The position numbers and the translations under genes were made by a program. A stretch of DNA of 64,000 nucleotides from Candidatus Melainabacteria bacterium. Its GTDB lineage: Bacteria; Cyanobacteriota; Vampirovibrionia; Obscuribacterales; Obscuribacteraceae. Positions 1-64,000 of this stretch are shown here, one piece after another (within the stretch, counting starts at the first letter, position 1; the number at the start of each line of letters is the position of its first letter). The notes beneath the pieces were generated by a model. It had not been told where the DNA came from and did not search any database. It was given only the letters and a program-made list of their open reading frames with translations. The stretch spans positions 62,001 to 126,000 of the forward strand of contig JAFKGK010000007.1 in the NCBI GenBank assembly GCA_017307165.1. The letters are read 5' to 3'.

Positions 1-23
1 AAATCCAAATCGGAAACATATAA

Positions 24-740
24 ATGGAATTGCGGATCGCCCATCTCTACGCACATTTTCTAAATATCTATGGCGATCGAGGCAATATCGTCGCCTTGAG
101 CAAGAGGGCCATGTGGCGCGACATCGATGTCGAGATCAAGGCCATCGACCTCAAAGATGAAATAGATCCTGACTACTGGGATTTGTATTTTATCGGCGGT
201 GGTCAAGACAAGCAGCAGATTGTGATTGCTGAGGATCTGCTTGCCAAAGCCGAACGATTACGCGACGCTGCCAATCAAAAAGCTGTCTTTCTCACTGTCT
301 GCGGCGGCTACCAACTGCTGGGCCATTATTATCGGCCGCATCAGGGACCTGAGCTCAGGGGCATTTCGCTTATAGACGCCTACACTGTCGCCGGCAATCG
401 CCGAATGATCGGCAATGTGGTCGTAAAGCGCAATGATGGCTCCACTCTTGTTGGTTTTGAAAATCATAGTGGCAAGACTTTTCTCGGAAAAGATGTACAA
501 TCGCTTGGCAAGGTCGTCGTCGGGAATGGCAACAATGGCGAGGACAAACAAGAGGGCGCTCAGGCTGGCACCGTATATGGTACCTATCTCCACGGTTCGC
601 TCCTTCCTAAAAATCCTGCTTTTACCGATAATTTGATCCAGCAAGCCCTGGCTCGTAGATATGGCGATGTCAAGCTCAGACAGCTAAACGATACTCTCGA
701 GGAGCAGGCTCACAAGCGAGCTCTTGTTTTGCCGGCTTAG
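24..740 (+). CDS. gatD: GatD-like type 1 glutamine amidotransferase (lipid II isoglutaminyl synthase subunit)
   Basis: A 238-aa class I glutamine amidotransferase of the CobQ/GatD type. With MurT, GatD amidates the D-glutamate of lipid II, releasing ammonia from glutamine in the cytoplasm. The nucleophile elbow VCGGYQLLG places the catalytic Cys at residue 93, and the matching His is H190 in YGTYLHG. There is no biotin-pathway or cobyric acid synthase N-domain, and the length fits free-standing GatD. The ATG directly follows a TAA at 21-23 that closes another frame, a TAAATG junction expected if murT lies just upstream outside the window. That partner is inferred, not seen. A different CobB/CobQ-like amidotransferase cannot be excluded. 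Confidence 0.82.
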   Translation: MELRIAHLYAHFLNIYGDRGNIVALSKRAMWRDIDVEIKAIDLKDEIDPDYWDLYFIGGGQDKQQIVIAEDLLAKAERLRDAANQKAVFLTVCGGYQLLGHYYRPHQGPELRGISLIDAYTVAGNRRMIGNVVVKRNDGSTLVGFENHSGKTFLGKDVQSLGKVVVGNGNNGEDKQEGAQAGTVYGTYLHGSLLPKNPAFTDNLIQQALARRYGDVKLRQLNDTLEEQAHKRALVLPA

Positions 741-803
741 TTTTTGAGCTTTTTTGTAAGCCAGCAACTTGCCAGGCAGGTGAAAATCTTCTAAGCTGCA
801 AGC

Positions 804-1391
804 ATGCAGTACATTATCCAACCAGGACGTCTAAGTGCCATAGCCGCTATGGCTGCAACTGCTTTGATCCTTTTGAGTGCCAGCGCAGCCGAGGCCCAGC
901 AATACGACTATCGATCTGGTGGGGCTCGAGTAATCCAAAACAGTGGGGGACTGGCCACGCCCAGCAATACCTATATCACTAGAGGTACTTTGAGCCCCAG
1001 TGCCCAGGTACCGATCCTTGGTTCGCCGGGCTATGTCAATTCGTCCTTGCCATCTGGGGCCATCAAATACCCGGGACGAGACGCTCAGGGCAATCCTATC
1101 CAGCAGTCATCAGGACCGAGTGGCTTGCCTGCGGCTCGTATGGGGGCGACTGTCGGCCAGCCTGGCGATTATATGCGCTCAGACCTCAATCCCAATTTTA
1201 GCTACACACAAAGGCAGGGCACTCAGGCTCGATATATAACCATGCCGGCGCGTGGCCGCAACCAAAAGACCAAGATCTACAGCTACCAGGGCGATAGACC
1301 GGCCTCGAGCGGGCGAGCCAATACAGTCTCTGGTGCGAGCACTTACGGTACGACGACCAATAGTCCAGCCAGCGGTTATCGAGGCTACTGA
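804..1391 (+). CDS. Hypothetical secreted protein, Gln/Ser/Gly-rich
   Basis: A 195-aa protein with a clear Sec signal peptide: hydrophobic core at about residues 12-28 and a probable AEA-QQ cleavage site near residue 31. The mature part is low in hydrophobic residues and rich in Ser, Gly, Pro and Tyr (YDYRSGG, TYITRGT, a C-terminal SGYRGY), suggesting an extended or surface-associated chain. I recognise no family. It stands alone between gatD and the dehydrogenase gene, 63 nt after gatD and 36 nt before the next start. Function unknown; export is the only supported property. Confidence 0.7.
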   Translation: MQYIIQPGRLSAIAAMAATALILLSASAAEAQQYDYRSGGARVIQNSGGLATPSNTYITRGTLSPSAQVPILGSPGYVNSSLPSGAIKYPGRDAQGNPIQQSSGPSGLPAARMGATVGQPGDYMRSDLNPNFSYTQRQGTQARYITMPARGRNQKTKIYSYQGDRPASSGRANTVSGASTYGTTTNSPASGYRGY

Positions 1392-1427
1392 GGTAAAATC
1401 AAGTCGTTTCCTCAAGGCTTTTTTGCA

Positions 1428-2645
1428 ATGGCTGATAAAACTCGAGATGCAGGTGCGCGTGTGGTCGTCATCGGTGGCGCCGGTGCGATGGGGCAGGTAA
1501 TCGTACGCGACCTGGTCGAGTCCGGGGTAGCGCAAGTGGTCATCGCCGATTTTGATTTAGGGCGAGCCCGATCGGCAGTAACTCATCTTGCTCCTGTCAT
1601 TGCTAACAAAAACGGCAGTGTCGATTTGACCGCGGCCTTTACAGATATCACCAGTCATCAAGCCATGGTCGAGACTTTGACCGGGGCAAGTTGCGTGATC
1701 AACAGCACTCCATACTATCGGAATGTGGATGTCATGCAAGCAGCTCTGGCGGCACGGTGCAATTACATCGATCTCGGTGGTCTTTTTCATGTGACGAGAG
1801 AGCAGCTAAAACTCCACGATCAATTTGCCGCTGCCGGACTGACTGCTATCTTGGGTATGGGAGCGGCGCCAGGCATGACCAACATCATGGCCGCTGATGC
1901 TCAGGTAGATCTTGATACTGTAGATAGTATCGAGATTTTTGTCGGCTCTATCGACAATGTCAAATACGATCATCCTTTTCTCGTGCCGTATTCGATTGAG
2001 ACCCTGATAGACGAATATACAAAAGAGCCGATGGTCTTTGAAGACGGCGCTTTCAAGTCCGTGCCCGCCCTTTCTGGTGCTTGCATGGTCAATTTCCCTC
2101 AGCCGGTCGGCCGTCAGGAAGCCATCTACACCTTGCATTCCGAAGTGCTTACTCTGCCCATGACTTTTGGGCCAAAGGGCATCAAAAAGGCTACTTTCAG
2201 ATTGGGACTGCCTCTGGACTTTCACCAAAAGATGAAGTTTTTGATGGCTTTGGGGCTAGGCTCGCAGGAGCCTATCCCCACGCGCGACAAAAAAGGCAGC
2301 TATACTCCGAGAGAGGCGCTTGCTGCAATCCTGGCAAAGTTTGATCTGCCCGCGCAAGAACCGGACGATTGCGAAGTGGTGCGTGTGGACGTCATCGGCA
2401 CCCGTGATGGCGAGAGCCAGTTGGTCAGGTTGGAGACCATAGTCAATGCTAACAAAGATTGGCGGGTATCGTGCGGAGCACTAGACACTGGTGTGCCACC
2501 ATCTATAGTGGCGCAAATGCTTTTGCGGGGCGAGATCGTAGCGCAAGGTGTGCTACCACCAGAAGTGGCAGTTCCGGCGGCGCCATTTTTTGTCGAACTG
2601 GCTCGTCGGCAGATCGTGATGACCCGTAGCGTGCACCAGGTCTAG
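1428..2645 (+). CDS. Saccharopine dehydrogenase-like NAD(P)-dependent oxidoreductase
   Basis: A 405-aa protein with an N-terminal Rossmann fold: the glycine motif GGAGAMG is at residues 16-22, followed by an acidic residue ending strand 2 (VVIADFD). The order of elements, including YYRNVDVMQAAL and YIDLGGL, is that of the saccharopine dehydrogenase/Lys9 superfamily. Members oxidise or condense amino-acid adducts (lysine metabolism, carboxynorspermidine synthesis), but some act on lipids. The substrate cannot be read from sequence. The gene converges with fabD (10-nt gap) and is not obviously in an operon. Confidence 0.8.
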   Translation: MADKTRDAGARVVVIGGAGAMGQVIVRDLVESGVAQVVIADFDLGRARSAVTHLAPVIANKNGSVDLTAAFTDITSHQAMVETLTGASCVINSTPYYRNVDVMQAALAARCNYIDLGGLFHVTREQLKLHDQFAAAGLTAILGMGAAPGMTNIMAADAQVDLDTVDSIEIFVGSIDNVKYDHPFLVPYSIETLIDEYTKEPMVFEDGAFKSVPALSGACMVNFPQPVGRQEAIYTLHSEVLTLPMTFGPKGIKKATFRLGLPLDFHQKMKFLMALGLGSQEPIPTRDKKGSYTPREALAAILAKFDLPAQEPDDCEVVRVDVIGTRDGESQLVRLETIVNANKDWRVSCGALDTGVPPSIVAQMLLRGEIVAQGVLPPEVAVPAAPFFVELARRQIVMTRSVHQV

Positions 2646-2655
2646 ACTAAAATAG

Positions 2656-3594
2656 CTAGACAGCCACTTGCTTGAGCTGATCGACAGCTGCTTTGAGACT
2701 GTCCGAGTCCGAGACGTTTATCAACTGGATATTTTTGTCGATCTTTTTGATCAGGCCTGTGAGTACCTTGCCCGGTCCGATTTCGATAATAGTATCTACT
2801 CCCAGACTCGCCAGGCGCTCGACTATTTCGACCCATCTGACTGGGCTTTCCATTTGCTTGGCCAGTGTGGCTTTGAGTGCATCACCAGAGGTTTTGGGCT
2901 CGGCGTCGACGTTTTGCACGACAGGGCAAGAGGCATCTTTAAAAGTGCATTTCGACAGGGCCGTCTCAAACTCCCTTGCTGCAGGACTCATCAAGGGACT
3001 ATGAAATGCTCCACCGACTGGCAGGGGGATGGCCTTGCCGCCACGCTCCTTGACGAGTGCGCCAGCTCTGGCTACGGCTTCGGGATTGCCCGATATGACG
3101 AGTTGATCGCGAGTATTGAGATTGGCGATGACTACTATTTCTTCATCCGTGGATGCATCCTTGCAGACGATCTCCAGAGTTTCTTTGGGCATTGCCAAAA
3201 CTGCTGTCATGGCTCCCTTATCGCAGTTTTCCATCAAGGTCGCACGCTTTTGCACTAGTCTCACGGCGTCAGCGATCGATAGAGCGCCAGCGGCGACAAG
3301 GGCGGTGATCTCACCGAGACTGTGCCCGGCTACATAATCTGGAGTGATGCCCGATTGTTGTTGAAAGGCTGCCCAGGCCGCCAGTGAAGCTGCCAGGATC
3401 GTAGGCTGAGTATTGATGGTGCGTTTGAGATCGGCCTCTGCGCCTTGAAAACACATAGTGCTCAAGTCTTGACCGGCTACATTGTCGATTTGGACAAAGG
3501 TATCGCGGGCTATTTCATACGAATCGTGCAGGGACTTGCCCATGCCGACGGCTTGCGAGCCCTGTCCTGGAAAAACGCATGCGATCTTGCCCAT
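2656..3594 (-). CDS. fabD: Malonyl-CoA:ACP transacylase
   Basis: A 312-aa FabD, which moves malonyl groups from CoA to acyl carrier protein to feed fatty-acid elongation. The opening FPGQGSQ (residues 8-14), the nucleophile elbow GHSLGE with Ser92, and the AFHSPLM segment carrying the catalytic His are all present, and the length is typical. It is last in the minus-strand series DUF177-rpmF-plsX-fabD, 16 nt after plsX. fabH, fabG and acpP, often next in this cluster, are absent, as the next gene lies on the other strand. Confidence 0.96.
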   Translation of the reverse strand: MGKIACVFPGQGSQAVGMGKSLHDSYEIARDTFVQIDNVAGQDLSTMCFQGAEADLKRTINTQPTILAASLAAWAAFQQQSGITPDYVAGHSLGEITALVAAGALSIADAVRLVQKRATLMENCDKGAMTAVLAMPKETLEIVCKDASTDEEIVVIANLNTRDQLVISGNPEAVARAGALVKERGGKAIPLPVGGAFHSPLMSPAAREFETALSKCTFKDASCPVVQNVDAEPKTSGDALKATLAKQMESPVRWVEIVERLASLGVDTIIEIGPGKVLTGLIKKIDKNIQLINVSDSDSLKAAVDQLKQVAV

Positions 3595-3610
3595 TTATCT
3601 ATAACTCCCC

Positions 3611-4639
3611 TCAGACTGCGGCTTCTGTGCCGGTTTTCTGCTTTTCGTCCTTAAAAGCTTCTTTTATTTTTGCGACTATGTCGGCGCGCACCATGTCGCA
3701 GGCGACGCGGATGGCGTTTTTGACGGCAGTATGCCTGGAGCCGCCATGAGCGATGACGCATACGCCCTTGAGGCCTACGAGCAGAGCTCCGCCAAATTCA
3801 TCGTGGTCTACGCGACGCTTCATTGCAGCAAAAGCAGGTTTGCAGATCATGCCGCCGACCTTGCCGCGCATGGAGGACAGGAGCTCCTGACGCAGCATGT
3901 GCGTGGTCATCTTGGCTATGCCTTCGGCGGTCTTGAGCGAGACATTGCCGGTAAAGCCATCGGTCACGACGACATCGACCTTGCCCATGGGGTAGTCGCG
4001 GCCTTCGACGAAGCCGATAAAGTTGACGTCCTTGCGTGCCTTTAAGAGAGTGTAGGCGCCCTGCACGAGCTCGTTGCCCTTGGTCTCTTCGGCGCCGATA
4101 TTGAGGACGCCGACGCGAGGCGATTTGACATTGTGCAGACCGCTGTAGACGATCGATCCCATCAAGCCAAACTGCTCCAGCATCTTGGCGTCGCAGTCGA
4201 CATTGGCACCTGCATCTACTATGAGGCAGCGACGGGGATTGATTGTGGGCATTTCGCAGGCGATGGCCGATCGCGATACATTGGGCAATCGCCCGATATT
4301 AAACTGTGCGGCGACGGCTGCCGCTCCTGTGGAGCCGCAAGCGACGACAGCGTCAGCCAGCCCTTCGGCAACCTGACGCATCGACTTGACTATGGAGGAG
4401 TCTTTCTTTTTTAGGATTGCCTTGCTGGGCTTCTCGTCCATGGCCACTACTTCGGTAGCGCCAACGATCGAGATATTGAGTCCGGCGGTCTCGTGCCGGG
4501 CCAGTTCGGCTTCGATAACGTTGGGGATACCGACGAGCTGTATCGAGATGCCATATTCGCGAGCCGCGAGCACTGCGCCATGCACTACTTCGCGTGGTGC
4601 ATTGTCGCCACCCATGGCATCAATTGCGACTCGAATCAT
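3611..4639 (-). CDS. plsX: Phosphate acyltransferase PlsX
   Basis: A 342-aa PlsX, the peripheral membrane enzyme that converts acyl-ACP to acyl-phosphate for PlsY in phospholipid synthesis. The N-terminal motif IDAMGGDNAP, the segment MDEKPSKAILKKKDSS and the C-terminal GLKGVCVIAHGGS are characteristic, and the length matches the family. It lies between rpmF (25 nt upstream) and fabD (16 nt downstream), the classic L32-plsX-fab arrangement that couples ribosome and membrane synthesis. Confidence 0.97.
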   Translation of the reverse strand: MIRVAIDAMGGDNAPREVVHGAVLAAREYGISIQLVGIPNVIEAELARHETAGLNISIVGATEVVAMDEKPSKAILKKKDSSIVKSMRQVAEGLADAVVACGSTGAAAVAAQFNIGRLPNVSRSAIACEMPTINPRRCLIVDAGANVDCDAKMLEQFGLMGSIVYSGLHNVKSPRVGVLNIGAEETKGNELVQGAYTLLKARKDVNFIGFVEGRDYPMGKVDVVVTDGFTGNVSLKTAEGIAKMTTHMLRQELLSSMRGKVGGMICKPAFAAMKRRVDHDEFGGALLVGLKGVCVIAHGGSRHTAVKNAIRVACDMVRADIVAKIKEAFKDEKQKTGTEAAV

Positions 4640-4664
4640 GCTCTACTCCCAAACGCTGGTGTAT

Positions 4665-4856
4665 TTATTGAGCGCTGGCCTGTGTCTTGCGGCTGATTAC
4701 GCGACCGCGGTAGAAGCCACAAACACCGCAAACGGTGTGGGGTCTGACGTTAGCGCCGCAATTGGTGCAATTGCCTACTGAAAACTGAGCTGCTTTCCAG
4801 TGGGCTCTGCGCTGATGCTGCTTCTGGTGCGAAGTCTTCTTCTTTGGCTGAGCCAT
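4665..4856 (-). CDS. rpmF: 50S ribosomal protein L32, zinc-binding form
   Basis: A 63-aa L32 with the basic N-terminus MAQPKKKTS and the segment RRAHWK. It keeps four cysteines as CTNC (N-terminal pair) and CGVC (C-terminal pair), the zinc-ribbon (C+) form; zinc-free paralogues lose these. It sits between the DUF177 gene and plsX. An RBS-like GGAGGA lies just upstream on the minus strand. Confidence 0.96.
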   Translation of the reverse strand: MAQPKKKTSHQKQHQRRAHWKAAQFSVGNCTNCGANVRPHTVCGVCGFYRGRVISRKTQASAQ

Positions 4857-4933
4857 GACTGTATAAGTCCTCCATATGCGAACCGACCTAAATGATTATT
4901 TGGCCGGACCAATTATTATCTACGAAAAACAGC

Positions 4934-5458
4934 TCATTCCTGATTAGGAAAGAGAGTCTTTAGGTTTTTCCATCGAGGATCGATGGCTTTTTCTTCTGCC
5001 TTTTCTTTCTTGGCAACTGGATTTTCCGGCCGCGGTGGGCCGGGACAATCAGCCCCGCAGTGAGTAAACACTGGCGCGGCTAATGTTACAGCTTGATACA
5101 CAACGTCCGTGATGTCAATAAAACCATCCTCAGAAACTTCATCATAGAAATCATTCTTAAGAAGTTCTTTCTCGCGCGACGCCCCCATCTCAAAATCTTC
5201 TTTAAATGGTCGATAAGGTGCAAAGAGTTCGTCGAGCTCCACGCCGATCTGCTGAAAATAAGGCCTGAGGCAGGTATGGCAGGTGAGTTTTAAGAGGGTC
5301 TTGATATGTCCGGTCACCTTGTAACCGCCAGAGGCGCGGCCGACAAAGAGTTGGCCCACGCAGGGCTTGACTGCTTCTGGCATGTCGATGTTTTCGTTAA
5401 AATCGATGATTAGTCTCTGGCCTGGCAGGGCGCTGATTTCGTCGACGGAGATTTTCAT
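4934..5458 (-). CDS. yceD: DUF177 / YceD family protein
   Basis: A 174-aa protein of the YceD/DUF177 family, nearly always encoded upstream of rpmF and linked to 23S rRNA maturation or ribosome assembly in plants and bacteria. It has the family's Cys pairs: CHTC in the middle and CGADC near the C-terminus, probably a metal site, then a basic tail. The reading frame stays open upstream to 5710, but the first 84 residues of that extension would overlap the divergent amidohydrolase gene and do not resemble the family. The ATG at 5458 (MKISVDEIS) matches the usual N-terminus and is chosen. Confidence 0.88.
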   Translation of the reverse strand: MKISVDEISALPGQRLIIDFNENIDMPEAVKPCVGQLFVGRASGGYKVTGHIKTLLKLTCHTCLRPYFQQIGVELDELFAPYRPFKEDFEMGASREKELLKNDFYDEVSEDGFIDITDVVYQAVTLAAPVFTHCGADCPGPPRPENPVAKKEKAEEKAIDPRWKNLKTLFPNQE

Positions 5459-5470
5459 GATGGCGAGGCT

Positions 5471-6787
5471 ATGTCCCAAAACAATGTAAATATAGAATAT
5501 CTCATCGCGGGAGGCGCCGTCGTAGTGCCTGCCGAGCAAGGCGAGTCCTTGAGGGTCATAGAGGGCGGTGCGGTCTGGGTGAAAGGCCCCGAGATCTTGG
5601 CCATACTCGAGATGGATCAAGCAAGGACAAAAATGGAGTCTGGTGCGCTCTATGTAGTGCATCGTCCAGATCATTGGATCGTGCCTGGCCTGATCAACCT
5701 GCACTGTCATCTCGACTACTCCGGCATCACCGACATCGACGAGAGCCTGTCTCTCTTTGACTGGCTCGAGGTGCTCGTTGCGCGATCTCGAGCGCTCTCG
5801 CCGGACGAGCTATCGTCTAGCGCCCTGGCGGGTGCTCGAGAGGCCCTGTCTTTTGGCACGACCTGCCTTGTGGATAGCTCGTTTACCGGCTTTGCGGCAC
5901 TGGCCCTGATGAAAGCCGGCATGCGGGGCCTGGTCGGTCTCGAGCTCTTTGGCCTGGATCAGAGCGATGCTCATGCCGCCTGGCAAGCCTGGTGCGCGAG
6001 GATGGACGCCTTGCAAGCCACTATAGATGGTGCGGTGGCCGCAGGCGAGATCGATCCTGCGGCGCGCGAACGCGTCGCTCTCACTGTCGCTCCTCATGCA
6101 CCTTATACTGTCTCTCCGGCTCTCTGGCGGCTCGCCGACGAGTGGTCGCGTAGTCGGGACCTGCTCTATACGGCGCACGTAGCCGAGACCCAAGACGAAT
6201 TGGACTGGCTCTGTGGCGCCGGGCAGAGGGTGCATGACTATCTCCATGCCATCCTTCCTCCTTTCAAGCATCATGTGCTTTCGGCTATAGACTGGCGCTC
6301 CAATGATCCAAGGCATACGGATGGTGCGGTCGATCACCTTGCTCGTCATGGTCTATTGTCGGAGCGTCTCCTGGCTGCGCACGTCGTGCATATAGACGAG
6401 AGACAAGCAGTATTGCTAGCGCAGAGCGGGAGCCGTGCGGCTCTCTGTCCGCGTAGCAATGCGCGTCTGGGCTCGCGCGGTCCCGATGCCAGGCTCTTGC
6501 AGAGCGCTGGAGTGCGGTTTGGCCTTGGTACCGACAGCCGTGCCAGCACGAGCGATCTCAGTCTCCTGCAAGAGGTCATGGCTCTCGACCCGAGTCGAGA
6601 CAAGGATAAAAACATACTGGACCTCTTGCCGAGAGTGACTATCCAGGCTGCTCGCGCCCTGGGGCTGGATCATCGGATCGGCTCTCTGGAGCCTGGCAAG
6701 GCTGCCGACATCGCTATTTTTGATCGATTATCGGCCACCGCTAGTGCTTGCGATGTCTTTGTCGACGGTCTATCCATCCACAAATAA
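5471..6787 (+). CDS. Amidohydrolase / metal-dependent deaminase of the MtaD-TrzN (ATZ) group
   Basis: A 438-aa amidohydrolase with a TIM-barrel metal site: HCH at residues 78-80 after VPGLINL, H236 in AHVAET (E239 nearby), H304/H307 in AHVVHID and the metal Asp355 in GLGTDS. The segment CPRSNARLG is typical of cyclic deaminases and hydrolases acting on adenosine-like or aromatic N-heterocycles (MtaD, SsnA, aminodeoxyfutalosine deaminase). The substrate is not decidable here and no menaquinone genes are adjacent. Its start lies only 12 nt from the divergent DUF177 start, so each promoter must sit inside the neighbour's coding sequence. Confidence 0.85.
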   Translation: MSQNNVNIEYLIAGGAVVVPAEQGESLRVIEGGAVWVKGPEILAILEMDQARTKMESGALYVVHRPDHWIVPGLINLHCHLDYSGITDIDESLSLFDWLEVLVARSRALSPDELSSSALAGAREALSFGTTCLVDSSFTGFAALALMKAGMRGLVGLELFGLDQSDAHAAWQAWCARMDALQATIDGAVAAGEIDPAARERVALTVAPHAPYTVSPALWRLADEWSRSRDLLYTAHVAETQDELDWLCGAGQRVHDYLHAILPPFKHHVLSAIDWRSNDPRHTDGAVDHLARHGLLSERLLAAHVVHIDERQAVLLAQSGSRAALCPRSNARLGSRGPDARLLQSAGVRFGLGTDSRASTSDLSLLQEVMALDPSRDKDKNILDLLPRVTIQAARALGLDHRIGSLEPGKAADIAIFDRLSATASACDVFVDGLSIHK

Positions 6788-6861
6788 TGGGTGGGTCCGT
6801 TTGATCTCGTCTATACTTGGGGTAAAACCTATAGGACCAGTACAAAAAAAAGGCTCAATCT

Positions 6862-7560
6862 ATGACAGCTCGGATGGATCACATATGTAGCGGCAGGACT
6901 TGCATGTTTTGTCGGGTCCTCGAAAATCCGCAAAGAGGCAATCTATCCGGCTCGCGTGCCTATATGGACAATCAGGTCATCGAGCGCGTCAAGGAGCTCG
7001 AGCAGCGCTCACTCTTGACGGCCACCCAGGCCAGTCTGACCAATGCCTCAGGCGAGGAGATCGAGCGTCTGGCCTTGCTCGACACTCTGACCGAGCTCTA
7101 CAACTCCAGGACCTTCAACAAAGAGATCCGCGACGAGCTCAAGAGAGCAAAAAGATACAAACGTCCAGTTTCGCTGGTCATGGTCTCCGTCGATGGTTTC
7201 AAAGACCTGCAGCGCACCTACGGCGCTCTGACCACCGATGCCGTTCTCAAGGTGGTTGGCAGCGTCTTGCGTGGAGTCGTGCGAGATGTTGACATCCCAG
7301 CGCGTTATAGCAGCGAGGAGTTTGCCATCATCCTGCCAGAGACCAATGCCTCTGGCGCCATGATCGTCGCCGATCGCATCCGCACTCGCATGGCCAATGC
7401 CGGTGTCACCCACAACTGGCACAATCTAAAGGTGACTGCCTCCGTCGGCGTGGCGGCCTTTCCAACTCACGCTCGCGAGCACGACGAGCTTTTGGGCCGC
7501 TGTATCCAGGCTCTGGAGACCGCCATCCAAAAAGGCGGCGACCAGGTAGCCTCGGCCTGA
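6862..7560 (+). CDS. Degenerate GGDEF-domain protein with intact I-site
   Basis: A 232-aa protein whose residues 73-230 form a GGDEF fold (LLDTLTELYN, VDGFKDL, final VGVAAFP). Diguanylate cyclases make c-di-GMP, but here the signature is SSEEF (150-154) instead of GG(D/E)EF, the first metal Asp of the DxD-FK motif is Ser109, and the base-binding Asn is Gln. The inhibitory-site RxxD five residues upstream is kept as RDVD (141-144). It is therefore probably a c-di-GMP receptor rather than a synthase. The N-terminus has C9, C14 and C17 (CxxxxCxxC) and then a short helix. An AAAGG precedes the ATG at 6862; a start at residue 35 is possible and would remove the cysteines. Confidence 0.85.
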   Translation: MTARMDHICSGRTCMFCRVLENPQRGNLSGSRAYMDNQVIERVKELEQRSLLTATQASLTNASGEEIERLALLDTLTELYNSRTFNKEIRDELKRAKRYKRPVSLVMVSVDGFKDLQRTYGALTTDAVLKVVGSVLRGVVRDVDIPARYSSEEFAIILPETNASGAMIVADRIRTRMANAGVTHNWHNLKVTASVGVAAFPTHAREHDELLGRCIQALETAIQKGGDQVASA

Positions 7561-7682
7561 GCAAAGGGCCTGATTTAATATACTGCTCATCTATATTTGC
7601 TTTGTCTGTGCCTGCTTGTGGCATGCGCTAAAATCTCTTGTTTGGATATTTCAGTGCAATTTGATATGGGCAGCTTTTATAA

Positions 7683-9233
7683 ATGAGTACTAATCGATCC
7701 CGCTCGGGCAAAAAGTTTTGGACCGACTGGAAGACCATCTCCGTCATCGCGGTCCTGATCTGGTCCGTGGTCAATCTTTTTGAGATCAAGCCAAATGCCG
7801 AGTACAAAGAGATGCTGCGCATGGCCGACCTTTCCGGTACGGCCCTCCACGCCGAAGTAATCGAAAAAGTCAAAAAGCTCCCTGGCTGGGAAAAGTACAA
7901 CGAATACCAGAAAGAAGACGCCATCAAGCGCGAATACGATGATGCTGCCCGCGGCAACAACGTACAGCCTATCGCCACCATCCGTGGTTATAAGCTCTTT
8001 ACCAACCTCAAGCTCGGCCTCGATCTGAGAGGTGGTTCGCAATTGCTATTGCAAGCGTTGCCTGCACCGCCTGTAGTGCCGGAGATCACGCCTCAGGTAA
8101 TGGAGGGCGTGCAAAATATCATCAACAACCGGATCAACTCATTGGGCGTATCGGAGACCATCATCCAGCGTGCCGGACGCGATCGACTGATCGTCGAGAT
8201 GCCGGGCATCAAGGATCCGCAACAAGCCAAGGACCGTATCGGTACTACCGCTTTGCTCGAGTTTAAAGAGCTCGGTTTTTCATCCGAGGGTATCCCCTTA
8301 TGGAAAGATACCGGTCTGACCGGCAAAGATTTTAAGCGCGCAGCCGCCACCAGGATCGGTGGCAGCAACAGCTGGCAAGTCGAATTTGAATTTAAACCAG
8401 AAGGCGCCAAAAAATTTGGCGATCTCACCAAGCGTCTCACCGGCCAATACATTGGGATCTTTCTCGACGGTCAGCCTACCGACCGTGGTGCCGATGGCAA
8501 GCCAGTACCGATCGAGCATTATCCAGGCGTGCGCGTCAACGAGCCGATCACTGGCGGGCGCGGTCAGATCACCGGCAGCTTTACTCAGGATCAGGCCCTC
8601 GATCTGATGCAAAAACTCAATGCTGGCTCGCTGCCAGTGCCCGTCCGCATCCTCGAAGAGCGCTCGGTCGGAGCGACCCTCGGTCAAGACTCCATCGAAA
8701 AATCAGTCATCGCCGGTGGTGTCGGCATCGCTGCCGTCATGATCTTTATGGTCCTGGTCTACGGCCTGCCCGGCCTCATCGCCGACCTCGCCCTCATCCT
8801 CTATACCCTGGCTACGCTGGCGATCTTTAAAGCCATCCCCGTCACCTTGACCCTGGCTGGCATCGCTGGTTTTATTCTCTCGATCGGTATGGCGGTCGAC
8901 GCCAATATCCTCATCTTTGAGCGTACAAAAGAAGAGCTCGACCAGGGCCGCAATATCTGGCAGGCCGTCGAAAATGGCTTTGGCCGCGCCATGTCATCGA
9001 TCTTTGACTCCAACGTCAATAGCTTGATTGCCTGCGCGGTCTTGATGATGTTTGGTACATCGGTGGTCAAAGGCTTTGCCGTGACCCTGGCGATCGGTGT
9101 CGCCGTCTCGATGTTTACCGCAGTCACCGCTACTCGTACTCTCTTGCACCTCATCCCCGCCTCATGGGGCCTATTTGGTCACAAGCCCGCAGGCACGCAA
9201 AAAAAGAAAGTCATGACCAAGGAGGCCGTCTAG
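7683..9233 (+). CDS. secD: Protein translocase subunit SecD
   Basis: A 516-aa SecD, the RND-type membrane subunit that uses the proton gradient to assist late steps of Sec export. TM1 is at about residues 18-33. The conserved LGLDLRGGS is at 111-119, the periplasmic P1 domain follows, and TM2-6 lie in the C-terminal half with GMAVDANILIFER. The TM1-to-LGLDLRGG interval, about 75 residues, looks longer and more charged than I expect for SecD. The stop codon abuts the secF ATG (TAGATG), indicating coupled translation. Confidence 0.96.
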   Translation: MSTNRSRSGKKFWTDWKTISVIAVLIWSVVNLFEIKPNAEYKEMLRMADLSGTALHAEVIEKVKKLPGWEKYNEYQKEDAIKREYDDAARGNNVQPIATIRGYKLFTNLKLGLDLRGGSQLLLQALPAPPVVPEITPQVMEGVQNIINNRINSLGVSETIIQRAGRDRLIVEMPGIKDPQQAKDRIGTTALLEFKELGFSSEGIPLWKDTGLTGKDFKRAAATRIGGSNSWQVEFEFKPEGAKKFGDLTKRLTGQYIGIFLDGQPTDRGADGKPVPIEHYPGVRVNEPITGGRGQITGSFTQDQALDLMQKLNAGSLPVPVRILEERSVGATLGQDSIEKSVIAGGVGIAAVMIFMVLVYGLPGLIADLALILYTLATLAIFKAIPVTLTLAGIAGFILSIGMAVDANILIFERTKEELDQGRNIWQAVENGFGRAMSSIFDSNVNSLIACAVLMMFGTSVVKGFAVTLAIGVAVSMFTAVTATRTLLHLIPASWGLFGHKPAGTQKKKVMTKEAV

Positions 9234-10211
9234 ATGTCCGCCCACAAAAATATCGTCGATATCGTCAAATATCGCAGCATCTGGCTGGGCATCTCCTTGC
9301 TCCTAACCCTGCCTGGTCTGGTCTTTATCGGCCTCTGCTACCAAAAGTACGGCGCTCCGCTCAAGCCGGGCATCGACTTTACTGGTGGCAGCATCCTGCA
9401 ATATCAGTTTGAGCGTCCAGTCGAGCTCGAACAAGTGCACAAGGTCCTAGAGGATGCAGGTTTTGCCGGCTCTCAGGTGCAGCAGGCCAGCATATCCGGC
9501 AAGCCCGCCGTAGTGATGCGCACCAAGTCTATCGATAGCGAAACCGAAAAACGTGCTCTGGACCAAAAACTAGAGACCGAGCTCGGTCCATACAAGCAGA
9601 TCTCGGTGGACAAGGTGACTGCCACCATCGGTCCCGAGCTCTTGAGCAATGGCTTATTGGCTCTCTTTGTGACTTTTGGCGGCATGGTGGCATATATCAC
9701 CTATCGCTTCAAGTTTGACTATGCCATCTGCGCGATCGCTGCTCTGGTGCACGACGTACTGGTCTTGATCGGTGTTTTTGCGGCATTGGGATATCTCTTT
9801 CAGACCGAGGTCGATTCGCTCTTTATCTCCGCCGTCCTCACCGTCATCGGCTTTTCCGTCCACGATACGATCGTCGTATTTGACCGGGTCCGCGAAAACT
9901 CCAAGTCGGTCGGCACCAAGATCATCGATCCTGTCACCAACGAGGAGCGCAAAAAGACCTTTGGCGAAGTCGCCAACGACTCGGTCAATCAGACTCTCGC
10001 TCGCTCTTTGTATACCTCTTTGACCGTCGTCATCACCTTGCTCGCTCTCTTTTTGCTCGGCGGAGTCACCACGCGCGACTTTGTGCTGGCCATGCTGATC
10101 GGTATCATATCCGGTACCTATTCTTCGATCTTTAATGCGAGCTGCTTGCTCGTCTGGTTGCGGGAGAAAAGGCAGGGTGCAATGCAAAAAAAGAGTCTCA
10201 AGACCGCATAA
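9234..10211 (+). CDS. secF: Protein translocase subunit SecF
   Basis: A 325-aa SecF, partner of SecD in the SecDF export-assisting complex. TM1 is at about residues 15-37, followed by GIDFTGGS, a short periplasmic domain and TM2-6 with GFSVHDTIVVFDRVREN. The length is normal. A roughly 20-residue insertion (KSVGTKIIDPVTNEERKKT) follows the TM4-5 motif and is seen in many SecF proteins. It starts immediately after secD and is followed 30 nt later by the MshEN-like gene. Confidence 0.96.
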   Translation: MSAHKNIVDIVKYRSIWLGISLLLTLPGLVFIGLCYQKYGAPLKPGIDFTGGSILQYQFERPVELEQVHKVLEDAGFAGSQVQQASISGKPAVVMRTKSIDSETEKRALDQKLETELGPYKQISVDKVTATIGPELLSNGLLALFVTFGGMVAYITYRFKFDYAICAIAALVHDVLVLIGVFAALGYLFQTEVDSLFISAVLTVIGFSVHDTIVVFDRVRENSKSVGTKIIDPVTNEERKKTFGEVANDSVNQTLARSLYTSLTVVITLLALFLLGGVTTRDFVLAMLIGIISGTYSSIFNASCLLVWLREKRQGAMQKKSLKTA

Positions 10212-10241
10212 AAAGAAAGCAGAAAACACAGGACCAATCAC

Positions 10242-10529
10242 ATGGACAATGCTAACTGGCACAATCTGACCGACGAAGAAAAATGGGAGCGCCTCACCCG
10301 CGTCGAAAAGCTCGGCGAGGTCCTGCTCAAGTTGGGCAAACTCAATCTGCACCAGCTCGAGGAGCTGATCGCCGAACAAGGCAAATCCGAGGCACCACTA
10401 GGCGAATTGATCCTGTCCAAGGGGCTGATGTCTCGCCAGGAGCTGCTTGGCGCCCTCGATCTGCAGCACAAGACCGATCAGGCGATCATCGACTCTCTCA
10501 CCGAGATGATGCCAAAATCCGACGATTAG
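10242..10529 (+). CDS. Stand-alone MshEN-like (GspE N-terminal) domain protein, putative c-di-GMP binder
   Basis: A 95-aa protein made almost entirely of two copies of the 24-residue motif of MshEN/T2SSE-N domains, (R)LGxxLxxxGxxxxxxLxxxLxxQ. Copy 1 is K23-Q46 and copy 2 is P52-Q75, joined by exactly five residues (GKSEA). This two-copy, five-residue-spacer layout is the c-di-GMP-binding form known from the N-termini of type II/IV pilus ATPases. The leading Arg of each copy is Lys and Pro here, so binding may be weakened. No ATPase follows. It lies 30 nt after secF and is probably co-transcribed. Confidence 0.72.
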   Translation: MDNANWHNLTDEEKWERLTRVEKLGEVLLKLGKLNLHQLEELIAEQGKSEAPLGELILSKGLMSRQELLGALDLQHKTDQAIIDSLTEMMPKSDD

Positions 10530-10531
10530 AT

Positions 10532-10903
10532 TTATAGTATCTTGGCCACCTGCATGCCCAGCCAGACGCAGACCAGGCCGAGCACGAGCTGACCGCCGGC
10601 ATTGAGTAGTGCCAGGGTGAGATGGCCATCGCGCAAGAGCGTGACCGTCTCATAGCCAAAGCTCGAAAAAGTAGTGTAGCCGCCGAGTATCCCGACTACC
10701 AAAAATGTCCTCATCTCTTGCGAGAGATAGGATCTAGTCTCGGCTAGATGCGCGATCAGGCCGATCAAGAGGCAGCCGATCATATTGACGGTAAAAGTGC
10801 CAAAAGGAAATGATGGGCCGAGAGCCCTGAGCATGGCAGTGGAGCAAAAATATCTCATGATGCCGCCGAGACCGGCGCCGATAAAGACTAGCAAGTAGAG
10901 CAT
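10532..10903 (-). CDS. crcB: Fluoride ion channel CrcB/FluC
   Basis: A 123-aa four-helix membrane protein of the CrcB/Fluc family, which as dual-topology dimers exports fluoride. It has the GGIMRY start motif, FPFGTFTVNMIGC with the pore Asn, and GGYTTFSSFGYE with the Phe-box residues. The length is typical. It is 10 nt downstream of queG on the same strand and ends two bases past the MshEN-like gene's stop. No fluoride riboswitch is possible in so short a gap. Confidence 0.94.
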   Translation of the reverse strand: MLYLLVFIGAGLGGIMRYFCSTAMLRALGPSFPFGTFTVNMIGCLLIGLIAHLAETRSYLSQEMRTFLVVGILGGYTTFSSFGYETVTLLRDGHLTLALLNAGGQLVLGLVCVWLGMQVAKIL

Positions 10904-10913
10904 ATTTATCTAT

Positions 10914-12119
10914 TTATCCATCTATCCCAAAATAACTGTCGGCTCTGTCACGATCGTCTGGCTCCAGTCTCGCTCGATCAAATCCGGCGATCAAATCACT
11001 GGCCCTATCGTCTCCTCTCTCTCCGGCCTGGGCCAGGGCCCAGAGCGCGTGCTCGAGCAGCATGCTCTCGCGATCCTGCATTATATACGTACCGATCGCC
11101 TCGACGATCTCCTCGTGCCACCTGGACCTGTCCGCCTCGCTCGCGGCCCTGCCACCCAGCCAATTGCCCAGCACCACCAGGGCATTGCGCGTGAGTCCAC
11201 GTCTTTTGGGGCGGCGCAAGGGCGACTTGCCGACCATGCGTCTATACGACTCATCGTCCGGCAGGGCGATCAAGCCCAAAAGATCGAGATAGTGACCGAC
11301 TCCGGCCTCCGGTCTGAGCTCCGGCCAGACTCTCTGCTCCGCACTTGTAGCATCGAGTCGGGCGATCTGGGAGTTGTATGGGCAGACCTCCTGACAGATG
11401 TCGCAGCCAAAAGCCCAATCGCCGAGTCTGGCTCTCAAAGCCGGATCTATGCCGTATTTGTTTTCGATGGTGAGATAGCTGATGCAGAGATTGCTATCGA
11501 CTGTGCCACTATCGACGATGGCATCGGTGGGGCAGGCCGTACCACATCTAAAACACGATCCGCAGGTGCCGACGTACTCGGTATCCGGCTCGAGCTCCAG
11601 ATCGACAAAGAGCTCGGCGATAAAGTGATAGGAGCCGGACATCTTTGGTCCGATCAAGAGCGAGTTTTTGCCGATAAAGCCAGCTCCATGACGGCGAGCC
11701 AGAGCCTGCTCGTAGAGAGCGAGGTCGTCGGTGGCGGCGCGTGCGCTCGCAGGCAGGATGCAGAGAGCCTCGCAGAGCCTCTCCAGTCTCGCCCTGATGA
11801 TCTCGTGATAATCGAGTCCGACTGCATAGCGTGCGACCCTGCCCCAGACGCGATCGTCGGGCGGAGCCTGGCAGGTGCTGGTATAGGGGACCTTGAGGAT
11901 CAACACGCTACGAGCCTGAGGCGCAGACATGGCCGGGTGCACTCTCCTGGCCGGATCTCGCTTTAGATAGGCCATGTCGGCTGCATAGCCCTTGTCGAGC
12001 CAGGCCTGATAGGTCGCGAGATCCTCGTGCATCGCCTCGGTGGATGCGACCTTGATATCGTGAAAGCCTTGGCTGGCCCCCACCTCGATGATCCTCGCCT
12101 TTAGCTCCCGACTCGACAC
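10914..12119 (-). CDS. queG: Epoxyqueuosine reductase
   Basis: A 401-aa QueG, the cobalamin- and Fe-S-dependent enzyme that reduces epoxyqueuosine to queuosine in tRNA. The two 4Fe-4S motifs are CGSCFRCGTACPTDAI and CDICQEVCPYN, and a HEAT-like C-terminal region follows. It starts with GTG at 12119 (MSSRELKARI) behind a well-placed GGAG on the minus strand. It diverges from queA by 39 nt, so consecutive steps of the same pathway share one intergenic control region. Confidence 0.96.
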   Translation of the reverse strand: MSSRELKARIIEVGASQGFHDIKVASTEAMHEDLATYQAWLDKGYAADMAYLKRDPARRVHPAMSAPQARSVLILKVPYTSTCQAPPDDRVWGRVARYAVGLDYHEIIRARLERLCEALCILPASARAATDDLALYEQALARRHGAGFIGKNSLLIGPKMSGSYHFIAELFVDLELEPDTEYVGTCGSCFRCGTACPTDAIVDSGTVDSNLCISYLTIENKYGIDPALRARLGDWAFGCDICQEVCPYNSQIARLDATSAEQRVWPELRPEAGVGHYLDLLGLIALPDDESYRRMVGKSPLRRPKRRGLTRNALVVLGNWLGGRAASEADRSRWHEEIVEAIGTYIMQDRESMLLEHALWALAQAGERGDDRASDLIAGFDRARLEPDDRDRADSYFGIDG

Positions 12120-12158
12120 TCAGACTCCGCGATATTTTAAAGTACAATTGAGTTTACT

Positions 12159-13241
12159 ATGCAATACACCATCCAGGACTTTCAATACGATCTGCCCGAG
12201 TCGCAGATCGCGCAAAAACCTCTAGACAAAAAAGACGAGTCGCGGCTATTTGTCCTCGACCGGGCCACGGGTACATTTAGACATCAGCATTTTTATGATC
12301 TGCCCGATCTCTTGCGCCAGGGCGATCTTTTGGTGGTCAACGATACGCGTGTCCTGCCCTCGCGTTTCATCACGCGCAGGCATTCTGGTGGCATGGTCAA
12401 GATTCTCCTGCTCAAGCCTCATATCGCCGGCAACAACTCGCTCTGGGAGGCCATGGTCACGCCGATCAAGCGCCTCAAGCCAGGTGAGTCACTCGACGTG
12501 GTGGTCGATGATAGCGACGAGGTCCTCGCCACCATCAAGGTCTACGACATCATCCTCGGCCCGGATGGCTTTAAGCGGCTCTTAGTCGATCTCGGCGAGC
12601 CAGAGCACGTCTATCAGCTCTTGCAGCGCTCGGGCTTTGCGCCTCTGCCGCCTTACATACATCGTGACTACAATCAGGGCGTAGAACGCGAAGCCGACAT
12701 CTATCAGTATCAGACGGTCTATGCCACCAATCCTGGTGCGGTGGCCGCGCCTACAGCGGGATTGCACTTTACCGATGAGGTGCTCGAGAGGCTGGAGGAG
12801 AAAGGCATAGAGGTGGTGCGCCTCACACTGCATGTCGGAGCCGGGACTTTTAAACCGATCGAAGACTCTCTGGAGTCGCATACAATCGAAGAAGAAACCT
12901 ACACCATCTCTCCAGAGACCGCAGCAAAAATCAATGCCGCAAAGCAATCCGGTCGCCGTGTCATCGCCGTCGGTACCACCAGTCTGCGCACCCTGGAGAC
13001 TGCCGGTGCGACCGGAGTCCTGCAGGCGGCCGACAATGCGTCCACCAGTCTATACATCCGTCCGGGCCACGAGTTTAAGATGGCCGATGCGATGATCACC
13101 AATTTTCACTTGAGCCGATCGAGTCTTTTGGTGCTAGTCGCGGCCTTTGCCGGACGAGATCTGATCATGTCCGCTTATCAGCACGCAGTCCAAGAGGGTT
13201 ATCGCTTTTATAGCTATGGCGATTCGATGCTCATAGAGTAG
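12159..13241 (+). CDS. queA: S-adenosylmethionine:tRNA ribosyltransferase-isomerase
   Basis: A 360-aa QueA, which transfers and rearranges the ribosyl part of SAM onto preQ1-modified tRNA to form epoxyqueuosine. Diagnostic segments are FQYDLPESQIAQKP at residues 8-21, VVNDTRVLPSR, PTAGLHFT and TNFHL. The length is full. It converges with the GT20 gene (17-nt gap), and no terminator hairpin is visible there. Confidence 0.97.
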   Translation: MQYTIQDFQYDLPESQIAQKPLDKKDESRLFVLDRATGTFRHQHFYDLPDLLRQGDLLVVNDTRVLPSRFITRRHSGGMVKILLLKPHIAGNNSLWEAMVTPIKRLKPGESLDVVVDDSDEVLATIKVYDIILGPDGFKRLLVDLGEPEHVYQLLQRSGFAPLPPYIHRDYNQGVEREADIYQYQTVYATNPGAVAAPTAGLHFTDEVLERLEEKGIEVVRLTLHVGAGTFKPIEDSLESHTIEEETYTISPETAAKINAAKQSGRRVIAVGTTSLRTLETAGATGVLQAADNASTSLYIRPGHEFKMADAMITNFHLSRSSLLVLVAAFAGRDLIMSAYQHAVQEGYRFYSYGDSMLIE

Positions 13242-13258
13242 AGTGATCGATAGGCTGT

Positions 13259-14692
13259 TTATTCTGCCAGTGCCTGCCCCAAAAAGCCCATCGCCCAGCC
13301 GATCAATTGATTCCAGCCGATCGTCTGCCGCATGCCGACCATGCGATTGTGCTTTTCTTCCCATGTAAGCGAAAGTGCTTGAGCAAAGGCCGCACTGATG
13401 GCGGCAGGATCGGTGGGGTCGACGAGGATGGCTCCCTGCCCCAATTCTTCGGCTGCGCCTGTGGCCTTTGACAGTATCAATACGCCAGACTCGTCGATCC
13501 GCGACGCCACAAATTCTTTTGCAAGCAGATTGAGGCCGTCGCTGAGCGAGTTGATGGACAGTGCAGTCGCTGACTGATACCAGGCCGAGAGCTTGGCGTG
13601 TCCGAGATGCTCTTTGATATGCAGTATGGGCTGCCAGTCGGCATCGCCAAAGCGAGTATTGATGGCCGAGATGCGCTTGTCGACGAGGATCTCGTATTGC
13701 TTGTGCTCCTCTGATGCACCTTGATTGGGTTGCGAGAGCTGTACATAATGAAAGCGTTTGAGCATCTCGGGATGAGTGGCGAGAAAGAGGTCGAGGCCGT
13801 TGAGACGCTCGATGATGCCCTTGGTGTAATCGAGTTTGTCGATGCCGACTATGTATTGCTGGGCGAGCCCATGGGTGCGTGCGAGCGCCTCTGCGTGCGG
13901 TTTGCTGTCCATGGCTAGTTTTTGCCAGTAGCTGGAGTCGACGCCCAGAGGCATGACTGCGACCCTGGTCTGCTTGCGACCGAGTGATACCACTTTTAGT
14001 GCGCGGTCGATCTTTGCCTCGGGAAAAAACGCTTCTACCGTATCGAGAAAATTGCTTGCGTATCTTTCGGTATGAAAGCCGATCAGTTTGTTTTGCAAGA
14101 GAGCCTGCGTCAGCTCCGCACCGATGGGCGACTGCTGCATGACGGCAGCGCTGGGAAAGGGCACGTGCCAAAACTGGCAGAGGATGATGCCTGATTGGGA
14201 GGCGAGCGCAGGAGCTCCCATGGCCAGTTGATAGTCATGCAGCCAGCATAGACTGGGAAAGCTCATCGTGGACGAATTGAGGCACTCACCAGCCACTGCT
14301 TGAGAGAGTTGTTTGAATGATTTCCAGATTTTGAGGTCAAAAGGATACTTGTGCGGATCGCCATGCAATAGAGACCAGAGATAGCCCTGGGCCATGGTCT
14401 TGTAGTCGTCCAAAAGACGGGCCATCAAGCCTGTGGAGAGCTTTGGCGTGTAATAGGAAAACCCCGGCCCTGATCCCTTTTTCCGGGATTCTGCCTGGTT
14501 TTCTGCCTGGTCTTGGGGATGATCGGTCAGGGCAAACCAGTTGACCCTGGCATTTAGTCTTTTGACGACTGGTTCTAGACTGGCAGACATGCCTTGTTTC
14601 ATACCAGGTCCGGCAAACGATACGACATTGACTGCCGGCAAAAATTGATATTGGGCATCTAACAGGTTTGCTGTGGGGGCAGTTGCTGTCAT
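13259..14692 (-). CDS. otsA: GT20 family trehalose-6-phosphate synthase
   Basis: A 477-aa GT20 glycosyltransferase, predicted to make trehalose 6-phosphate from a nucleotide-glucose and glucose 6-phosphate. Motifs, with the usual form in brackets: WLHDYQL at 150-156 (WVHDYHL), FWHVPFP at 174-180 (FLHIPFP), GIDKLDYTKG at 283-292 and DGLNLLAKEF at 385-394. The N-terminus is diverged: the usual Arg/Gly loop near residue 10-25 is not clear and a charged insertion lies at 58-76. No otsB phosphatase is adjacent, so it could instead make a related glycoside. Monocistronic by context. Confidence 0.85.
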   Translation of the reverse strand: MTATAPTANLLDAQYQFLPAVNVVSFAGPGMKQGMSASLEPVVKRLNARVNWFALTDHPQDQAENQAESRKKGSGPGFSYYTPKLSTGLMARLLDDYKTMAQGYLWSLLHGDPHKYPFDLKIWKSFKQLSQAVAGECLNSSTMSFPSLCWLHDYQLAMGAPALASQSGIILCQFWHVPFPSAAVMQQSPIGAELTQALLQNKLIGFHTERYASNFLDTVEAFFPEAKIDRALKVVSLGRKQTRVAVMPLGVDSSYWQKLAMDSKPHAEALARTHGLAQQYIVGIDKLDYTKGIIERLNGLDLFLATHPEMLKRFHYVQLSQPNQGASEEHKQYEILVDKRISAINTRFGDADWQPILHIKEHLGHAKLSAWYQSATALSINSLSDGLNLLAKEFVASRIDESGVLILSKATGAAEELGQGAILVDPTDPAAISAAFAQALSLTWEEKHNRMVGMRQTIGWNQLIGWAMGFLGQALAE

Positions 14693-14739
14693 TAAACGCG
14701 CGTCCTCATGATCGAAAGATTTTGGCGACGGGGTTTCCT

Positions 14740-14761
14740 CTATCTATAGGTTTATAGATAG
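14740..14761. repeat. 9-bp inverted repeat between the hydroxylase and otsA genes
   Basis: A perfect dyad CTATCTATA-GGTT-TATAGATAG. It lies 48 nt upstream of the otsA start and 53 nt beyond the stop of the upstream minus-strand gene. No T-run follows, so an operator is more likely than a terminator. Function unknown. Confidence 0.35.
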
Positions 14762-14814
14762 AGTCTAGGCTATCGCCGCAAGTTTTCAAGAGGAAAATAT
14801 TTAAGCTATAAAAA

Positions 14815-15357
14815 TCAGGCGATCCCTAGGACGCGCATTTCTTCCATTTCGCGTGGGGTCGCTTTGATATTTGTGCCAAGGATAAAATCAGCGAAAGGAA
14901 AGACCACATTGAAATTTTTGTTGGGATGGCGGTGATGCAACCAGTGATACTGGGCGAGCATCTTGTAGATGGGCCAGCGGCTAAATCCGCGTGCCTCGGG
15001 TTTGTGCATCTCTAAATGGATCTTGTTCCAGATCCAGTGGTGCATCGTGACTACGAGGATAAACATCAATCCACCGACCCACGAGACCAGTGATATGACG
15101 ATCGCAAAGGGCAGAGCCTTGATAGGGGCCTTTCTCACCGTCAGCTGGATCTCTTTGTCCTCGCCTGGCGGCACGGGCTCATCGTAAAATTTTTCGGAAT
15201 AATGCTTGTGGTGATCCAGGGCATGAGCCATATAGGTCTTTTTAAAGGCAGGTATGCTCGCTTTATGCATGAGCCTGGCGTGGACCTGATGCTCGATAAA
15301 AGACATCAGTATGCAGGATGCTACGAACCAACCCAGGCAGTAAAAAATTTCCATCAT
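14815..15357 (-). CDS. Fatty acid hydroxylase / sterol desaturase superfamily membrane protein
   Basis: A 180-aa integral membrane protein with the histidine clusters of the di-iron fatty acid hydroxylase superfamily: EHQVHARLMH near residue 22, HALDHHKHY at about 45-53, HLEMH and WLHHRHPNKNFN near the C-terminus. TM segments are at residues 4-22 and about 82-107. Members hydroxylate or desaturate lipids, sterols or carotenoids. The exact substrate is unknown. It lies at the edge of the AT-rich stretch and is the last gene with the GC-rich style of the left part. Confidence 0.85.
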   Translation of the reverse strand: MMEIFYCLGWFVASCILMSFIEHQVHARLMHKASIPAFKKTYMAHALDHHKHYSEKFYDEPVPPGEDKEIQLTVRKAPIKALPFAIVISLVSWVGGLMFILVVTMHHWIWNKIHLEMHKPEARGFSRWPIYKMLAQYHWLHHRHPNKNFNVVFPFADFILGTNIKATPREMEEMRVLGIA

Positions 15358-15749
15358 GATCCCTTGAGTAAGCCAATCTTAAAAGAGACGACTGTCACCA
15401 CAAATAGTGGCAGATCAGAGGCTGTAAAGACATTATACTTTTTAAACAGTTGATCGAAGGCAAGGTTGTGCTACGGGTCGAGCAACGAGCACGATCTCAA
15501 CATTCAATTTTCTCATTCTCCTATCGGTGATAGGAGATGCGGTTGTGAGATTTGCTCTTTCACCTTTTTGTTTGCGTTTGTTAGCGCACTTCTAAGATTT
15601 CAAATTTGCTTGGCAGCGATCGTCGTATGTTCCAAGTTTTGGCTGTTTTCATATTTGGCTGTAAGTGGCTTGAATTGCAGCACCATCTGTTTGTCTTTGT
15701 TAGCACAGATATAAATTGCGCTCCTTTTCTCAATAGTGAAAATAAAGAA
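15358..15749. other. Intergenic region between divergent genes, with inverted repeat
   Basis: About 390 bp with no convincing coding sequence. It marks the change to AT-rich DNA and must hold promoters for the hydroxylase gene (leftward) and the methyltransferase-like gene (rightward). The clearest element is the perfect dyad at 15517-15537. An open frame runs from 15606 into the downstream gene but looks non-coding before 15750. Confidence 0.5.
15517..15537. repeat. 9-bp perfect inverted repeat, operator-like
   Basis: TCTCCTATC-GGT-GATAGGAGA, with a 3-nt spacer. It lies about 210 bp upstream of the methyltransferase-like start and 160 bp upstream of the hydroxylase start. No poly-T follows on either strand, so an operator or RNA hairpin is more likely than a terminator. 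Confidence 0.4.
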
Positions 15750-16511
15750 ATGAATCATTATTTTCCTATCAAGCATCCGTATTGGCAGCTTTATATGTCC
15801 TTGCTGGCTGTGGATTCTTTAGACAGATCCGATGCTAAGCAATTGCTTCGCAGATTAGCCGCAGAGGTCGACTTTTCGCCAGTCGACAGATTGTATCTCG
15901 AGATGCAGATGTGTTCGCCTTGGTTTATTCCTACCAAATGCCATTATTTGTTTTTCGAACGAATGCGCGAAAAATATTGCTATTCAGTCATGCATCCCGA
16001 CACTATCGATTTGCTCAAACAGCTTTCTCCAATTGTCGAGCTTGGTGCTGGCAACGGTTACAATGCCTGGTTGTTAGCACAAGCGGGTGTAGACGTTGTT
16101 GCTTTAGAAGCATACCCTCCTCATGAAGGAAAGAATTGGTTTTTTGGTACAAATATTTTTGGTCTGCCAAAGAAAAACTTCATTAGCTGGACTGATGTAA
16201 TTAAGGGCACTAGTATCGACTTGCTACAGTACCCACGACATAACCTCTTTATCAGTTGGCCGCCTCTCAATGAGATGGCTTTTGATGCCTTGCGCTTTTA
16301 TCGTGGCAATATCGTTATCCTGATTGCCAATCGTGCCAACTGTGGATCACCAAGATTTTATAGAAAATTAGAAAAGGATTGGCACCTTGTATATGCCAAG
16401 GAGACCGGCGGGTGGTCGGGTTTTCAGAATGAACGCCTTGAGATTTATTGCCGAGACAAGCATTTGTTTCTCAGCGAGAGGGCAAATAAATTCGAATTGA
16501 TAAACCCTTAG
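15750..16511 (+). CDS. Putative SAM-dependent methyltransferase
   Basis: A 253-aa protein with a class I methyltransferase motif I, VELGAGNGYNAWLL (about residues 97-110), followed by the acidic end of strand 2 (VALEAYPP). Strand 4 is replaced by LFISWPPLNE and the C-terminus is family-specific. The substrate is unknown. The frame is open from 15606, but the first 48 residues of that frame look non-coding; MNHYFPIKHPYW at 15750 is the preferred start, though its RBS is weak. It is the first gene of the AT-rich stretch and converges with the DUF2490 gene. Confidence 0.65.
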   Translation: MNHYFPIKHPYWQLYMSLLAVDSLDRSDAKQLLRRLAAEVDFSPVDRLYLEMQMCSPWFIPTKCHYLFFERMREKYCYSVMHPDTIDLLKQLSPIVELGAGNGYNAWLLAQAGVDVVALEAYPPHEGKNWFFGTNIFGLPKKNFISWTDVIKGTSIDLLQYPRHNLFISWPPLNEMAFDALRFYRGNIVILIANRANCGSPRFYRKLEKDWHLVYAKETGGWSGFQNERLEIYCRDKHLFLSERANKFELINP

Positions 16512-16528
16512 GATTGACACCTTGGTCG

Positions 16529-17284
16529 TCACAGCATTATGAACATCTGGGTCAGAAGAACGTGGCCTGCTCTATCGTCAGCTTGATCCGATCTGTTGAC
16601 GTATTGAAACTGATAGCCGCATTCTACATTGACTTTTTTACCAATCCTACGACCGATGCCAGCGAAATACCTGTTTTGGTCGATGCCCGCTTGGGGACCA
16701 CCTGGAATAGAATTGAAATTGACAAATAGCTCGTCAAAGCTTGCAAGATAGTAGTTTTTTGTTATTGGTAAAGCAGCTCTCAAGAAATATCGGCCACGAA
16801 CGCTGCAATTGCCGTTAAGGCCCTGGATAAATCGCTCCTCCAGTCTAAATCTATGATTGATCAAGATTTTTTTGCCCAGGCTATGATTGTAGCCAAATTG
16901 TTGGAAGACGCGGTTTTCGTAAACGCTGCTGGGTTGAAAGGTTTTGTTGAATGCATAGCCAGCATATACAGAAGTGTTGTAGCGAAAACGCCTGCCTATT
17001 GCCGTACGCAAGATCAATTGGCCCATGCCGTTGAGGCTGTCTCCTAGACGAGGATTGGCTTCGAAGTACAGGCGGTTATTTTGATCCTTGCTCAATGGCA
17101 TGTCCATGTAAACAGGGGTCCACCATTGGAAAGCATGCTGCAAACCGCCAGCGCTGCTGGCACTACTAACGGTGGTCGGTAGCGTAATCGGCGAGAGATC
17201 TACTGTTTGAGCGCTTGCTTTTTGGTAAGCCCCATTGGATACTGCCAGAGCAAGCAAAATTATTAATCGACCATTTTGGCGCAT
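16529..17284 (-). CDS. DUF2490 family outer-membrane beta-barrel protein
   Basis: A 251-aa protein with a Sec signal peptide (residues 1-25, cleaved after ASA). The mature part is built of alternating beta strands ending LTQMFIML. The DUF2490 hallmarks are present: YENRVFQQFGYN, HRFRLEERFI, SFDELFVNF and DQNRYFAGIGRRIG. Members are predicted outer-membrane barrels of unknown role. It is the distal gene of the minus-strand metal-efflux series, 17 nt after the previous gene. It lacks the long coiled-coil of TolC-type exit ducts and so is unlikely to replace one. Confidence 0.8.
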   Translation of the reverse strand: MRQNGRLIILLALAVSNGAYQKASAQTVDLSPITLPTTVSSASSAGGLQHAFQWWTPVYMDMPLSKDQNNRLYFEANPRLGDSLNGMGQLILRTAIGRRFRYNTSVYAGYAFNKTFQPSSVYENRVFQQFGYNHSLGKKILINHRFRLEERFIQGLNGNCSVRGRYFLRAALPITKNYYLASFDELFVNFNSIPGGPQAGIDQNRYFAGIGRRIGKKVNVECGYQFQYVNRSDQADDRAGHVLLTQMFIML

Positions 17285-17301
17285 TTAAGGTGTTAAAAAA
17301 T

Positions 17302-17661
17302 CTAGAGGTTAGTGGCATCTGGAGTTAGATTGTTGACCGCTAGGTCAAATAGTCCAGATAATAAATTGGTGATACCGCCTAATGGATTTATGTCGCCAAT
17401 GTTTATCATGTTGCCACCAATATCAGTTGGAGACATCCCTTGTGGCGCACTAGCAGCGGTTTGATCGATAGTAAGATTTGGAAGCTTGTCGTTGATGTTG
17501 TTATCGGCTGAGAAAAATTGCCTGGCTGATTTGATATCACCATCAGAGGCAATGCTGGCATTTTTGTCGCCGATGGACATCTCGTCCGAAAGACGGAGCA
17601 TCTCGCCACCGTGCGCGAGGCCTATGCACTCATCAAAACTTTCTGCTGCACCTATGCTCAT
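17302..17661 (-). CDS. Hypothetical protein, acidic, Asn/Asp-rich
   Basis: A 119-aa acidic protein starting at MSIGAAESF, chosen because GGAGG lies six nt upstream; the open frame extends 11 codons further. There is no signal peptide or TM segment. The C-terminal part (IGDINPLGGITNLLSGLFD) may form an amphipathic helix. No family is recognised. It sits between the ribbon-helix-helix-like gene and the DUF2490 gene in the efflux series. Confidence 0.55.
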   Translation of the reverse strand: MSIGAAESFDECIGLAHGGEMLRLSDEMSIGDKNASIASDGDIKSARQFFSADNNINDKLPNLTIDQTAASAPQGMSPTDIGGNMINIGDINPLGGITNLLSGLFDLAVNNLTPDATNL

Positions 17662-17748
17662 TGATGCCTCCTCGGACTTTGCTTGTCTTCTCAAAGATAG
17701 GCGCGGATTTGAATTCTGTCAAAGTAAATCAGCGCTAACATCGTTAAC

Positions 17749-18060
17749 TTAGAATGTCGACTTTTTGATTTTTTCAAAATGCTGCTCGATTTTTCGGTTG
17801 AGATCCTCAACCGTTCTAAGCAGTCTTTCCGACCTTAAAATCATTTGGTGAAGATCGTCTTGCTTGGAAGAGAGATCGTATAACACACCCAATACTTGCG
17901 CTTCTTTATCCGCCAATGTTTCATTGAGGTTTGCTTCTAATGCGAGTTCTATGAGCCTTCTTGCAATAGTGCCTGGGGCGTCGCCACTTGCTTTGCCAAG
18001 CCTGCACAACACTAGGTAACTCGATTCTTCTAGCCGGATTCCGACCATGTGCTTTTTCAT
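17749..18060 (-). CDS. Putative ribbon-helix-helix DNA-binding protein with C-terminal coiled coil
   Basis: A 103-aa protein. Residues 5-15 (MVGIRLEESSY) look like the DNA-contacting beta strand and residues 17-43 like two short helices of a CopG/MetJ-type ribbon-helix-helix domain. Residues 50-98 are heptad-like (LYDLSSKQDDL, LLRTVEDLNRKIEQ), so it probably dimerises. It lies 10 nt downstream of the RND pump gene and could regulate the efflux operon. This is inference from fold pattern and position. Confidence 0.5.
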   Translation of the reverse strand: MKKHMVGIRLEESSYLVLCRLGKASGDAPGTIARRLIELALEANLNETLADKEAQVLGVLYDLSSKQDDLHQMILRSERLLRTVEDLNRKIEQHFEKIKKSTF

Positions 18061-18070
18061 TTTTGATTCC

Positions 18071-21000
18071 TCATTGCCTGCGTTTTATTGGCGCCAGATC
18101 TGCGCCGAAAAGTTTTAGCATCGCTGGTATTACCAAAAGGGTAAGCACTGTTGAGGTCAACATCCCCCCTAAAATAACTATGGCGAGCGGTTGTTCTAAT
18201 TCGCGACCAGCTCCCCCAAGCACAGCTATTGGGAGTACTCCCAATGCTGCAGTCAACGCCGTCATGAGCACTGGACTAAGCCTGTCTAAAGCGCTTGACT
18301 CGATGGCATCATCGAGAGACTTAGAATGAGGTAGCATCTCGTTAAAATGAGAAATGAGCATGATACCGTTGCGAGTCGAAATGCCAAACAATGTGATGAA
18401 ACCGACAAGGGATCCTACGCTGATTACTCCACCAGTAAAGAAAATCGCCCAGACACCCCCAATGAGCGCAAGTGGGAGATTGGCCATGATTAGTATCGCT
18501 GCTCTTAGAGATTTGAAAGCCATGATCAACAGCAAAATCATGCCAACGAGCGCGGCGCCAGAAAGCCAGAGTAGCTGGCGGGTGGCTTCTTCTTGTGCTT
18601 CAAATTGGCCGCCAAATACGATGTAGTACCCATTGGGCAGCTTTATCGCTTTGCCTATTCTTTGTCGAGCCTCGTTTACCACGCCTCCGAGGTCACGACC
18701 AACTACGTTTGCTTGTACGTAAACCCTCCGAGAGATATTTTCGTGACTAATGTTGTTTGGGCTATCTGAAATTTTGATTTCGGCCAGATTTTTCAGGGGG
18801 ATCTTGGTGCCTAGCGGCGTGTCCACTAAAGTATTTTCGATAACGTCAAGGCGATTGCGATACTCTGGCAAAAACCACACATACATGTCAAAAGCTTTTT
18901 GACCTTCGAGGACCTGACTCGTGGCCGTTCCTCTAAAGGCAGCCTGAATTGTTTGTGAAAGGTCCTTGATTGTCAGACCATATCTGGCCGCAACCAATCT
19001 ATCTATGCGAATGGAAATTTGTGGCACCGGTATAATAGGCTCCACATGCACGTCCACAGCACCCTTTACTTGTTTAAACTCGGTCTCGACTTGTCTGGCT
19101 AGTTCATGCAATTTGTCGAGATCAGCGCCGTATATTTTGACTGCAATTGCAGCGTTGACCCCCGAAAGAGCATGATCCATTCGGTGTTGTAAGTATGAGC
19201 CAGAGTCAGAGACTAACCCAGGAACGTGAGCAAACTCGTGACGCAAATGATAGAGGATATCTTTGCGATTGGAATCCTCTGACTTAAGGCGAATGTCGTA
19301 CTCAGAAAAATTACCCGCACCAAAATCTTCTCCTCCTTCTGCACGACCAGCTCTTTGGCTTGCGGCAAGCACCCCATGCGCATTTTCTAAATGTTTAAGT
19401 AGCGACCGACCTGTTTCCATCGTCGTTTGCAAGCTGGTGCCAGGCATAGAGTTTGTGACTACAATAATATTGTTTTCGTCAAACTCGGGTAGAAAAGTTG
19501 ATCCCATAATGGTCAAAGGTGTAAGCGAGATCAGAAAGATGATTGTGCTTGCCCATAAAACCGTTCTGGGATTGGCAATGCTCAAATCTACAAGTGGTTT
19601 GTATGCTGATTTTAACCAGACTACAAAAGATGTTTCTTCGGATGGTAGGTTTTTGAGATTGCGAAGCAACAAATAGCACAAGGCTGGCGTCACCGTCAGA
19701 GCTATACCTAAAGAGCAAAATAAGGAAATCAAATATGCCCAAGCAAGAGGTGCAAAGATTTTGCCTTCGAGGCCGGAGAGTGATAGGACTGGCAAAAATA
19801 CTAAACCCACTATGAAAGTGGCGTAGACGACAGAGCTCCGTACTTCGGCTGACCCTTCATAAACCACTTTCCACGCAGATTTTGGCTTCTCTGCATATTT
19901 GTTTTCTCTCAATCTCCTGTAGACGTTTTCGACATCGATAATGGCATCGTCTACTACTTCGCCTATTGCAATGGCAATACCTCCAAGAGTCATGGTATTG
20001 ATCGTATAGCCCTGCCACTTCATGAAAATGATTGCAGATAGCAGCGAAAGCGGTATGGCAGTGAGAGAAATAAACGCTGTTCTCCAGTTCTGGAGAAATA
20101 CGAACAGGATTATCACCACCAGGACTCCACCCAAAATAACTGCTTCGCTGACATTTTTAACGGCTGTCTCGATAAAGTCAGCCTGGCGAAAAGTGGTGAT
20201 TACTTTGACGTCTGAGGGTAGTCCTGATCTGAGTTCCTGCATGGCACTCTCGAGATCGGTAGTTGTTTTGAGAGTATTTGACCAGGGTTGCTTGAAGACA
20301 GTCAGGACTATCCCTTCATGCCCATCGACGATAGCGTCGCCGATTTTAAACTCAGCCCCGATTTTGACATCTGCGACGTTTTTTAGGTAAACAGGTGTGC
20401 CGTTACGGCTTACAATCACCGAATCAGCAATTTCTTGAGGAGAATTGACTCTCCCTAATCCTCTGACTAGATATTCTTTTTCCGATGTGCGTAAGACTCC
20501 TCCGGCAGCGTTTACATTGCTGCTATTCGCTGCGTTTAGAACCTGAGCGAGTGTTACGTCGTACTGTCTGAGTTTTTCAGGGTTGACCAGGATTTGATAT
20601 TGTTTGACTTCGCCGCCAATCACCACCACGTTTGATACGCCTTGTACGGCAAGAAATCTCATCTTGATCGTCCAGTCGATTAAGCTTCTCAACTCCATAA
20701 GACTGGTTTGTCCAGTCGGATAAAATCCTAGTTTCAAGATGTCGCCAGCAGCACTGGTGATTGGTGCCAGGGTCGGCTCAGGAACGCCCTCTGGTAGTTT
20801 CGATCTGATTGACTGTATTTTTTCTGCGACCAGTTGTCTCGCCGTAAAAATGTTCGTTCCATCTTGAAAAATAACAGTAATAACGGAGAGGCCTATTGTT
20901 GAAATAGAGCGCACGGTTTTGACGTTGGCGGTGCCGTTGAGGCCTACTTCGATGGGTCTTGTGACAAGGCTTTCAACCTCTTCCGGAGCATATCCCGGAG

Positions 21001-21157
21001 ACTCGGTCAGCACCACTACCTGTATTGGTGCAAAGTCCGGAAAAACATCTACCGGCATATTGAATGTCGTGTAGATGCCCAGGATAAACCATATCAAGGC
21101 CAATATATTTACAATCCAGCGATTGTTGATCGACCACTTAATTATTAGGTTGAGCAT
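18071..21157 (-). CDS. RND heavy-metal efflux pump, CusA/CzcA family
   Basis: A 1028-aa inner-membrane HME-RND pump that uses proton influx to drive metal ions outward with a periplasmic adaptor and an outer-membrane duct. It has the usual layout: TM1 at residues 14-30, a large periplasmic loop, TM2-6, a second loop and TM8-12. The TM4 proton-relay segment reads IAIAIGEVVDDAIIDVEN (about residues 393-410). This keeps the Asp and Glu but not the DFG of CzcA-type Zn/Co/Cd pumps. I cannot assign the ion. It overlaps the adaptor gene by 20 nt. No CzcC/TolC-type gene is in the window. Confidence 0.93.
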   Translation of the reverse strand: MLNLIIKWSINNRWIVNILALIWFILGIYTTFNMPVDVFPDFAPIQVVVLTESPGYAPEEVESLVTRPIEVGLNGTANVKTVRSISTIGLSVITVIFQDGTNIFTARQLVAEKIQSIRSKLPEGVPEPTLAPITSAAGDILKLGFYPTGQTSLMELRSLIDWTIKMRFLAVQGVSNVVVIGGEVKQYQILVNPEKLRQYDVTLAQVLNAANSSNVNAAGGVLRTSEKEYLVRGLGRVNSPQEIADSVIVSRNGTPVYLKNVADVKIGAEFKIGDAIVDGHEGIVLTVFKQPWSNTLKTTTDLESAMQELRSGLPSDVKVITTFRQADFIETAVKNVSEAVILGGVLVVIILFVFLQNWRTAFISLTAIPLSLLSAIIFMKWQGYTINTMTLGGIAIAIGEVVDDAIIDVENVYRRLRENKYAEKPKSAWKVVYEGSAEVRSSVVYATFIVGLVFLPVLSLSGLEGKIFAPLAWAYLISLFCSLGIALTVTPALCYLLLRNLKNLPSEETSFVVWLKSAYKPLVDLSIANPRTVLWASTIIFLISLTPLTIMGSTFLPEFDENNIIVVTNSMPGTSLQTTMETGRSLLKHLENAHGVLAASQRAGRAEGGEDFGAGNFSEYDIRLKSEDSNRKDILYHLRHEFAHVPGLVSDSGSYLQHRMDHALSGVNAAIAVKIYGADLDKLHELARQVETEFKQVKGAVDVHVEPIIPVPQISIRIDRLVAARYGLTIKDLSQTIQAAFRGTATSQVLEGQKAFDMYVWFLPEYRNRLDVIENTLVDTPLGTKIPLKNLAEIKISDSPNNISHENISRRVYVQANVVGRDLGGVVNEARQRIGKAIKLPNGYYIVFGGQFEAQEEATRQLLWLSGAALVGMILLLIMAFKSLRAAILIMANLPLALIGGVWAIFFTGGVISVGSLVGFITLFGISTRNGIMLISHFNEMLPHSKSLDDAIESSALDRLSPVLMTALTAALGVLPIAVLGGAGRELEQPLAIVILGGMLTSTVLTLLVIPAMLKLFGADLAPIKRRQ

Positions 21158-22646
21158 GTTCTCTATCTCTGACTATGCGATTGCGTTTTCTCGCCCAAAC
21201 AAATCCAAGTACCAGGGTTAAGGCAAAGACACAGCCTCCAAGAAAAATCATTAGCATAACGGTTGTCGGAGCTGGCTCCTTTTCGGCCTCCTTATTGTGC
21301 GCGGCGTGGTCCTCATGGCTCTCTTTGTCATGCTGAGCTTGAGCCTGTGGTTTCAATAGACTTTGCGCTTTTAATTGTTCTGCACCCTGGGTGACAACGA
21401 TGTCCCCTTCCTTAAGACCTGTGAGAATCGCTACGTCTTGAGCATAACGGCCTCCAATCTGCACCTGAGTCGGCTCAAACTTTCGATCTTTTGGATCGAG
21501 TACGTATGCAAACGGTCTTTCATTCTGGTAAACGATCGAAGTTTCGGGAATACTTATCTGTTTTTTGTTTTCCTTCCCAAAGGCGATCTGCGCAACTACA
21601 AACATTCCTGGGCGTAATGTTGCTTTCTTGTTGTCGACGACTATTCTTACGTGCAGCGTCTTTGTTGCAACGTCAACCACCGATCCTATAGATGATATTT
21701 TTCCCTCCATTAGATCTTTGGATGGAGTTTCGACAACCACATGATCTCCGATGTGGACCTGGGGTATCTGTTCTTGGTAGACATCTACCATCACCCAAAT
21801 CGGATCAAGATTGACTATAGAAAACAGTTTTCGAGTCGGGTCCACTTTTTCGCCGATCGTTACTGCTCTGAGTGTCACATAGCCTGCAAGTGGAGCAATG
21901 ACATTGAGGTCTGCTTTGACATGCTTGCTCTCAATGGCTTTGTAAATTTCCTTATTGCTCAAACCCATTATTCGTAGCTGATCTTTGCTGGTCTGGATCA
22001 GGATTTCTCTTTGGCGATCTAATAACTCCAGCTCCTGTTGCAAGCGCATTTTTAGAGCCTGCAATTTGACCGATGCCGACTCTTCAGCATTTTCGGTTTC
22101 TTGAAATGTCTTTCTGGCGGTTATGCCCTCTGCGAGTAGTTCTTTCTCTCGCTTGTATGCAATTATGCTAAGCTTGAGCTGATTCTCTTGCAATTTGATG
22201 TCATTCTGGTATTGCACTCGAATGCGAGCTTTTTCGGCTTCTATTCTCGTGGTTTCATTGACTAATTGCGCAAGTGCAGTTGCTACTTCTGGACTATAGA
22301 TAGAAGCTAAGATCTGCCCCTTTTTTACCAGATCTCCTTGCTTTACATATACTGATTGCACAACGCCAGAAACTGGAGTATTGACCTCGAAAGAGCGCGT
22401 TTCTGCTGCCTGTACCTCACCGGTGGCTCTGAGAAAACTGCTCATTGTCTTGTTTTCGACTCTCTGGGTTTTAAGACCTATTGAGTCTTTTGAAAGATCG
22501 TCCATGTCCAGCTCGAGAAGTCTAGCGGCTTCATCTGTCGGTGCAAATGCACCACCATCATCACCGTGCGCTAGAGTAGCTAGACCTGGGTATAAGGTCC
22601 AAATGCAAATGATCCATGCTAGGCAAAATTTTGTATGGTTGCGCAT
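21138..22646 (-). CDS. RND efflux periplasmic adaptor, CusB/CzcB (HlyD) family
   Basis: A 502-aa membrane-fusion protein. It has an N-terminal signal/anchor (residues 8-27) and a lipoyl half-motif near VNTPVSGVVQSVYVKQGD. A long alpha-hairpin follows at about 115-215 (LVNETTRIEAEKARIRVQ), then beta-barrel domains. A C-terminal His-rich stretch (QHDKESHEDHAAHNKE) precedes an extra TM helix at about 468-488. The C-terminal TM after a His-rich linker is unusual for CusB/CzcB and would anchor the protein at both ends. It is translationally linked to the pump (20-nt overlap). Confidence 0.92.
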   Translation of the reverse strand: MRNHTKFCLAWIICIWTLYPGLATLAHGDDGGAFAPTDEAARLLELDMDDLSKDSIGLKTQRVENKTMSSFLRATGEVQAAETRSFEVNTPVSGVVQSVYVKQGDLVKKGQILASIYSPEVATALAQLVNETTRIEAEKARIRVQYQNDIKLQENQLKLSIIAYKREKELLAEGITARKTFQETENAEESASVKLQALKMRLQQELELLDRQREILIQTSKDQLRIMGLSNKEIYKAIESKHVKADLNVIAPLAGYVTLRAVTIGEKVDPTRKLFSIVNLDPIWVMVDVYQEQIPQVHIGDHVVVETPSKDLMEGKISSIGSVVDVATKTLHVRIVVDNKKATLRPGMFVVAQIAFGKENKKQISIPETSIVYQNERPFAYVLDPKDRKFEPTQVQIGGRYAQDVAILTGLKEGDIVVTQGAEQLKAQSLLKPQAQAQHDKESHEDHAAHNKEAEKEPAPTTVMLMIFLGGCVFALTLVLGFVWARKRNRIVRDREHAQPNN

Positions 22647-22694
22647 AATAAATCCAAAAAGAAAGGAACGCTGCGAGCGGACATTCTTTTTGGA

Positions 22695-23105
22695 TTAAAT
22701 GAGCAATGAGTTTTTGCGTATACAGACGATCTTGCCAGTCGTTTTATCTGGAGGACCACGAAATGGGGGGCGCGACGCAATTGCTGGGTGGAAGGGCGCA
22801 ACCGTAACGAGTAGAGGCGCATGGCCTGGATCAGCAATAACTTCATCAGGAAATTGTTGAGATCTAGTCTGAGTCAGGCTTGCAGGCAGCTCTCTGCAGC
22901 AATCCGAACAACACGCGTCATGCATGGAAGGAGCCTGATCTCCCGAAAGAAAGCGCTCCGATTGCATCGTCCCTGTGCTTGCAAGTCCGTCAGCTAGCTG
23001 TGCAGTAATACAGCTATCATCGCAAAAGCAGATGTTGCTGACAAATGCCGCCAGCAAAAAACAAATTGCAATAAGCCGAGATACTACTTCTTTCAACTGA
23101 GTCAC
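22695..23105 (-). CDS. Small Cys-rich secreted protein heading the efflux operon (CzcI-like)
   Basis: A 136-aa protein with a hydrophobic N-terminal export signal (residues 9-25) containing CFCDDSC, then MHDACCSDCC, giving a cluster of close cysteines with a His that could bind thiophilic metal ions. The rest is Pro-rich. Small periplasmic metal-sensing or buffering proteins such as CzcI or CnrX commonly precede such pumps, but I see no direct homology. It lies 48 nt upstream of the adaptor gene and is the first gene after the Fur-family box. Confidence 0.55.
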   Translation of the reverse strand: MTQLKEVVSRLIAICFLLAAFVSNICFCDDSCITAQLADGLASTGTMQSERFLSGDQAPSMHDACCSDCCRELPASLTQTRSQQFPDEVIADPGHAPLLVTVAPFHPAIASRPPFRGPPDKTTGKIVCIRKNSLLI

Positions 23106-23178
23106 CGCTACCTTGATGCCATCTTACACAAGCTGGCGATGTTTGCAAAGTCCCTTGTGCAGCTGCTTTACACGCCGC

Positions 23179-23187
23179 AGTATAGCA
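23179..23187 (-). promoter_or_regulatory. Extended -10 promoter of the efflux operon
   Basis: Read on the minus strand the bases are TGCTATACT: a TGn extension plus TATACT (5 of 6 to TATAAT). No good -35 is present 17 nt upstream, as expected of extended -10 promoters. It would give a 5' leader of about 65 nt before the ATG at 23105. The Fur-family palindrome begins three bases upstream. Confidence 0.45.
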
Positions 23188-23189
23188 AT

Positions 23190-23204
23190 TGATAATCATT
23201 ATCA
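23190..23204. promoter_or_regulatory. Perfect 7-1-7 Fur-family (Fur/Zur-type) operator
   Basis: TGATAATCATTATCA is an exact 7-1-7 palindrome matching the consensus TGATAAT-N-ATTATCA used by Fur and by cyanobacterial-type Zur regulators. It occupies the -35 to -10 interval of the predicted minus-strand promoter, the position for repression of the efflux operon. It lies about 217 bp from the rightward bestrophin start. Which Fur-family member binds is not decidable from the site alone. Confidence 0.75.
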
Positions 23205-23420
23205 TTTTCTTTTGGCGCATAGAAAAAGTTTTTTTGCGCTTGCTAACAGGTGGGTAAGTTTAAGCTTGCGTGTGCGCAAATTGGCTCTGGGTGCGGCTTT
23301 TGTTGAGCGGCTTACTGCTTAAGATCTTTCGGTGTAAACATTGTTAGCATAATTAGTCGAGGATTGAATTGCAACTTGGGTGTATTTTGATGATATAGGT
23401 TTCCGAACGCAGTCAAAAAC

Positions 23421-24269
23421 ATGGTGACATTCAAATCTTTATTTAGGCTACTCGTGCCTGGTGGCATGCGCTTGATCTGGTCACTCACAGGCGCGGTGCT
23501 TTACTCATCTCTCGTTTGCTATATAGACAGTCACGCAGTGCCAAGTGCTCAGATTTTCAACGCGAGTGCAGCGCTTTCGATAAGTGTAGTCTTTGGTTTG
23601 CTTTTGATCTTTAGAAATAACAGTGCTTATGAACGCTGGTGGGAAGGGAGGAAACTTTGGGGACAGCTGGTAAATGATTCTCGCAACTTGGCTATCAAAC
23701 TCAAATGTACGGTTGAACCGATAGATAGAGTGGATTTGATTATCGCTTCTAATTTGATGAGCAGCTTTGCCGAATCCCTAAAGACCCACCTCAGACTCGA
23801 GAGATCTGGACATCGCCTAACTCAGCTCGGAATCAGCGATCTGGGGCAGCATGTGCCAATTGCAATTGCGCAAAGGCTATATAGATTGATTGCGATTTTG
23901 CGTCAAAGGGAAAAAATCAGCGACTGGGAGAGATTGCAGTTAGATACTCATGCCAAAGCATTGATGGATATATGCGGTGCCTGCGAACGGATTGTCAAAT
24001 CGCCGATTTCTGCATCTTACAAACTACTTTTGTGGTTTGGTCTCATCCTCAATATCGGGTGCTTGCCCTGGCTTCTCGCTCCTGTCTTTCATTGGCTTGT
24101 GCCACTTATAGTGCTCGTCAGTGGCTATTTTTTGTTTGGGCTGGAGATGCTCGCAGAAGAGGTTGAGAGACCTTTTGACGACCTGCCCAACGATTTGCCT
24201 CTGGATGCGATTTGCCTCACGATAAATACATCAATGATAGAGATTTTGGAGAATGAGTATGGGACATAG
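23421..24269 (+). CDS. Bestrophin-like (UPF0187) membrane channel
   Basis: A 282-aa protein of the bacterial bestrophin/YneE family: RNNSAYERWWEGRKLWGQL (residues 69-87) is the signature segment, with N-terminal TM helices at about 14-35 and 46-67 and a second membrane pair at about 195-235 (LLWFGLILNIG, PVFHWLVPLIVLVS). Bacterial bestrophins form pentameric channels, often cation-selective. The 3' end overlaps the CDF exporter gene by 17 nt, linking the two in expression and suggesting a role in ion or charge balance during metal export (inference). Confidence 0.85.
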   Translation: MVTFKSLFRLLVPGGMRLIWSLTGAVLYSSLVCYIDSHAVPSAQIFNASAALSISVVFGLLLIFRNNSAYERWWEGRKLWGQLVNDSRNLAIKLKCTVEPIDRVDLIIASNLMSSFAESLKTHLRLERSGHRLTQLGISDLGQHVPIAIAQRLYRLIAILRQREKISDWERLQLDTHAKALMDICGACERIVKSPISASYKLLLWFGLILNIGCLPWLLAPVFHWLVPLIVLVSGYFLFGLEMLAEEVERPFDDLPNDLPLDAICLTINTSMIEILENEYGT

Positions 24270-25155
24270 TCACGAGCATAACAATATGGAGACATTGCGT
24301 ACCAAAGGTGCGAAGGCTATGGAGGTCACTTTTTATCTGACCGTTGCTTTTTTGGTTGCAGAGATTGTTGGTGGTTTTTGGACCAAGAGTCTCGCATTGC
24401 TTGCTGACGCCGGCCATATGCTGGGTGATGCCGCAGCGCTTGGTTTGGCCTTAATTGCAATCCGGTTTGCCAAGCGAGCCTCTTCTCCTGAAAAAACCTA
24501 TGGCTATTATCGTAGTGAGATCCTGGCCGCATTTCTCAACTGCTTGTTTTTGCTGCTGATGTCTTGCTTTATCTTGTATGAGGCTGTCGGGCGATTGTGG
24601 AAACCACAGGAAATTATGTCTGGCCCGATGGTGATCATCGCGGTGCTGGGGCTGATTGTCAATCTGATTGGTATCGGACTTTTGACCCGGGTTTCCGGCA
24701 ATTCGCTAAATGTGAAGGCTGCTTATTTTGAGGTGCTGAGTGATCTGCTCGGTTCGATAGCGGTTATAGTGGCCGGGGTTGTGATTGGCTTTACCAATTG
24801 GTATTGGATCGATCCTGTCATCAGCGGCATTATCGGAGTCTTTATATTACCTCGCACCTGGCTATTACTGAGAGAGTGCGTTCATATATTGATGCAAGGG
24901 ACACCGGAACGAATAAAGGTGCAAGCGTTAGAGTCTGAGATCTTGCAAATCACGGGAGTATTAGGCATACACAGCATCCACGTCTGGACGCTTACGCAAG
25001 GGCATGACGTGCTCTCGTGTCATATCTTGGGCTTGCCCGATCAAAATGTGGATGTCTTGCGTTCTAGCATTCAATCAGTTTTGCACGACAAGTTTGATAT
25101 CGACAACTCAACAATCCAAATTGAGTTTGCAAAATGTGAGCAGGCCGCTGCGTGA
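24253..25155 (+). CDS. czcD: Cation diffusion facilitator, CzcD-type metal exporter
   Basis: A 300-aa CDF protein, a proton antiporter exporting Zn, Co, Cd or similar ions from the cytoplasm. The short His-rich start GHSHEHN is typical. TM2 carries LLADAGHMLGDA with the metal-site Asp and His, and TM5 carries YFEVLSDLLGS with the second Asp. The C-terminal cytoplasmic domain has HSIHVWTLTQGHDVLSCH. It overlaps the bestrophin gene. The ion is most likely Zn-like by subfamily, not proven. Confidence 0.93.
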   Translation: MSMGHSHEHNNMETLRTKGAKAMEVTFYLTVAFLVAEIVGGFWTKSLALLADAGHMLGDAAALGLALIAIRFAKRASSPEKTYGYYRSEILAAFLNCLFLLLMSCFILYEAVGRLWKPQEIMSGPMVIIAVLGLIVNLIGIGLLTRVSGNSLNVKAAYFEVLSDLLGSIAVIVAGVVIGFTNWYWIDPVISGIIGVFILPRTWLLLRECVHILMQGTPERIKVQALESEILQITGVLGIHSIHVWTLTQGHDVLSCHILGLPDQNVDVLRSSIQSVLHDKFDIDNSTIQIEFAKCEQAAA

Positions 25156-25256
25156 GCGTATCTTTGCATGTTCGATCAATGATGCTTAGTATTTCGATCT
25201 GCGATTTTATTTGCGGCATTCTTAAGCATTGTCCAAAGTAAGGCAATCGCTGCGAT

Positions 25257-25991
25257 CTACTTGCTGAGAAGATCCAATATGAAGAGAGCTAGAAAACCCA
25301 AAAAGAAACACGCGGTATGAAACGGGGTTTCTTCCTCGGTATGAGCTTCCACGAGTAATTCTTCGGTTACGAGAAACAGCAATGCCGCCAGGCTGAAAGA
25401 TAGAACGATTTCGAGATTGTTGCTGTCTAGTATTCTCAAAGCAGCTGAGCTAGCGATGCTGGCTATGATAAAGATGCTAGAACAGATGCCGACCAAGTAA
25501 AATGTTCTTTTCTTTGAAAGCAATTTGGCTTGCAAGCTTGCGCTTACTGCCAATCCGAGAGCGAACAATTCCACCGATAAGGCTATCGTGAGCATGGTGC
25601 CTATGGGCCCGGTTGTAGCAAACCCAATTCCTAAGAGTAGACCGTCCACTATGATGTCTATGAGAATGCCGAAGAGGAAGCTCACGGGTAAGCGATCGGT
25701 TTTCGTTTGCTCATCTGCGGCTTTTTCTGCTCGCCTACTTAGCGTCCTCAGTGCCAACATCGTAGCTATTCCAAGTGAAAATCCAATGATTATCTGGATC
25801 GGTGCATGGCGCTTTATGATGTCTGGCAATAGCTCTACTGATACCACCGAAAACACCACTCCTGCGGCGAAATGTAAGATCATGCTGCGAATAGAGTCGT
25901 TGATGGGTTTTATTAGCGTGAGCCCACCCCCTGCCACCATGGCAAAAGTCGGTATTAAGGACCATATGACTATAGGTGCAAATGAGTTCAA
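25257..25991 (-). CDS. ZIP-family metal transporter
   Basis: A 244-aa membrane protein with about eight helices. HFAAGVVFSVVSVELLPD (TM4-like) and ALSVELFALGLAVSAS (TM5-like) hold the family's conserved His and Glu/polar positions, and the loop after TM3 is short with little His. ZIP proteins move zinc or other divalent ions into the cytoplasm, though a few work as exporters. Some usual His ligands are replaced by Glu or Ser, so specificity is uncertain. It converges with the CDF gene across 101 nt. The MgtC gene lies 39 nt upstream on the same strand. Confidence 0.8.
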   Translation of the reverse strand: MNSFAPIVIWSLIPTFAMVAGGGLTLIKPINDSIRSMILHFAAGVVFSVVSVELLPDIIKRHAPIQIIIGFSLGIATMLALRTLSRRAEKAADEQTKTDRLPVSFLFGILIDIIVDGLLLGIGFATTGPIGTMLTIALSVELFALGLAVSASLQAKLLSKKRTFYLVGICSSIFIIASIASSAALRILDSNNLEIVLSFSLAALLFLVTEELLVEAHTEEETPFHTACFFLGFLALFILDLLSK

Positions 25992-26030
25992 GCTAGTGAT
26001 TCTCCGATTTGAGGGCCTGACACAATAAAG

Positions 26031-26480
26031 CTAGTTGTGGTCGTCCGATTTATGATTTTTCTTTGCAATTAGGTTCCAGCCTGGTAGATGGTGAGAGGCG
26101 AGAAGGATAAAAATGATTGCTGCAGTGAGCGTGCCCAGAAGGTACATTCCAAACGCTATGGCGAGACCTACTGCAGCCGTGGACCAAACCGTGGCGGCTG
26201 TGGTCAAGCCGGTCACCTTGCCTTGCTCGCGCATTATTACGCCAGCGCCTAAAAAGCCAACTCCAGATACTACCTGGCCGGCTATTCTTGTATCGACGCC
26301 GCTGGTACCGAGGGCATGTGCCGAAATCAATCCAAAAACACAAGCTCCGAGAGCTACTGCTCCATAGGTGCGGATACCAGCATCCTGGCCGTGTCGTTCG
26401 CGTTCTGCCCCTATAAAGCCACCAAGAACTGCTGCAATCACCGCGCGCAGTGCCATGATGAGTTCGACTTGCCAATCCAT
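26031..26480 (-). CDS. MgtC/SapB family membrane protein, short form
   Basis: A 149-aa four-helix MgtC/SapB protein. GGFIGAERERHGQDAGIRTY (residues 20-39) is the family signature, and GVGFLGAGVIMREQGKVTGL is present too. It lacks the C-terminal ACT-like domain of Salmonella MgtC (about 230 aa), as many SapB-type members do. MgtC affects magnesium and phosphate homeostasis and virulence, partly by inhibiting F-ATPase. A strong GGAGGA lies before the ATG. No Mg-sensing leader could be recognised. Confidence 0.9.
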   Translation of the reverse strand: MDWQVELIMALRAVIAAVLGGFIGAERERHGQDAGIRTYGAVALGACVFGLISAHALGTSGVDTRIAGQVVSGVGFLGAGVIMREQGKVTGLTTAATVWSTAAVGLAIAFGMYLLGTLTAAIIFILLASHHLPGWNLIAKKNHKSDDHN

Positions 26481-26816
26481 TGTTTAATCCTCCACCGATA
26501 TTTAACTTGTGATATGGTTTATGAATATCGAGTCAGATGCAGTTATACTGCAAGTGTCAGTGCCACCACTTTTAGTGCGCGCCCTCTGAGCTTTATCAAT
26601 CATAGGGGAGGTGCACGGTGAAAGCGCTGTTTGTTAGCATTGATTGCGGCAATTTTATGTGGTGGGATTGTTGCTTCAGTTTATTTGATGATGGGATTTG
26701 CGATACCCTCAATGCGGTTTCACCGATGAAACCAAGTTCAGATCCCATGTCAATCTGAGGATTTTTCGGTTTGTCTAGGGTATTTGTCTGTTTGGTTTGG
26801 TGCCCTGCACTATATG
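26481..26816. other. Intergenic region with a small RBS-led open frame
   Basis: 336 bp between two minus-strand genes. The leader for mgtC lies at its left end. On the plus strand a GGGGAGG (26605-26611) precedes a GTG at 26618 (described separately). No promoter or hairpin stands out. Confidence 0.4.
26618..26758 (+). pseudogene. Possible small membrane-protein gene or frameshifted remnant
   Basis: A GTG six nt after a strong GGGGAGG opens a 46-codon frame (VKALFVSIDCGNF...) with no clear features. From 26631 a different frame encodes a strongly hydrophobic run (LLALIAAILCGGIVASVYLM) that would follow VKAL naturally if one or two bases were lost or gained near 26630. This looks like a signal peptide or TM segment disrupted by an indel. 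The whole unit is short and could be chance. Confidence 0.25.
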
Positions 26817-27674
26817 CTACTTTAAGACTTTTCCCTGGAGCAACCATTTTAATTTTGCTGTATCTAGAAGTAAAATCGCGTCAACTTGTTTCCCTGTAGG
26901 ATGCTCCTTGTGTAAAGTCAGGCTTTCAGATATAAGAAATATCTTCTCCTGTTCTTTGAGAATTTCATGCAGGGATAAGGTCTTTCGAGGTAGGTTGCTA
27001 AATTTTCCAATTTTCATGGCCGACTTGTTGTTAGAGCAAGGAGAACCAAGAGCATTATCAATTACTTCGGTATTTCCGAAAGCCCTAACTGTCCCTGTCT
27101 CAAGATCATTTGGGAGAGCTAGCATCGCAGTTGCTCGTACAATTGGAATTAATTGTTGCTTGTAATTTAATTTGATCAGCATAATTTCAAAATGCTTTGT
27201 TTTGCGAGCAAAATGAAAAACACATGTCTGAAACAAGCATGGGTCTTTAGGATCAGATATCGGCCACTTGAATGCAGGTCTGTTTTGAAACGCTTTAATA
27301 AATTCATTTTCCAGGTGCTTTGATAGCTCTTCCGCGTACACGTAAATGCTGTCGTCTAGATCTTGCATCCTCAGATAAGAAGCTGCGCTTTCATTGGCGT
27401 CAAATAAAGGTGATAATTCGAGTGAGGCCGGTGTCGCATTGATGATTTGCGAAAACACTGGTCGGCCTGTGCTTGCAACCGCCGTGCATTGGCCAATTGC
27501 AAGAATTTTGGATGGACCATTGATTTTCCCGCGTATAGAATCTTTCGTAAGTCTATCAGCTACAATCAGCATTCCCTTCTTGCAGGTGGTAGCAGTCACG
27601 AGCGTGCCCGAACACTCACTTATCTGGTGGCCGGAAACTGAGATTAAAGTGATTAGTGATAGAAAGTGCGACAT
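26817..27674 (-). CDS. Proteasome-beta-like Ntn-hydrolase family protein
   Basis: A 285-aa protein. Residues 23-72 read like the start of a 20S proteasome beta/HslV subunit: G23-T24 (nucleophile), D40 in LIVADR and K56 in PSKILAIG. Counting T24 as Thr1, these fall exactly at positions 17 and 33, the catalytic spacing of proteasomal beta subunits, and STG follows near position 46. The first 23 residues could be a propeptide or signal. The C-terminal 200 residues are not recognisable. The frame is open to 27920 but overlaps the neighbour; MSHFLSL at 27674 is chosen. Third gene of a minus-strand trio. Confidence 0.6.
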   Translation of the reverse strand: MSHFLSLITLISVSGHQISECSGTLVTATTCKKGMLIVADRLTKDSIRGKINGPSKILAIGQCTAVASTGRPVFSQIINATPASLELSPLFDANESAASYLRMQDLDDSIYVYAEELSKHLENEFIKAFQNRPAFKWPISDPKDPCLFQTCVFHFARKTKHFEIMLIKLNYKQQLIPIVRATAMLALPNDLETGTVRAFGNTEVIDNALGSPCSNNKSAMKIGKFSNLPRKTLSLHEILKEQEKIFLISESLTLHKEHPTGKQVDAILLLDTAKLKWLLQGKVLK

Positions 27675-27744
27675 TGTCTCACAAATTGTGCTCTGAAATG
27701 ACCATTTGAAAATACTGCTGTTTTTGCGTGTCTCAACGTGAATA

Positions 27745-28101
27745 TTATCGGAAAAGCTCCTGCCAGGTGGCGCTGGACCAATTATTATTGAATCCTGGTT
27801 GACTCGGGCGTCCGTCCCTCCCACCTTTGCCTGGTAGTCCAAACTTGCCAGATTTGCCCGGAACACCCATCTTTCCTGGTAAGCCCGGACCACCGCGTGA
27901 TAATTCGGAAAACAAAACACATTGGCCTTGATGATCTCTTATCCAGCCATCTTTAAGCCATCCTAAATGACGTCCCGGAAAGGAATAAATATCTTCATCA
28001 TTGATATAAGCTAAAGGCTTTCCGTCAAAGCTGAAAATATGTGTGCCATCATCACAATAACAAAGTGGTTTCCCTTTTTTGTCATAATATACAACGTCCA
28101 T
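27745..28101 (-). CDS. 4-fold beta-flower protein with collagen-like Gly-X-Y stretch
   Basis: A 118-aa protein. Residues 1-65 are four short repeats of the type D-G/K-x-x-x-Y/F-x-(D/F)xxGxxxxY (KKGKPLCYCDDGTHIF, FDGKPLAYI, PGRHLGWLKDGWIRD), the pattern of '4-fold beta flower' domains. Residues about 70-99 are ten uninterrupted Gly-X-Y triplets (GGPGLPGKMGVPGKSGKFG...) as in bacterial collagens, then a Trp-containing tail. There is no signal peptide. RBS GGGAGAAG precedes the ATG. It sits 37 nt and 70 nt from two Ntn-hydrolase-like genes, suggesting a common complex. Confidence 0.7.
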   Translation of the reverse strand: MDVVYYDKKGKPLCYCDDGTHIFSFDGKPLAYINDEDIYSFPGRHLGWLKDGWIRDHQGQCVLFSELSRGGPGLPGKMGVPGKSGKFGLPGKGGRDGRPSQPGFNNNWSSATWQELFR

Positions 28102-28138
28102 AACTTCTCCCTTGGGATTTAATTGGAGTTGAGATTTG

Positions 28139-28921
28139 TTAGAATCGCTGCCTTTTGCGAATCGAAGAGAGGGAGACTGTTATCTCCCAGAATGGGCCAT
28201 CTGCCAATAGCTGATCATATTCAACTTTCTCTTTGTGAAGTTCAACTATCTTTTTGCAAATTTTGTAGGGAAAGTCTCGCCAAAATTTTTGCTTTTTCTG
28301 GGAATAATTTAGTGCCGAGAATCTAATCTCAGGCATCAGTTGCGCAAATAGTTGCGGTTGGCCATTTGAATATATCAAGGGCGCGTGCCTTAGCGTTTCA
28401 AAGACCTTTTGTCTGTAAGATGGTCGCTTGTGCAAATCAAAATCACTGTCTCTATTGTCACTGATAGTGTGGAAGGTTTGGCGTTGTGAAACAAACCTAT
28501 GGGATGTTTGATATTCCATTCCATTGTAATTGGTGATTAAAAATAACTCGGGAATCAAGTTTCCGTCTATCTTTTCGAGGCTTGTGAAGTGCAGTCCGAT
28601 ACCCCGTTGTTTCTCCAGGTGGCTTTCTTTTAACAGATAGGTGAGCTCGTCTGCTAAAGAGTCTGCGAAATTGTCCACGCTCATCTTCTCGCGTACGTCC
28701 AATCTAGATATAACTTCTTCGAGCCAGTTTTTTGCATTCCAAGTATCGGTGCCGACTAAGCCCCACCATGATATTGCACCATGAAATTTTGGACAGCTAA
28801 TGATTTTAGCCATTCCAGAGCCTTCTACACGCTCCCTCCTTCCATCTGTTTTTCTGGTTAGTAAAGAGTCAGAGCAATGAATCGATCTGCCGGTTTGAAG
28901 TTGCGCCAAGATTACTGTCAT
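28139..28921 (-). CDS. Ntn-hydrolase-like protein with N-terminal Thr
   Basis: A 260-aa protein starting MTVILAQLQTG. If the initiator Met is removed, Thr2 becomes an N-terminal nucleophile. CSDS places Asp at position 17 from that Thr, and AKII places Lys at about 38, followed by the hydrophobic strand and WWGLVG turn expected of the Ntn/proteasome-like fold. The five-residue excess over Lys33 sits in a charged hairpin (RKTDGRRERVEG). The remainder is not recognisable. First gene of the trio with the collagen-like protein and the second Ntn-like protein. Fold assignment rests on residue spacing only. Confidence 0.55.
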   Translation of the reverse strand: MTVILAQLQTGRSIHCSDSLLTRKTDGRRERVEGSGMAKIISCPKFHGAISWWGLVGTDTWNAKNWLEEVISRLDVREKMSVDNFADSLADELTYLLKESHLEKQRGIGLHFTSLEKIDGNLIPELFLITNYNGMEYQTSHRFVSQRQTFHTISDNRDSDFDLHKRPSYRQKVFETLRHAPLIYSNGQPQLFAQLMPEIRFSALNYSQKKQKFWRDFPYKICKKIVELHKEKVEYDQLLADGPFWEITVSLSSIRKRQRF

Positions 28922-29097
28922 TAGGCTTCTCCATACATGGGCAAATGCTGCATTGTTGGTGTCTTCGAGTATGAACTAGCATACTTTAGAGCGGTTCATA
29001 TTCTAGGTCTCTATGTGGGGAGTGTCTAACAGCTTTAACCATTTCCGTGCTTCGGTTTCAATTTGAGTTCACAATTTCAGATGTCTATTTCCATAAG

Positions 29098-29637
29098 TCA
29101 ATCGCTTAGTAGACCCGGAATGGCATTAATAATTAATTTTCCATTTTTTATATCTACATCTGGTACTAGTGCTTTAACAAAAGGCACTAGTACCTCTTTG
29201 CTCTCGTAGACGATGGTTAAGATGGTTGTGGCCTGTACCTCTACATCTTTTACCTTGCCGACATGAGTACCCTCGGTATCGAAACAATCGAGACCGATGA
29301 GATCGGTGAGAAACCACTCGTCTTCGAGCAATTGCGCCAATTCGCTGCGTTTTAGATGGACTGAGGCACCGATGATCGACTCTGCTGCCGTCCGATCGGG
29401 ATATTGATCGAGCTTGAGGATGACTGTGCCCCGATCGGCATATGCACCGCCAATGGTGCAGTCGCTATCTGGGCGCTGCGTCATCTTGCCTTTTTCGTCG
29501 CGTTGGGGTTTAAATTTTAAAAGAGCATGCTTTGCGCCTTTGACTAGCTCAGCACGGCAATCGTTCTTGATTTTTACTTCGCCTTTGAGCCCTTTTACCG
29601 CCACGATCGGACCGAGAGCAAAGTCATAGTCATCCAT
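29098..29637 (-). CDS. rimM: Ribosome maturation factor RimM
   Basis: A 179-aa RimM, which binds S19 and helps 30S head assembly. It has the N-terminal IVAVKGLKGEVKIK, the linker EDEWFLTDLIGLDCF and the C-terminal PRC-barrel (THVGKVKDV, VLVPFVKALVPDVD). The open frame extends to 29730, but MDDYDFALG at 29637 is the family start and overlaps ubiX by only 8 nt. It is not with trmD/rpsP/rplS here; instead it ends the TPR-ubiX operon, an unusual setting. Confidence 0.93.
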   Translation of the reverse strand: MDDYDFALGPIVAVKGLKGEVKIKNDCRAELVKGAKHALLKFKPQRDEKGKMTQRPDSDCTIGGAYADRGTVILKLDQYPDRTAAESIIGASVHLKRSELAQLLEDEWFLTDLIGLDCFDTEGTHVGKVKDVEVQATTILTIVYESKEVLVPFVKALVPDVDIKNGKLIINAIPGLLSD

Positions 29638-30265
29638 TGTTTTTTGTGTCCCACAATTCTGTTTCGCTCTTCCATCTTTTAAAAAGAGCATTGTCAAAAT
29701 CAAACTGATCGAGCACGCGGCCGACGACAAAGTCTATCTGATCCTGTATCGTCTGCGGTCGATGATAAAAACCTGGAGAGGCGCAGGCGACGATGCCACC
29801 GGCTTCGGATACGGCGGTCATGTTTTTGAGCTGGATGTGACCAAAAGGCATCTCGCGCACGAGTATCAAGAGTCTGCGCTTTTCTTTTAGAGTCACTGCC
29901 GCCGCCCTGTGTATGAGGTTTTCGGTCAGGCCTGCCGCGATAGCGCCTAGCGTGCCCAGAGAGCAGGGTACTACCGCCATGCCGCATGTCTTGTAGGATC
30001 CGGAGGCGATGGACGCACCATAGTCTCCGAGGTCGTGCACTATCAGTGGTGCTTCTTGCGCGATCCCGAGATGATCGAGCAGCTCTTTTTTTATTTCACT
30101 GCCAAAGACCAGATCGTGCTCCTCGAGCATGACGCGCCTGGCCGCGCGCGATAGAGCCAGGTCTACGGGCTGCTCGATGGACAGGAGAAATTGCAGTAGT
30201 CTGAGGCCATAAATGGCTCCAGAGGCTCCTGTGATAGCCAGGACAAATGGTTTTGCCTGAGTCAT
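29630..30265 (-). CDS. ubiX: Flavin prenyltransferase UbiX
   Basis: A 211-aa UbiX/Pad1 flavoprotein that makes prenylated FMN, the cofactor of UbiD-type decarboxylases. The N-terminal TGASGAIYGLRLLQFL and the segment KTCGMAVVPCSLGTLGAIA are diagnostic. No ubiD lies in the window. It begins the base after the stop of the preceding VirB10-like gene and overlaps rimM, so it depends on the upstream operon for expression. Confidence 0.95.
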   Translation of the reverse strand: MTQAKPFVLAITGASGAIYGLRLLQFLLSIEQPVDLALSRAARRVMLEEHDLVFGSEIKKELLDHLGIAQEAPLIVHDLGDYGASIASGSYKTCGMAVVPCSLGTLGAIAAGLTENLIHRAAAVTLKEKRRLLILVREMPFGHIQLKNMTAVSEAGGIVACASPGFYHRPQTIQDQIDFVVGRVLDQFDFDNALFKRWKSETELWDTKNNG

Positions 30266-31276
30266 CTAAAAGTCGCTCGATGCGCCAGATCCAGCTCCCG
30301 CGCCTGACCCAGCGGGACTGCCGCCAGCGCTTGGATCGGGACCCTCTGGTGCTTTTTCTTTTTTGCTCTTGCTAAAGCGTTTGCCACCAGATGCAGTGTT
30401 ACTTTTATTTGCATCGCCCTCTGGGGCATTGCTCTGGCCCGCGTTTTGATCACCGCTGGTTTGCGTGATGTGGTCTGCCTCCATCGATGCGCGTCCCTGC
30501 GAAGCTGCATAAGTCATCTTGAGTGGGGCATCCAATCTGATCGACAGCGAAGACCCCGAATATATGTAGAGATCACGGCCTTTCTTGACCAGGGCTCTCA
30601 CTGGACCGTTAAAGGTCTGATTGCGTTGTTGGCTATTGCCCAGTATCTCGTCGCGCAAAAATTCGTCTTTTTTCATTACTGCCAGTTTGCCGTTGCGATC
30701 GCGGCTGCCGCGACCTTGCAGAGCGGGATTGACTGCGTTAAATCCTGCTTCGGAGCCGACATAGGCTACGCTGGACTGTCTGGATTTGAGGCCGGCCGCG
30801 CCTCTGGCATCGGTGGCGCTATCGGGTGCGAGCGATGCGACGACAGGAAATGACGCCCCATCGGGCAAGGTGATGGTCATGAGCTGGGTGCGCAATTTGC
30901 CTAGAGGCCGGGGCATGCCTTTTTCTTTTGGCTGTCTCCCGGAGGATATGGCTTCTACGACTTCTCCTGATATTTCTGCTCCTGAGGGGATCAGGACCTC
31001 GGTGCCGTTGGCCATCACTGGCGAAAAGACCTCGACGGTAAATCTGTCGCCAGGACGAGAGGCAGAGGATCCTATGGTCCTGGAAATGCGACCCTCAAAG
31101 ACAAAGCCCGAGGGGATGACCACGACCTTGCCGGAGAGGCTCGTGGGCTTTTGATAATAATTGGGCGGTGGCTCGGCCTTGCGCGCGGCCTGGGCCGATG
31201 CTGTCATGGCCAGTGCCAGACAGGCTGAGAGTGCGAGGCTCGCTAGATTGGCAGTGGTCTTCCTGGACTTGTTCAT
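30266..31276 (-). CDS. Secreted protein with VirB10/TrbI-like beta domain
   Basis: A 336-aa protein with a signal peptide (residues 1-30, cleavage after AQA). Residues 51-175 have the sequence plan of the VirB10/TrbI C-terminal domain: IPSGFVFEGRIS, then SRPGDRFTVEVFSPV, GTEVLIPSGAEISGEVVEA and LPDGASFPV (family: low-polarity G-I-x-x-L, PG, VLIPqGS, PdG). The last 80 residues are Gly/Ser/Lys-rich and disordered. There is no N-terminal TM-Pro-rich arm. A generic periplasmic beta domain is possible. It overlaps the upstream small gene by 4 nt. Confidence 0.5.
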   Translation of the reverse strand: MNKSRKTTANLASLALSACLALAMTASAQAARKAEPPPNYYQKPTSLSGKVVVIPSGFVFEGRISRTIGSSASRPGDRFTVEVFSPVMANGTEVLIPSGAEISGEVVEAISSGRQPKEKGMPRPLGKLRTQLMTITLPDGASFPVVASLAPDSATDARGAAGLKSRQSSVAYVGSEAGFNAVNPALQGRGSRDRNGKLAVMKKDEFLRDEILGNSQQRNQTFNGPVRALVKKGRDLYIYSGSSLSIRLDAPLKMTYAASQGRASMEADHITQTSGDQNAGQSNAPEGDANKSNTASGGKRFSKSKKEKAPEGPDPSAGGSPAGSGAGAGSGASSDF

Positions 31277-31512
31277 AGATCTTGATTTTTCTCTTGTACT
31301 TTCTCTTGGTCTCTAACTTTTGGTTTCTTGCTCATCACCGACCAGACTTTCATCACCAGATACGCCACCACTACCGTGCTCACTATCATCGTCAGGATGC
31401 GGGTCACGCCGGCCAGATAATCAAAGACCTCTCGCAGCATCAGACTGGCAGCAAAGGCGATGACCAGGCCACCGGCGATGAGCTTCCAGTTTTTTGCGAC
31501 GACATCTTTCAT
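31273..31512 (-). CDS. Small membrane protein, unknown
   Basis: A 79-aa protein with two hydrophobic segments (about residues 10-28 and 35-58; LIAGGLVIAFAASLML, LTMIVSTVVVAYLVMKV) and a charged, basic-acidic tail. The frame is open further upstream but that part reads as antisense-like Arg/His-rich sequence; MKDVVAKNW at 31512 is the sensible start. It overlaps the next gene by 4 nt (ATGA). No family is recognised. Confidence 0.6.
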   Translation of the reverse strand: MKDVVAKNWKLIAGGLVIAFAASLMLREVFDYLAGVTRILTMIVSTVVVAYLVMKVWSVMSKKPKVRDQEKVQEKNQDL

Positions 31513-31517
31513 GATGA

Positions 31518-31934
31518 TTATTGCTTGTTGAGATAGGGCGTGAGCCTGTCGATGACTGCCGGTGCGATAAATTTGGCGGCAGCGATCCAGGCGATCGCGA
31601 CCACCAGAGGAAAGGATATGACGCGCAGAGGCAGGATCAGGACTGAGTAAAAGCATTGCAGCGCGACGACGCCGATGCCGATGGCAAAGACCTGGCAAAA
31701 TCTGCTGATCATGTTTTCCTGGTCTTCGCGGGACATGTTGGCAAAGGACTTGGCGAGGATATTGAGATAGGACTGCCAAAACTGAGCCAGTTTGTTTTGG
31801 GCCTTGCCCCAGCCTTTGGTCTCTTGCAGATTGCGTGGGCGTCCCTGATCGTCGGGACTGGGCCCGGGACTCGCATCAAAAGTATCGCCGGGTTTAGCGA
31901 CCTTGCCTGCATTTTTGTTTTTAAAACCGGCCAT
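31518..31934 (-). CDS. Hypothetical membrane protein
   Basis: A 138-aa protein with a hydrophilic N-terminus (KNKNAGKVAKPGDTF) and a middle helix (residues 45-75) that may be amphipathic. Two TM segments follow near the C-terminus (FAIGIGVVALQCFYSVLILP and ISFPLVVAIAWIAAAKFI). It lies between the 584-aa TPR protein gene (32 nt upstream) and the 79-aa membrane protein gene (5 nt downstream). No family is recognised; operon position suggests a partner of the TPR and VirB10-like proteins. Confidence 0.6.
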   Translation of the reverse strand: MAGFKNKNAGKVAKPGDTFDASPGPSPDDQGRPRNLQETKGWGKAQNKLAQFWQSYLNILAKSFANMSREDQENMISRFCQVFAIGIGVVALQCFYSVLILPLRVISFPLVVAIAWIAAAKFIAPAVIDRLTPYLNKQ

Positions 31935-31966
31935 CTAGACCACCCCTTTGTCGACGATAAAAAAAA

Positions 31967-33721
31967 TCAGTTTTTGCCGGAGCCTTTTTTTAGTTTAGCA
32001 ATCACGCTTTCGACGGTCTTTCTTTGAGGATTGGTATCATCGGAGACCTCGAGAAAGCCCTGGCCAAATTTGATTGCCTGAGCAGAGTCGGATTTGTTGT
32101 ATAGATTGAAGAGGCCAAAATAGGCTGGCGGGTACTGTGGATCGGCTGCCAGAGCCTGATTGTAATGGTCGATCGCTACCTCCGGTATCTTGCCGGTGGC
32201 ATCTCCCAATTTGGTATGGCGGGCTGCTTCGTTGCGCTGGTTGCTGATCTTGCTGATGCCCTGATCGGCACGCGTGGAGACTTCGGGAAAATCTTTTGCG
32301 TAGTTGTAGGCTTTTTCGGCTGAGCGATAATCGCCCTCCAGATAGCACTGGTCGGCAAGTGTAAGCAATTCGAAGGGGTCTTCTTTGTGTTTGTCGATGA
32401 CCTCGAGAAACTTGGAGGTGGCATCTCTAAACTGACCCTGAGTCAGCGATTTGGTTGCCTCGGTCAGAGCCATTTTTTCTTCGAGGGATCGTTTGCCATC
32501 CACGACCTTGCCCTGCACCGACTGCTCGGAGACCACGTTTTGGAGCTTGTCCATCAACTGCGTAAACTCGGGTGGGTAGGCACCATCCTTGCGATAGCGT
32601 CTAAATCCGCAGCGTGCCAGGCCCAAAAGCGCCTTGGGGTCTTCGGGTTTGGATTGGAGGATCACCTTAAACTCGCTCTCTGCCACATCGAGCTTGTCCT
32701 GACGGAGGGCCAGCTCGGCCAGGGCCGCGCGCATCTCAAAGTCGTTGGGCAAGATATCCAGAGCATTGTGAAACTCCGAGATCGCCATCTCCCCATCTCC
32801 ACGCATGGCATAAAACTCGGCCTTGCTGCGGTAGGGCAGAGGATTGCGGGGATCCTCGGCGATGGACTTGCTCCAGGCCGCGACCGCAGATGGGCCATCG
32901 CCCTGCCTCTGGTAGATATTGCCCTCCACGGCGTGCCACTCGCTCGAGCGCGCGCTATCGGGGATATTGTGCAGCTCCATAAAGGCTTCTTCGTGTTTGC
33001 CTTGATTGGTCAGCATGATGGCTTTTTGCAGGTGCGCGAGCGGATAGTCGCCCTTGAGCTTGAGCGCCTTGTCGACTAGTTCTTCGGCTTCTTTGTCGCG
33101 AGGATCGACGCGCAAAAGTGCCTGGGCGAGGAGGGTCAGATTGACAAAATTGTCGGCGAGATTGGCTGCCTGTCTCAAGGGTTCGATGGCGCCCTCGACA
33201 TCGTCCTGAGCATATTTGACCAGGCCGAGGGTCTGCTGCGCGATGACGATATTGGGATTTTTTGCGATGGCCTTGGAGCAGAGGTTTTCGGCGGCAGTGA
33301 GATAGAGGTCGCGCTTGGCTGGCGAGGCCACGGACTTGCTATGTACAAAAGATACGTAACCTGCCGCAGCCATGAGATTGGGATTGTCGGCGTGGGTCTC
33401 TTTAGCCTTGCGCAGGATTTTTTCGGCTTCTAGTATTTTTGCAGGCGTATTTTGCTTGGCCAGTGCCACTGCCAGACCAGCCGCCACATCTCCGCTTTCG
33501 TCCTCTCCCAATAGCTCTCTATATGACTCCTCGGCCTGCCGCAATTTCCCCTGGATCAAGAGCTCATCAGCCTCGGCGAGGGTGGTGGCCATGGCCGGAC
33601 CAGTCAGGATCGTGCAGGGCAATGTCGTATGCAGCACCATTTGGGTGCAGAGAGAAAGAGTTAGGGATAGTGTGAAGAGTTTAGGATTTTTCATGACTTT
33701 ATAGACATCATAACTATTCAT
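31967..33721 (-). CDS. TPR-repeat protein, exported
   Basis: A 584-aa protein with an N-terminal hydrophobic export signal (about residues 11-43) and at least ten TPR-like helical pairs from residue 45 on (for example ADELLIQGKLRQAEESYREL, DVEGAIEPLRQAANLADNFV, PEVAIDHYNQALAADPQY). TPRs scaffold protein complexes; periplasmic or inner-membrane assembly roles are likely. The start MNSYD overlaps the stop of the upstream TPR gene as ATGA; a start at residue 10 (MKNPKLF) would give a more usual signal peptide. Confidence 0.8.
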   Translation of the reverse strand: MNSYDVYKVMKNPKLFTLSLTLSLCTQMVLHTTLPCTILTGPAMATTLAEADELLIQGKLRQAEESYRELLGEDESGDVAAGLAVALAKQNTPAKILEAEKILRKAKETHADNPNLMAAAGYVSFVHSKSVASPAKRDLYLTAAENLCSKAIAKNPNIVIAQQTLGLVKYAQDDVEGAIEPLRQAANLADNFVNLTLLAQALLRVDPRDKEAEELVDKALKLKGDYPLAHLQKAIMLTNQGKHEEAFMELHNIPDSARSSEWHAVEGNIYQRQGDGPSAVAAWSKSIAEDPRNPLPYRSKAEFYAMRGDGEMAISEFHNALDILPNDFEMRAALAELALRQDKLDVAESEFKVILQSKPEDPKALLGLARCGFRRYRKDGAYPPEFTQLMDKLQNVVSEQSVQGKVVDGKRSLEEKMALTEATKSLTQGQFRDATSKFLEVIDKHKEDPFELLTLADQCYLEGDYRSAEKAYNYAKDFPEVSTRADQGISKISNQRNEAARHTKLGDATGKIPEVAIDHYNQALAADPQYPPAYFGLFNLYNKSDSAQAIKFGQGFLEVSDDTNPQRKTVESVIAKLKKGSGKN

Positions 33722-35538
33722 TTTTGTTTGTCGAGATCGTTTGCCTTGTTTAGCAAGCGCTCGGCTTCTTTTGTATCGCCCATCTGCTTGAGCACATCGG
33801 CGAGTTGCTTGTAGGGGCCGGGCAACGAAGGCGCGAGGATCGTGATCTCACGCAGCACTGACGCGGCTTCGGGGAGGTTTTTGTCGGCGACAAATTTGTC
33901 GGCATCTTTTTGTAGGGGCTGGATGCGCGCAAGGTTGATCTGTCTCAATTGCGAGTCGGCATCAGCTATGCCAAGGCCAGCGGCCTGTCGGTAGTCGGTG
34001 GCGGCGTCGTCCAGATTGCCTTTCTTTTCCTGGATCGCGCCTTTAAATTGCCAGGCCTTGCCTTCGCGAGGATTGGTCGCGAGTATCTTGTCGGCTTCTT
34101 GGTCTGCCTCGTCCAGCTTGCCATCACGCAAGAGACCCTCGACCTTGCTCAAGGCTGCAGCACTGGCTGCACTGGCGTCTGGGGTCTTGGTCGCGCCTGC
34201 ACCGGTGCCAGTCGCAGCCCCGGCCCCAGTAAGATTGGCCGATGCGATGGGCTTGCCATCCGCACCGACAGCTGGCTTGCCATCAGGCGTGGTCGGAGGT
34301 GCCTGACCAGTCAAACGGGCAAGCGAGGCCTGTATCTCTGGATTGGCGTATTTGTTGATCGAGAGGGCTTTTTGCAAGAGGGCGACGGCTTCGCCGGTCT
34401 CTCCCAATTTTTCTTTGCCGCGTGCTACCAGATAGAGGATCTCGGTGTCCTCTGGATTTTTTTTGAGCTCGGCCTCCAGTTTTTGTACCGAGTCAGCGAC
34501 CCGCGTGATCGGCACGATGGCCGAAGAGACTACGTTTTGGTGATAGACCCGACGAGCCTTGGCCAGCATGGCATTGGCGGGATCGAGCTTCCAGGCTTTT
34601 TCGTAGTTGGCCTTGGCGCGATCAAAGTCTCCAGACAAAACATAGCCGCCACCCAGGGTCAGGTAGTTGTTAAATGTAGGAGAGATCGAGATCGCCTCCA
34701 GCGTGACCTCGATCAGGCCGCGCACGGCCTGCATGTTGTTGGGAGCGATGGTGGCCGCGCGACGATACTCGACTGCGGAGTTGTTGAGGCGCTTTACGTA
34801 TTTGGTGCGATCGGCGTAGTTTTTTGCCTTGTAGGCAAAATCCTTGAGCGTGTCGGCTATCAGGAGATGGCACTCGACGAGCTGATCTTGCTCGTTTTCG
34901 CCCCAGCTTTTGCGGACGGCCGTGAGGAGCTCCTTGTAGCCAGAGACTATGTCCTGGTCTCGATTGCCACGCAAGAGGCAGCGTCCCAGGCGAAAATATG
35001 CGGGGCCGCTGTTTTCCTGGAGCTTGGTGCATTTGCGGTATTCGACTACTGCTTCGGTAAAGTGACCTGGCGTGCGTTCGGCGCTTTCCGCCAGACTCTG
35101 TCTATAGCCAGGATCGCCAGCCGACTTGCCCAGGGCCTGCAAGCATCTATCCAGACTGTAGTCGGCCTGGCCGTTGTTTGGATCTACATAGAGTGCGCTG
35201 CGATAGTGCTGGATCGCGGCCGTGTAGTTTTTTTTGCCTGCCAGAATGTCCGCATATCTAAGGTGAGCGGAGGACAGGTTGCGACGAAACATCTCGACGT
35301 CCGGAGCACCGTCCAGGGCTATCTCGTGCTCCTGGATGGCTTGATCCCAGAGCCCCTTGCTCCCCAATTCGACGGCGCGATTGTTGTGCTCGATCGGTGT
35401 GGTCGGATTGGGCGTGGTCAGATAGACGCTGCCGCCACCTCTAGCAGCTGGCTTTGCCAGGGCTTGAGGTCCGATACCCATGAGCAATAGCGAACAAGGC
35501 ATGGTCGCAGCAATAAAGAGAGCTAGTGATGGCCTCAA
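33718..35538 (-). CDS. TPR-repeat protein, exported (first gene of operon)
   Basis: A 606-aa protein with a signal peptide (residues 1-28, ALA cleavage). It has TPR repeats at about 48-400 and a Gly/Ala-rich linker around 415-450 (LTGAGAATGTGAGATKTPDA). More TPRs fill the C-terminus (ASVLREITILAPSLPGPYKQ, AERLLNKANDLDKQ). It starts with TTG (35538), eight nt after AAGGA on the minus strand. It opens the seven-gene operon ending in ubiX-rimM and diverges from the T4SS-like cluster. Confidence 0.8.
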   Translation of the reverse strand: MRPSLALFIAATMPCSLLLMGIGPQALAKPAARGGGSVYLTTPNPTTPIEHNNRAVELGSKGLWDQAIQEHEIALDGAPDVEMFRRNLSSAHLRYADILAGKKNYTAAIQHYRSALYVDPNNGQADYSLDRCLQALGKSAGDPGYRQSLAESAERTPGHFTEAVVEYRKCTKLQENSGPAYFRLGRCLLRGNRDQDIVSGYKELLTAVRKSWGENEQDQLVECHLLIADTLKDFAYKAKNYADRTKYVKRLNNSAVEYRRAATIAPNNMQAVRGLIEVTLEAISISPTFNNYLTLGGGYVLSGDFDRAKANYEKAWKLDPANAMLAKARRVYHQNVVSSAIVPITRVADSVQKLEAELKKNPEDTEILYLVARGKEKLGETGEAVALLQKALSINKYANPEIQASLARLTGQAPPTTPDGKPAVGADGKPIASANLTGAGAATGTGAGATKTPDASAASAAALSKVEGLLRDGKLDEADQEADKILATNPREGKAWQFKGAIQEKKGNLDDAATDYRQAAGLGIADADSQLRQINLARIQPLQKDADKFVADKNLPEAASVLREITILAPSLPGPYKQLADVLKQMGDTKEAERLLNKANDLDKQK

Positions 35539-35816
35539 AAAATGGATCCTTATATTTATGAGAGCAGTGCGCCCGTCTGATAAAAAAGCCGATAAAGGCT
35601 CTGCGAGCGGATCTAGGCTGTAGTCCGGAGATTACATAATTTGTAATACCCATTCTAGCGACGATACAAAATCACGCTTGGTCAAATCTCAGATTTTTCA
35701 CATATTTGGATTAAATGGGAGATCCACCATTGGCCCACAATGTTGTCTAGATTACATTTTGTCTGAGACAAGGTTAATTTTATGTTGACAAGGGGGCTCA
35801 AATCAATGAGAATGGG

Positions 35817-35850
35817 GCGCTAAGCAAAAATATGCGCTAAGCAAAAATAT
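35817..35850. repeat. Tandem direct repeat, 2 x 17 bp
   Basis: GCGCTAAGCAAAAATAT occurs twice head to tail (35817-35833 and 35834-35850), followed by GCGTTTCGC. It begins four bases after the candidate -10 at 35808-35813. Two adjacent copies at a near 1.6-turn spacing could bind a regulator or be a slippage product. Confidence 0.6.
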
Positions 35851-36000
35851 GCGTTTCGCAATATCGCTCTGATGGCCTTCCAGCCTGATGGAGCTTACCA
35901 ATCAGTCCGATTTACTACCAATTGCATAGAGATAGCCGAGGCGAGACCTTCTAAAACCGCATACAATTCAGTTGTCAAGCCCGTTGTGAGTCCTAATATT

Positions 36001-36029
36001 TTCTCATCGACGCTTTCTTACTATATAAA
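36001..36029 (+). promoter_or_regulatory. Candidate sigma70-type promoter for the T4SS-like cluster
   Basis: TTCTCA (4 of 6) at 36001-36006, 17-nt spacer, TATAAA at 36024-36029. It would give a leader of about 42 nt to the GTG at 36078. An alternative lies just upstream (TTGTCA at 35972). Sequence match only. Confidence 0.35.
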
Positions 36030-36077
36030 ACGGGCATGAAATAAGCGAAACCCAATTGTCCCCCGGAGGGATGAGTC

Positions 36078-36965
36078 GTGCACACCCCAAACCAAAGTGA
36101 CAGCCAGAGAGTCTTTTGCGCTAGCAAATCGACTGTAAGCAGCCTGTCTATGACTGTGACATTATTGGTCGCTGGCCTCTTGGCTTCTTCTGCTGTGCCG
36201 GCTTATGCCCAGTTGCCTCCAGTCAATATGGGCAAATTTATCCATCAACCAGGTGACAACCAGTATTCTTCGCAGACTCAGCAAGCACGGCATGGTGCTC
36301 CTGGGGCAGGTGCGCCTGTCATCCAGCAGCCGATGGTGCAGATGAGGCCAATGGCTCGCACACAACCCAAGGCTGATATCTCGCTCGATCCTGTTGTTTG
36401 TGACGAACCAGTTCCCAAGTCCAATTTTCCTCCGCTGCCTGACAGGCTTGATCTGCCTGGCATGATCGCAAGTACCAGTGGAGCCTCCAGCAGCCGACCC
36501 GGCGGTGGAGGCTTTAGCTCTACTTATGGCGGAGGCTCCAGTGGCATCACCATAGGCAGCCCAACTGGTGGACCGATCAAAGTCGAGACCCATCAAAACT
36601 ACCAGCACGTAACACCAGGAGCTTTTGCTCCTCCGCGCACCTTTGGCAAAAAGCAAGACGCAAGCTCCAGTGGTGATGTTTACTCTAGTGGTGATGGCTC
36701 GGCCATGAGCGATACCCAGCGTCAGCTCAAGCAGCTTGGACGTGAGCCTGGTCTAGCTAAGACTGAGGCCGCAGCTCCCGAAGCTCCCCAGGCAGTTCAG
36801 GTCAACCAGTCGAGTACACAGGATCTGTCTTTGCCCGATGATGAGTACAAAAATCGGGGATCTGCCCGCTCCCAGAGTCAGGCTGGTAAGGTCCTCAAAA
36901 ATGTCACACGTAGAGCTGGTAGTCGCATGATGAACCAGATCTATCGAATGCCCATGGGTTTTTGA
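36078..36965 (+). CDS. Hypothetical secreted protein, first gene of the T4SS-like cluster
   Basis: A 295-aa protein starting with GTG at 36078, seven nt after GGAGGG. The ATG at 36071 is out of frame and stops quickly. The signal sequence is long (hydrophobic core residues 25-40, cleavage near AYA-QLPP). The mature chain is low-complexity with Gly/Ser-rich (SSRPGGGGFSSTYGGGSSG) and Gln/Pro segments, and a basic C-terminus (KNVTRRAGSRMMNQIYRM). No family is recognised. It begins the rightward series leading to VirB6/VirB4-like genes. Confidence 0.7.
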   Translation: MHTPNQSDSQRVFCASKSTVSSLSMTVTLLVAGLLASSAVPAYAQLPPVNMGKFIHQPGDNQYSSQTQQARHGAPGAGAPVIQQPMVQMRPMARTQPKADISLDPVVCDEPVPKSNFPPLPDRLDLPGMIASTSGASSSRPGGGGFSSTYGGGSSGITIGSPTGGPIKVETHQNYQHVTPGAFAPPRTFGKKQDASSSGDVYSSGDGSAMSDTQRQLKQLGREPGLAKTEAAAPEAPQAVQVNQSSTQDLSLPDDEYKNRGSARSQSQAGKVLKNVTRRAGSRMMNQIYRMPMGF

Positions 36966-37033
36966 TTTTGGTTGATAAGGCAATGGCGCTTGTAAATGGC
37001 GTTTCAAAAATGGCGCGTAAAGAGGGAAATAAA

Positions 37034-37642
37034 ATGTGTACTAATCACAAAATATATCTGGCTTCTTTTTTGAGCATTTGTGCTTTTGCGGTCCAGGCTG
37101 GTTTTAGCGAGGCCAAGGCCCAGTCGGTCAATATTAAGCGCGGGCAATTGCAGCAAGCAGGCTGGTACAAGTCAAATCTCCAGGTGCAGATCGTCGACGA
37201 TGGTCCTATCGTCAATGACATGAGGCGTGCACCGGCGCAAGACCGCGGATTTGAGATCCCGATCGGCGCTCCCACAGGCGGCAATCGCATCCCCGAAGGT
37301 GGTATCCCCCTCGGCTCAGGACCAGCAGCCGTGCGTATGGCTCCCAATACCTTGCCGACTGCAGGATTTGGTTCCAATATCCCGGCTCGCGGCATTATGG
37401 CTCCCAACAACCTACAGCAAGCCAAGATGGGTGGTCTGGGCGACAAGTACGCCCAACAACAAAAATCAGCCAGCACCAATACCAGTGCACGTCCTTTGCT
37501 CGGCAAGCCTACTGCCGCTGCCAGAGCAGTACCTGCCGCAGGTCCTGCCAGCTATAGCAACAGCTACGGCGGCGGTGGTGCAGCGGTTGGAACGGGTGGC
37601 GGTTCCAGCAGTAGCGTCCGAGGCAAATTGCTAGGCAAGTAA
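37034..37642 (+). CDS. Hypothetical secreted protein
   Basis: A 202-aa protein from MCTNHKIY at 37034, behind GAGGG; the open frame starts 24 codons earlier but without an RBS. It has a signal peptide (residues 5-28, cleavage after AKA). The mature part has polar loops ending in a Gly/Ser/Tyr-rich tail (SYSNSYGGGGAAVGTGGG). Composition and position resemble the preceding secreted protein, suggesting related surface or periplasmic roles. No family is recognised. Confidence 0.65.
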   Translation: MCTNHKIYLASFLSICAFAVQAGFSEAKAQSVNIKRGQLQQAGWYKSNLQVQIVDDGPIVNDMRRAPAQDRGFEIPIGAPTGGNRIPEGGIPLGSGPAAVRMAPNTLPTAGFGSNIPARGIMAPNNLQQAKMGGLGDKYAQQQKSASTNTSARPLLGKPTAAARAVPAAGPASYSNSYGGGGAAVGTGGGSSSSVRGKLLGK

Positions 37643-37671
37643 TCACAATTTTGGAGTTTGATCAAAACAAA

Positions 37672-39717
37672 ATGCGTTCTGGGATACTACCACTGATGGC
37701 TCTTTCCACCCTGTTGCTTACTGGGTGCAATCCTTTTGGTGGTGGTAGCTCCAGCTCGGACAACAAGACCGGTAGTAGCGTATCCGGTGGCATCCTGGGG
37801 CAGATGCGACCAAAGATAGACCCTCGATATGTTCAAAAAGCCAAGCAAGCCGATCTCGAGACATTGCAGCGGCAATATGCTATGCAAGAGGGCAATCCTC
37901 AGCAAGCCAATGGCTCCAACGTGGATGGCTTTGGCCGACTCTTGCCGCAAGTCTCGATGAATCCCATTTCCGGTAGTGCCTTTGGTGGGATGTTTGGCTC
38001 TTCGGCTAATGCGGCCACGAGCAATAACGGACAGCATGTCCCCGTTGATCAATCGCGCAATAGCACTGCAAGCATACTTGGTGGCTTCAACAACAATGGT
38101 GGAGCTGCCGATGCCAATGCCAACAATAACAATGCAGGCAACAGCCCCAATCTCATCGCTGCTTTGCCCGGCAATACGACCGAGATTGCCACTTATGGCA
38201 GCTCTTACGGTGGTGGCACCGTGCCTCCTCCACCTCCCGGCTCGCTCATGGCTGCGCCACCGCCAGCGGTGACATTGTCTACGCAAGCGCAGATGGGTGA
38301 TCCTGGCGCGGCAATGTACGCGAGCCCTTATGCCAATCCTTACGCCAACCCTTATGCCAATCCCTACCTCAATCCTTATGCTGCCATGCCATATCAAGGC
38401 TATCCAGCGCAGATGCCCGGCGTTCCTCAACCCGAGGCACGTCCTGCCGGTCTGTTTGGCTCTGGTCAAGGTAATGCGCCCAGACCCCAAGCCGAGCCCG
38501 ACAAAAAAAAATCAACTTTTGTGCCCATCACTCCGACTGGTATGGAGTCTCGTTCTCCTTACAAGCAGCGCGATGATCTCAAAATACTATGGAAAGGTGC
38601 TCTCAGTACCAATCAAATGCAAGGCATCCTGAGCCGCGATGCTCATGCCGCCGAGGTGCTCAGTAAGCTGGAGATCGGCCTGCCATCGGATTCTTCAAAG
38701 GGTAGTTTTAGCGTCGGGCAGAGACAGATAGATACTATCTTTAAACCGGTTGCTTTGGACAAGCGCTCAGCTCCAGGCGTCAAGCGCGTTCAGGCTGATC
38801 TGGCTCAGGCTTATTATCGTTACTTGTACACTTACAACAAGTATTCACTGGCTCAGCAGACTTATGCAGCTCGCAAACAAGAAGTAGAGATCGCCACCAG
38901 CGATGTCGAGCGTCAGAGAGGAGCTGCAGACCTGGCGCAGAGCCAAAATGATGCAGAGTCTAGCAAAGAGGACATGAAATCAGCCCAGCAAGAGCTTGCT
39001 GCTGTCGCTGGAGCGCAAGCGGCTCGCTCCATCATCTCCAAGGTCTCTGGTATTGCTCCGTCGATCGAGTCGCTCGCACAAGCCGAGCCTCAAGCAGCTC
39101 CAAAAGAAGAAAAGGCTGGCGGCTTTGGTTTCAATTTTGGCCTGGGTGGCTTGTTTGGTGGCGGCAAAAAAGCCGAAAGCGAGAACGCTGGATTGACTGC
39201 TTCAGCCGCAAGAGCTCTGGTACAGCCACAAGAAGCACCCAAAGCCGATAAAAAGGGCAAGGACAAGCCCGGCAAAGCTGACAAAGACAGCAAAGATAAC
39301 AAAAAAACAGCCAAGCCAACCAAGCCAGCCAAAAATGAATCTAAGGCAGAAGCCGACAAATCCGAAGGCGATCTAGCTCCTGCCCCTGCCCGCTTAGAGG
39401 CTTCAAGCCCCAAAGCCGAGTCTTCCGGGCTTTCTTTTGAGCTCAAAAACGTCAATCTGACTGCTCGCAAATGCGTACTTGCTGTTGCCATCAAAAACAA
39501 TGGCTCATCTGACTTCTCTTTCACCAATGATTCTTTCACTGTCATGGAAAACAATCAAAAGTTAGCAGAAGCAGCCATGAGAGCTGATTTTGACACGACA
39601 TTGGTGCAGCCCAACCAAGAGGTCAAAGGTACGATCACAATCTTTGGTAGGCCCTGGAATGACAAGATGACTGTCTCGCTATCCGAAGGAGGCAAGTTCC
39701 TGCAGATGAGACGATGA
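37672..39717 (+). CDS. Large lipoprotein of the T4SS-like cluster
   Basis: A 681-aa lipoprotein: MRSGILPLMALSTLLLTGC gives a lipobox LTGC with lipidated Cys19 and no Asp at +2 (outer-membrane sorting expected). It continues with an Asn/Gly-rich segment, a NPYA repeat (ANPYANPYANPYLNPYA, near 38330-38385), a helical region with coiled-coil character (about residues 365-460) and a Lys/Ala-rich linker. A C-terminal beta-sandwich-like domain (residues 575-681; LTARKCVLAVAIKNNGSSDF) resembles DUF4352-type domains. A TTG at 37651 behind no better RBS is an alternative start. VirB7-like placement is possible, unproven. Confidence 0.7.
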   Translation: MRSGILPLMALSTLLLTGCNPFGGGSSSSDNKTGSSVSGGILGQMRPKIDPRYVQKAKQADLETLQRQYAMQEGNPQQANGSNVDGFGRLLPQVSMNPISGSAFGGMFGSSANAATSNNGQHVPVDQSRNSTASILGGFNNNGGAADANANNNNAGNSPNLIAALPGNTTEIATYGSSYGGGTVPPPPPGSLMAAPPPAVTLSTQAQMGDPGAAMYASPYANPYANPYANPYLNPYAAMPYQGYPAQMPGVPQPEARPAGLFGSGQGNAPRPQAEPDKKKSTFVPITPTGMESRSPYKQRDDLKILWKGALSTNQMQGILSRDAHAAEVLSKLEIGLPSDSSKGSFSVGQRQIDTIFKPVALDKRSAPGVKRVQADLAQAYYRYLYTYNKYSLAQQTYAARKQEVEIATSDVERQRGAADLAQSQNDAESSKEDMKSAQQELAAVAGAQAARSIISKVSGIAPSIESLAQAEPQAAPKEEKAGGFGFNFGLGGLFGGGKKAESENAGLTASAARALVQPQEAPKADKKGKDKPGKADKDSKDNKKTAKPTKPAKNESKAEADKSEGDLAPAPARLEASSPKAESSGLSFELKNVNLTARKCVLAVAIKNNGSSDFSFTNDSFTVMENNQKLAEAAMRADFDTTLVQPNQEVKGTITIFGRPWNDKMTVSLSEGGKFLQMRR

Positions 39718-39802
39718 GTCTCGCCAATCACGTGAGAGCGACACTTTCTCAAAATTTTCTTTTGCGCCGTTACTATTTTTTTTGTTCAGAGAGATACGAC
39801 AG

Positions 39803-42277
39803 ATGACAGCCAGAGCGACTAGCAAAAATAAAATAGATCTCCTGCGTTTTATCTTGGTCGCTCTTCTGGCCATGGTTGTTCCCGCTTTTTGCCAGCAGGC
39901 TGCTTTTGCGCAACGAGTCGCGGCCGGTACTACGAGTCAGGGCACAGACGTTAACGGTGGCGGCAACTTTGATATACGCCAAAACTACTTTAAGCGTTAT
40001 CCTTTTGCGTCTGCTTTTTGGAATGCGGACGCTCGCGAAAAATACAACAACACCAATCTCGACCAGGCAGTAGCTGGCCGTGCTCACACCTATCAAGCCT
40101 TTGCTCCTGTCTGCAAAAACTGCGATGCCGGCTACGGTATCGCTTACATGCAGCCACCAGGCATGATAGCCAATTCGACTCCAGCGGGCCGTCGTGATGA
40201 CGAGCTATTTAACAACACTCTGACTACCTTTGGTCTGCCGATGTCCGATACCCAGTATCAGATGATCTCGCGCGAAAACAACCAAAGAATGCTCGAATTA
40301 GCAGGCGACCCCGAGCGTATGATGTGGACGGCTACTGCAACAGCGCAGCAACAAGCCTCCGCTGCTTCTAACAGCCTTGCCGGTGTAGCCGAGCAGAGCT
40401 TTGGTACTGCCATCGATCGCATCATCAACGCAGACGGTACCGGTACCCTGATCAACGTAGCCAACGAAGGCTCCGTGACTGGACTTTCCTTCAGCCCTGG
40501 AGCTGCCGACCGTGCTGTCGGTCAGGCTATCTACATGGTCCAGAGGATGTACAAGCAGGTCTTTATCCCGATTGCTGTACTCTTTTTACTGCCTGGCGCT
40601 ATCATCACTCACGCTGTCGGTATTGTCAGGCGGGGTTTTGCCATTGGTGGCCCAGAGACTCAAAACCCCTTTGATGGCATCATGCGCGCCATAGTCGCTG
40701 TCTTTCTCATCCCTGGGACCCAGGTCATCGTCAGTTGGTCGATCGACGCAGGCAATAGTATGACCTACTCAGTGCGGGACTGGGTAGACGCTCGCGCCAT
40801 TGCTGACTGGGCGCATCAATTGAGCTTTAATACCAGTCTCAAAGACAATGCCATGCTGCCCCCGCGGCCCCAGCCCGGTGCGAGCAGCGGCAATGCTAAT
40901 TCATCTAAAGCCGGTGGCGTGGCAGGTAGCTTTTTTGCCTCTCTCGGGCCTATCGGCAATCTCATCAACCAAGCTCTCGGAGGCCTTGGTCTGTCTATCA
41001 CTGGTGAAGGTCTGGCCGTACAACAGCCCGAGACCAATACAGTGCAAGAGCGGCAGGCATTTTTGTCGATCATGATGCAGTCAGGCTTCAACGCCATGAT
41101 GTTTTTGGCTTCCCTGACTCTTACAGTGCTCGGTGCTTTTCAGCTCGTACTCATGTGCTATCTCTTTTTGCTCGGACCTCTCGCTGCGGCTTTCTACTGC
41201 TGGCCCCAGATAGGCATGGCTTCGGTTATGGGTTCTACATCGTGGTTTAGAGGCATTTTTGGTAGCTGGGTAGTGGGCGTCATCCACCTGTCTCTCTGGA
41301 GGTTTTTGTGGATGGTAGTCCTGGCAGTCATGACTCAGAGACTAATATATGTCGGGGGCAGCACTGGTGATTTGCAATGGGAAGTAGCCATGTTTACCTG
41401 CTTTATGGGTATCTTGCTCTACGCTCCATCCAGCTTTTTCGATTTTTCGCCCAATGGTGCGTTTGGTCAAGCCAGCCAGCTCAACGAGCAGTTTAACAAG
41501 CCCAAGGGCGGTGGTGGCGGCGGCGGTAGCAAGGGCGGCAGTGACAGCCCTGGTACCAGCGGCAATTCTGACGATAAGCCGCAATCTCTACCCAATGCCG
41601 ATCCAAATCAGCAACAAAACCAACAACAGCAAAACACTGCTTCGAGCAGTGGTCCTGATGATGGTGGCAATGACAAGGGAGCCGGCAAAAATGATGCTCT
41701 GCAGGGTGGCGACAAGGCCGGCAGTGCAAGTCCAGAAGCCAAGGATAAAGATGGTGGCACGGGCGGCAAGACTGATGTCGGCGGTCTGCCTCCATCGGCA
41801 GGCGGTGGTGGCACCAGCGGTGGTCAGGGCCAAGGCGGCAATGCCGGTGGCATTCCAGGAGCAGGTCCTGGTGGAGTTACTCAAGGCATGGCTGCCGGAG
41901 CTCAAGGCACTGCCGGGGCCGGTGTTGGAGCTGGTCAGGGCAATGGTGGCAATGGCAGCAAGATGGCCAGCGGCATGCCTCCGATCAGTCTCAACGGCGC
42001 CGGTGGCGGTGGCGACGAAGGTGGCGGCGGTGGAGGCGGCTCCAAGGTCAAGACCAATCCCAATGCCAGCCAGGCACAAGTCAACAATGGACAAAACGAT
42101 GCTCAAAAGGTAGTGGCAAGCGTGCCCCAATCTGGTGGCGGCGGTAACAAGGGTGGCGGCGGCGAGGGCGGCGGTCAGTCGATCAGCGCCCAGGCCAGTG
42201 CCCAGATCAATACGCAAGCTGGCAATGCCAACCAGGGCGACCTACCACCATCCGCCGAAAATAAAGGAGGCAAATAA
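39803..42277 (+). CDS. VirB6/TrbL-like polytopic membrane protein with Gly-rich tail (paralogue 1)
   Basis: An 824-aa protein: signal peptide (residues 12-36), periplasmic N-domain and about five or six TM helices (IPIAVLFLLPGAI, IMRAIVAVFLIPGT, MFLASLTLTVLGAFQLVLMC, GVIHLSLWRFLWMVVLAVM). A Gly/Gln/Ser-rich low-complexity tail runs from about residue 566. The family-specific segments FGLPMSDTQYQ and DPERMMWTATATA recur in the next gene. The topology and VirB4/PrgI-like neighbours suggest a VirB6/TrbL-type inner-membrane channel component. Start at 39803 chosen by GAGAG spacing; TTG at 39782 is possible. Confidence 0.65.
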   Translation: MTARATSKNKIDLLRFILVALLAMVVPAFCQQAAFAQRVAAGTTSQGTDVNGGGNFDIRQNYFKRYPFASAFWNADAREKYNNTNLDQAVAGRAHTYQAFAPVCKNCDAGYGIAYMQPPGMIANSTPAGRRDDELFNNTLTTFGLPMSDTQYQMISRENNQRMLELAGDPERMMWTATATAQQQASAASNSLAGVAEQSFGTAIDRIINADGTGTLINVANEGSVTGLSFSPGAADRAVGQAIYMVQRMYKQVFIPIAVLFLLPGAIITHAVGIVRRGFAIGGPETQNPFDGIMRAIVAVFLIPGTQVIVSWSIDAGNSMTYSVRDWVDARAIADWAHQLSFNTSLKDNAMLPPRPQPGASSGNANSSKAGGVAGSFFASLGPIGNLINQALGGLGLSITGEGLAVQQPETNTVQERQAFLSIMMQSGFNAMMFLASLTLTVLGAFQLVLMCYLFLLGPLAAAFYCWPQIGMASVMGSTSWFRGIFGSWVVGVIHLSLWRFLWMVVLAVMTQRLIYVGGSTGDLQWEVAMFTCFMGILLYAPSSFFDFSPNGAFGQASQLNEQFNKPKGGGGGGGSKGGSDSPGTSGNSDDKPQSLPNADPNQQQNQQQQNTASSSGPDDGGNDKGAGKNDALQGGDKAGSASPEAKDKDGGTGGKTDVGGLPPSAGGGGTSGGQGQGGNAGGIPGAGPGGVTQGMAAGAQGTAGAGVGAGQGNGGNGSKMASGMPPISLNGAGGGGDEGGGGGGGSKVKTNPNASQAQVNNGQNDAQKVVASVPQSGGGGNKGGGGEGGGQSISAQASAQINTQAGNANQGDLPPSAENKGGK

Positions 42278-45200
42278 ATGCAGATGCCTCTGATAGAGCC
42301 GACCGGTAAAAAAAACAACAATAAAAAAGTGCAAGTAATGCAAGCGATCCAAAAAGGTAAAGTCGAGATGTTTAAAGGCCAGACAAAGAAAATAGGGCAG
42401 GAGGCAAAGAAATTTGTCCTGTTTGCTCTTTCTCTCTGTGCTTTAGCGACGGTCGCGCCTCAGGATGTTCTGGCCCAAAACCAGGGAAATGGTGGCAATC
42501 AACAGCAAGCCATGGACAGCCGTTATGACAGTAACAAGGGTGCTTCGTGGGATATCCGGGCCAACTACCTGCGCCGTAGCCCTGCGGCTCAACAGGCATT
42601 TGATGCAGACAAGATTCAAGATCAGCGCTCCGTGGGACCTGGTACTGTCTCTCACTCTTCTTCTGGGCCTGTGTATATGTGGCCTACGACTATTCCGACT
42701 GCGCAATCACAAGTGCCCAGTATGCGGGATACATCGATTACCAAAAACCTTTTCCAGACCTTTGGTTATCCGATCTCCGATACGCAGTTTCAGTTGATCG
42801 AAAGATACAACCAAAACCGTATGCTGGAGCAGTTGTTTGATCCGGAAAGAGCCATGTGGACCAGTACGGCGACAGCTGGTATCGGTGCCAATGCTGCAGC
42901 CAACGGCATGGCCTCTTTTGCCGTCAACCAGTGCTTTAGCGCTATCGATTACTGCAAGCAATTTCTCAATAATTTTACTGCCGAGCAGGGCAATATCTGG
43001 CACCAGATCCTGCAACAGCTTTTTATACCCATGGCCTTGCTCTTGCTCTTGCCTGGCGCTGTCCTGGCGCAAGTGAGAGCAATCATCGCTCAGGGGTCTC
43101 CTGTACTCGTAGGCGGTCAAGAGGTCCACCCCTTCGAAGGCATAATGCGTTCGATCGTGGCTATCTTTTTGATCCCGGCGACTTTTTTGGTCATCAACTA
43201 TGGTATCGACGTAGCCAACTCCATTACCTTTACCATTGCCGACGAATACTCGCGCATGTTTGGCTCAGATATGTATGAGGACGCAAAATGCGCCATCATC
43301 AGAGCCTTTCCTGTCAACAAAAAAGAATGGAATAGCAATGCCATGGGCAAGACCGAGACTCCTCGCTTTGAGGGGCAAGGCAACTGGGCATGGCTCGAAG
43401 GCTTTACTCTAGTTACTGCCAAGATCGACCCTTGCGCTGGTATTGAGATGTCTCGAGTACCTGACGAAGAAGTCGTTCAGGCAAAAAATATCAACAGATT
43501 GCTGCTCAATGGGGTAAACGACACCACTGCAGCTACCTGGAATCTATCCTGTGCCTTCCAGATGGCCTTCCTCTATTACCTGTGGTGCATGGGACCTATC
43601 GCGGCCGCTCTCTGGGTATGGCCTCTCTATCAGATGCGCATGGCCTTGAGTAGCTGGATCATGGGCGTATTGACCATTTGCTTCTGGAGTTTATTCTGGA
43701 ACACGGTCATATTATTGATGGCATGCTTCCGTGGTGTCGGCGACTCCGGTACCATCATCATGACCGCTTTGATCAGTCTCGCTGTGCTCTCTATCAAACA
43801 TGCTTTCAGCTTTTCATCTCTGGTCTCGGCAGCAGCATCCGAGGCAGGCGCCATTGCCAGTAAGATGGCTGCCAATGCCAAAGGTGGCGCTGGTGGCGGC
43901 GGGGGTAACACTGGCGGAGCTGGAAATTCTGCTCAACCAGGAAGTCAACAGTCTGGCACGCGTTCTCATGTCGCAAGTGATGGTAGCAATCACGCTGCAG
44001 CAGCGATCGGTGCTGGTCAAGACGGAAATGCTGTGGGTAGTTCCTCGATTGGTAATGCGGCCGGTAATAGCCCCGTGGGTTCTGACAGTTCTGCCTCTGC
44101 TATCAACAATACTGGTAGCAATAGCAACATCGGTGGTGCCAATGGCAACGACAATCTGACTGGCAATGGCTCAGGCAATGGTGGCGCCGATGGTGCAGCT
44201 GCGGCTGGTCTCGCTGGTGCCCTAGCGGGTGCTGCAGGTGGCCACGATGGCAAAGGCAAGAGCAAGGACAAGGACGATAAAGATGGCGGAGATGGCGGCA
44301 TAGGTGCACCTCCTGGAGAAGGCTCCAAAGGTGGCGCAGGCGGCGGCGCGGTCGATATCGCAGGTGGTGCTCCTCCTGGCGAAGGCGGAGCCGGTGCTGG
44401 AGTTGGCGCAAACAATACATTGACAGGTAGCTTGTCGCTCACAGGGCATATGTCAGGCACTGTCAACCACACTGGCGGTGGAGGCGGTGGTGGTGCCGAC
44501 GGCATCAGAAGCGGTGTCGGCGATATACCTCTAGCCGGCAATCAAGGCCAGGCAGGTAGTACTGGAGCCAATGGCCTCGGTACGGATATGAAGTCCGCCG
44601 TGGTCGGTGAAGGCATGACTAATGCCACAGGTTCAGGTCTGCCGTTTGGTGACAGAGGCATGACCAGCGATGCGCTCTTTGGACATGACGGCAAAGTCAA
44701 TGCAGCTGCAGATCTTTCTGGAGGCAAGACTCTCGACGTATCCAATGCTGGCCCGACCCCGGGTCTCAGTACAAGCGGCAGTGCAGACAATCAATTGCAG
44801 ATCCCTGGTAATGGCAGTGGCAAAAATGACCCTGGTGCTGCCAGCCTCACAGATCCCAAGACCGGTCAGTCCTTTGACAATCCTGCCTTCCTCAAGACAG
44901 GAGCCGACGGACAGCCGATCGGTGGGGCCGGAGCTGCGCTGGATACGAGCAGAGTCGGCAATATACCGCCTCTGACGACAGAGATGGCCAATACTCCTGG
45001 TGCTAGCCAAGCGAGAGAAGCCGCTGTGGACATGATGGCAATGTCCGGCAAGACCTACGATCAACTATCCGCAGCGGTAGCCAATCCAAGTGGAGCTGAA
45101 GCCAAGGCCTTCCAAAACGACATGAATGTCAATCCTGGTTTGCTCAAGGCCGCGGTTGACGGCAACTATGGCGCGGCTGTCGTTGCGTCTACCGGCTTTG

Positions 45201-47689
45201 GGGAGACTGCGACGGCGAGAGCCTTTAGCGGTAGTTTTGACCAAGCGGGCATGTCTACCAGCATGGCTAGACAGGCCGAGACTTGCATGACTCCAGACGC
45301 TATCAGGAGTGCCTCGGTTGATATGAATACTTCTGCCGGAGCGCAGATGTTTTCCAATACCGAGTCCGGTACTCAAGCCGCGGCTCAGTATCAACAAGCA
45401 GTGTCGAGTATTGGTGCTCAATATGATGCTGGTGGCAATTATCACGGCGGTGCCCACATGACGTCTTCTGGCGCTTATGTGGCTGATTCCGGCAATAATT
45501 ATGCCAGCGGTGGCAACAATAACTACACCGGTGGAGCCGTAACAGCTGCTGATTATGCCTCAAATGTTGGCTATAACAGCAATAGCGGTTCTGTTTCTTC
45601 GTTTACCGATGGTGGGTTCCATAGAGGATCCGTCGACGGTGGCGCGGGTAGTCCAATAGCAGGATCCAGCACCCAAGGCTATAGTGGCAGTGGCGGACAG
45701 ACCACTGGCTACACCGGCGATCAGGCCAGCGGCTACAGCAGCCAGGCAAGCGGCTATACTGGCGGTGATGCTGGTATAGGCTCCATAGGAGCCTCGGGTT
45801 CGGCCAATTGGTCGACTTCTGGTGGCGCTTATGGTGGTAGTACCGATGGTGGTGCTAGTGGTGGCGGTGTTTTCAATACCGGTGCTGCGCCTGTGTCGCA
45901 TCTAGGAGCAAGTAATACCAGTAACGATGGCGGCGGCTACTCCAATACCGGATCAGCCGGTGGTGGATCTCAGCCGGTTATCGGCAATAGTGGTGGCGAT
46001 AGTGGCAGTGTCTTTAACACTGGTGCTGCACCCATCTCTCATGTCGGCAATAGTGGTGGCGATCCCGGCAGCGTGAGCAGTGCTCCCTGGAGTGGTGCTG
46101 GGTATACTGCCAATACCGGCAATGCGAGCTTCTCAGATCCTAGTGGCGGTTTTGCCAACACACACAACCCAGGTAACGCTGGTGGCACCTATAATGCGCC
46201 GGCATCGGGAGGCAGCGTCGATTATGGCGCCAGCCAATCGCTAGGCGGAGTATCAGGCAATAGCAGTGGCTACCAGAGCAGTCAAGCCCCAAGTAGCGGG
46301 GATGTCGGTTATGGCACCATAGGCAATGCTGGTACTGCCAACTGGTCTGGATCTGCCCCTGTTTCCTTCAATAGCGATGCTGGTGCTGGCACAGGTGGTG
46401 GACCCGTATTTAACACTGGTTCGGCGCCCATCAATCACGGCAATATCAGCGGTAGTGGGGGTAGCGCGACCTTTGACAATGGTAGTGCTGGATCTGCACC
46501 GATTAGCTATACCGGCGGTGGAGCAGCCAATTACACCGGTGGAGGATCCGTCAACTATACCGGCGGAGATGCTGGGGCTAGCGGTGGTTATAGCTTGCCT
46601 GCAAGCGGTAGCGCCAATCCTGGTTACGGTGTCGCAAGCGGTGGCTCTGGAACTGTTGATGCTGGTGGTACCGGTGGTGCGGGCAGCGCTATGAGCGGTG
46701 GTCCGATCCATACTGGTGGCCAAGCTGCATTTACAGGCGGCAGTGATGCCAGCATGTCTCGGCCAGTAGTCAATGACGGGTCGGGATCAGGATCTGGATC
46801 TGGCAGCAGTTCCTTTACTGCTGCTCTAGGCAGTGGCTACAATGTCTCTTCGGAGCGAGCCCCAGACCATCATCAGGCCGTGCAAAGTGGTAATGGTGGT
46901 GAAGTCAGATCGGCCGAGGCCTATCCGACAAATCAAGCATCGTATCCAAGCCAGGGCAGTTATGGTTCGTCCGAGGTCAGATCGGCAGAAGCCTATCCCA
47001 CCCAGGGCAATTATGGTGGCGGCTCCGAAAACAGATCTGCCGAAGCCTACCCCTCACCAGGTGGTTACGGCGGTGGTGCTGAAGCCCGATCGGTCGAGTC
47101 CAGGCCTGTCGAGTCGAGACCTGCAGAAGGTGGATCTGATTACCGGGTAGCTGATGCCGGTTGGAACGTGGAACAACCCACGACCCCCAACAGCTTTACT
47201 GGAGATCAGGGTGCTGGCTATGGCTACGAACAAGCCCATCGGACGGAGACTGCCAGCAATGGCAGCTATCAATCCGACGCTGTGACTGGCTATATCGATC
47301 AATCGAGGACGAGCGGATATTCCAATACCACTGGTAGTGGCGGAGCCGCAAATACATCTGGCAATGCCAATCCGGGTAATTCGGGTGGCAGCAAGATGAT
47401 GGCTGCCCTTGGAGGGGCTTATGGTGGAGCAATAGCTCGCAACAATGCAAACAACGCCAACAAGCCTGTCAACAAGACCCCTGATGCCAAGCCTGCAAAC
47501 GCTCAACCAAGCTCTGGAGGCGGCAAGGCTCAAACTCCGACTCCTCAATCCCAATCAAAAGATGGAGCCATGGGTACGACTGCCAAAAAATCCGGCGAAT
47601 CAGAGGATGCAAGGAGAAAGCGTCTCAAGAAACAACTCGAAGAGCAGCAGTTCCCGCCTGGACATGACGGAGGCCCCATGGATGCCTGA
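42278..47689 (+). CDS. Giant VirB6-like polytopic protein with 1270-residue Gly-rich repeat tail (paralogue 2)
   Basis: An 1803-aa paralogue of the preceding protein. It shares FGYPISDTQFQ, DPERAMWTSTATA and FEGIMRSIVAIFLIPATF, and has about five TM helices before residue 530. Residues 534-1803 are Gly/Ser/Ala/Asn-rich with internal repeats: GxVFNTGAAPxSHxG (three copies), a longer unit around xIGxxGxANWS (two copies), YTGG tracts and (E)VRSAEAYP (four imperfect copies). A basic C-terminus follows (KKSGESEDARRKRLKKQL). Start: TAAATG junction behind AAAGGAGG. Extended VirB6 tails are known in Rickettsiales systems. Confidence 0.65.
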   Translation: MQMPLIEPTGKKNNNKKVQVMQAIQKGKVEMFKGQTKKIGQEAKKFVLFALSLCALATVAPQDVLAQNQGNGGNQQQAMDSRYDSNKGASWDIRANYLRRSPAAQQAFDADKIQDQRSVGPGTVSHSSSGPVYMWPTTIPTAQSQVPSMRDTSITKNLFQTFGYPISDTQFQLIERYNQNRMLEQLFDPERAMWTSTATAGIGANAAANGMASFAVNQCFSAIDYCKQFLNNFTAEQGNIWHQILQQLFIPMALLLLLPGAVLAQVRAIIAQGSPVLVGGQEVHPFEGIMRSIVAIFLIPATFLVINYGIDVANSITFTIADEYSRMFGSDMYEDAKCAIIRAFPVNKKEWNSNAMGKTETPRFEGQGNWAWLEGFTLVTAKIDPCAGIEMSRVPDEEVVQAKNINRLLLNGVNDTTAATWNLSCAFQMAFLYYLWCMGPIAAALWVWPLYQMRMALSSWIMGVLTICFWSLFWNTVILLMACFRGVGDSGTIIMTALISLAVLSIKHAFSFSSLVSAAASEAGAIASKMAANAKGGAGGGGGNTGGAGNSAQPGSQQSGTRSHVASDGSNHAAAAIGAGQDGNAVGSSSIGNAAGNSPVGSDSSASAINNTGSNSNIGGANGNDNLTGNGSGNGGADGAAAAGLAGALAGAAGGHDGKGKSKDKDDKDGGDGGIGAPPGEGSKGGAGGGAVDIAGGAPPGEGGAGAGVGANNTLTGSLSLTGHMSGTVNHTGGGGGGGADGIRSGVGDIPLAGNQGQAGSTGANGLGTDMKSAVVGEGMTNATGSGLPFGDRGMTSDALFGHDGKVNAAADLSGGKTLDVSNAGPTPGLSTSGSADNQLQIPGNGSGKNDPGAASLTDPKTGQSFDNPAFLKTGADGQPIGGAGAALDTSRVGNIPPLTTEMANTPGASQAREAAVDMMAMSGKTYDQLSAAVANPSGAEAKAFQNDMNVNPGLLKAAVDGNYGAAVVASTGFGETATARAFSGSFDQAGMSTSMARQAETCMTPDAIRSASVDMNTSAGAQMFSNTESGTQAAAQYQQAVSSIGAQYDAGGNYHGGAHMTSSGAYVADSGNNYASGGNNNYTGGAVTAADYASNVGYNSNSGSVSSFTDGGFHRGSVDGGAGSPIAGSSTQGYSGSGGQTTGYTGDQASGYSSQASGYTGGDAGIGSIGASGSANWSTSGGAYGGSTDGGASGGGVFNTGAAPVSHLGASNTSNDGGGYSNTGSAGGGSQPVIGNSGGDSGSVFNTGAAPISHVGNSGGDPGSVSSAPWSGAGYTANTGNASFSDPSGGFANTHNPGNAGGTYNAPASGGSVDYGASQSLGGVSGNSSGYQSSQAPSSGDVGYGTIGNAGTANWSGSAPVSFNSDAGAGTGGGPVFNTGSAPINHGNISGSGGSATFDNGSAGSAPISYTGGGAANYTGGGSVNYTGGDAGASGGYSLPASGSANPGYGVASGGSGTVDAGGTGGAGSAMSGGPIHTGGQAAFTGGSDASMSRPVVNDGSGSGSGSGSSSFTAALGSGYNVSSERAPDHHQAVQSGNGGEVRSAEAYPTNQASYPSQGSYGSSEVRSAEAYPTQGNYGGGSENRSAEAYPSPGGYGGGAEARSVESRPVESRPAEGGSDYRVADAGWNVEQPTTPNSFTGDQGAGYGYEQAHRTETASNGSYQSDAVTGYIDQSRTSGYSNTTGSGGAANTSGNANPGNSGGSKMMAALGGAYGGAIARNNANNANKPVNKTPDAKPANAQPSSGGGKAQTPTPQSQSKDGAMGTTAKKSGESEDARRKRLKKQLEEQQFPPGHDGGPMDA
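45760..47110 (+). repeat. Degenerate in-frame repeats inside the giant Gly-rich protein
   Basis: Within the coding sequence a unit of about 140 nt (DAGIGSIGASGSANWS ... VFNTGAAPVSHLG) at 45763-45905 recurs at about 46303-46440, with a shorter copy of its end near 46009. At 46901-47110 four units of 54-72 nt encode (E/N)(V)RS(A/V)EAYP-like blocks. These explain repeat signals here; they are protein repeats, not CRISPR. Confidence 0.6.
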
Positions 47690-47742
47690 TGATCTATAAT
47701 GCTTAGATTTTCAGACTGACCTGATTTTTTTAAAGGGCCGCT

Positions 47743-48366
47743 ATGTCTATGTACTTAGCCGATATCGGAGTAAAGTGTCCAAATTGCGGAGTCAAATTTA
47801 ATAGCAGGCAATTGCCGCTGGTTGTCGATACTGGCTTGCGCAACAGCGAGTTGCGTCAGCATGTAGGTGAGACCAAGCCGCAGTATGAGCAGTACTCGAT
47901 TTGTACCTGCCCGAGCTGCGGTATGGCCGATTGGACCTTGTCCTTTCCTGCTACGGATGAAGTCTGCGTACTCAACCAACCCAATAGCCCACCGCATCTG
48001 CAGTACAGGCAGGCCGCTCTCTGGGCCGAAAAGCAAGGCAAAAATTTTTACGGTGTCGGTATGTTTTATCTCTACGCCGCCTGGTGTGCCGATGACATCA
48101 ATGCCTCACCGCAAAATCGTGAGTACAGGCGCCTGGCTATCGATGCTCTGCACAAATCCTTGATAGACGTGTCCTGTCCGATGGAGGAGAGGCCAGACGT
48201 GGAATATTTAATAGGTGAGTTGACTCGTCGTGTCGGTGATTTTGAAGCCTGCAAAAACTATTTCAATCGAGTTATCTCGCGTTTGCCTGCGAGATTGAGT
48301 ACGATGGCTCGTAAGTCGATGAAACTAGCGGATATGCAATCAACAGAGCTTTTTGACTTTGACTGA
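47743..48366 (+). CDS. DUF2225 family protein
   Basis: A 207-aa protein with two CxxC pairs near the N-terminus, CPNC (residues 13-16) and CTCPSC (residues 55-60), forming a likely zinc ribbon. A TPR-like helical region follows (YRQAALWAEKQGKNFYGVGM, DFEACKNYFNRVISRLPARL). This is the DUF2225 layout, common in Firmicutes and Cyanobacteria, function unknown. It lies between the giant VirB6-like gene (53 nt) and the PrgI-like gene (27 nt). Confidence 0.85.
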   Translation: MSMYLADIGVKCPNCGVKFNSRQLPLVVDTGLRNSELRQHVGETKPQYEQYSICTCPSCGMADWTLSFPATDEVCVLNQPNSPPHLQYRQAALWAEKQGKNFYGVGMFYLYAAWCADDINASPQNREYRRLAIDALHKSLIDVSCPMEERPDVEYLIGELTRRVGDFEACKNYFNRVISRLPARLSTMARKSMKLADMQSTELFDFD

Positions 48367-48393
48367 TTTGCCAGACTAAAGAGGTAAGAGTCG

Positions 48394-48768
48394 TTGTCCA
48401 GGATCAACAAGGTCATCATCCTCAACAAGCCCTTTAAGCTGATGGACTTTACCATCAGGCAGATCTTGTTATTGGTGGTCATCATTGGGCTTGGCCTGTT
48501 GGTTTTTTCGCGCATACCCCAACAATGGAAGCTAGGCCATTTGCCGGTCAATTTTCTCGTCTTGCTCGGTTTTGTCTGCGTCGGCCTGCCTATGGTCAAA
48601 TTTACAGATCTCAAGCCCATGGCCTGGTGGAAAAACGTTGTCCTTTACAAGCTCAAGCTAGTACCTGCCGTTTTTATCCCTAAACCCGAAAAGGGGCATA
48701 TCTATCCCGATCCCACCATCGTCGAGGTCAACACCAAAAAAGACGAGTTTTACATTGGTTCTGGCTAG
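48394..48768 (+). CDS. PrgI/VirB3-like inner-membrane protein
   Basis: A 124-aa protein with two TM segments (IRQILLLVVIIGLGLLVFS and VNFLVLLGFVCVGLPMV) flanked by short cytosolic parts (FKLMDFTIRQ before, WWKNVVLYKLKLVPAVFIP after). This is the plan of the PrgI family, the VirB3 equivalent encoded directly upstream of VirB4 in conjugation systems. It begins with TTG at 48394 after GAGGTAAGAG; no ATG fits. Its place before the VirB4 gene supports the call. Confidence 0.7.
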   Translation: MSRINKVIILNKPFKLMDFTIRQILLLVVIIGLGLLVFSRIPQQWKLGHLPVNFLVLLGFVCVGLPMVKFTDLKPMAWWKNVVLYKLKLVPAVFIPKPEKGHIYPDPTIVEVNTKKDEFYIGSG

Positions 48769-48834
48769 ACTTTTGCTGTTGACAACAAAAGAAAAATTGT
48801 CAATCGGGTAAATGGTCTTTTAATGCAGGATCGC

Positions 48835-48853
48835 AGAGATTAAACTAATCTCT
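48835..48853. repeat. 8-bp inverted repeat upstream of the VirB4 gene
   Basis: AGAGATTA-AAC-TAATCTCT lies 24 nt before the GTG start and just upstream of its RBS (AGGTAAGGGG). A small hairpin here could modulate VirB4 translation. A TTGACA at 48779-48784 has no good -10. Confidence 0.4.
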
Positions 48854-48876
48854 AATTAGGTAAGGGGCTATTATTC

Positions 48877-51771
48877 GTGTCCAGTGGCGATTCATCTTTC
48901 TCGGCAATCAGGCGACCCGGTGCAAAGCGCGCCAATTCGCTATCGCGTCCGCTTGAGAAAAAATCGCAAAAGCGCTCTCCCGAACCCGAAGTTGATCTAG
49001 ATGATTATGATGATGACTTTGATGAGGATGAAGACGAGGACATCGATGGCGGGCGTAGCTCCGAAAGGCCACAAAAAAAACTAGGCTCGAGGTCTAGTGC
49101 CGGTCGGCTCAGCGAAGGCCTCAATCGCCCTGAGGGCAAGCTCATGCCTCTCACGCCCAATCCGAGCTTCAACAATGTGTTGGCAGGTTTTTATAATGGC
49201 CTGCCCTCCGCTCTAAGGGACAAGCTACCATTTGGTGAAGGATCATCGGGTGGCAATGGAGACGGTCCCCCTTCCGATAGACGCGGCAGTGGCGGTAGCT
49301 GGGAAGATGTCACATTTATACATTCGATCCCTGGTGAAGACGAAGAGCAGGGCCTTGTCGTGCTGCTCGACGGATCATTCCGCAAATATATCGCCTGCAA
49401 AGGCATCAATGCCTTGTTATTTGACGAAGCCGAGCGCAACCAGATGGCCAGGGCCTTTGCCAATTTTGCCAACTCATGCGAGTCTGACATACAGATCATC
49501 ATCAAGTCGCGCAACCTGTCTGTAGATGAGTATCTATCTCGCTATCAGATCTTGCTCAAGACCGACAATGACTACCTCAAATGGTATGCCAACTACACCG
49601 ACAAATGGTTTAGGGGCGTGCAAGACGTGTCCTTCGTGCCTCAGCGCGAGTTTTATGTCGTAGTCAGCTATCATCCACCCGACTGCAAGTCTGGCAAGGC
49701 CTGGAACGGTCGCCGATCGATCCAGCGTCACGAAGAATATCTAGAAAACCTCAATCGACTGGTCAAGACTGCTTTCGAGCAATTGCGCAGCAGCAACCTG
49801 CGTCCACACATACTTTCACGCAAAGAAGTCCGCAATCTCATTTATTCGGATCTCAATCCGAGCCTCTACGAAAAAGACAATGAGGCCCCACCAAGTAAGC
49901 CCAATGTCTCTGAAGCCTCTATTTTGGCCGGGTCTGCGCTCAAGGTCACAGACGAGCATCTCTGGCTCGATGGCAAGTTTATAGGCACGCAGTACATGTT
50001 TGCTATGCCGCATGAGTCCTGGCTTGGGTGGCTCGTTGACCTGCTTACTCTCTCAAACGAATACACTGTTTCATTTTTTATCCACCAGTGCGATCAGGAC
50101 AAGGTCAGACGAGACCTCAAATTTAAATACAGAGTCGGCCACGTCGCTTCGACTCAGCTAGCCACTCCCGACCTGGAGAGTATCGAGTCGACTCGATCGG
50201 CAGCTATTGCTATTCAGGAGTTTCTCCGGAGCGCCAACAAAGCCTTCGATATTTCCATGTATATTTCTACTTCTGCCGACTCCCCGGAGGCGCTGGCAAG
50301 CGCCATGGACGAGATCAGGCGAGTCTTTAAAAACAAAGGCGCGCAGATGGATCGCGGCCAGATGCTGCAACTCGATCTCTGGCAATCGGCGATCTCGGTC
50401 GGTGTAGACCGGATGGCTGTAGTGCATCGCGTCATGTCGCCCATAGTCGGTGACATGTGGCCCTTCTTTACGGCTAGTTGCGGTACTCCGGACGGCGTGC
50501 CATTTGGTTTTGCTCTTGCCTCGGGCGAGCCGGTTTTGCTCAATCCCTTTTTTAGAGGACAGGGCAAAGACGCCAACAATATGTTTGTAGTAGGCACCAC
50601 TGGTGCTGGCAAATCTTTTGCCGTATCTATGATGATCCTCCGCCTCTTGCCTCTAGGCACGCGCTTTGTGTTGATAGACAAAACCGTAGACAAATTTGGC
50701 GCCTATAGATTTATCACCGAGCTTTTAGGTCCAGAGCTTTGCGCCTATGTCGATCTGGGACCCAATTCGGGCTTTATCCTCAACCCCTTTGACCTCGGTC
50801 CAGAAGACAAGCCCGGTGAACCATCGGCCGACAAGGTCAGCTCTTTGTTGGCATTGCTCGACTTGATGCTTGCGCCCGAAGGTCGCGAAGAACTCAATGT
50901 CGAAGAAAAATCTCTTTTGGACGGCTTGATCAAAGTTGCTTACATGGACTGCAACTTTAGAGGACAGACGCCGACTATGAGTGACTTGGCGCGTGTCACT
51001 GCTCAGGCCGCAGCTGATGAAATCGACTCTGTACAACGCGACAGGCTGCAGATGTTTGCCAGAGGTTTGTCCTTGTTTACCAGGGCAGGGGCCTTTGGCG
51101 GCCTGGTCGATGGCCAGACCAATGTCGACACCGAAAAATTGTTTATCGTCTTTGATACAAGAGAGGTCAATGAACCTCGGCTGGAGCGGATCGCTGTCTA
51201 TATCCTCGCTGACTTTATTCGCCGGCGGGCAGCAGAGTCCAAGGCGCGTGGCGTGCGATTTGCCGCTATCATCGACGAAGCAGCGACACTCATGCGCTTT
51301 AAGGCCGGGGCCAGGCTATTGGACGATCTTTCGAGACGAGCACGTCACTACGGTATGATGTTGGTTTCCATCACTCAGCAGCTCAAGGACTTTTTTAGAC
51401 AGGCGGAGCAAGCTGACTCAGTCGTCAAAAACTCGCATATGAAGATCCTCTTGAGACAGGATCCATCCGATCTCAAAATGCTAAAAGAGACCTTGCGTCT
51501 CACCGACGCCGAAACCGTCGCCATCGAAAACTTTAGCAAGAGCGAAGAAAAACGTAGAGATAGCCAATGTCTCTTGATCGTAGGCTCAGTCCATGGCACC
51601 ATAAGGCTCGTTCCCAGTCCGATGGATTATTGGATCTGCACGTCTGAGCCGATCAGAGATATTCCTAGACGTCTCGAGATGATACGCGAAGTCCGCAATA
51701 AGACGCAAAAACTCTCGCATACGGATGCTTGTCGTCAGGCCGTCTATTATCTGGGGTTGCAGCATTCCTGA
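48877..51771 (+). CDS. virB4: VirB4/TraC-family type IV secretion ATPase
   Basis: A 964-aa ATPase of the VirB4/TraC family that powers assembly and transport in type IV secretion. After an acidic disordered N-terminus (residues 30-60) comes a CagE/TrbE-like domain. Walker A GTTGAGKS is at about 573-580, and Walker B FAAIIDEA has Asp800-Glu801. RRARHYGMMLVSITQQ and LLRQD follow in the order of the family. The start is GTG at 48877 behind AGGTAAGGGG. The preceding PrgI-like gene and the VirB6-like paralogues define the secretion-like cluster. No VirD4 or relaxase is present in the window. Confidence 0.9.
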   Translation: MSSGDSSFSAIRRPGAKRANSLSRPLEKKSQKRSPEPEVDLDDYDDDFDEDEDEDIDGGRSSERPQKKLGSRSSAGRLSEGLNRPEGKLMPLTPNPSFNNVLAGFYNGLPSALRDKLPFGEGSSGGNGDGPPSDRRGSGGSWEDVTFIHSIPGEDEEQGLVVLLDGSFRKYIACKGINALLFDEAERNQMARAFANFANSCESDIQIIIKSRNLSVDEYLSRYQILLKTDNDYLKWYANYTDKWFRGVQDVSFVPQREFYVVVSYHPPDCKSGKAWNGRRSIQRHEEYLENLNRLVKTAFEQLRSSNLRPHILSRKEVRNLIYSDLNPSLYEKDNEAPPSKPNVSEASILAGSALKVTDEHLWLDGKFIGTQYMFAMPHESWLGWLVDLLTLSNEYTVSFFIHQCDQDKVRRDLKFKYRVGHVASTQLATPDLESIESTRSAAIAIQEFLRSANKAFDISMYISTSADSPEALASAMDEIRRVFKNKGAQMDRGQMLQLDLWQSAISVGVDRMAVVHRVMSPIVGDMWPFFTASCGTPDGVPFGFALASGEPVLLNPFFRGQGKDANNMFVVGTTGAGKSFAVSMMILRLLPLGTRFVLIDKTVDKFGAYRFITELLGPELCAYVDLGPNSGFILNPFDLGPEDKPGEPSADKVSSLLALLDLMLAPEGREELNVEEKSLLDGLIKVAYMDCNFRGQTPTMSDLARVTAQAAADEIDSVQRDRLQMFARGLSLFTRAGAFGGLVDGQTNVDTEKLFIVFDTREVNEPRLERIAVYILADFIRRRAAESKARGVRFAAIIDEAATLMRFKAGARLLDDLSRRARHYGMMLVSITQQLKDFFRQAEQADSVVKNSHMKILLRQDPSDLKMLKETLRLTDAETVAIENFSKSEEKRRDSQCLLIVGSVHGTIRLVPSPMDYWICTSEPIRDIPRRLEMIREVRNKTQKLSHTDACRQAVYYLGLQHS

Positions 51772-52133
51772 TGGAAAAATTTTTTTCGCCCAGCAAATGG
51801 TTTGTCGGTTTTTGCGGCCTCTTTATCATAGTGTGGTTGGCACTGGGCTATATCCGCGATCAACGTATAAAAGAAGAAGCAATGTTGCTCGTAGACAAGC
51901 ATTTTAGCTATCGCTATCCAATTGGCGATGGCAGTAAAAAAGTGCTTTGCGAGGCGCAATCAGAAAATGCAAAGATAATCAGACGTACTACTACTGATGC
52001 CCAGGTGCAAGTATCAGGCAAGCAAGTACGCACCATAGATGGTGTCAAGACCGAGTCACCGTTTAAAGGCAATATCACCCTCTACAAAAACGAAAACATC
52101 TGGCGGGTAGGCCAGTTGCAGTCAATAGAATAG
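51771..52133 (+). CDS. Small single-pass membrane protein downstream of VirB4
   Basis: A 120-aa protein with one N-terminal TM helix (residues 10-29, WFVGFCGLFIIVWLALGYI) and a periplasmic domain of about 85 residues with alternating strands (CEAQSENAKIIRR, GNITLYKNENIWRVG). Start MEKFFSP overlaps the VirB4 stop by one base (TGATG), so translation is coupled. The layout is that of a short VirB8/NTF2-like or lysozyme-inhibitor-like domain, but no family is recognised. Confidence 0.6.
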   Translation: MEKFFSPSKWFVGFCGLFIIVWLALGYIRDQRIKEEAMLLVDKHFSYRYPIGDGSKKVLCEAQSENAKIIRRTTTDAQVQVSGKQVRTIDGVKTESPFKGNITLYKNENIWRVGQLQSIE

Positions 52134-52175
52134 ATTTTAAAACAAATATCGAGACAAAAGGCAGGTAGTGGACCA

Positions 52176-52715
52176 ATGTATTGGAAGGTGCAAAAAGTAG
52201 GCCCAGCGGAGTTTCTTCGTGCTTACGGCGTGCACGTGGCTCTGGCATTTAGCTTGGTCTGCAACCTTATTTTGTTTGCTACGGCACCCAAAAAATCCTT
52301 GCCTACCGAGGTCAAGCAAAACGTAGAAGCCTTTGCCAGGCAGGTAACCACGCACTTGCTCGACACGAGCTATATCGTCTGCGAAAGCAATGTCACTGCT
52401 CTAGTAAAAGAATTAGCGCCCAACGTGGCCAATATGCTGCGCAAAGAAGAAATGCTGCCCCGCACCCAGCAAGATCTCAAGGCTCTGACAATGGACATGG
52501 CCGAGCGCAAGCAGATCTGCTCTGTGCGCATCGATAGAGTGAGTGCTGGAGATCCAGACCCTAAGGGCCTGATACCGGTAGAGGTCTCTGGCGTCTGTGC
52601 CATACATTCGGCATCTGAGACCGGCGAGAGACCATTTAGATTTATCTATATGCTTGGTACTATTGAGGGCAATCTTGTCGTAGCCGACTGGCGGGATCTC
52701 TCCCCTCAAGGCTAG
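52176..52715 (+). CDS. Single-pass membrane protein, possibly VirB8/TraE-like
   Basis: A 179-aa protein: short cytosolic start (MYWKVQKVGPAEFLRAYG), TM helix at about residues 19-36 (VALAFSLVCNLILFATAP), then a periplasmic domain with a helix (EVKQNVEAFARQVTTHLLD) and a beta sheet ending DWRDLSPQG. This TM-then-alpha/beta arrangement resembles TraE/VirB8 proteins that bridge the inner-membrane complex. The similarity is of layout only. Last gene of the secretion-like series, 24 nt before ribE. Confidence 0.5.
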   Translation: MYWKVQKVGPAEFLRAYGVHVALAFSLVCNLILFATAPKKSLPTEVKQNVEAFARQVTTHLLDTSYIVCESNVTALVKELAPNVANMLRKEEMLPRTQQDLKALTMDMAERKQICSVRIDRVSAGDPDPKGLIPVEVSGVCAIHSASETGERPFRFIYMLGTIEGNLVVADWRDLSPQG

Positions 52716-52739
52716 GGATTGCATTTTGGAGAGCGGATT

Positions 52740-53372
52740 ATGTTTTCAGGTATCGTCGAAGAAGTAGGCTCGATCATTGAGATCGCCGAAAATGCCGATG
52801 GAGCGCGTATCAAGATCAAGGCAGCAGCCGATGGCATCATGGCCGACGCCAAGATGGGCGAGTCGATAGCTGTCATGGGTTGCTGTTTGACTGTCGTAGA
52901 TTTTGGCAAAGACTGGTTTAGTGTCGATGCTGTGATCGAGACCTTGCGCAGGACCAAGCTCGGCGAGCTCAAGACCGGCTCCAGAGTCAATCTCGAAAAG
53001 GCACTCAAGGTCTCGGACCGATTGGGCGGGCACATAGTCACCGGCCATATCGATACCGTGGGGACGATACAAGAGGTAGTCCAAGAAGGGTTTTCCTATG
53101 TTATCACCTGTGCTCTAGATCCAAAATGGTCTCCATTTTTTGTAGAAAAAGGCTCGGTGACAATCGATGGCGTTTCGCTGACTGTGGCCGATTGCTCTCC
53201 AGAGGTCATGGGTGAGTCTTTTTGGTTTAAAGTGGCTCTCATCCCCCATACCTGGCAAGTTACGACCCTCCATGAGCTCAAGGCCGGATCCAGGGTCAAT
53301 CTGGAGACCGACATTATTGCTCGATATGTGGCGCGGATGACCAATTCGCAATTTTTGGCAAGCGTTTCCTGA
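52740..53372 (+). CDS. ribE: Riboflavin synthase, alpha chain
   Basis: A 210-aa riboflavin synthase that dismutates two 6,7-dimethyl-8-ribityllumazine molecules into riboflavin. It has two homologous lumazine-binding barrels: MFSGIVEEVG starts the first and GGHIVTGHIDTVG the second, with VSLTVADC. The start at 52740 (MFSGIVE) is invariant in the family and has GGAGAG upstream; the open frame's extra seven codons are unlikely. It is 24 nt after the last membrane gene and heads ribE-ribBA-ribH. Confidence 0.95.
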   Translation: MFSGIVEEVGSIIEIAENADGARIKIKAAADGIMADAKMGESIAVMGCCLTVVDFGKDWFSVDAVIETLRRTKLGELKTGSRVNLEKALKVSDRLGGHIVTGHIDTVGTIQEVVQEGFSYVITCALDPKWSPFFVEKGSVTIDGVSLTVADCSPEVMGESFWFKVALIPHTWQVTTLHELKAGSRVNLETDIIARYVARMTNSQFLASVS

Positions 53373-53484
53373 CATCTCTATTATTTCATTAATAAAGCTA
53401 TGCATTTTGAGTATATGGACCTCATTGCGGCTATGCTTTGCTTGTATCTTGACATATCTTGTCGGGCAGACAAAGGCGGTAACA

Positions 53485-54723
53485 ATGAGAGATGGCTACT
53501 TTGACTCGGTGCAAGAGGCGATCGAGGACATCAGGGCCGGCAAATGCATCGTCGTCTCCGACGACGAAGGCAGAGAAAACGAAGGCGATCTGATTTGTGC
53601 AGCCGAGTTGATTACGCCTGAGACGATCAATTTTATGGCTTCCGAGGCTCGCGGTTACATATGCCTTTCGCTGACCGCCGAAAAGGCCAGGGCTCTCGAT
53701 CTGCCGATGATGGTGGATAACAATACCGAAGGGCAGAGCACTGCTTTTACCGTCACCATCGACGCCGATCCGCGATTTGGTGTCACCACCGGTATCAGCT
53801 CCTATGATCGCGCCACCACAGTAAAGGTCGCAGTGGATGACAATGCGCGTCCTTCTGATCTGCGTAGACCTGGGCATATCAATCCTCTAGTCGCTAAGGC
53901 CGGCGGTGTTTTGCAGAGAGCAGGGCACACCGAAGCAGCCGTAGATGTGGCTCGCCTGGCAGGTCTCAATCCATCCGGCGTCATCTGCGAAATCATGAAT
54001 GCCGACGGCACCATGGCTCGCGTGCCGCAGCTCAGAGAGTTTGCAGACAAGCACGGACTCAAGTTTATCAATATCGCTCAGTTGATCTCCTATCGTCTAA
54101 AGAGCGAAAGATTTGTCGTGCGCGAGGCCCAATGCGTGCTGCCTTCTGCCTATGGTGAGTTTAAGCTCTATGCCTATCGCAACACCCTGGACGGTCGTGA
54201 GCATATTGCCGTGGTCAAGGGCGATGTAGCAGAGCGCAAGGATGTTTTGATCCGTGTGCACTCCGAATGCTTGACCGGAGATGTCTTTGCTTCCCTTCGC
54301 TGTGATTGCGGTCCGCAACTCGAGGCCGCCATGGCCATGCTTGCAAAAGAAGAAGCAGGAGTGCTTGTCTATCTGCGCCAAGAAGGCCGCGGTATTGGTC
54401 TTTTAAACAAGATCAAGGCCTATGCCTTGCAAGAGTCCGGTCAGGACACAGTCGAGGCCAACGAAGCTCTCGGCTTTAAGCCCGACCTGCGCGACTATGG
54501 TGTCGGTGCCCAAATCCTATGCGATCTGGGTCTTACATCTGTTCGCATCATCACAAACAATCCACGCAAGATTGTTGGCCTAGAGGGATACGGCCTCGAG
54601 GTCACCGATCGCGTGGCCATGCCAGCAGCATGCAACAGCCACAATCTCAGCTATTTGCTTACCAAAAAAGAAAAAATGGGGCATTGGCTGGAATTATCGC
54701 AAGAAGAAACCAAAGTACTTTAA
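53485..54723 (+). CDS. ribBA: Bifunctional DHBP synthase / GTP cyclohydrolase II
   Basis: A 412-aa fusion. The N-terminal 3,4-dihydroxy-2-butanone-4-phosphate synthase has DDEGRENEGDLICAAE (residues 28-43) and RAGHTEAAVD. The C-terminal GTP cyclohydrolase II has RVHSECLTGDVFASLRCDCG with the zinc cysteines, and YLRQEGRGIGLLNKIKAY. It supplies both precursors of lumazine. The start at MRDGYFDSVQ (53485) follows AAAGGCGG; the frame upstream to 53407 is open but not family-like. It is 112 nt after ribE and 11 nt before ribH. Confidence 0.96.
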   Translation: MRDGYFDSVQEAIEDIRAGKCIVVSDDEGRENEGDLICAAELITPETINFMASEARGYICLSLTAEKARALDLPMMVDNNTEGQSTAFTVTIDADPRFGVTTGISSYDRATTVKVAVDDNARPSDLRRPGHINPLVAKAGGVLQRAGHTEAAVDVARLAGLNPSGVICEIMNADGTMARVPQLREFADKHGLKFINIAQLISYRLKSERFVVREAQCVLPSAYGEFKLYAYRNTLDGREHIAVVKGDVAERKDVLIRVHSECLTGDVFASLRCDCGPQLEAAMAMLAKEEAGVLVYLRQEGRGIGLLNKIKAYALQESGQDTVEANEALGFKPDLRDYGVGAQILCDLGLTSVRIITNNPRKIVGLEGYGLEVTDRVAMPAACNSHNLSYLLTKKEKMGHWLELSQEETKVL

Positions 54724-54734
54724 AGGAGTAAGAA

Positions 54735-55229
54735 ATGGCCAAGGGACAACCCGAAGTGATCGAAGGTAGATTGATCGGCACTGGATTGAGATTTGGCATC
54801 ATCGTCAGCCGCTTTAATGATTTTATTACCAAGCCTTTGCTGGATGGCGCGCTGGAGACTCTTAAAAGACATGGAGTCGAGCTCTCAGATGTAGATGTGA
54901 TGTGGTGCCCGGGAGCTTTTGAAATACCTTGCGTGGCCAAGCAGGCTGCGAGTACCGAGCGCTATGATGCTTTGATCTGCCTGGGCGCAGTTATCCGTGG
55001 AGCTACTGCCCACTTTGATTTTGTTGCCGGACAGAGCTCCTCTGGTGTAGCGCAGGTGGCTGTCGATTCAGGTTTGCCTGTCATCAACGGCATTTTGACG
55101 GTTGATTCGATAGAGCAAGCAATCGAGCGTGCTGGCACCAAGGCCGGCAACAAGGGTTCCGAAGCCGCAGCCTGTGCCATCGAAATGGCCAATTTGCTCT
55201 CCGCCATCAAGAGCAAGGCTCAAGTCTAA
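54735..55229 (+). CDS. ribH: 6,7-dimethyl-8-ribityllumazine synthase
   Basis: A 164-aa lumazine synthase that condenses the RibBA products and forms icosahedral or pentameric assemblies. Hallmarks are VSRFNDFI near residue 30, [23 protein letters not shown] with the catalytic His, and [21 protein letters not shown] precedes the ATG. It ends the riboflavin series; no ribD is in the window. It converges with the SDR-SCP2-like gene, one base separating the stops. Confidence 0.96.
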
Positions 55230-55230
55230 T

Positions 55231-56772
55231 CTAGAGATATTCTTGAGGGATGTCTCTTGCGCTCAAGGGATTGTCCCTCAAAAATTTATCTATGGTGCCG
55301 GACAATTTGAGCACCTGGAGCATATTGCCTTCTACGTCTATCTCGCGCATCAAAAGAGCCCGATGCAAGAGCATCTTGTGCTGGATAAGTCGAGTCAGGG
55401 CCATGCCCGAAAAATTGAAGGTAATATCCGGCTTTTCGTCCGTCTGAGTCATTGTTGTGGGGTCCAGGCGGCTGACTGTAGGATTGCCGTCCTCGTCCAC
55501 CTGGATCATCCAGCCGTATATGCTGCCAGATCTAAGATGAAATCCTACTTTGAGCGTATTGAGCCTTGCGTTTTTGAGCGCACCTTGCGCAATTTTTTCG
55601 GGTAGCCATTTTTCAAAATAAAAATGCGCGATCTGCTCCGTGTATTGGATTTGCTCACCGCAGGCGGTGCCTCTCGTGCCACAAGACTGTCCCTGTTGGC
55701 TTGCAGCGTCGATTTTAGCGCTCTGCGCGCCAAAATTGATCTTGCGGGCGGATTGTAGCAAACGCTCAAAATAATCTTTATCGATGGGCGTTGGTTGGAT
55801 CTTGTAGCGGCCGGCTACTTCGAAAAGGCTGCGCGTCTTGACTTGCACGGGCTCGATCAGGAGCCTGCGTAGAGTGGCAGGGAGATCCAGGCCGTCATGC
55901 TCGTCCGGCACTATGTCATGCACACCCAGAGCGCCGGCGAGATCGTGGAGCCACTCTCGATTGAGAGTCATCTGAGTGGAAAGTAGATTGAAGACGCGAG
56001 GGCGGCCGGAGTCTTCTAGAAAATTGGTAAAAGTAGAGACAGCCACATCAATGGGCAAAAAGGGCAGGCTGCAGTCGGGATTATAGGCTAGCTTGACTGG
56101 AGTGTTGCCAGAGGCGAAGGTTGGTTTGCCGATCTGATCGACAAGAGCTTTAAATAAGCCGTTGAGGCCAGAGGGTTTGAGCAGGTCACCGGATCTGGTG
56201 TCGCCACTCAAAATCGGCAATCGCACCAGGTACCACGGTGCCTCAAAGCCCGTCAGACTCTCGAGTATGCGCTGCTCATACTGCTGGCAGGTGGCTTCCC
56301 ATGCAGTCGAAGGTTTGCGTCTGGCAAATTCCAGCTCTTCGGGGATGACGTTGTCTTTTTGTACGCCGCCCCAGAGCGAGGATATGATAAAAGTAGAGAC
56401 GCCTTTGCAGTGCTTGCCCAGATTGCGAAAGTCTGCCGCCGACCATGGTGCTCGAGGAACACGCGCCTCATCAAAATTGGGAGGCAGCGCACCAAATATG
56501 ATGGCATCATACTTAAAGGCCTTGAGGCCCTCTCCTGGCTCTACAAACTTGTATCTGTCCTGAAAGGTCTTGGCCATTTCTTTACCGCCAAGAGCAGCCT
56601 CCAGAGTCTGTTGCGCGTGACTGGAGAGGTCGAGAGGGGAAAGACTGAGAAAATTGAGGGACGATTTGCAGGCAAAATGGACATGCCAGCCCTTAATCAT
56701 GAGATGCGCGGCCAACGAGCCATTGAAAGAGCTCATCGGGCCCCAGATATAAGCTGTCTTGGTCGTCGACAT
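55231..56772 (-). CDS. NAD(P)-binding SDR-like protein fused to a C-terminal SCP2-like domain
   Basis: A 513-aa protein. Residues 1-290 follow the extended SDR/epimerase plan: a degenerate glycine motif IWGPMSSFNGSLAAHLMIKG, YDAIIFGALPP, a sugar-epimerase-like YLVRLPI segment and late FNLL. The usual YxxxK is not obvious. Residues about 390-505 (FHLRSGSIYGWMIQVDEDG, DITFNFSGMALTRLIQHKML, NMLQVLKLSGTIDKF) look like an SCP2/sterol-carrier lipid-binding domain. A lipid or terpenoid oxidoreductase is possible. Activity unproven. Confidence 0.65.
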   Translation of the reverse strand: MSTTKTAYIWGPMSSFNGSLAAHLMIKGWHVHFACKSSLNFLSLSPLDLSSHAQQTLEAALGGKEMAKTFQDRYKFVEPGEGLKAFKYDAIIFGALPPNFDEARVPRAPWSAADFRNLGKHCKGVSTFIISSLWGGVQKDNVIPEELEFARRKPSTAWEATCQQYEQRILESLTGFEAPWYLVRLPILSGDTRSGDLLKPSGLNGLFKALVDQIGKPTFASGNTPVKLAYNPDCSLPFLPIDVAVSTFTNFLEDSGRPRVFNLLSTQMTLNREWLHDLAGALGVHDIVPDEHDGLDLPATLRRLLIEPVQVKTRSLFEVAGRYKIQPTPIDKDYFERLLQSARKINFGAQSAKIDAASQQGQSCGTRGTACGEQIQYTEQIAHFYFEKWLPEKIAQGALKNARLNTLKVGFHLRSGSIYGWMIQVDEDGNPTVSRLDPTTMTQTDEKPDITFNFSGMALTRLIQHKMLLHRALLMREIDVEGNMLQVLKLSGTIDKFLRDNPLSARDIPQEYL

Positions 56773-56801
56773 AATTAAAAGTTGCTTCCTGCTTAAAAAA
56801 A

Positions 56802-57560
56802 CTATCTTGACATGGGGTTGCTAAAATCCATCCCGGCTTTGATTAGACAGGTGCCTGCCCATTCGTCGCCGAGCCTCATACTATCTTCTCTCTGGTAAAT
56901 CCTGTAGATCTCGATCGGTAAAATTACCAATACGTAAAGGCCGATGATCAAATTGATAATCTGGCCGATGGCGTTCGTGATGTTGTAGTTGACGATCTGA
57001 TTGATGGGCAGGGCTTGCAAGATAAGGGCCAAGAGCCTGAGTGCAAAGAGTGGGCCGAGATAGATGAGATTGCGATCCAGGGCCTGGCGAAAGCTCGGAG
57101 CACCACCGGTGGCCATATCTACCACGCGCAGGCCCATGAGGTTTTTGCCGACGCCGCGTCCTTCAAAGAGATAATCTCGGACTAATAAGAAAACGATGAT
57201 AACGAGCGAATAGTCGAACAAACGACCGACAAAAGGGATGGGCATGATGATGAAGCTGATCATATAGCCCGCAAAAAAATCGATGCCCAGGGCGATCAGG
57301 CGGCTGCCAAACTCTATCCGTTCTGGTTCGATGGAGGCAGTCTCGCGGTTGGCGGCAGCTCGCTCATTAAATCGAGCCATCAAAGAGCTCTTTGGTGCAC
57401 TTATTTTTGAGCTTGAGCCTGAACCGGGACGTCTGGGTGCAGGGCGTCTAGATGCTGCGCCATAGCTTGGACGGCTTTGAGAGGAGTCTGTCTCTGTATC
57501 GAGATCGACCTCATCATCGTCATCAATGGGAAAACTGTCGTGGGCGTTATAGCGTTTCAT
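56802..57560 (-). CDS. RDD family membrane protein
   Basis: A 252-aa protein with an acidic then Ser/Arg/Pro-rich N-terminal tail (residues 8-68, disordered) and an RDD domain from about residue 80. The Arg-containing first helix (FGSRLIALGIDFFAGYMISF), a second TM (RLFDYSLVIIVFLLVRDYLFEGRGVGKN) and two later TMs are present. RDD proteins include ion exchangers and proteins of unknown role. It shares a 151-nt divergent region with thiolase. Confidence 0.85.
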   Translation of the reverse strand: MKRYNAHDSFPIDDDDEVDLDTETDSSQSRPSYGAASRRPAPRRPGSGSSSKISAPKSSLMARFNERAAANRETASIEPERIEFGSRLIALGIDFFAGYMISFIIMPIPFVGRLFDYSLVIIVFLLVRDYLFEGRGVGKNLMGLRVVDMATGGAPSFRQALDRNLIYLGPLFALRLLALILQALPINQIVNYNITNAIGQIINLIIGLYVLVILPIEIYRIYQREDSMRLGDEWAGTCLIKAGMDFSNPMSR

Positions 57561-57711
57561 TGCCCTATTTTAAACCCCAAGGGGGCCACAGGGTGTTGGC
57601 AAGTGCTCGATTGGAGACCAAAACGGAACAATATATGAGATCTTGGCTAAGCCGCAATATTTACCGTTACGATTTATGAGTCTGTATTTCTCGCTTATGA
57701 GGCTTTAGATC

Positions 57712-61024
<3,313 letters not shown>

Positions 61025-62146
61025 ATGCCTCATGTACGCATTAGCTCGAGATCCCTTTGTCTGGGGATCGTCTTTTGCATTTTCACCTCCATCTCGATCG
61101 ATGGAGATTTGTCCCTTGTCCCAGTCGCTCATGCTCGTGCCGGTAAAGAAAATACTGCCGATCCTGCCAATAAAAATCTCAAGCTCGGTCGTTCTTTGTA
61201 CAACAAAAAAGATTATGACGGCGCCATCGATGCTCTCTTGCAGGCTACTTACTTTGCCCGCAACGGCTATAATCCAGAGGCTTTCTTTTATCTAGGCATG
61301 GCCTACAAAGAAAAAGGCGATTATCGTAAGGCTGTCGAGGCCCTGCGCAAGCATTGCGAACAAGCTACAGACAAGGCCGCTCTCGGTCATATCGAGTTGG
61401 CCGAATGCTATATCGCCCTGAAAGAATATGACGAGGCCGAAAAACATATCTGGGCTGCTCAAAATGCTGCAGACTGGCAATCGCCTCTTTTTTATCGCTG
61501 CCACTATGTCTACGCTAAGTTTTATGAGGCGCAAGGCAAAAATGATCAGGCCCTGGACAAGTTTGGTGCCGCTCTTGGTGACAAACCCTGGAAATATTAT
61601 GAAGCCTGGATCAACTACTGCGAATGTTTTATGAAGGCTAAAAAATGGGTCGAGGCCTACAAAAATCTGGATGAGCTATTGCACAGTCGCGAACCGATGA
61701 AGGGCATGAGCTACGATCGCATCCACCTGGATATCGGCATATGTCTGCTCAACAAAGGCGACCATCAAGGCGCTATAGACAACTGGCACCGTTGTCTCGA
61801 GTACAATCCCCAAAATCGCGAGGCGCACATACAGCTTGCTCTCTTGTTTGAGCTCGAAAAACACTATGCCTCGGCAATCAAAGAATACCGAGAATTTATC
61901 CGCTTGAGTCCCGATAGCCAGGACGGCAAAAAAGACGAAAGGGCGAGACAGGCCGAGATGCGCATCGCTATGATCGAGCAAAAGCTCAAGGAGCCAGGAG
62001 TACCTTTGCCTACGACCGAGTCCCCCTTGCAAGAACAGGCACGACAACACCAGTACAGACAGAGGACGCAGCAGGCGGACGCCGAGCGCCGCAGACAGGC
62101 GCAAGAGCGTGAACGCATCATTGAGCAGGGCGAGACGGGCTTTTAA
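61025..62146 (+). CDS. TPR-repeat protein, exported
   Basis: A 373-aa protein with a signal peptide (residues 1-37, AHA cleavage) and about seven TPR-like pairs (SLYNKKDYDGAIDALLQATY, YKEKGDYRKAVEALRKHCEQ, LLNKGDHQGAIDNWHRCLEY). It ends in a charged Arg/Gln-rich helix (RRRQAQERERIIEQGE). It starts on the base after the ligA stop (TAGATG). Interaction scaffold in the periplasm by inference; partner unknown. It converges with the next gene with a 4-nt overlap of stops. Confidence 0.8.
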   Translation: MPHVRISSRSLCLGIVFCIFTSISIDGDLSLVPVAHARAGKENTADPANKNLKLGRSLYNKKDYDGAIDALLQATYFARNGYNPEAFFYLGMAYKEKGDYRKAVEALRKHCEQATDKAALGHIELAECYIALKEYDEAEKHIWAAQNAADWQSPLFYRCHYVYAKFYEAQGKNDQALDKFGAALGDKPWKYYEAWINYCECFMKAKKWVEAYKNLDELLHSREPMKGMSYDRIHLDIGICLLNKGDHQGAIDNWHRCLEYNPQNREAHIQLALLFELEKHYASAIKEYREFIRLSPDSQDGKKDERARQAEMRIAMIEQKLKEPGVPLPTTESPLQEQARQHQYRQRTQQADAERRRQAQERERIIEQGETGF

Positions 62147-62778
62147 AATATCTTGATGCGATCAGGTTTGTAGTCGGCTGGTTTTATAAACAGGCCTGGC
62201 TTGGGCTCGCGAGGGATGTATTTGCTCAGGATGTATTTTGAGTCCTGAGTGATGCTCACCATTAAAACTCCGGTGGAGGCATCAAACCAGGATTCGATTT
62301 GTTTGGCATCCTCGACGGGAAATTGCGTCTTGTAGCCACGGCATTTGCGTCCATTGATGACACGCTCACCGAGATCTTGTGCCTTAGAAGAAACAAACAT
62401 CTGTTCGTCGAAAGCGCCCAGGCCCATGGAAGTGAGGGGGCCTTCGTAGTATGTCTTTTTGTCATCTTTGAGAAAATATTTTTTGCCTGCGATAAAGTCC
62501 ACGATCGTTACCGATTGTCCCTTTGACGTAGGCGAATTGGTCTCGATGCGCACCTGGCCCCGACCATTGCTATCGACTACTGCCAGGCCTTCGCCAGTCC
62601 CTGTATCCTGCCTGTAGATGGCTTCGTAGGGTAGTTGAGGATAGCTGGTTTTGAGGTCTCGCTTAAAGGCGTCGTTATTTGCCGAGATCCGTGAAAACTG
62701 CGAAAAGATGTAGAGGCCGATACAAAACAATAGCACCACAGCTAGTGGCGTATAGCGTCCCATGTCAAAGTCTTTCAT
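62143..62778 (-). CDS. Membrane-anchored protein, LolA/DUF4412-like
   Basis: A 211-aa protein with one N-terminal TM (residues 9-28) and a periplasmic domain (VRIETNSPTSKGQSVTIVDF, KKYFLKDDKKTYYEGPL, RVINGRKCRGYKT, WFDASTGVLM) whose order of strands recalls lipoprotein-carrier (LolA-like) or DUF4412 proteins. The single Cys and the absence of a cleavable signal argue against true LolA. It overlaps the upstream gene by 4 nt. Confidence 0.6.
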   Translation of the reverse strand: MKDFDMGRYTPLAVVLLFCIGLYIFSQFSRISANNDAFKRDLKTSYPQLPYEAIYRQDTGTGEGLAVVDSNGRGQVRIETNSPTSKGQSVTIVDFIAGKKYFLKDDKKTYYEGPLTSMGLGAFDEQMFVSSKAQDLGERVINGRKCRGYKTQFPVEDAKQIESWFDASTGVLMVSITQDSKYILSKYIPREPKPGLFIKPADYKPDRIKIF

Positions 62779-63425
62779 TTTGTGCCTCCGGGATGCCAGA
62801 TCTTGGACAGGGCTCTCTTGGTCCTGGGCTTGCTGCCATTGCCCGGCTCGATGGAGGCGACCAGGGCCTGCATTACGTTTTGATGCACGGTCGCAGGAGC
62901 ATTGGTGGTCAAGGTGAGATTGAGTCGGAGCTTACGATTGAGGGGCAATAAGATCGTCTCAAATGTATAGCTGCCGTCCTCGCTGTCTGCTGTTGCTATG
63001 AGATGCCTGCAAGTGGTTTTTTGCTCGTGTATTAAAAGCTCGAGGTCTTCTTTTTTGATCTGCTTGTAGTTTTTGAGATTGTCGCTCATCTGTGCGACCA
63101 GATCTTGCTCTGCTTTTTGTAGATCGCCCGGGATCTCTGTGATCTTGATCGATGACTGAAACTGCGATTCGTCCTCGCTCTGCAGGCCGTCATTGGTATA
63201 GCCGGGCAGCACCACTACTTTCCAGTGCCTGGGCATGAGGTAGGTGAAATTGCCGGAAAAGTCGATGCGGCGATTTTGAGTAGATTGTTCGGGATTGGAT
63301 GTTGGCTGGCAATTAGCATTTTGTAAAAATAAAATGCTGAGGACCAATGCAGTAACAAGGGCGCCAATATTTTTGTTTGACTTGGTGAGAGCAGGGAGCA
63401 GCAAAATGGTTCTGGATGCTTTCAT
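62775..63425 (-). CDS. Hypothetical secreted protein
   Basis: A 216-aa protein with an export signal (hydrophobic residues 20-38, NANC at its end; Cys39 could be a lipidation site though the lipobox is poor). The mature region (YLMPRHWKVVVLPGYTN, FQSSIKITEIPGD, YTFETILLPLNRKLRLNLTL) reads as a single alpha/beta domain, similar in style to PsbP/DUF1795-type proteins. It is coupled to the downstream anchored gene by a 4-nt overlap. Function unknown. Confidence 0.6.
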   Translation of the reverse strand: MKASRTILLLPALTKSNKNIGALVTALVLSILFLQNANCQPTSNPEQSTQNRRIDFSGNFTYLMPRHWKVVVLPGYTNDGLQSEDESQFQSSIKITEIPGDLQKAEQDLVAQMSDNLKNYKQIKKEDLELLIHEQKTTCRHLIATADSEDGSYTFETILLPLNRKLRLNLTLTTNAPATVHQNVMQALVASIEPGNGSKPRTKRALSKIWHPGGTK

Positions 63426-63583
63426 GTGTTTTTACCGATCGCATTATTTTCGACTGAAACCTTCGGTTTGGGAAGTGTGGTTTTTATCATTCTCAGGGTT
63501 TCTCCCGGATTATTTTGTTAATAGCAGTGGAATACTTGATATGGAGCCTCTTTGCATTTTTTACATGACATAGGGTATGCGTA

Positions 63584-64000
63584 ATGCCAGAAACAGAGGC
63601 TCTACAGGAGTCTACGGATCTTTTGACTCTTTCTCCTCTTGCGCCTGTCCAGGGCATTGTCGTGACTGATCTGGTCAAGACCTACAAGGGCGGCAAAAAG
63701 AGGGCACTCAATGGTTTGAGCCTTTCGGTCGCTCCTGGCGAGGCAGTTGGTCTAGTCGGACCCAATGGAGCCGGCAAGACGACTTTTTTGAGCTGCTTGA
63801 TGGGATTTTTGCGTTATGACTCGGGCAATATCGAGATCGATGGTCTACCTCCCGACTGCCTCGAGGCCCGACGCCTGGTTGGCTACCTGCCCGAGCGCTT
63901 GACTTTTGACCGCTGGATGACCGGTCGAGATTATATGCATTATCACCACGAGCTGGCAGGGATGCCTGAGAGTGTCCGCAAGTATGAGTGCGAGGAGCTC
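63584..64000 (+). CDS. ABC transporter ATP-binding protein (partial, runs off the window)
   Basis: The first 139 residues of an ABC ATPase: a 24-residue lead, VTDLVKTYKGGKKRALNGLSL, Walker A GPNGAGKTT at about 65-73, then the Q-loop region VGYLPERLTFD where the usual Gln is Glu. The start is ATG 63584 behind AGGG. The YLPE form is typical of ABC-2 exporter ATPases (DrrA/NatA type). The C-terminal signature and Walker B lie beyond the window, and no permease is visible. Confidence 0.88.
   Translation, partial: MPETEALQESTDLLTLSPLAPVQGIVVTDLVKTYKGGKKRALNGLSLSVAPGEAVGLVGPNGAGKTTFLSCLMGFLRYDSGNIEIDGLPPDCLEARRLVGYLPERLTFDRWMTGRDYMHYHHELAGMPESVRKYECEEL

Follow-up and report, generated by a model that had tools for sequence, protein, structure and literature searches.

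Two proteins that carry the active-site residues of proteasome beta subunits, encoded on either side of a third gene, raise a double question: are they genuine kin of the proteasome, and do the three genes constitute a dedicated system? The locus lies in a 64,000-nucleotide stretch of DNA (hereafter the window) and reads, on the minus strand, as gene B (28139..28921; 260 aa), a middle gene (27745..28101; 118 aa) and gene A (26817..27674; 285 aa). The first-pass annotation had taken A and B for proteasome-beta-like Ntn-hydrolases and had proposed a three-gene system in which a collagen-like middle protein could serve as scaffold or substrate. The locus is short of that system, yet it is beyond a chance motif. 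Taken as a whole, the reading that we favour, with a confidence slightly above even, is that A and B are divergent proteasome-beta-like Ntn-hydrolases which probably form one transcription unit with the middle gene, a PF21784 member, on an acquired genomic island, and that they act as ATP-independent accessory hydrolases, A probably being extracytoplasmic.

Protein A carries G23, T24, D40, K56 and G70, which correspond to positions 1/17/33/47 when T24 is counted as Thr1, position 47 being that of the oxyanion glycine in the proteasome. In B, the initiator Met is followed by T2 (Thr1), D18 (Asp17) and K39 (Lys38), giving a 1/17/38 pattern, and G54 is the probable oxyanion glycine. The residues are thus exactly those that had been read from the two proteins initially (G23-T24/D40/K56 as Thr1/Asp17/Lys33 in A, Thr2/Asp18/Lys39 in B). 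By itself, the 1/17/33 spacing is weak evidence of kinship. The T/S1-D17-K33 arrangement arises in 2% of shuffles of the A N-terminus and is present in 13 of 394 ORFs, two of these 13 being A-family members; adding G47 cuts the shuffle frequency to 0.1%. The B pattern (M-T/S, D18, K34-40) is found in 6/394 ORFs, all of them members of the B family.

Relatives of A are found in three other same-family genomes (L003, L004 and L023) and relatives of B in six (L006-L011, of which L011 is truncated and L008 ends early), together with a more distant B-like protein of 317 aa (L019, equivalent to L062:7813-8766). The four aligned A sequences all have D17 and K33, and each has Thr or Ser at position 1; at position 47, window A, L003 (shifted by one residue) and L023 have Gly, and L004 has Asn. 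Among the B sequences, M1, T2, D18, S19, K39, G48 and G54 do not vary (7/7). The catalytic positions Thr/Ser1, Asp17 and Lys33-38 are therefore kept in every A and B sequence (4/4 and 7/7) at 19-36% identity.

The AlphaFold2 models of A and B, predicted from 4-7 sequences, both display the alpha-beta-beta-alpha fold and match 20S proteasome subunits with a Foldseek probability of 1.00. The B model (7 alignment rows, pLDDT 76, pTM 0.79) returned 190 PDB matches at E<=1e-3, the best 50 of which are all proteasome entries; the A model, of moderate confidence only (4 alignment rows, pLDDT 64, pTM 0.70, residues 187-238 unreliable), returned 487 at the same threshold, the best 50 of which are all proteasome or Anbu. 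TM-scores are modest (about 0.4-0.6) and the rmsd is large, as expected from such shallow alignments. Searches with A and B themselves against Pfam, NCBIfam, PADLOC and, as single sequences, the PDB gave nothing useful, so that family profiles were needed. With the A-family profile, 71 different PDB sequences score E<=1; the best 60 of them are all proteasome subunits, and the top match (E=4.5e-5) is aligned in register from Thr1 to position 48. PF00227, the 20S proteasome model, touches two A relatives (E=6e-4 and 0.007); the A relative L043 scores 21.2 bits, below the cut-off of 22.4. The B-family profile found no proteasome match among PDB sequences, and the case for B leans more on fold and conserved residues. 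Compared with a third proteasome-like family, the A and B profiles align with E=2e-5 and E=6.6e-4, respectively, both from Thr1; compared with each other, they give E=0.0024 and a probability of 12%. Homologue conservation, fold and profile matches to proteasome subunits together settle the kinship, and the initial assignment of A and B is confirmed; the outcomes that would have refuted it, a different predicted fold or loss of the Thr, Asp or Lys among homologues, were looked for and not seen. Both proteins belong, as divergent members, to the proteasome-like (Ntn-hydrolase) family, membership being close to certain for A and very probable for B.

The third proteasome-like family (MTILVAVKKNGRVFLGADRITTFG...) comprises proteins of about 230-310 aa with T1/D17/K35, mostly recognised by PF00227 (L034-L041, L044-L048, L050 and L052). 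About one in three same-family genomes carries it, frequently next to the gene of a conserved secreted protein, and the window genome is without it. Two single PF00227-type proteins of 276 and 275 aa (L033 and L042) are distinct from this conserved family.

The middle gene encodes a four-fold beta-flower protein. It matches PF21784 over residues 5-117 with E=7.8e-32 and 110.5 bits (cut-off 25); the collagen model PF01391 reaches 19.3 bits, below its cut-off of 27.2, and the SclB model is likewise below cut-off. What survives of its description as collagen-like is a tail of ten G-X-Y triplets (27805..27894, minus strand). With a PF21784 domain and so short a tail, the idea of a collagen-like scaffold or substrate loses its basis, and we have dropped it. 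Beta-flowers were described, without an assigned function, by Durairaj et al. 2023 (PMC10584680), and they structurally resemble Tubby C-terminal domains, for which phosphoinositide binding or scramblase activity is known (PMC10584680). The middle gene is like these proteins over its matched residues and differs from other PF21784 genes in sitting between two Ntn-hydrolase genes; the neighbourhoods of two plasmid PF21784 relatives contain no annotated proteasome-like gene.

Gaps of 37 nt between B and the middle gene and of 70 nt between the middle gene and A, together with ribosome-binding-site-like sequences (GGAG, AAGGGAG and a weak GTGAG), fit co-transcription, and B, the beta-flower gene and A are probably one transcription unit; a scan of the locus for promoters and terminators gave hits at chance level only. 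Among 50 same-family genomes searched, the order of the trio is present in the window genome only, and a conserved trio is therefore rejected. A and B co-occur in two other genomes (G017 and G032), on different contigs there, and no more than 1-2 further genomes of the family contain PF21784; the inference of a three-gene system is not supported by this survey. Neither family was found outside the window genome in about 380 genomes of the phylum. Searches of viral contigs, plasmids and phages revealed no A or B relative, the B queries for viruses and plasmids being alignment A3 and the L009 relative, and phage records, where PPH, AAH, CPH, PMI-4 and DAH are reported, held no A or B match. A contig scan seeded with alignment A3 returned two contigs, both from genomes already found. 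The observation that no hslU, alpha subunit or ATPase partner lies nearby holds: none adjoins the trio, there is no hslU among the window genes and no NCBIfam match to HslV. PF00227 has no match in the whole genome, A and B themselves falling below its curated cut-off, so that neither HslV nor a 20S subunit can be recognised in it.

Three features that the first-pass annotation had missed bear on the possible role of these proteins: possible export of family A, a genomic island, and a defence-island context of the relatives. Family A is the more unusual of the two families. By hydropathy, a signal-peptide-like segment precedes Thr/Ser1 in three of its four members (window A, L004 and L023). 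The start of window A, a 23-residue segment ahead of Thr1 (27606..27674, minus strand), reads MSHFLSLITLISVSGHQISECSG|T, with a hydropathy of 2.2 across 11 residues; its hydrophobic segment is short and has no basic residue. That of L004, placed before GG|T, is longer and stronger. L023 (L023:295-1335; S1/D17/K33/G47) has a lysine-bearing hydrophobic segment before G|S and is the one A member with a membrane anchor: a transmembrane helix at its C-terminus ends in a basic tail and, by the positive-inside rule, would leave the catalytic domain outside. L003 can be read as a Met-Ser start without a hydrophobic segment and may have none. Judged from their N-termini, these proteins suggest that family A is an exported proteasome-like enzyme. 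Neither B nor the beta-flower protein has a signal-peptide-like N-terminus, so the three proteins may not share a compartment. The survey of proteasome homologues published in 2021 (PMC8665760) makes no mention of export or membrane segments, and we found no literature on proteasome-like proteins with signal peptides or in defence islands.

The trio occupies the right end of a low-GC island of ~14 kb (14693..29097, ends approximate), delimited by its GC profile, the flanks of relatives and gene content. GC is 0.43-0.47 within it (about 14.7-29.1 kb) vs mostly 0.52-0.58 in the flanks; the genes bordering the island are the one at 13259-14692 and rimM. A homologue of the former directly adjoins rimM in three relatives (L083, L084 and L086); L085 has two other genes in between, and L082 has a different neighbour. 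Low GC and the adjacency of the flanking genes in relatives identify the segment as an insertion, and the island was probably acquired horizontally. The remainder of the island (14693-26500) is a metal-transport cluster: besides a cation efflux protein, a ZIP transporter, a bestrophin and MgtC, it encodes what by eye is an RND-type efflux pump; ten other island proteins gave no match to PADLOC models.

The neighbourhoods of several relatives contain defence genes. In L054 (L054:3999-8523), a complete Lamassu operon (LmuA-LmuC-LmuB; ABC-3C) is followed, 54 nt on and in the same direction, by an A gene with a signal-peptide-like start, as if by a fourth gene of its own; AbiE genes lie beyond. 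The B relative in L060 adjoins PDC-S18, SIR2 and DSR1 proteins, and a truncated B remnant in L061 (about 8260-8700) has AbiE genes on one side and a Wadjet JetABCD cluster on the other. Other B relatives are near relaxase genes (L056 and L059) or DUF4365 proteins (L057 and L058). Ten A/B loci (129 proteins) gave matches to 79 PADLOC models at E<=1e-20 vs 4 in ten control loci (128 proteins); these models overlap heavily, one protein being able to match many, and the control loci come from three genomes and are not matched for mobile DNA. Among the matches listed, 25 of the 79, those that could be assigned to a locus are mainly in L054, L060 and L061. This context is a lead, not proof. The DUF4365-containing proteins downstream of the B genes are related to one another (L057:9865-11490 and L058:9007-10995) and possibly represent a partner of B. 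In L062, the distant B-like gene directly follows a 329-aa gene without assigned function, and transfer-like genes are on the same DNA.

Based on the above data, we propose that A and B are each most likely an ATP-independent threonine hydrolase (peptidase or amidase) that would operate without a dedicated unfoldase. For B, methionine aminopeptidase would bare Thr1 in the cytosol. For A, Thr1 would be freed once a signal peptide or short prosegment is removed after Gly(-1), and the enzyme would probably work outside the cytoplasm. Both proteins would be accessory, most plausibly serving in stress or in phage/plasmid conflict rather than in housekeeping proteolysis. A more specific scenario, which we consider doubtful though worth stating, is that A is exported, and sometimes membrane-anchored, with its nucleophile bared by signal-peptide removal, and that it has been recruited with B into the mobile conflict (anti-phage/anti-plasmid) islands of Melainabacteria. 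If this were true, it would constitute extracytoplasmic proteasome-type hydrolysis, which the surveys of proteasome homologues consulted here do not mention.

Other explanations must be weighed against this proposal. That the residue spacing is fortuitous and A and B are unrelated to proteasomes could be argued from the occurrence of 1/17/33 alone in 2-3% of sequences and from the failure of both window proteins to match Pfam or NCBIfam, but fold search, family profile and conservation concur against it; we reject it on fold and conservation and leave it a negligible probability. The trio might instead be a single dedicated machine, in which A and B assemble and the beta-flower protein acts as adaptor, scaffold or substrate. 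Three adjacent genes on one strand, with short gaps and a start site for each, are what such a machine would predict; however, the trio recurs nowhere else in the 50 same-family genomes, A and B are unlinked elsewhere, hardly any other genome of the family has PF21784, and A looks exported whereas B and the beta-flower protein do not, which makes this arrangement unlikely.

The remaining alternatives accept the kinship and dispute the chemistry. A and B could be pseudo-enzymes, or structural or binding proteins that retain the fold without catalysis, as proteasome alpha subunits do. The Asn at position 47 of L004 and the lack of any recorded activity for A or B would agree with this, but the retention of Thr/Ser1, Asp17 and Lys throughout both families at 19-36% identity is hard to explain otherwise than by catalysis, and we give the non-catalytic alternative a slim chance. 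The two proteins could also be highly specific transferases or ligases rather than proteases, in the manner of archaeal connectase, which is homologous to the proteasome but is a monomer and works as a ligase (PMC8665760). The absence of an ATPase or ring partner at the locus would suit such an activity; nevertheless, both models keep the two helices missing in connectase (63-75 and 82-100 in B, 70-79 and 87-106 in A), no substrate motif can be cited, and we regard a ligase function as distinctly improbable. ATP-independent hydrolysis remains our preferred reading. Two proteasome-like families below Pfam detection, mobile and accessory, one of them apparently exported, would widen the known places and roles of the fold, and relatives beside Lamassu, Wadjet, AbiE and DSR1 make a testable question of whether proteasome-type hydrolases take part in bacterial conflict.

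To our knowledge, the proteasome homologues described so far are all cytosolic; they form barrels or rings or remain monomers, and an ATPase may or may not accompany them. With the 20S beta subunit (PF00227), A and B share the predicted fold and Thr1/Asp17, and A also Lys33 and Gly47; they depart from it in the Lys of B, which is at 38, in a longer C-terminal half, in an identity of only 10-16% in structural alignments, in profile scores below the Pfam cut-off, and in the absence of an alpha subunit or ATPase gene with them. HslV, Anbu, BPH and connectase are prokaryotic relatives of the proteasome that, as A and B, stand alone or are of simpler make. The Foldseek matches listed for A (best 50 of 487) include Anbu, whereas none of the four is among the best 60 of 71 sequence matches of the A profile; A and B also differ from HslV in having no HslU gene beside them, and from all four in being carried as accessory, mobile genes. 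Fuchs, Alva and Lupas 2021 described 22 uncharacterised proteasome-like families, with subfamily names such as WPH, PMI, DAH and FC, found their gene context uninformative, and stated that, apart from proteasome beta and HslV, no homologue has a propeptide (PMC8665760). By description, A and B otherwise resemble its 22 families, being likewise divergent and narrowly distributed, keeping the catalytic residues and doing without an AAA+ partner.
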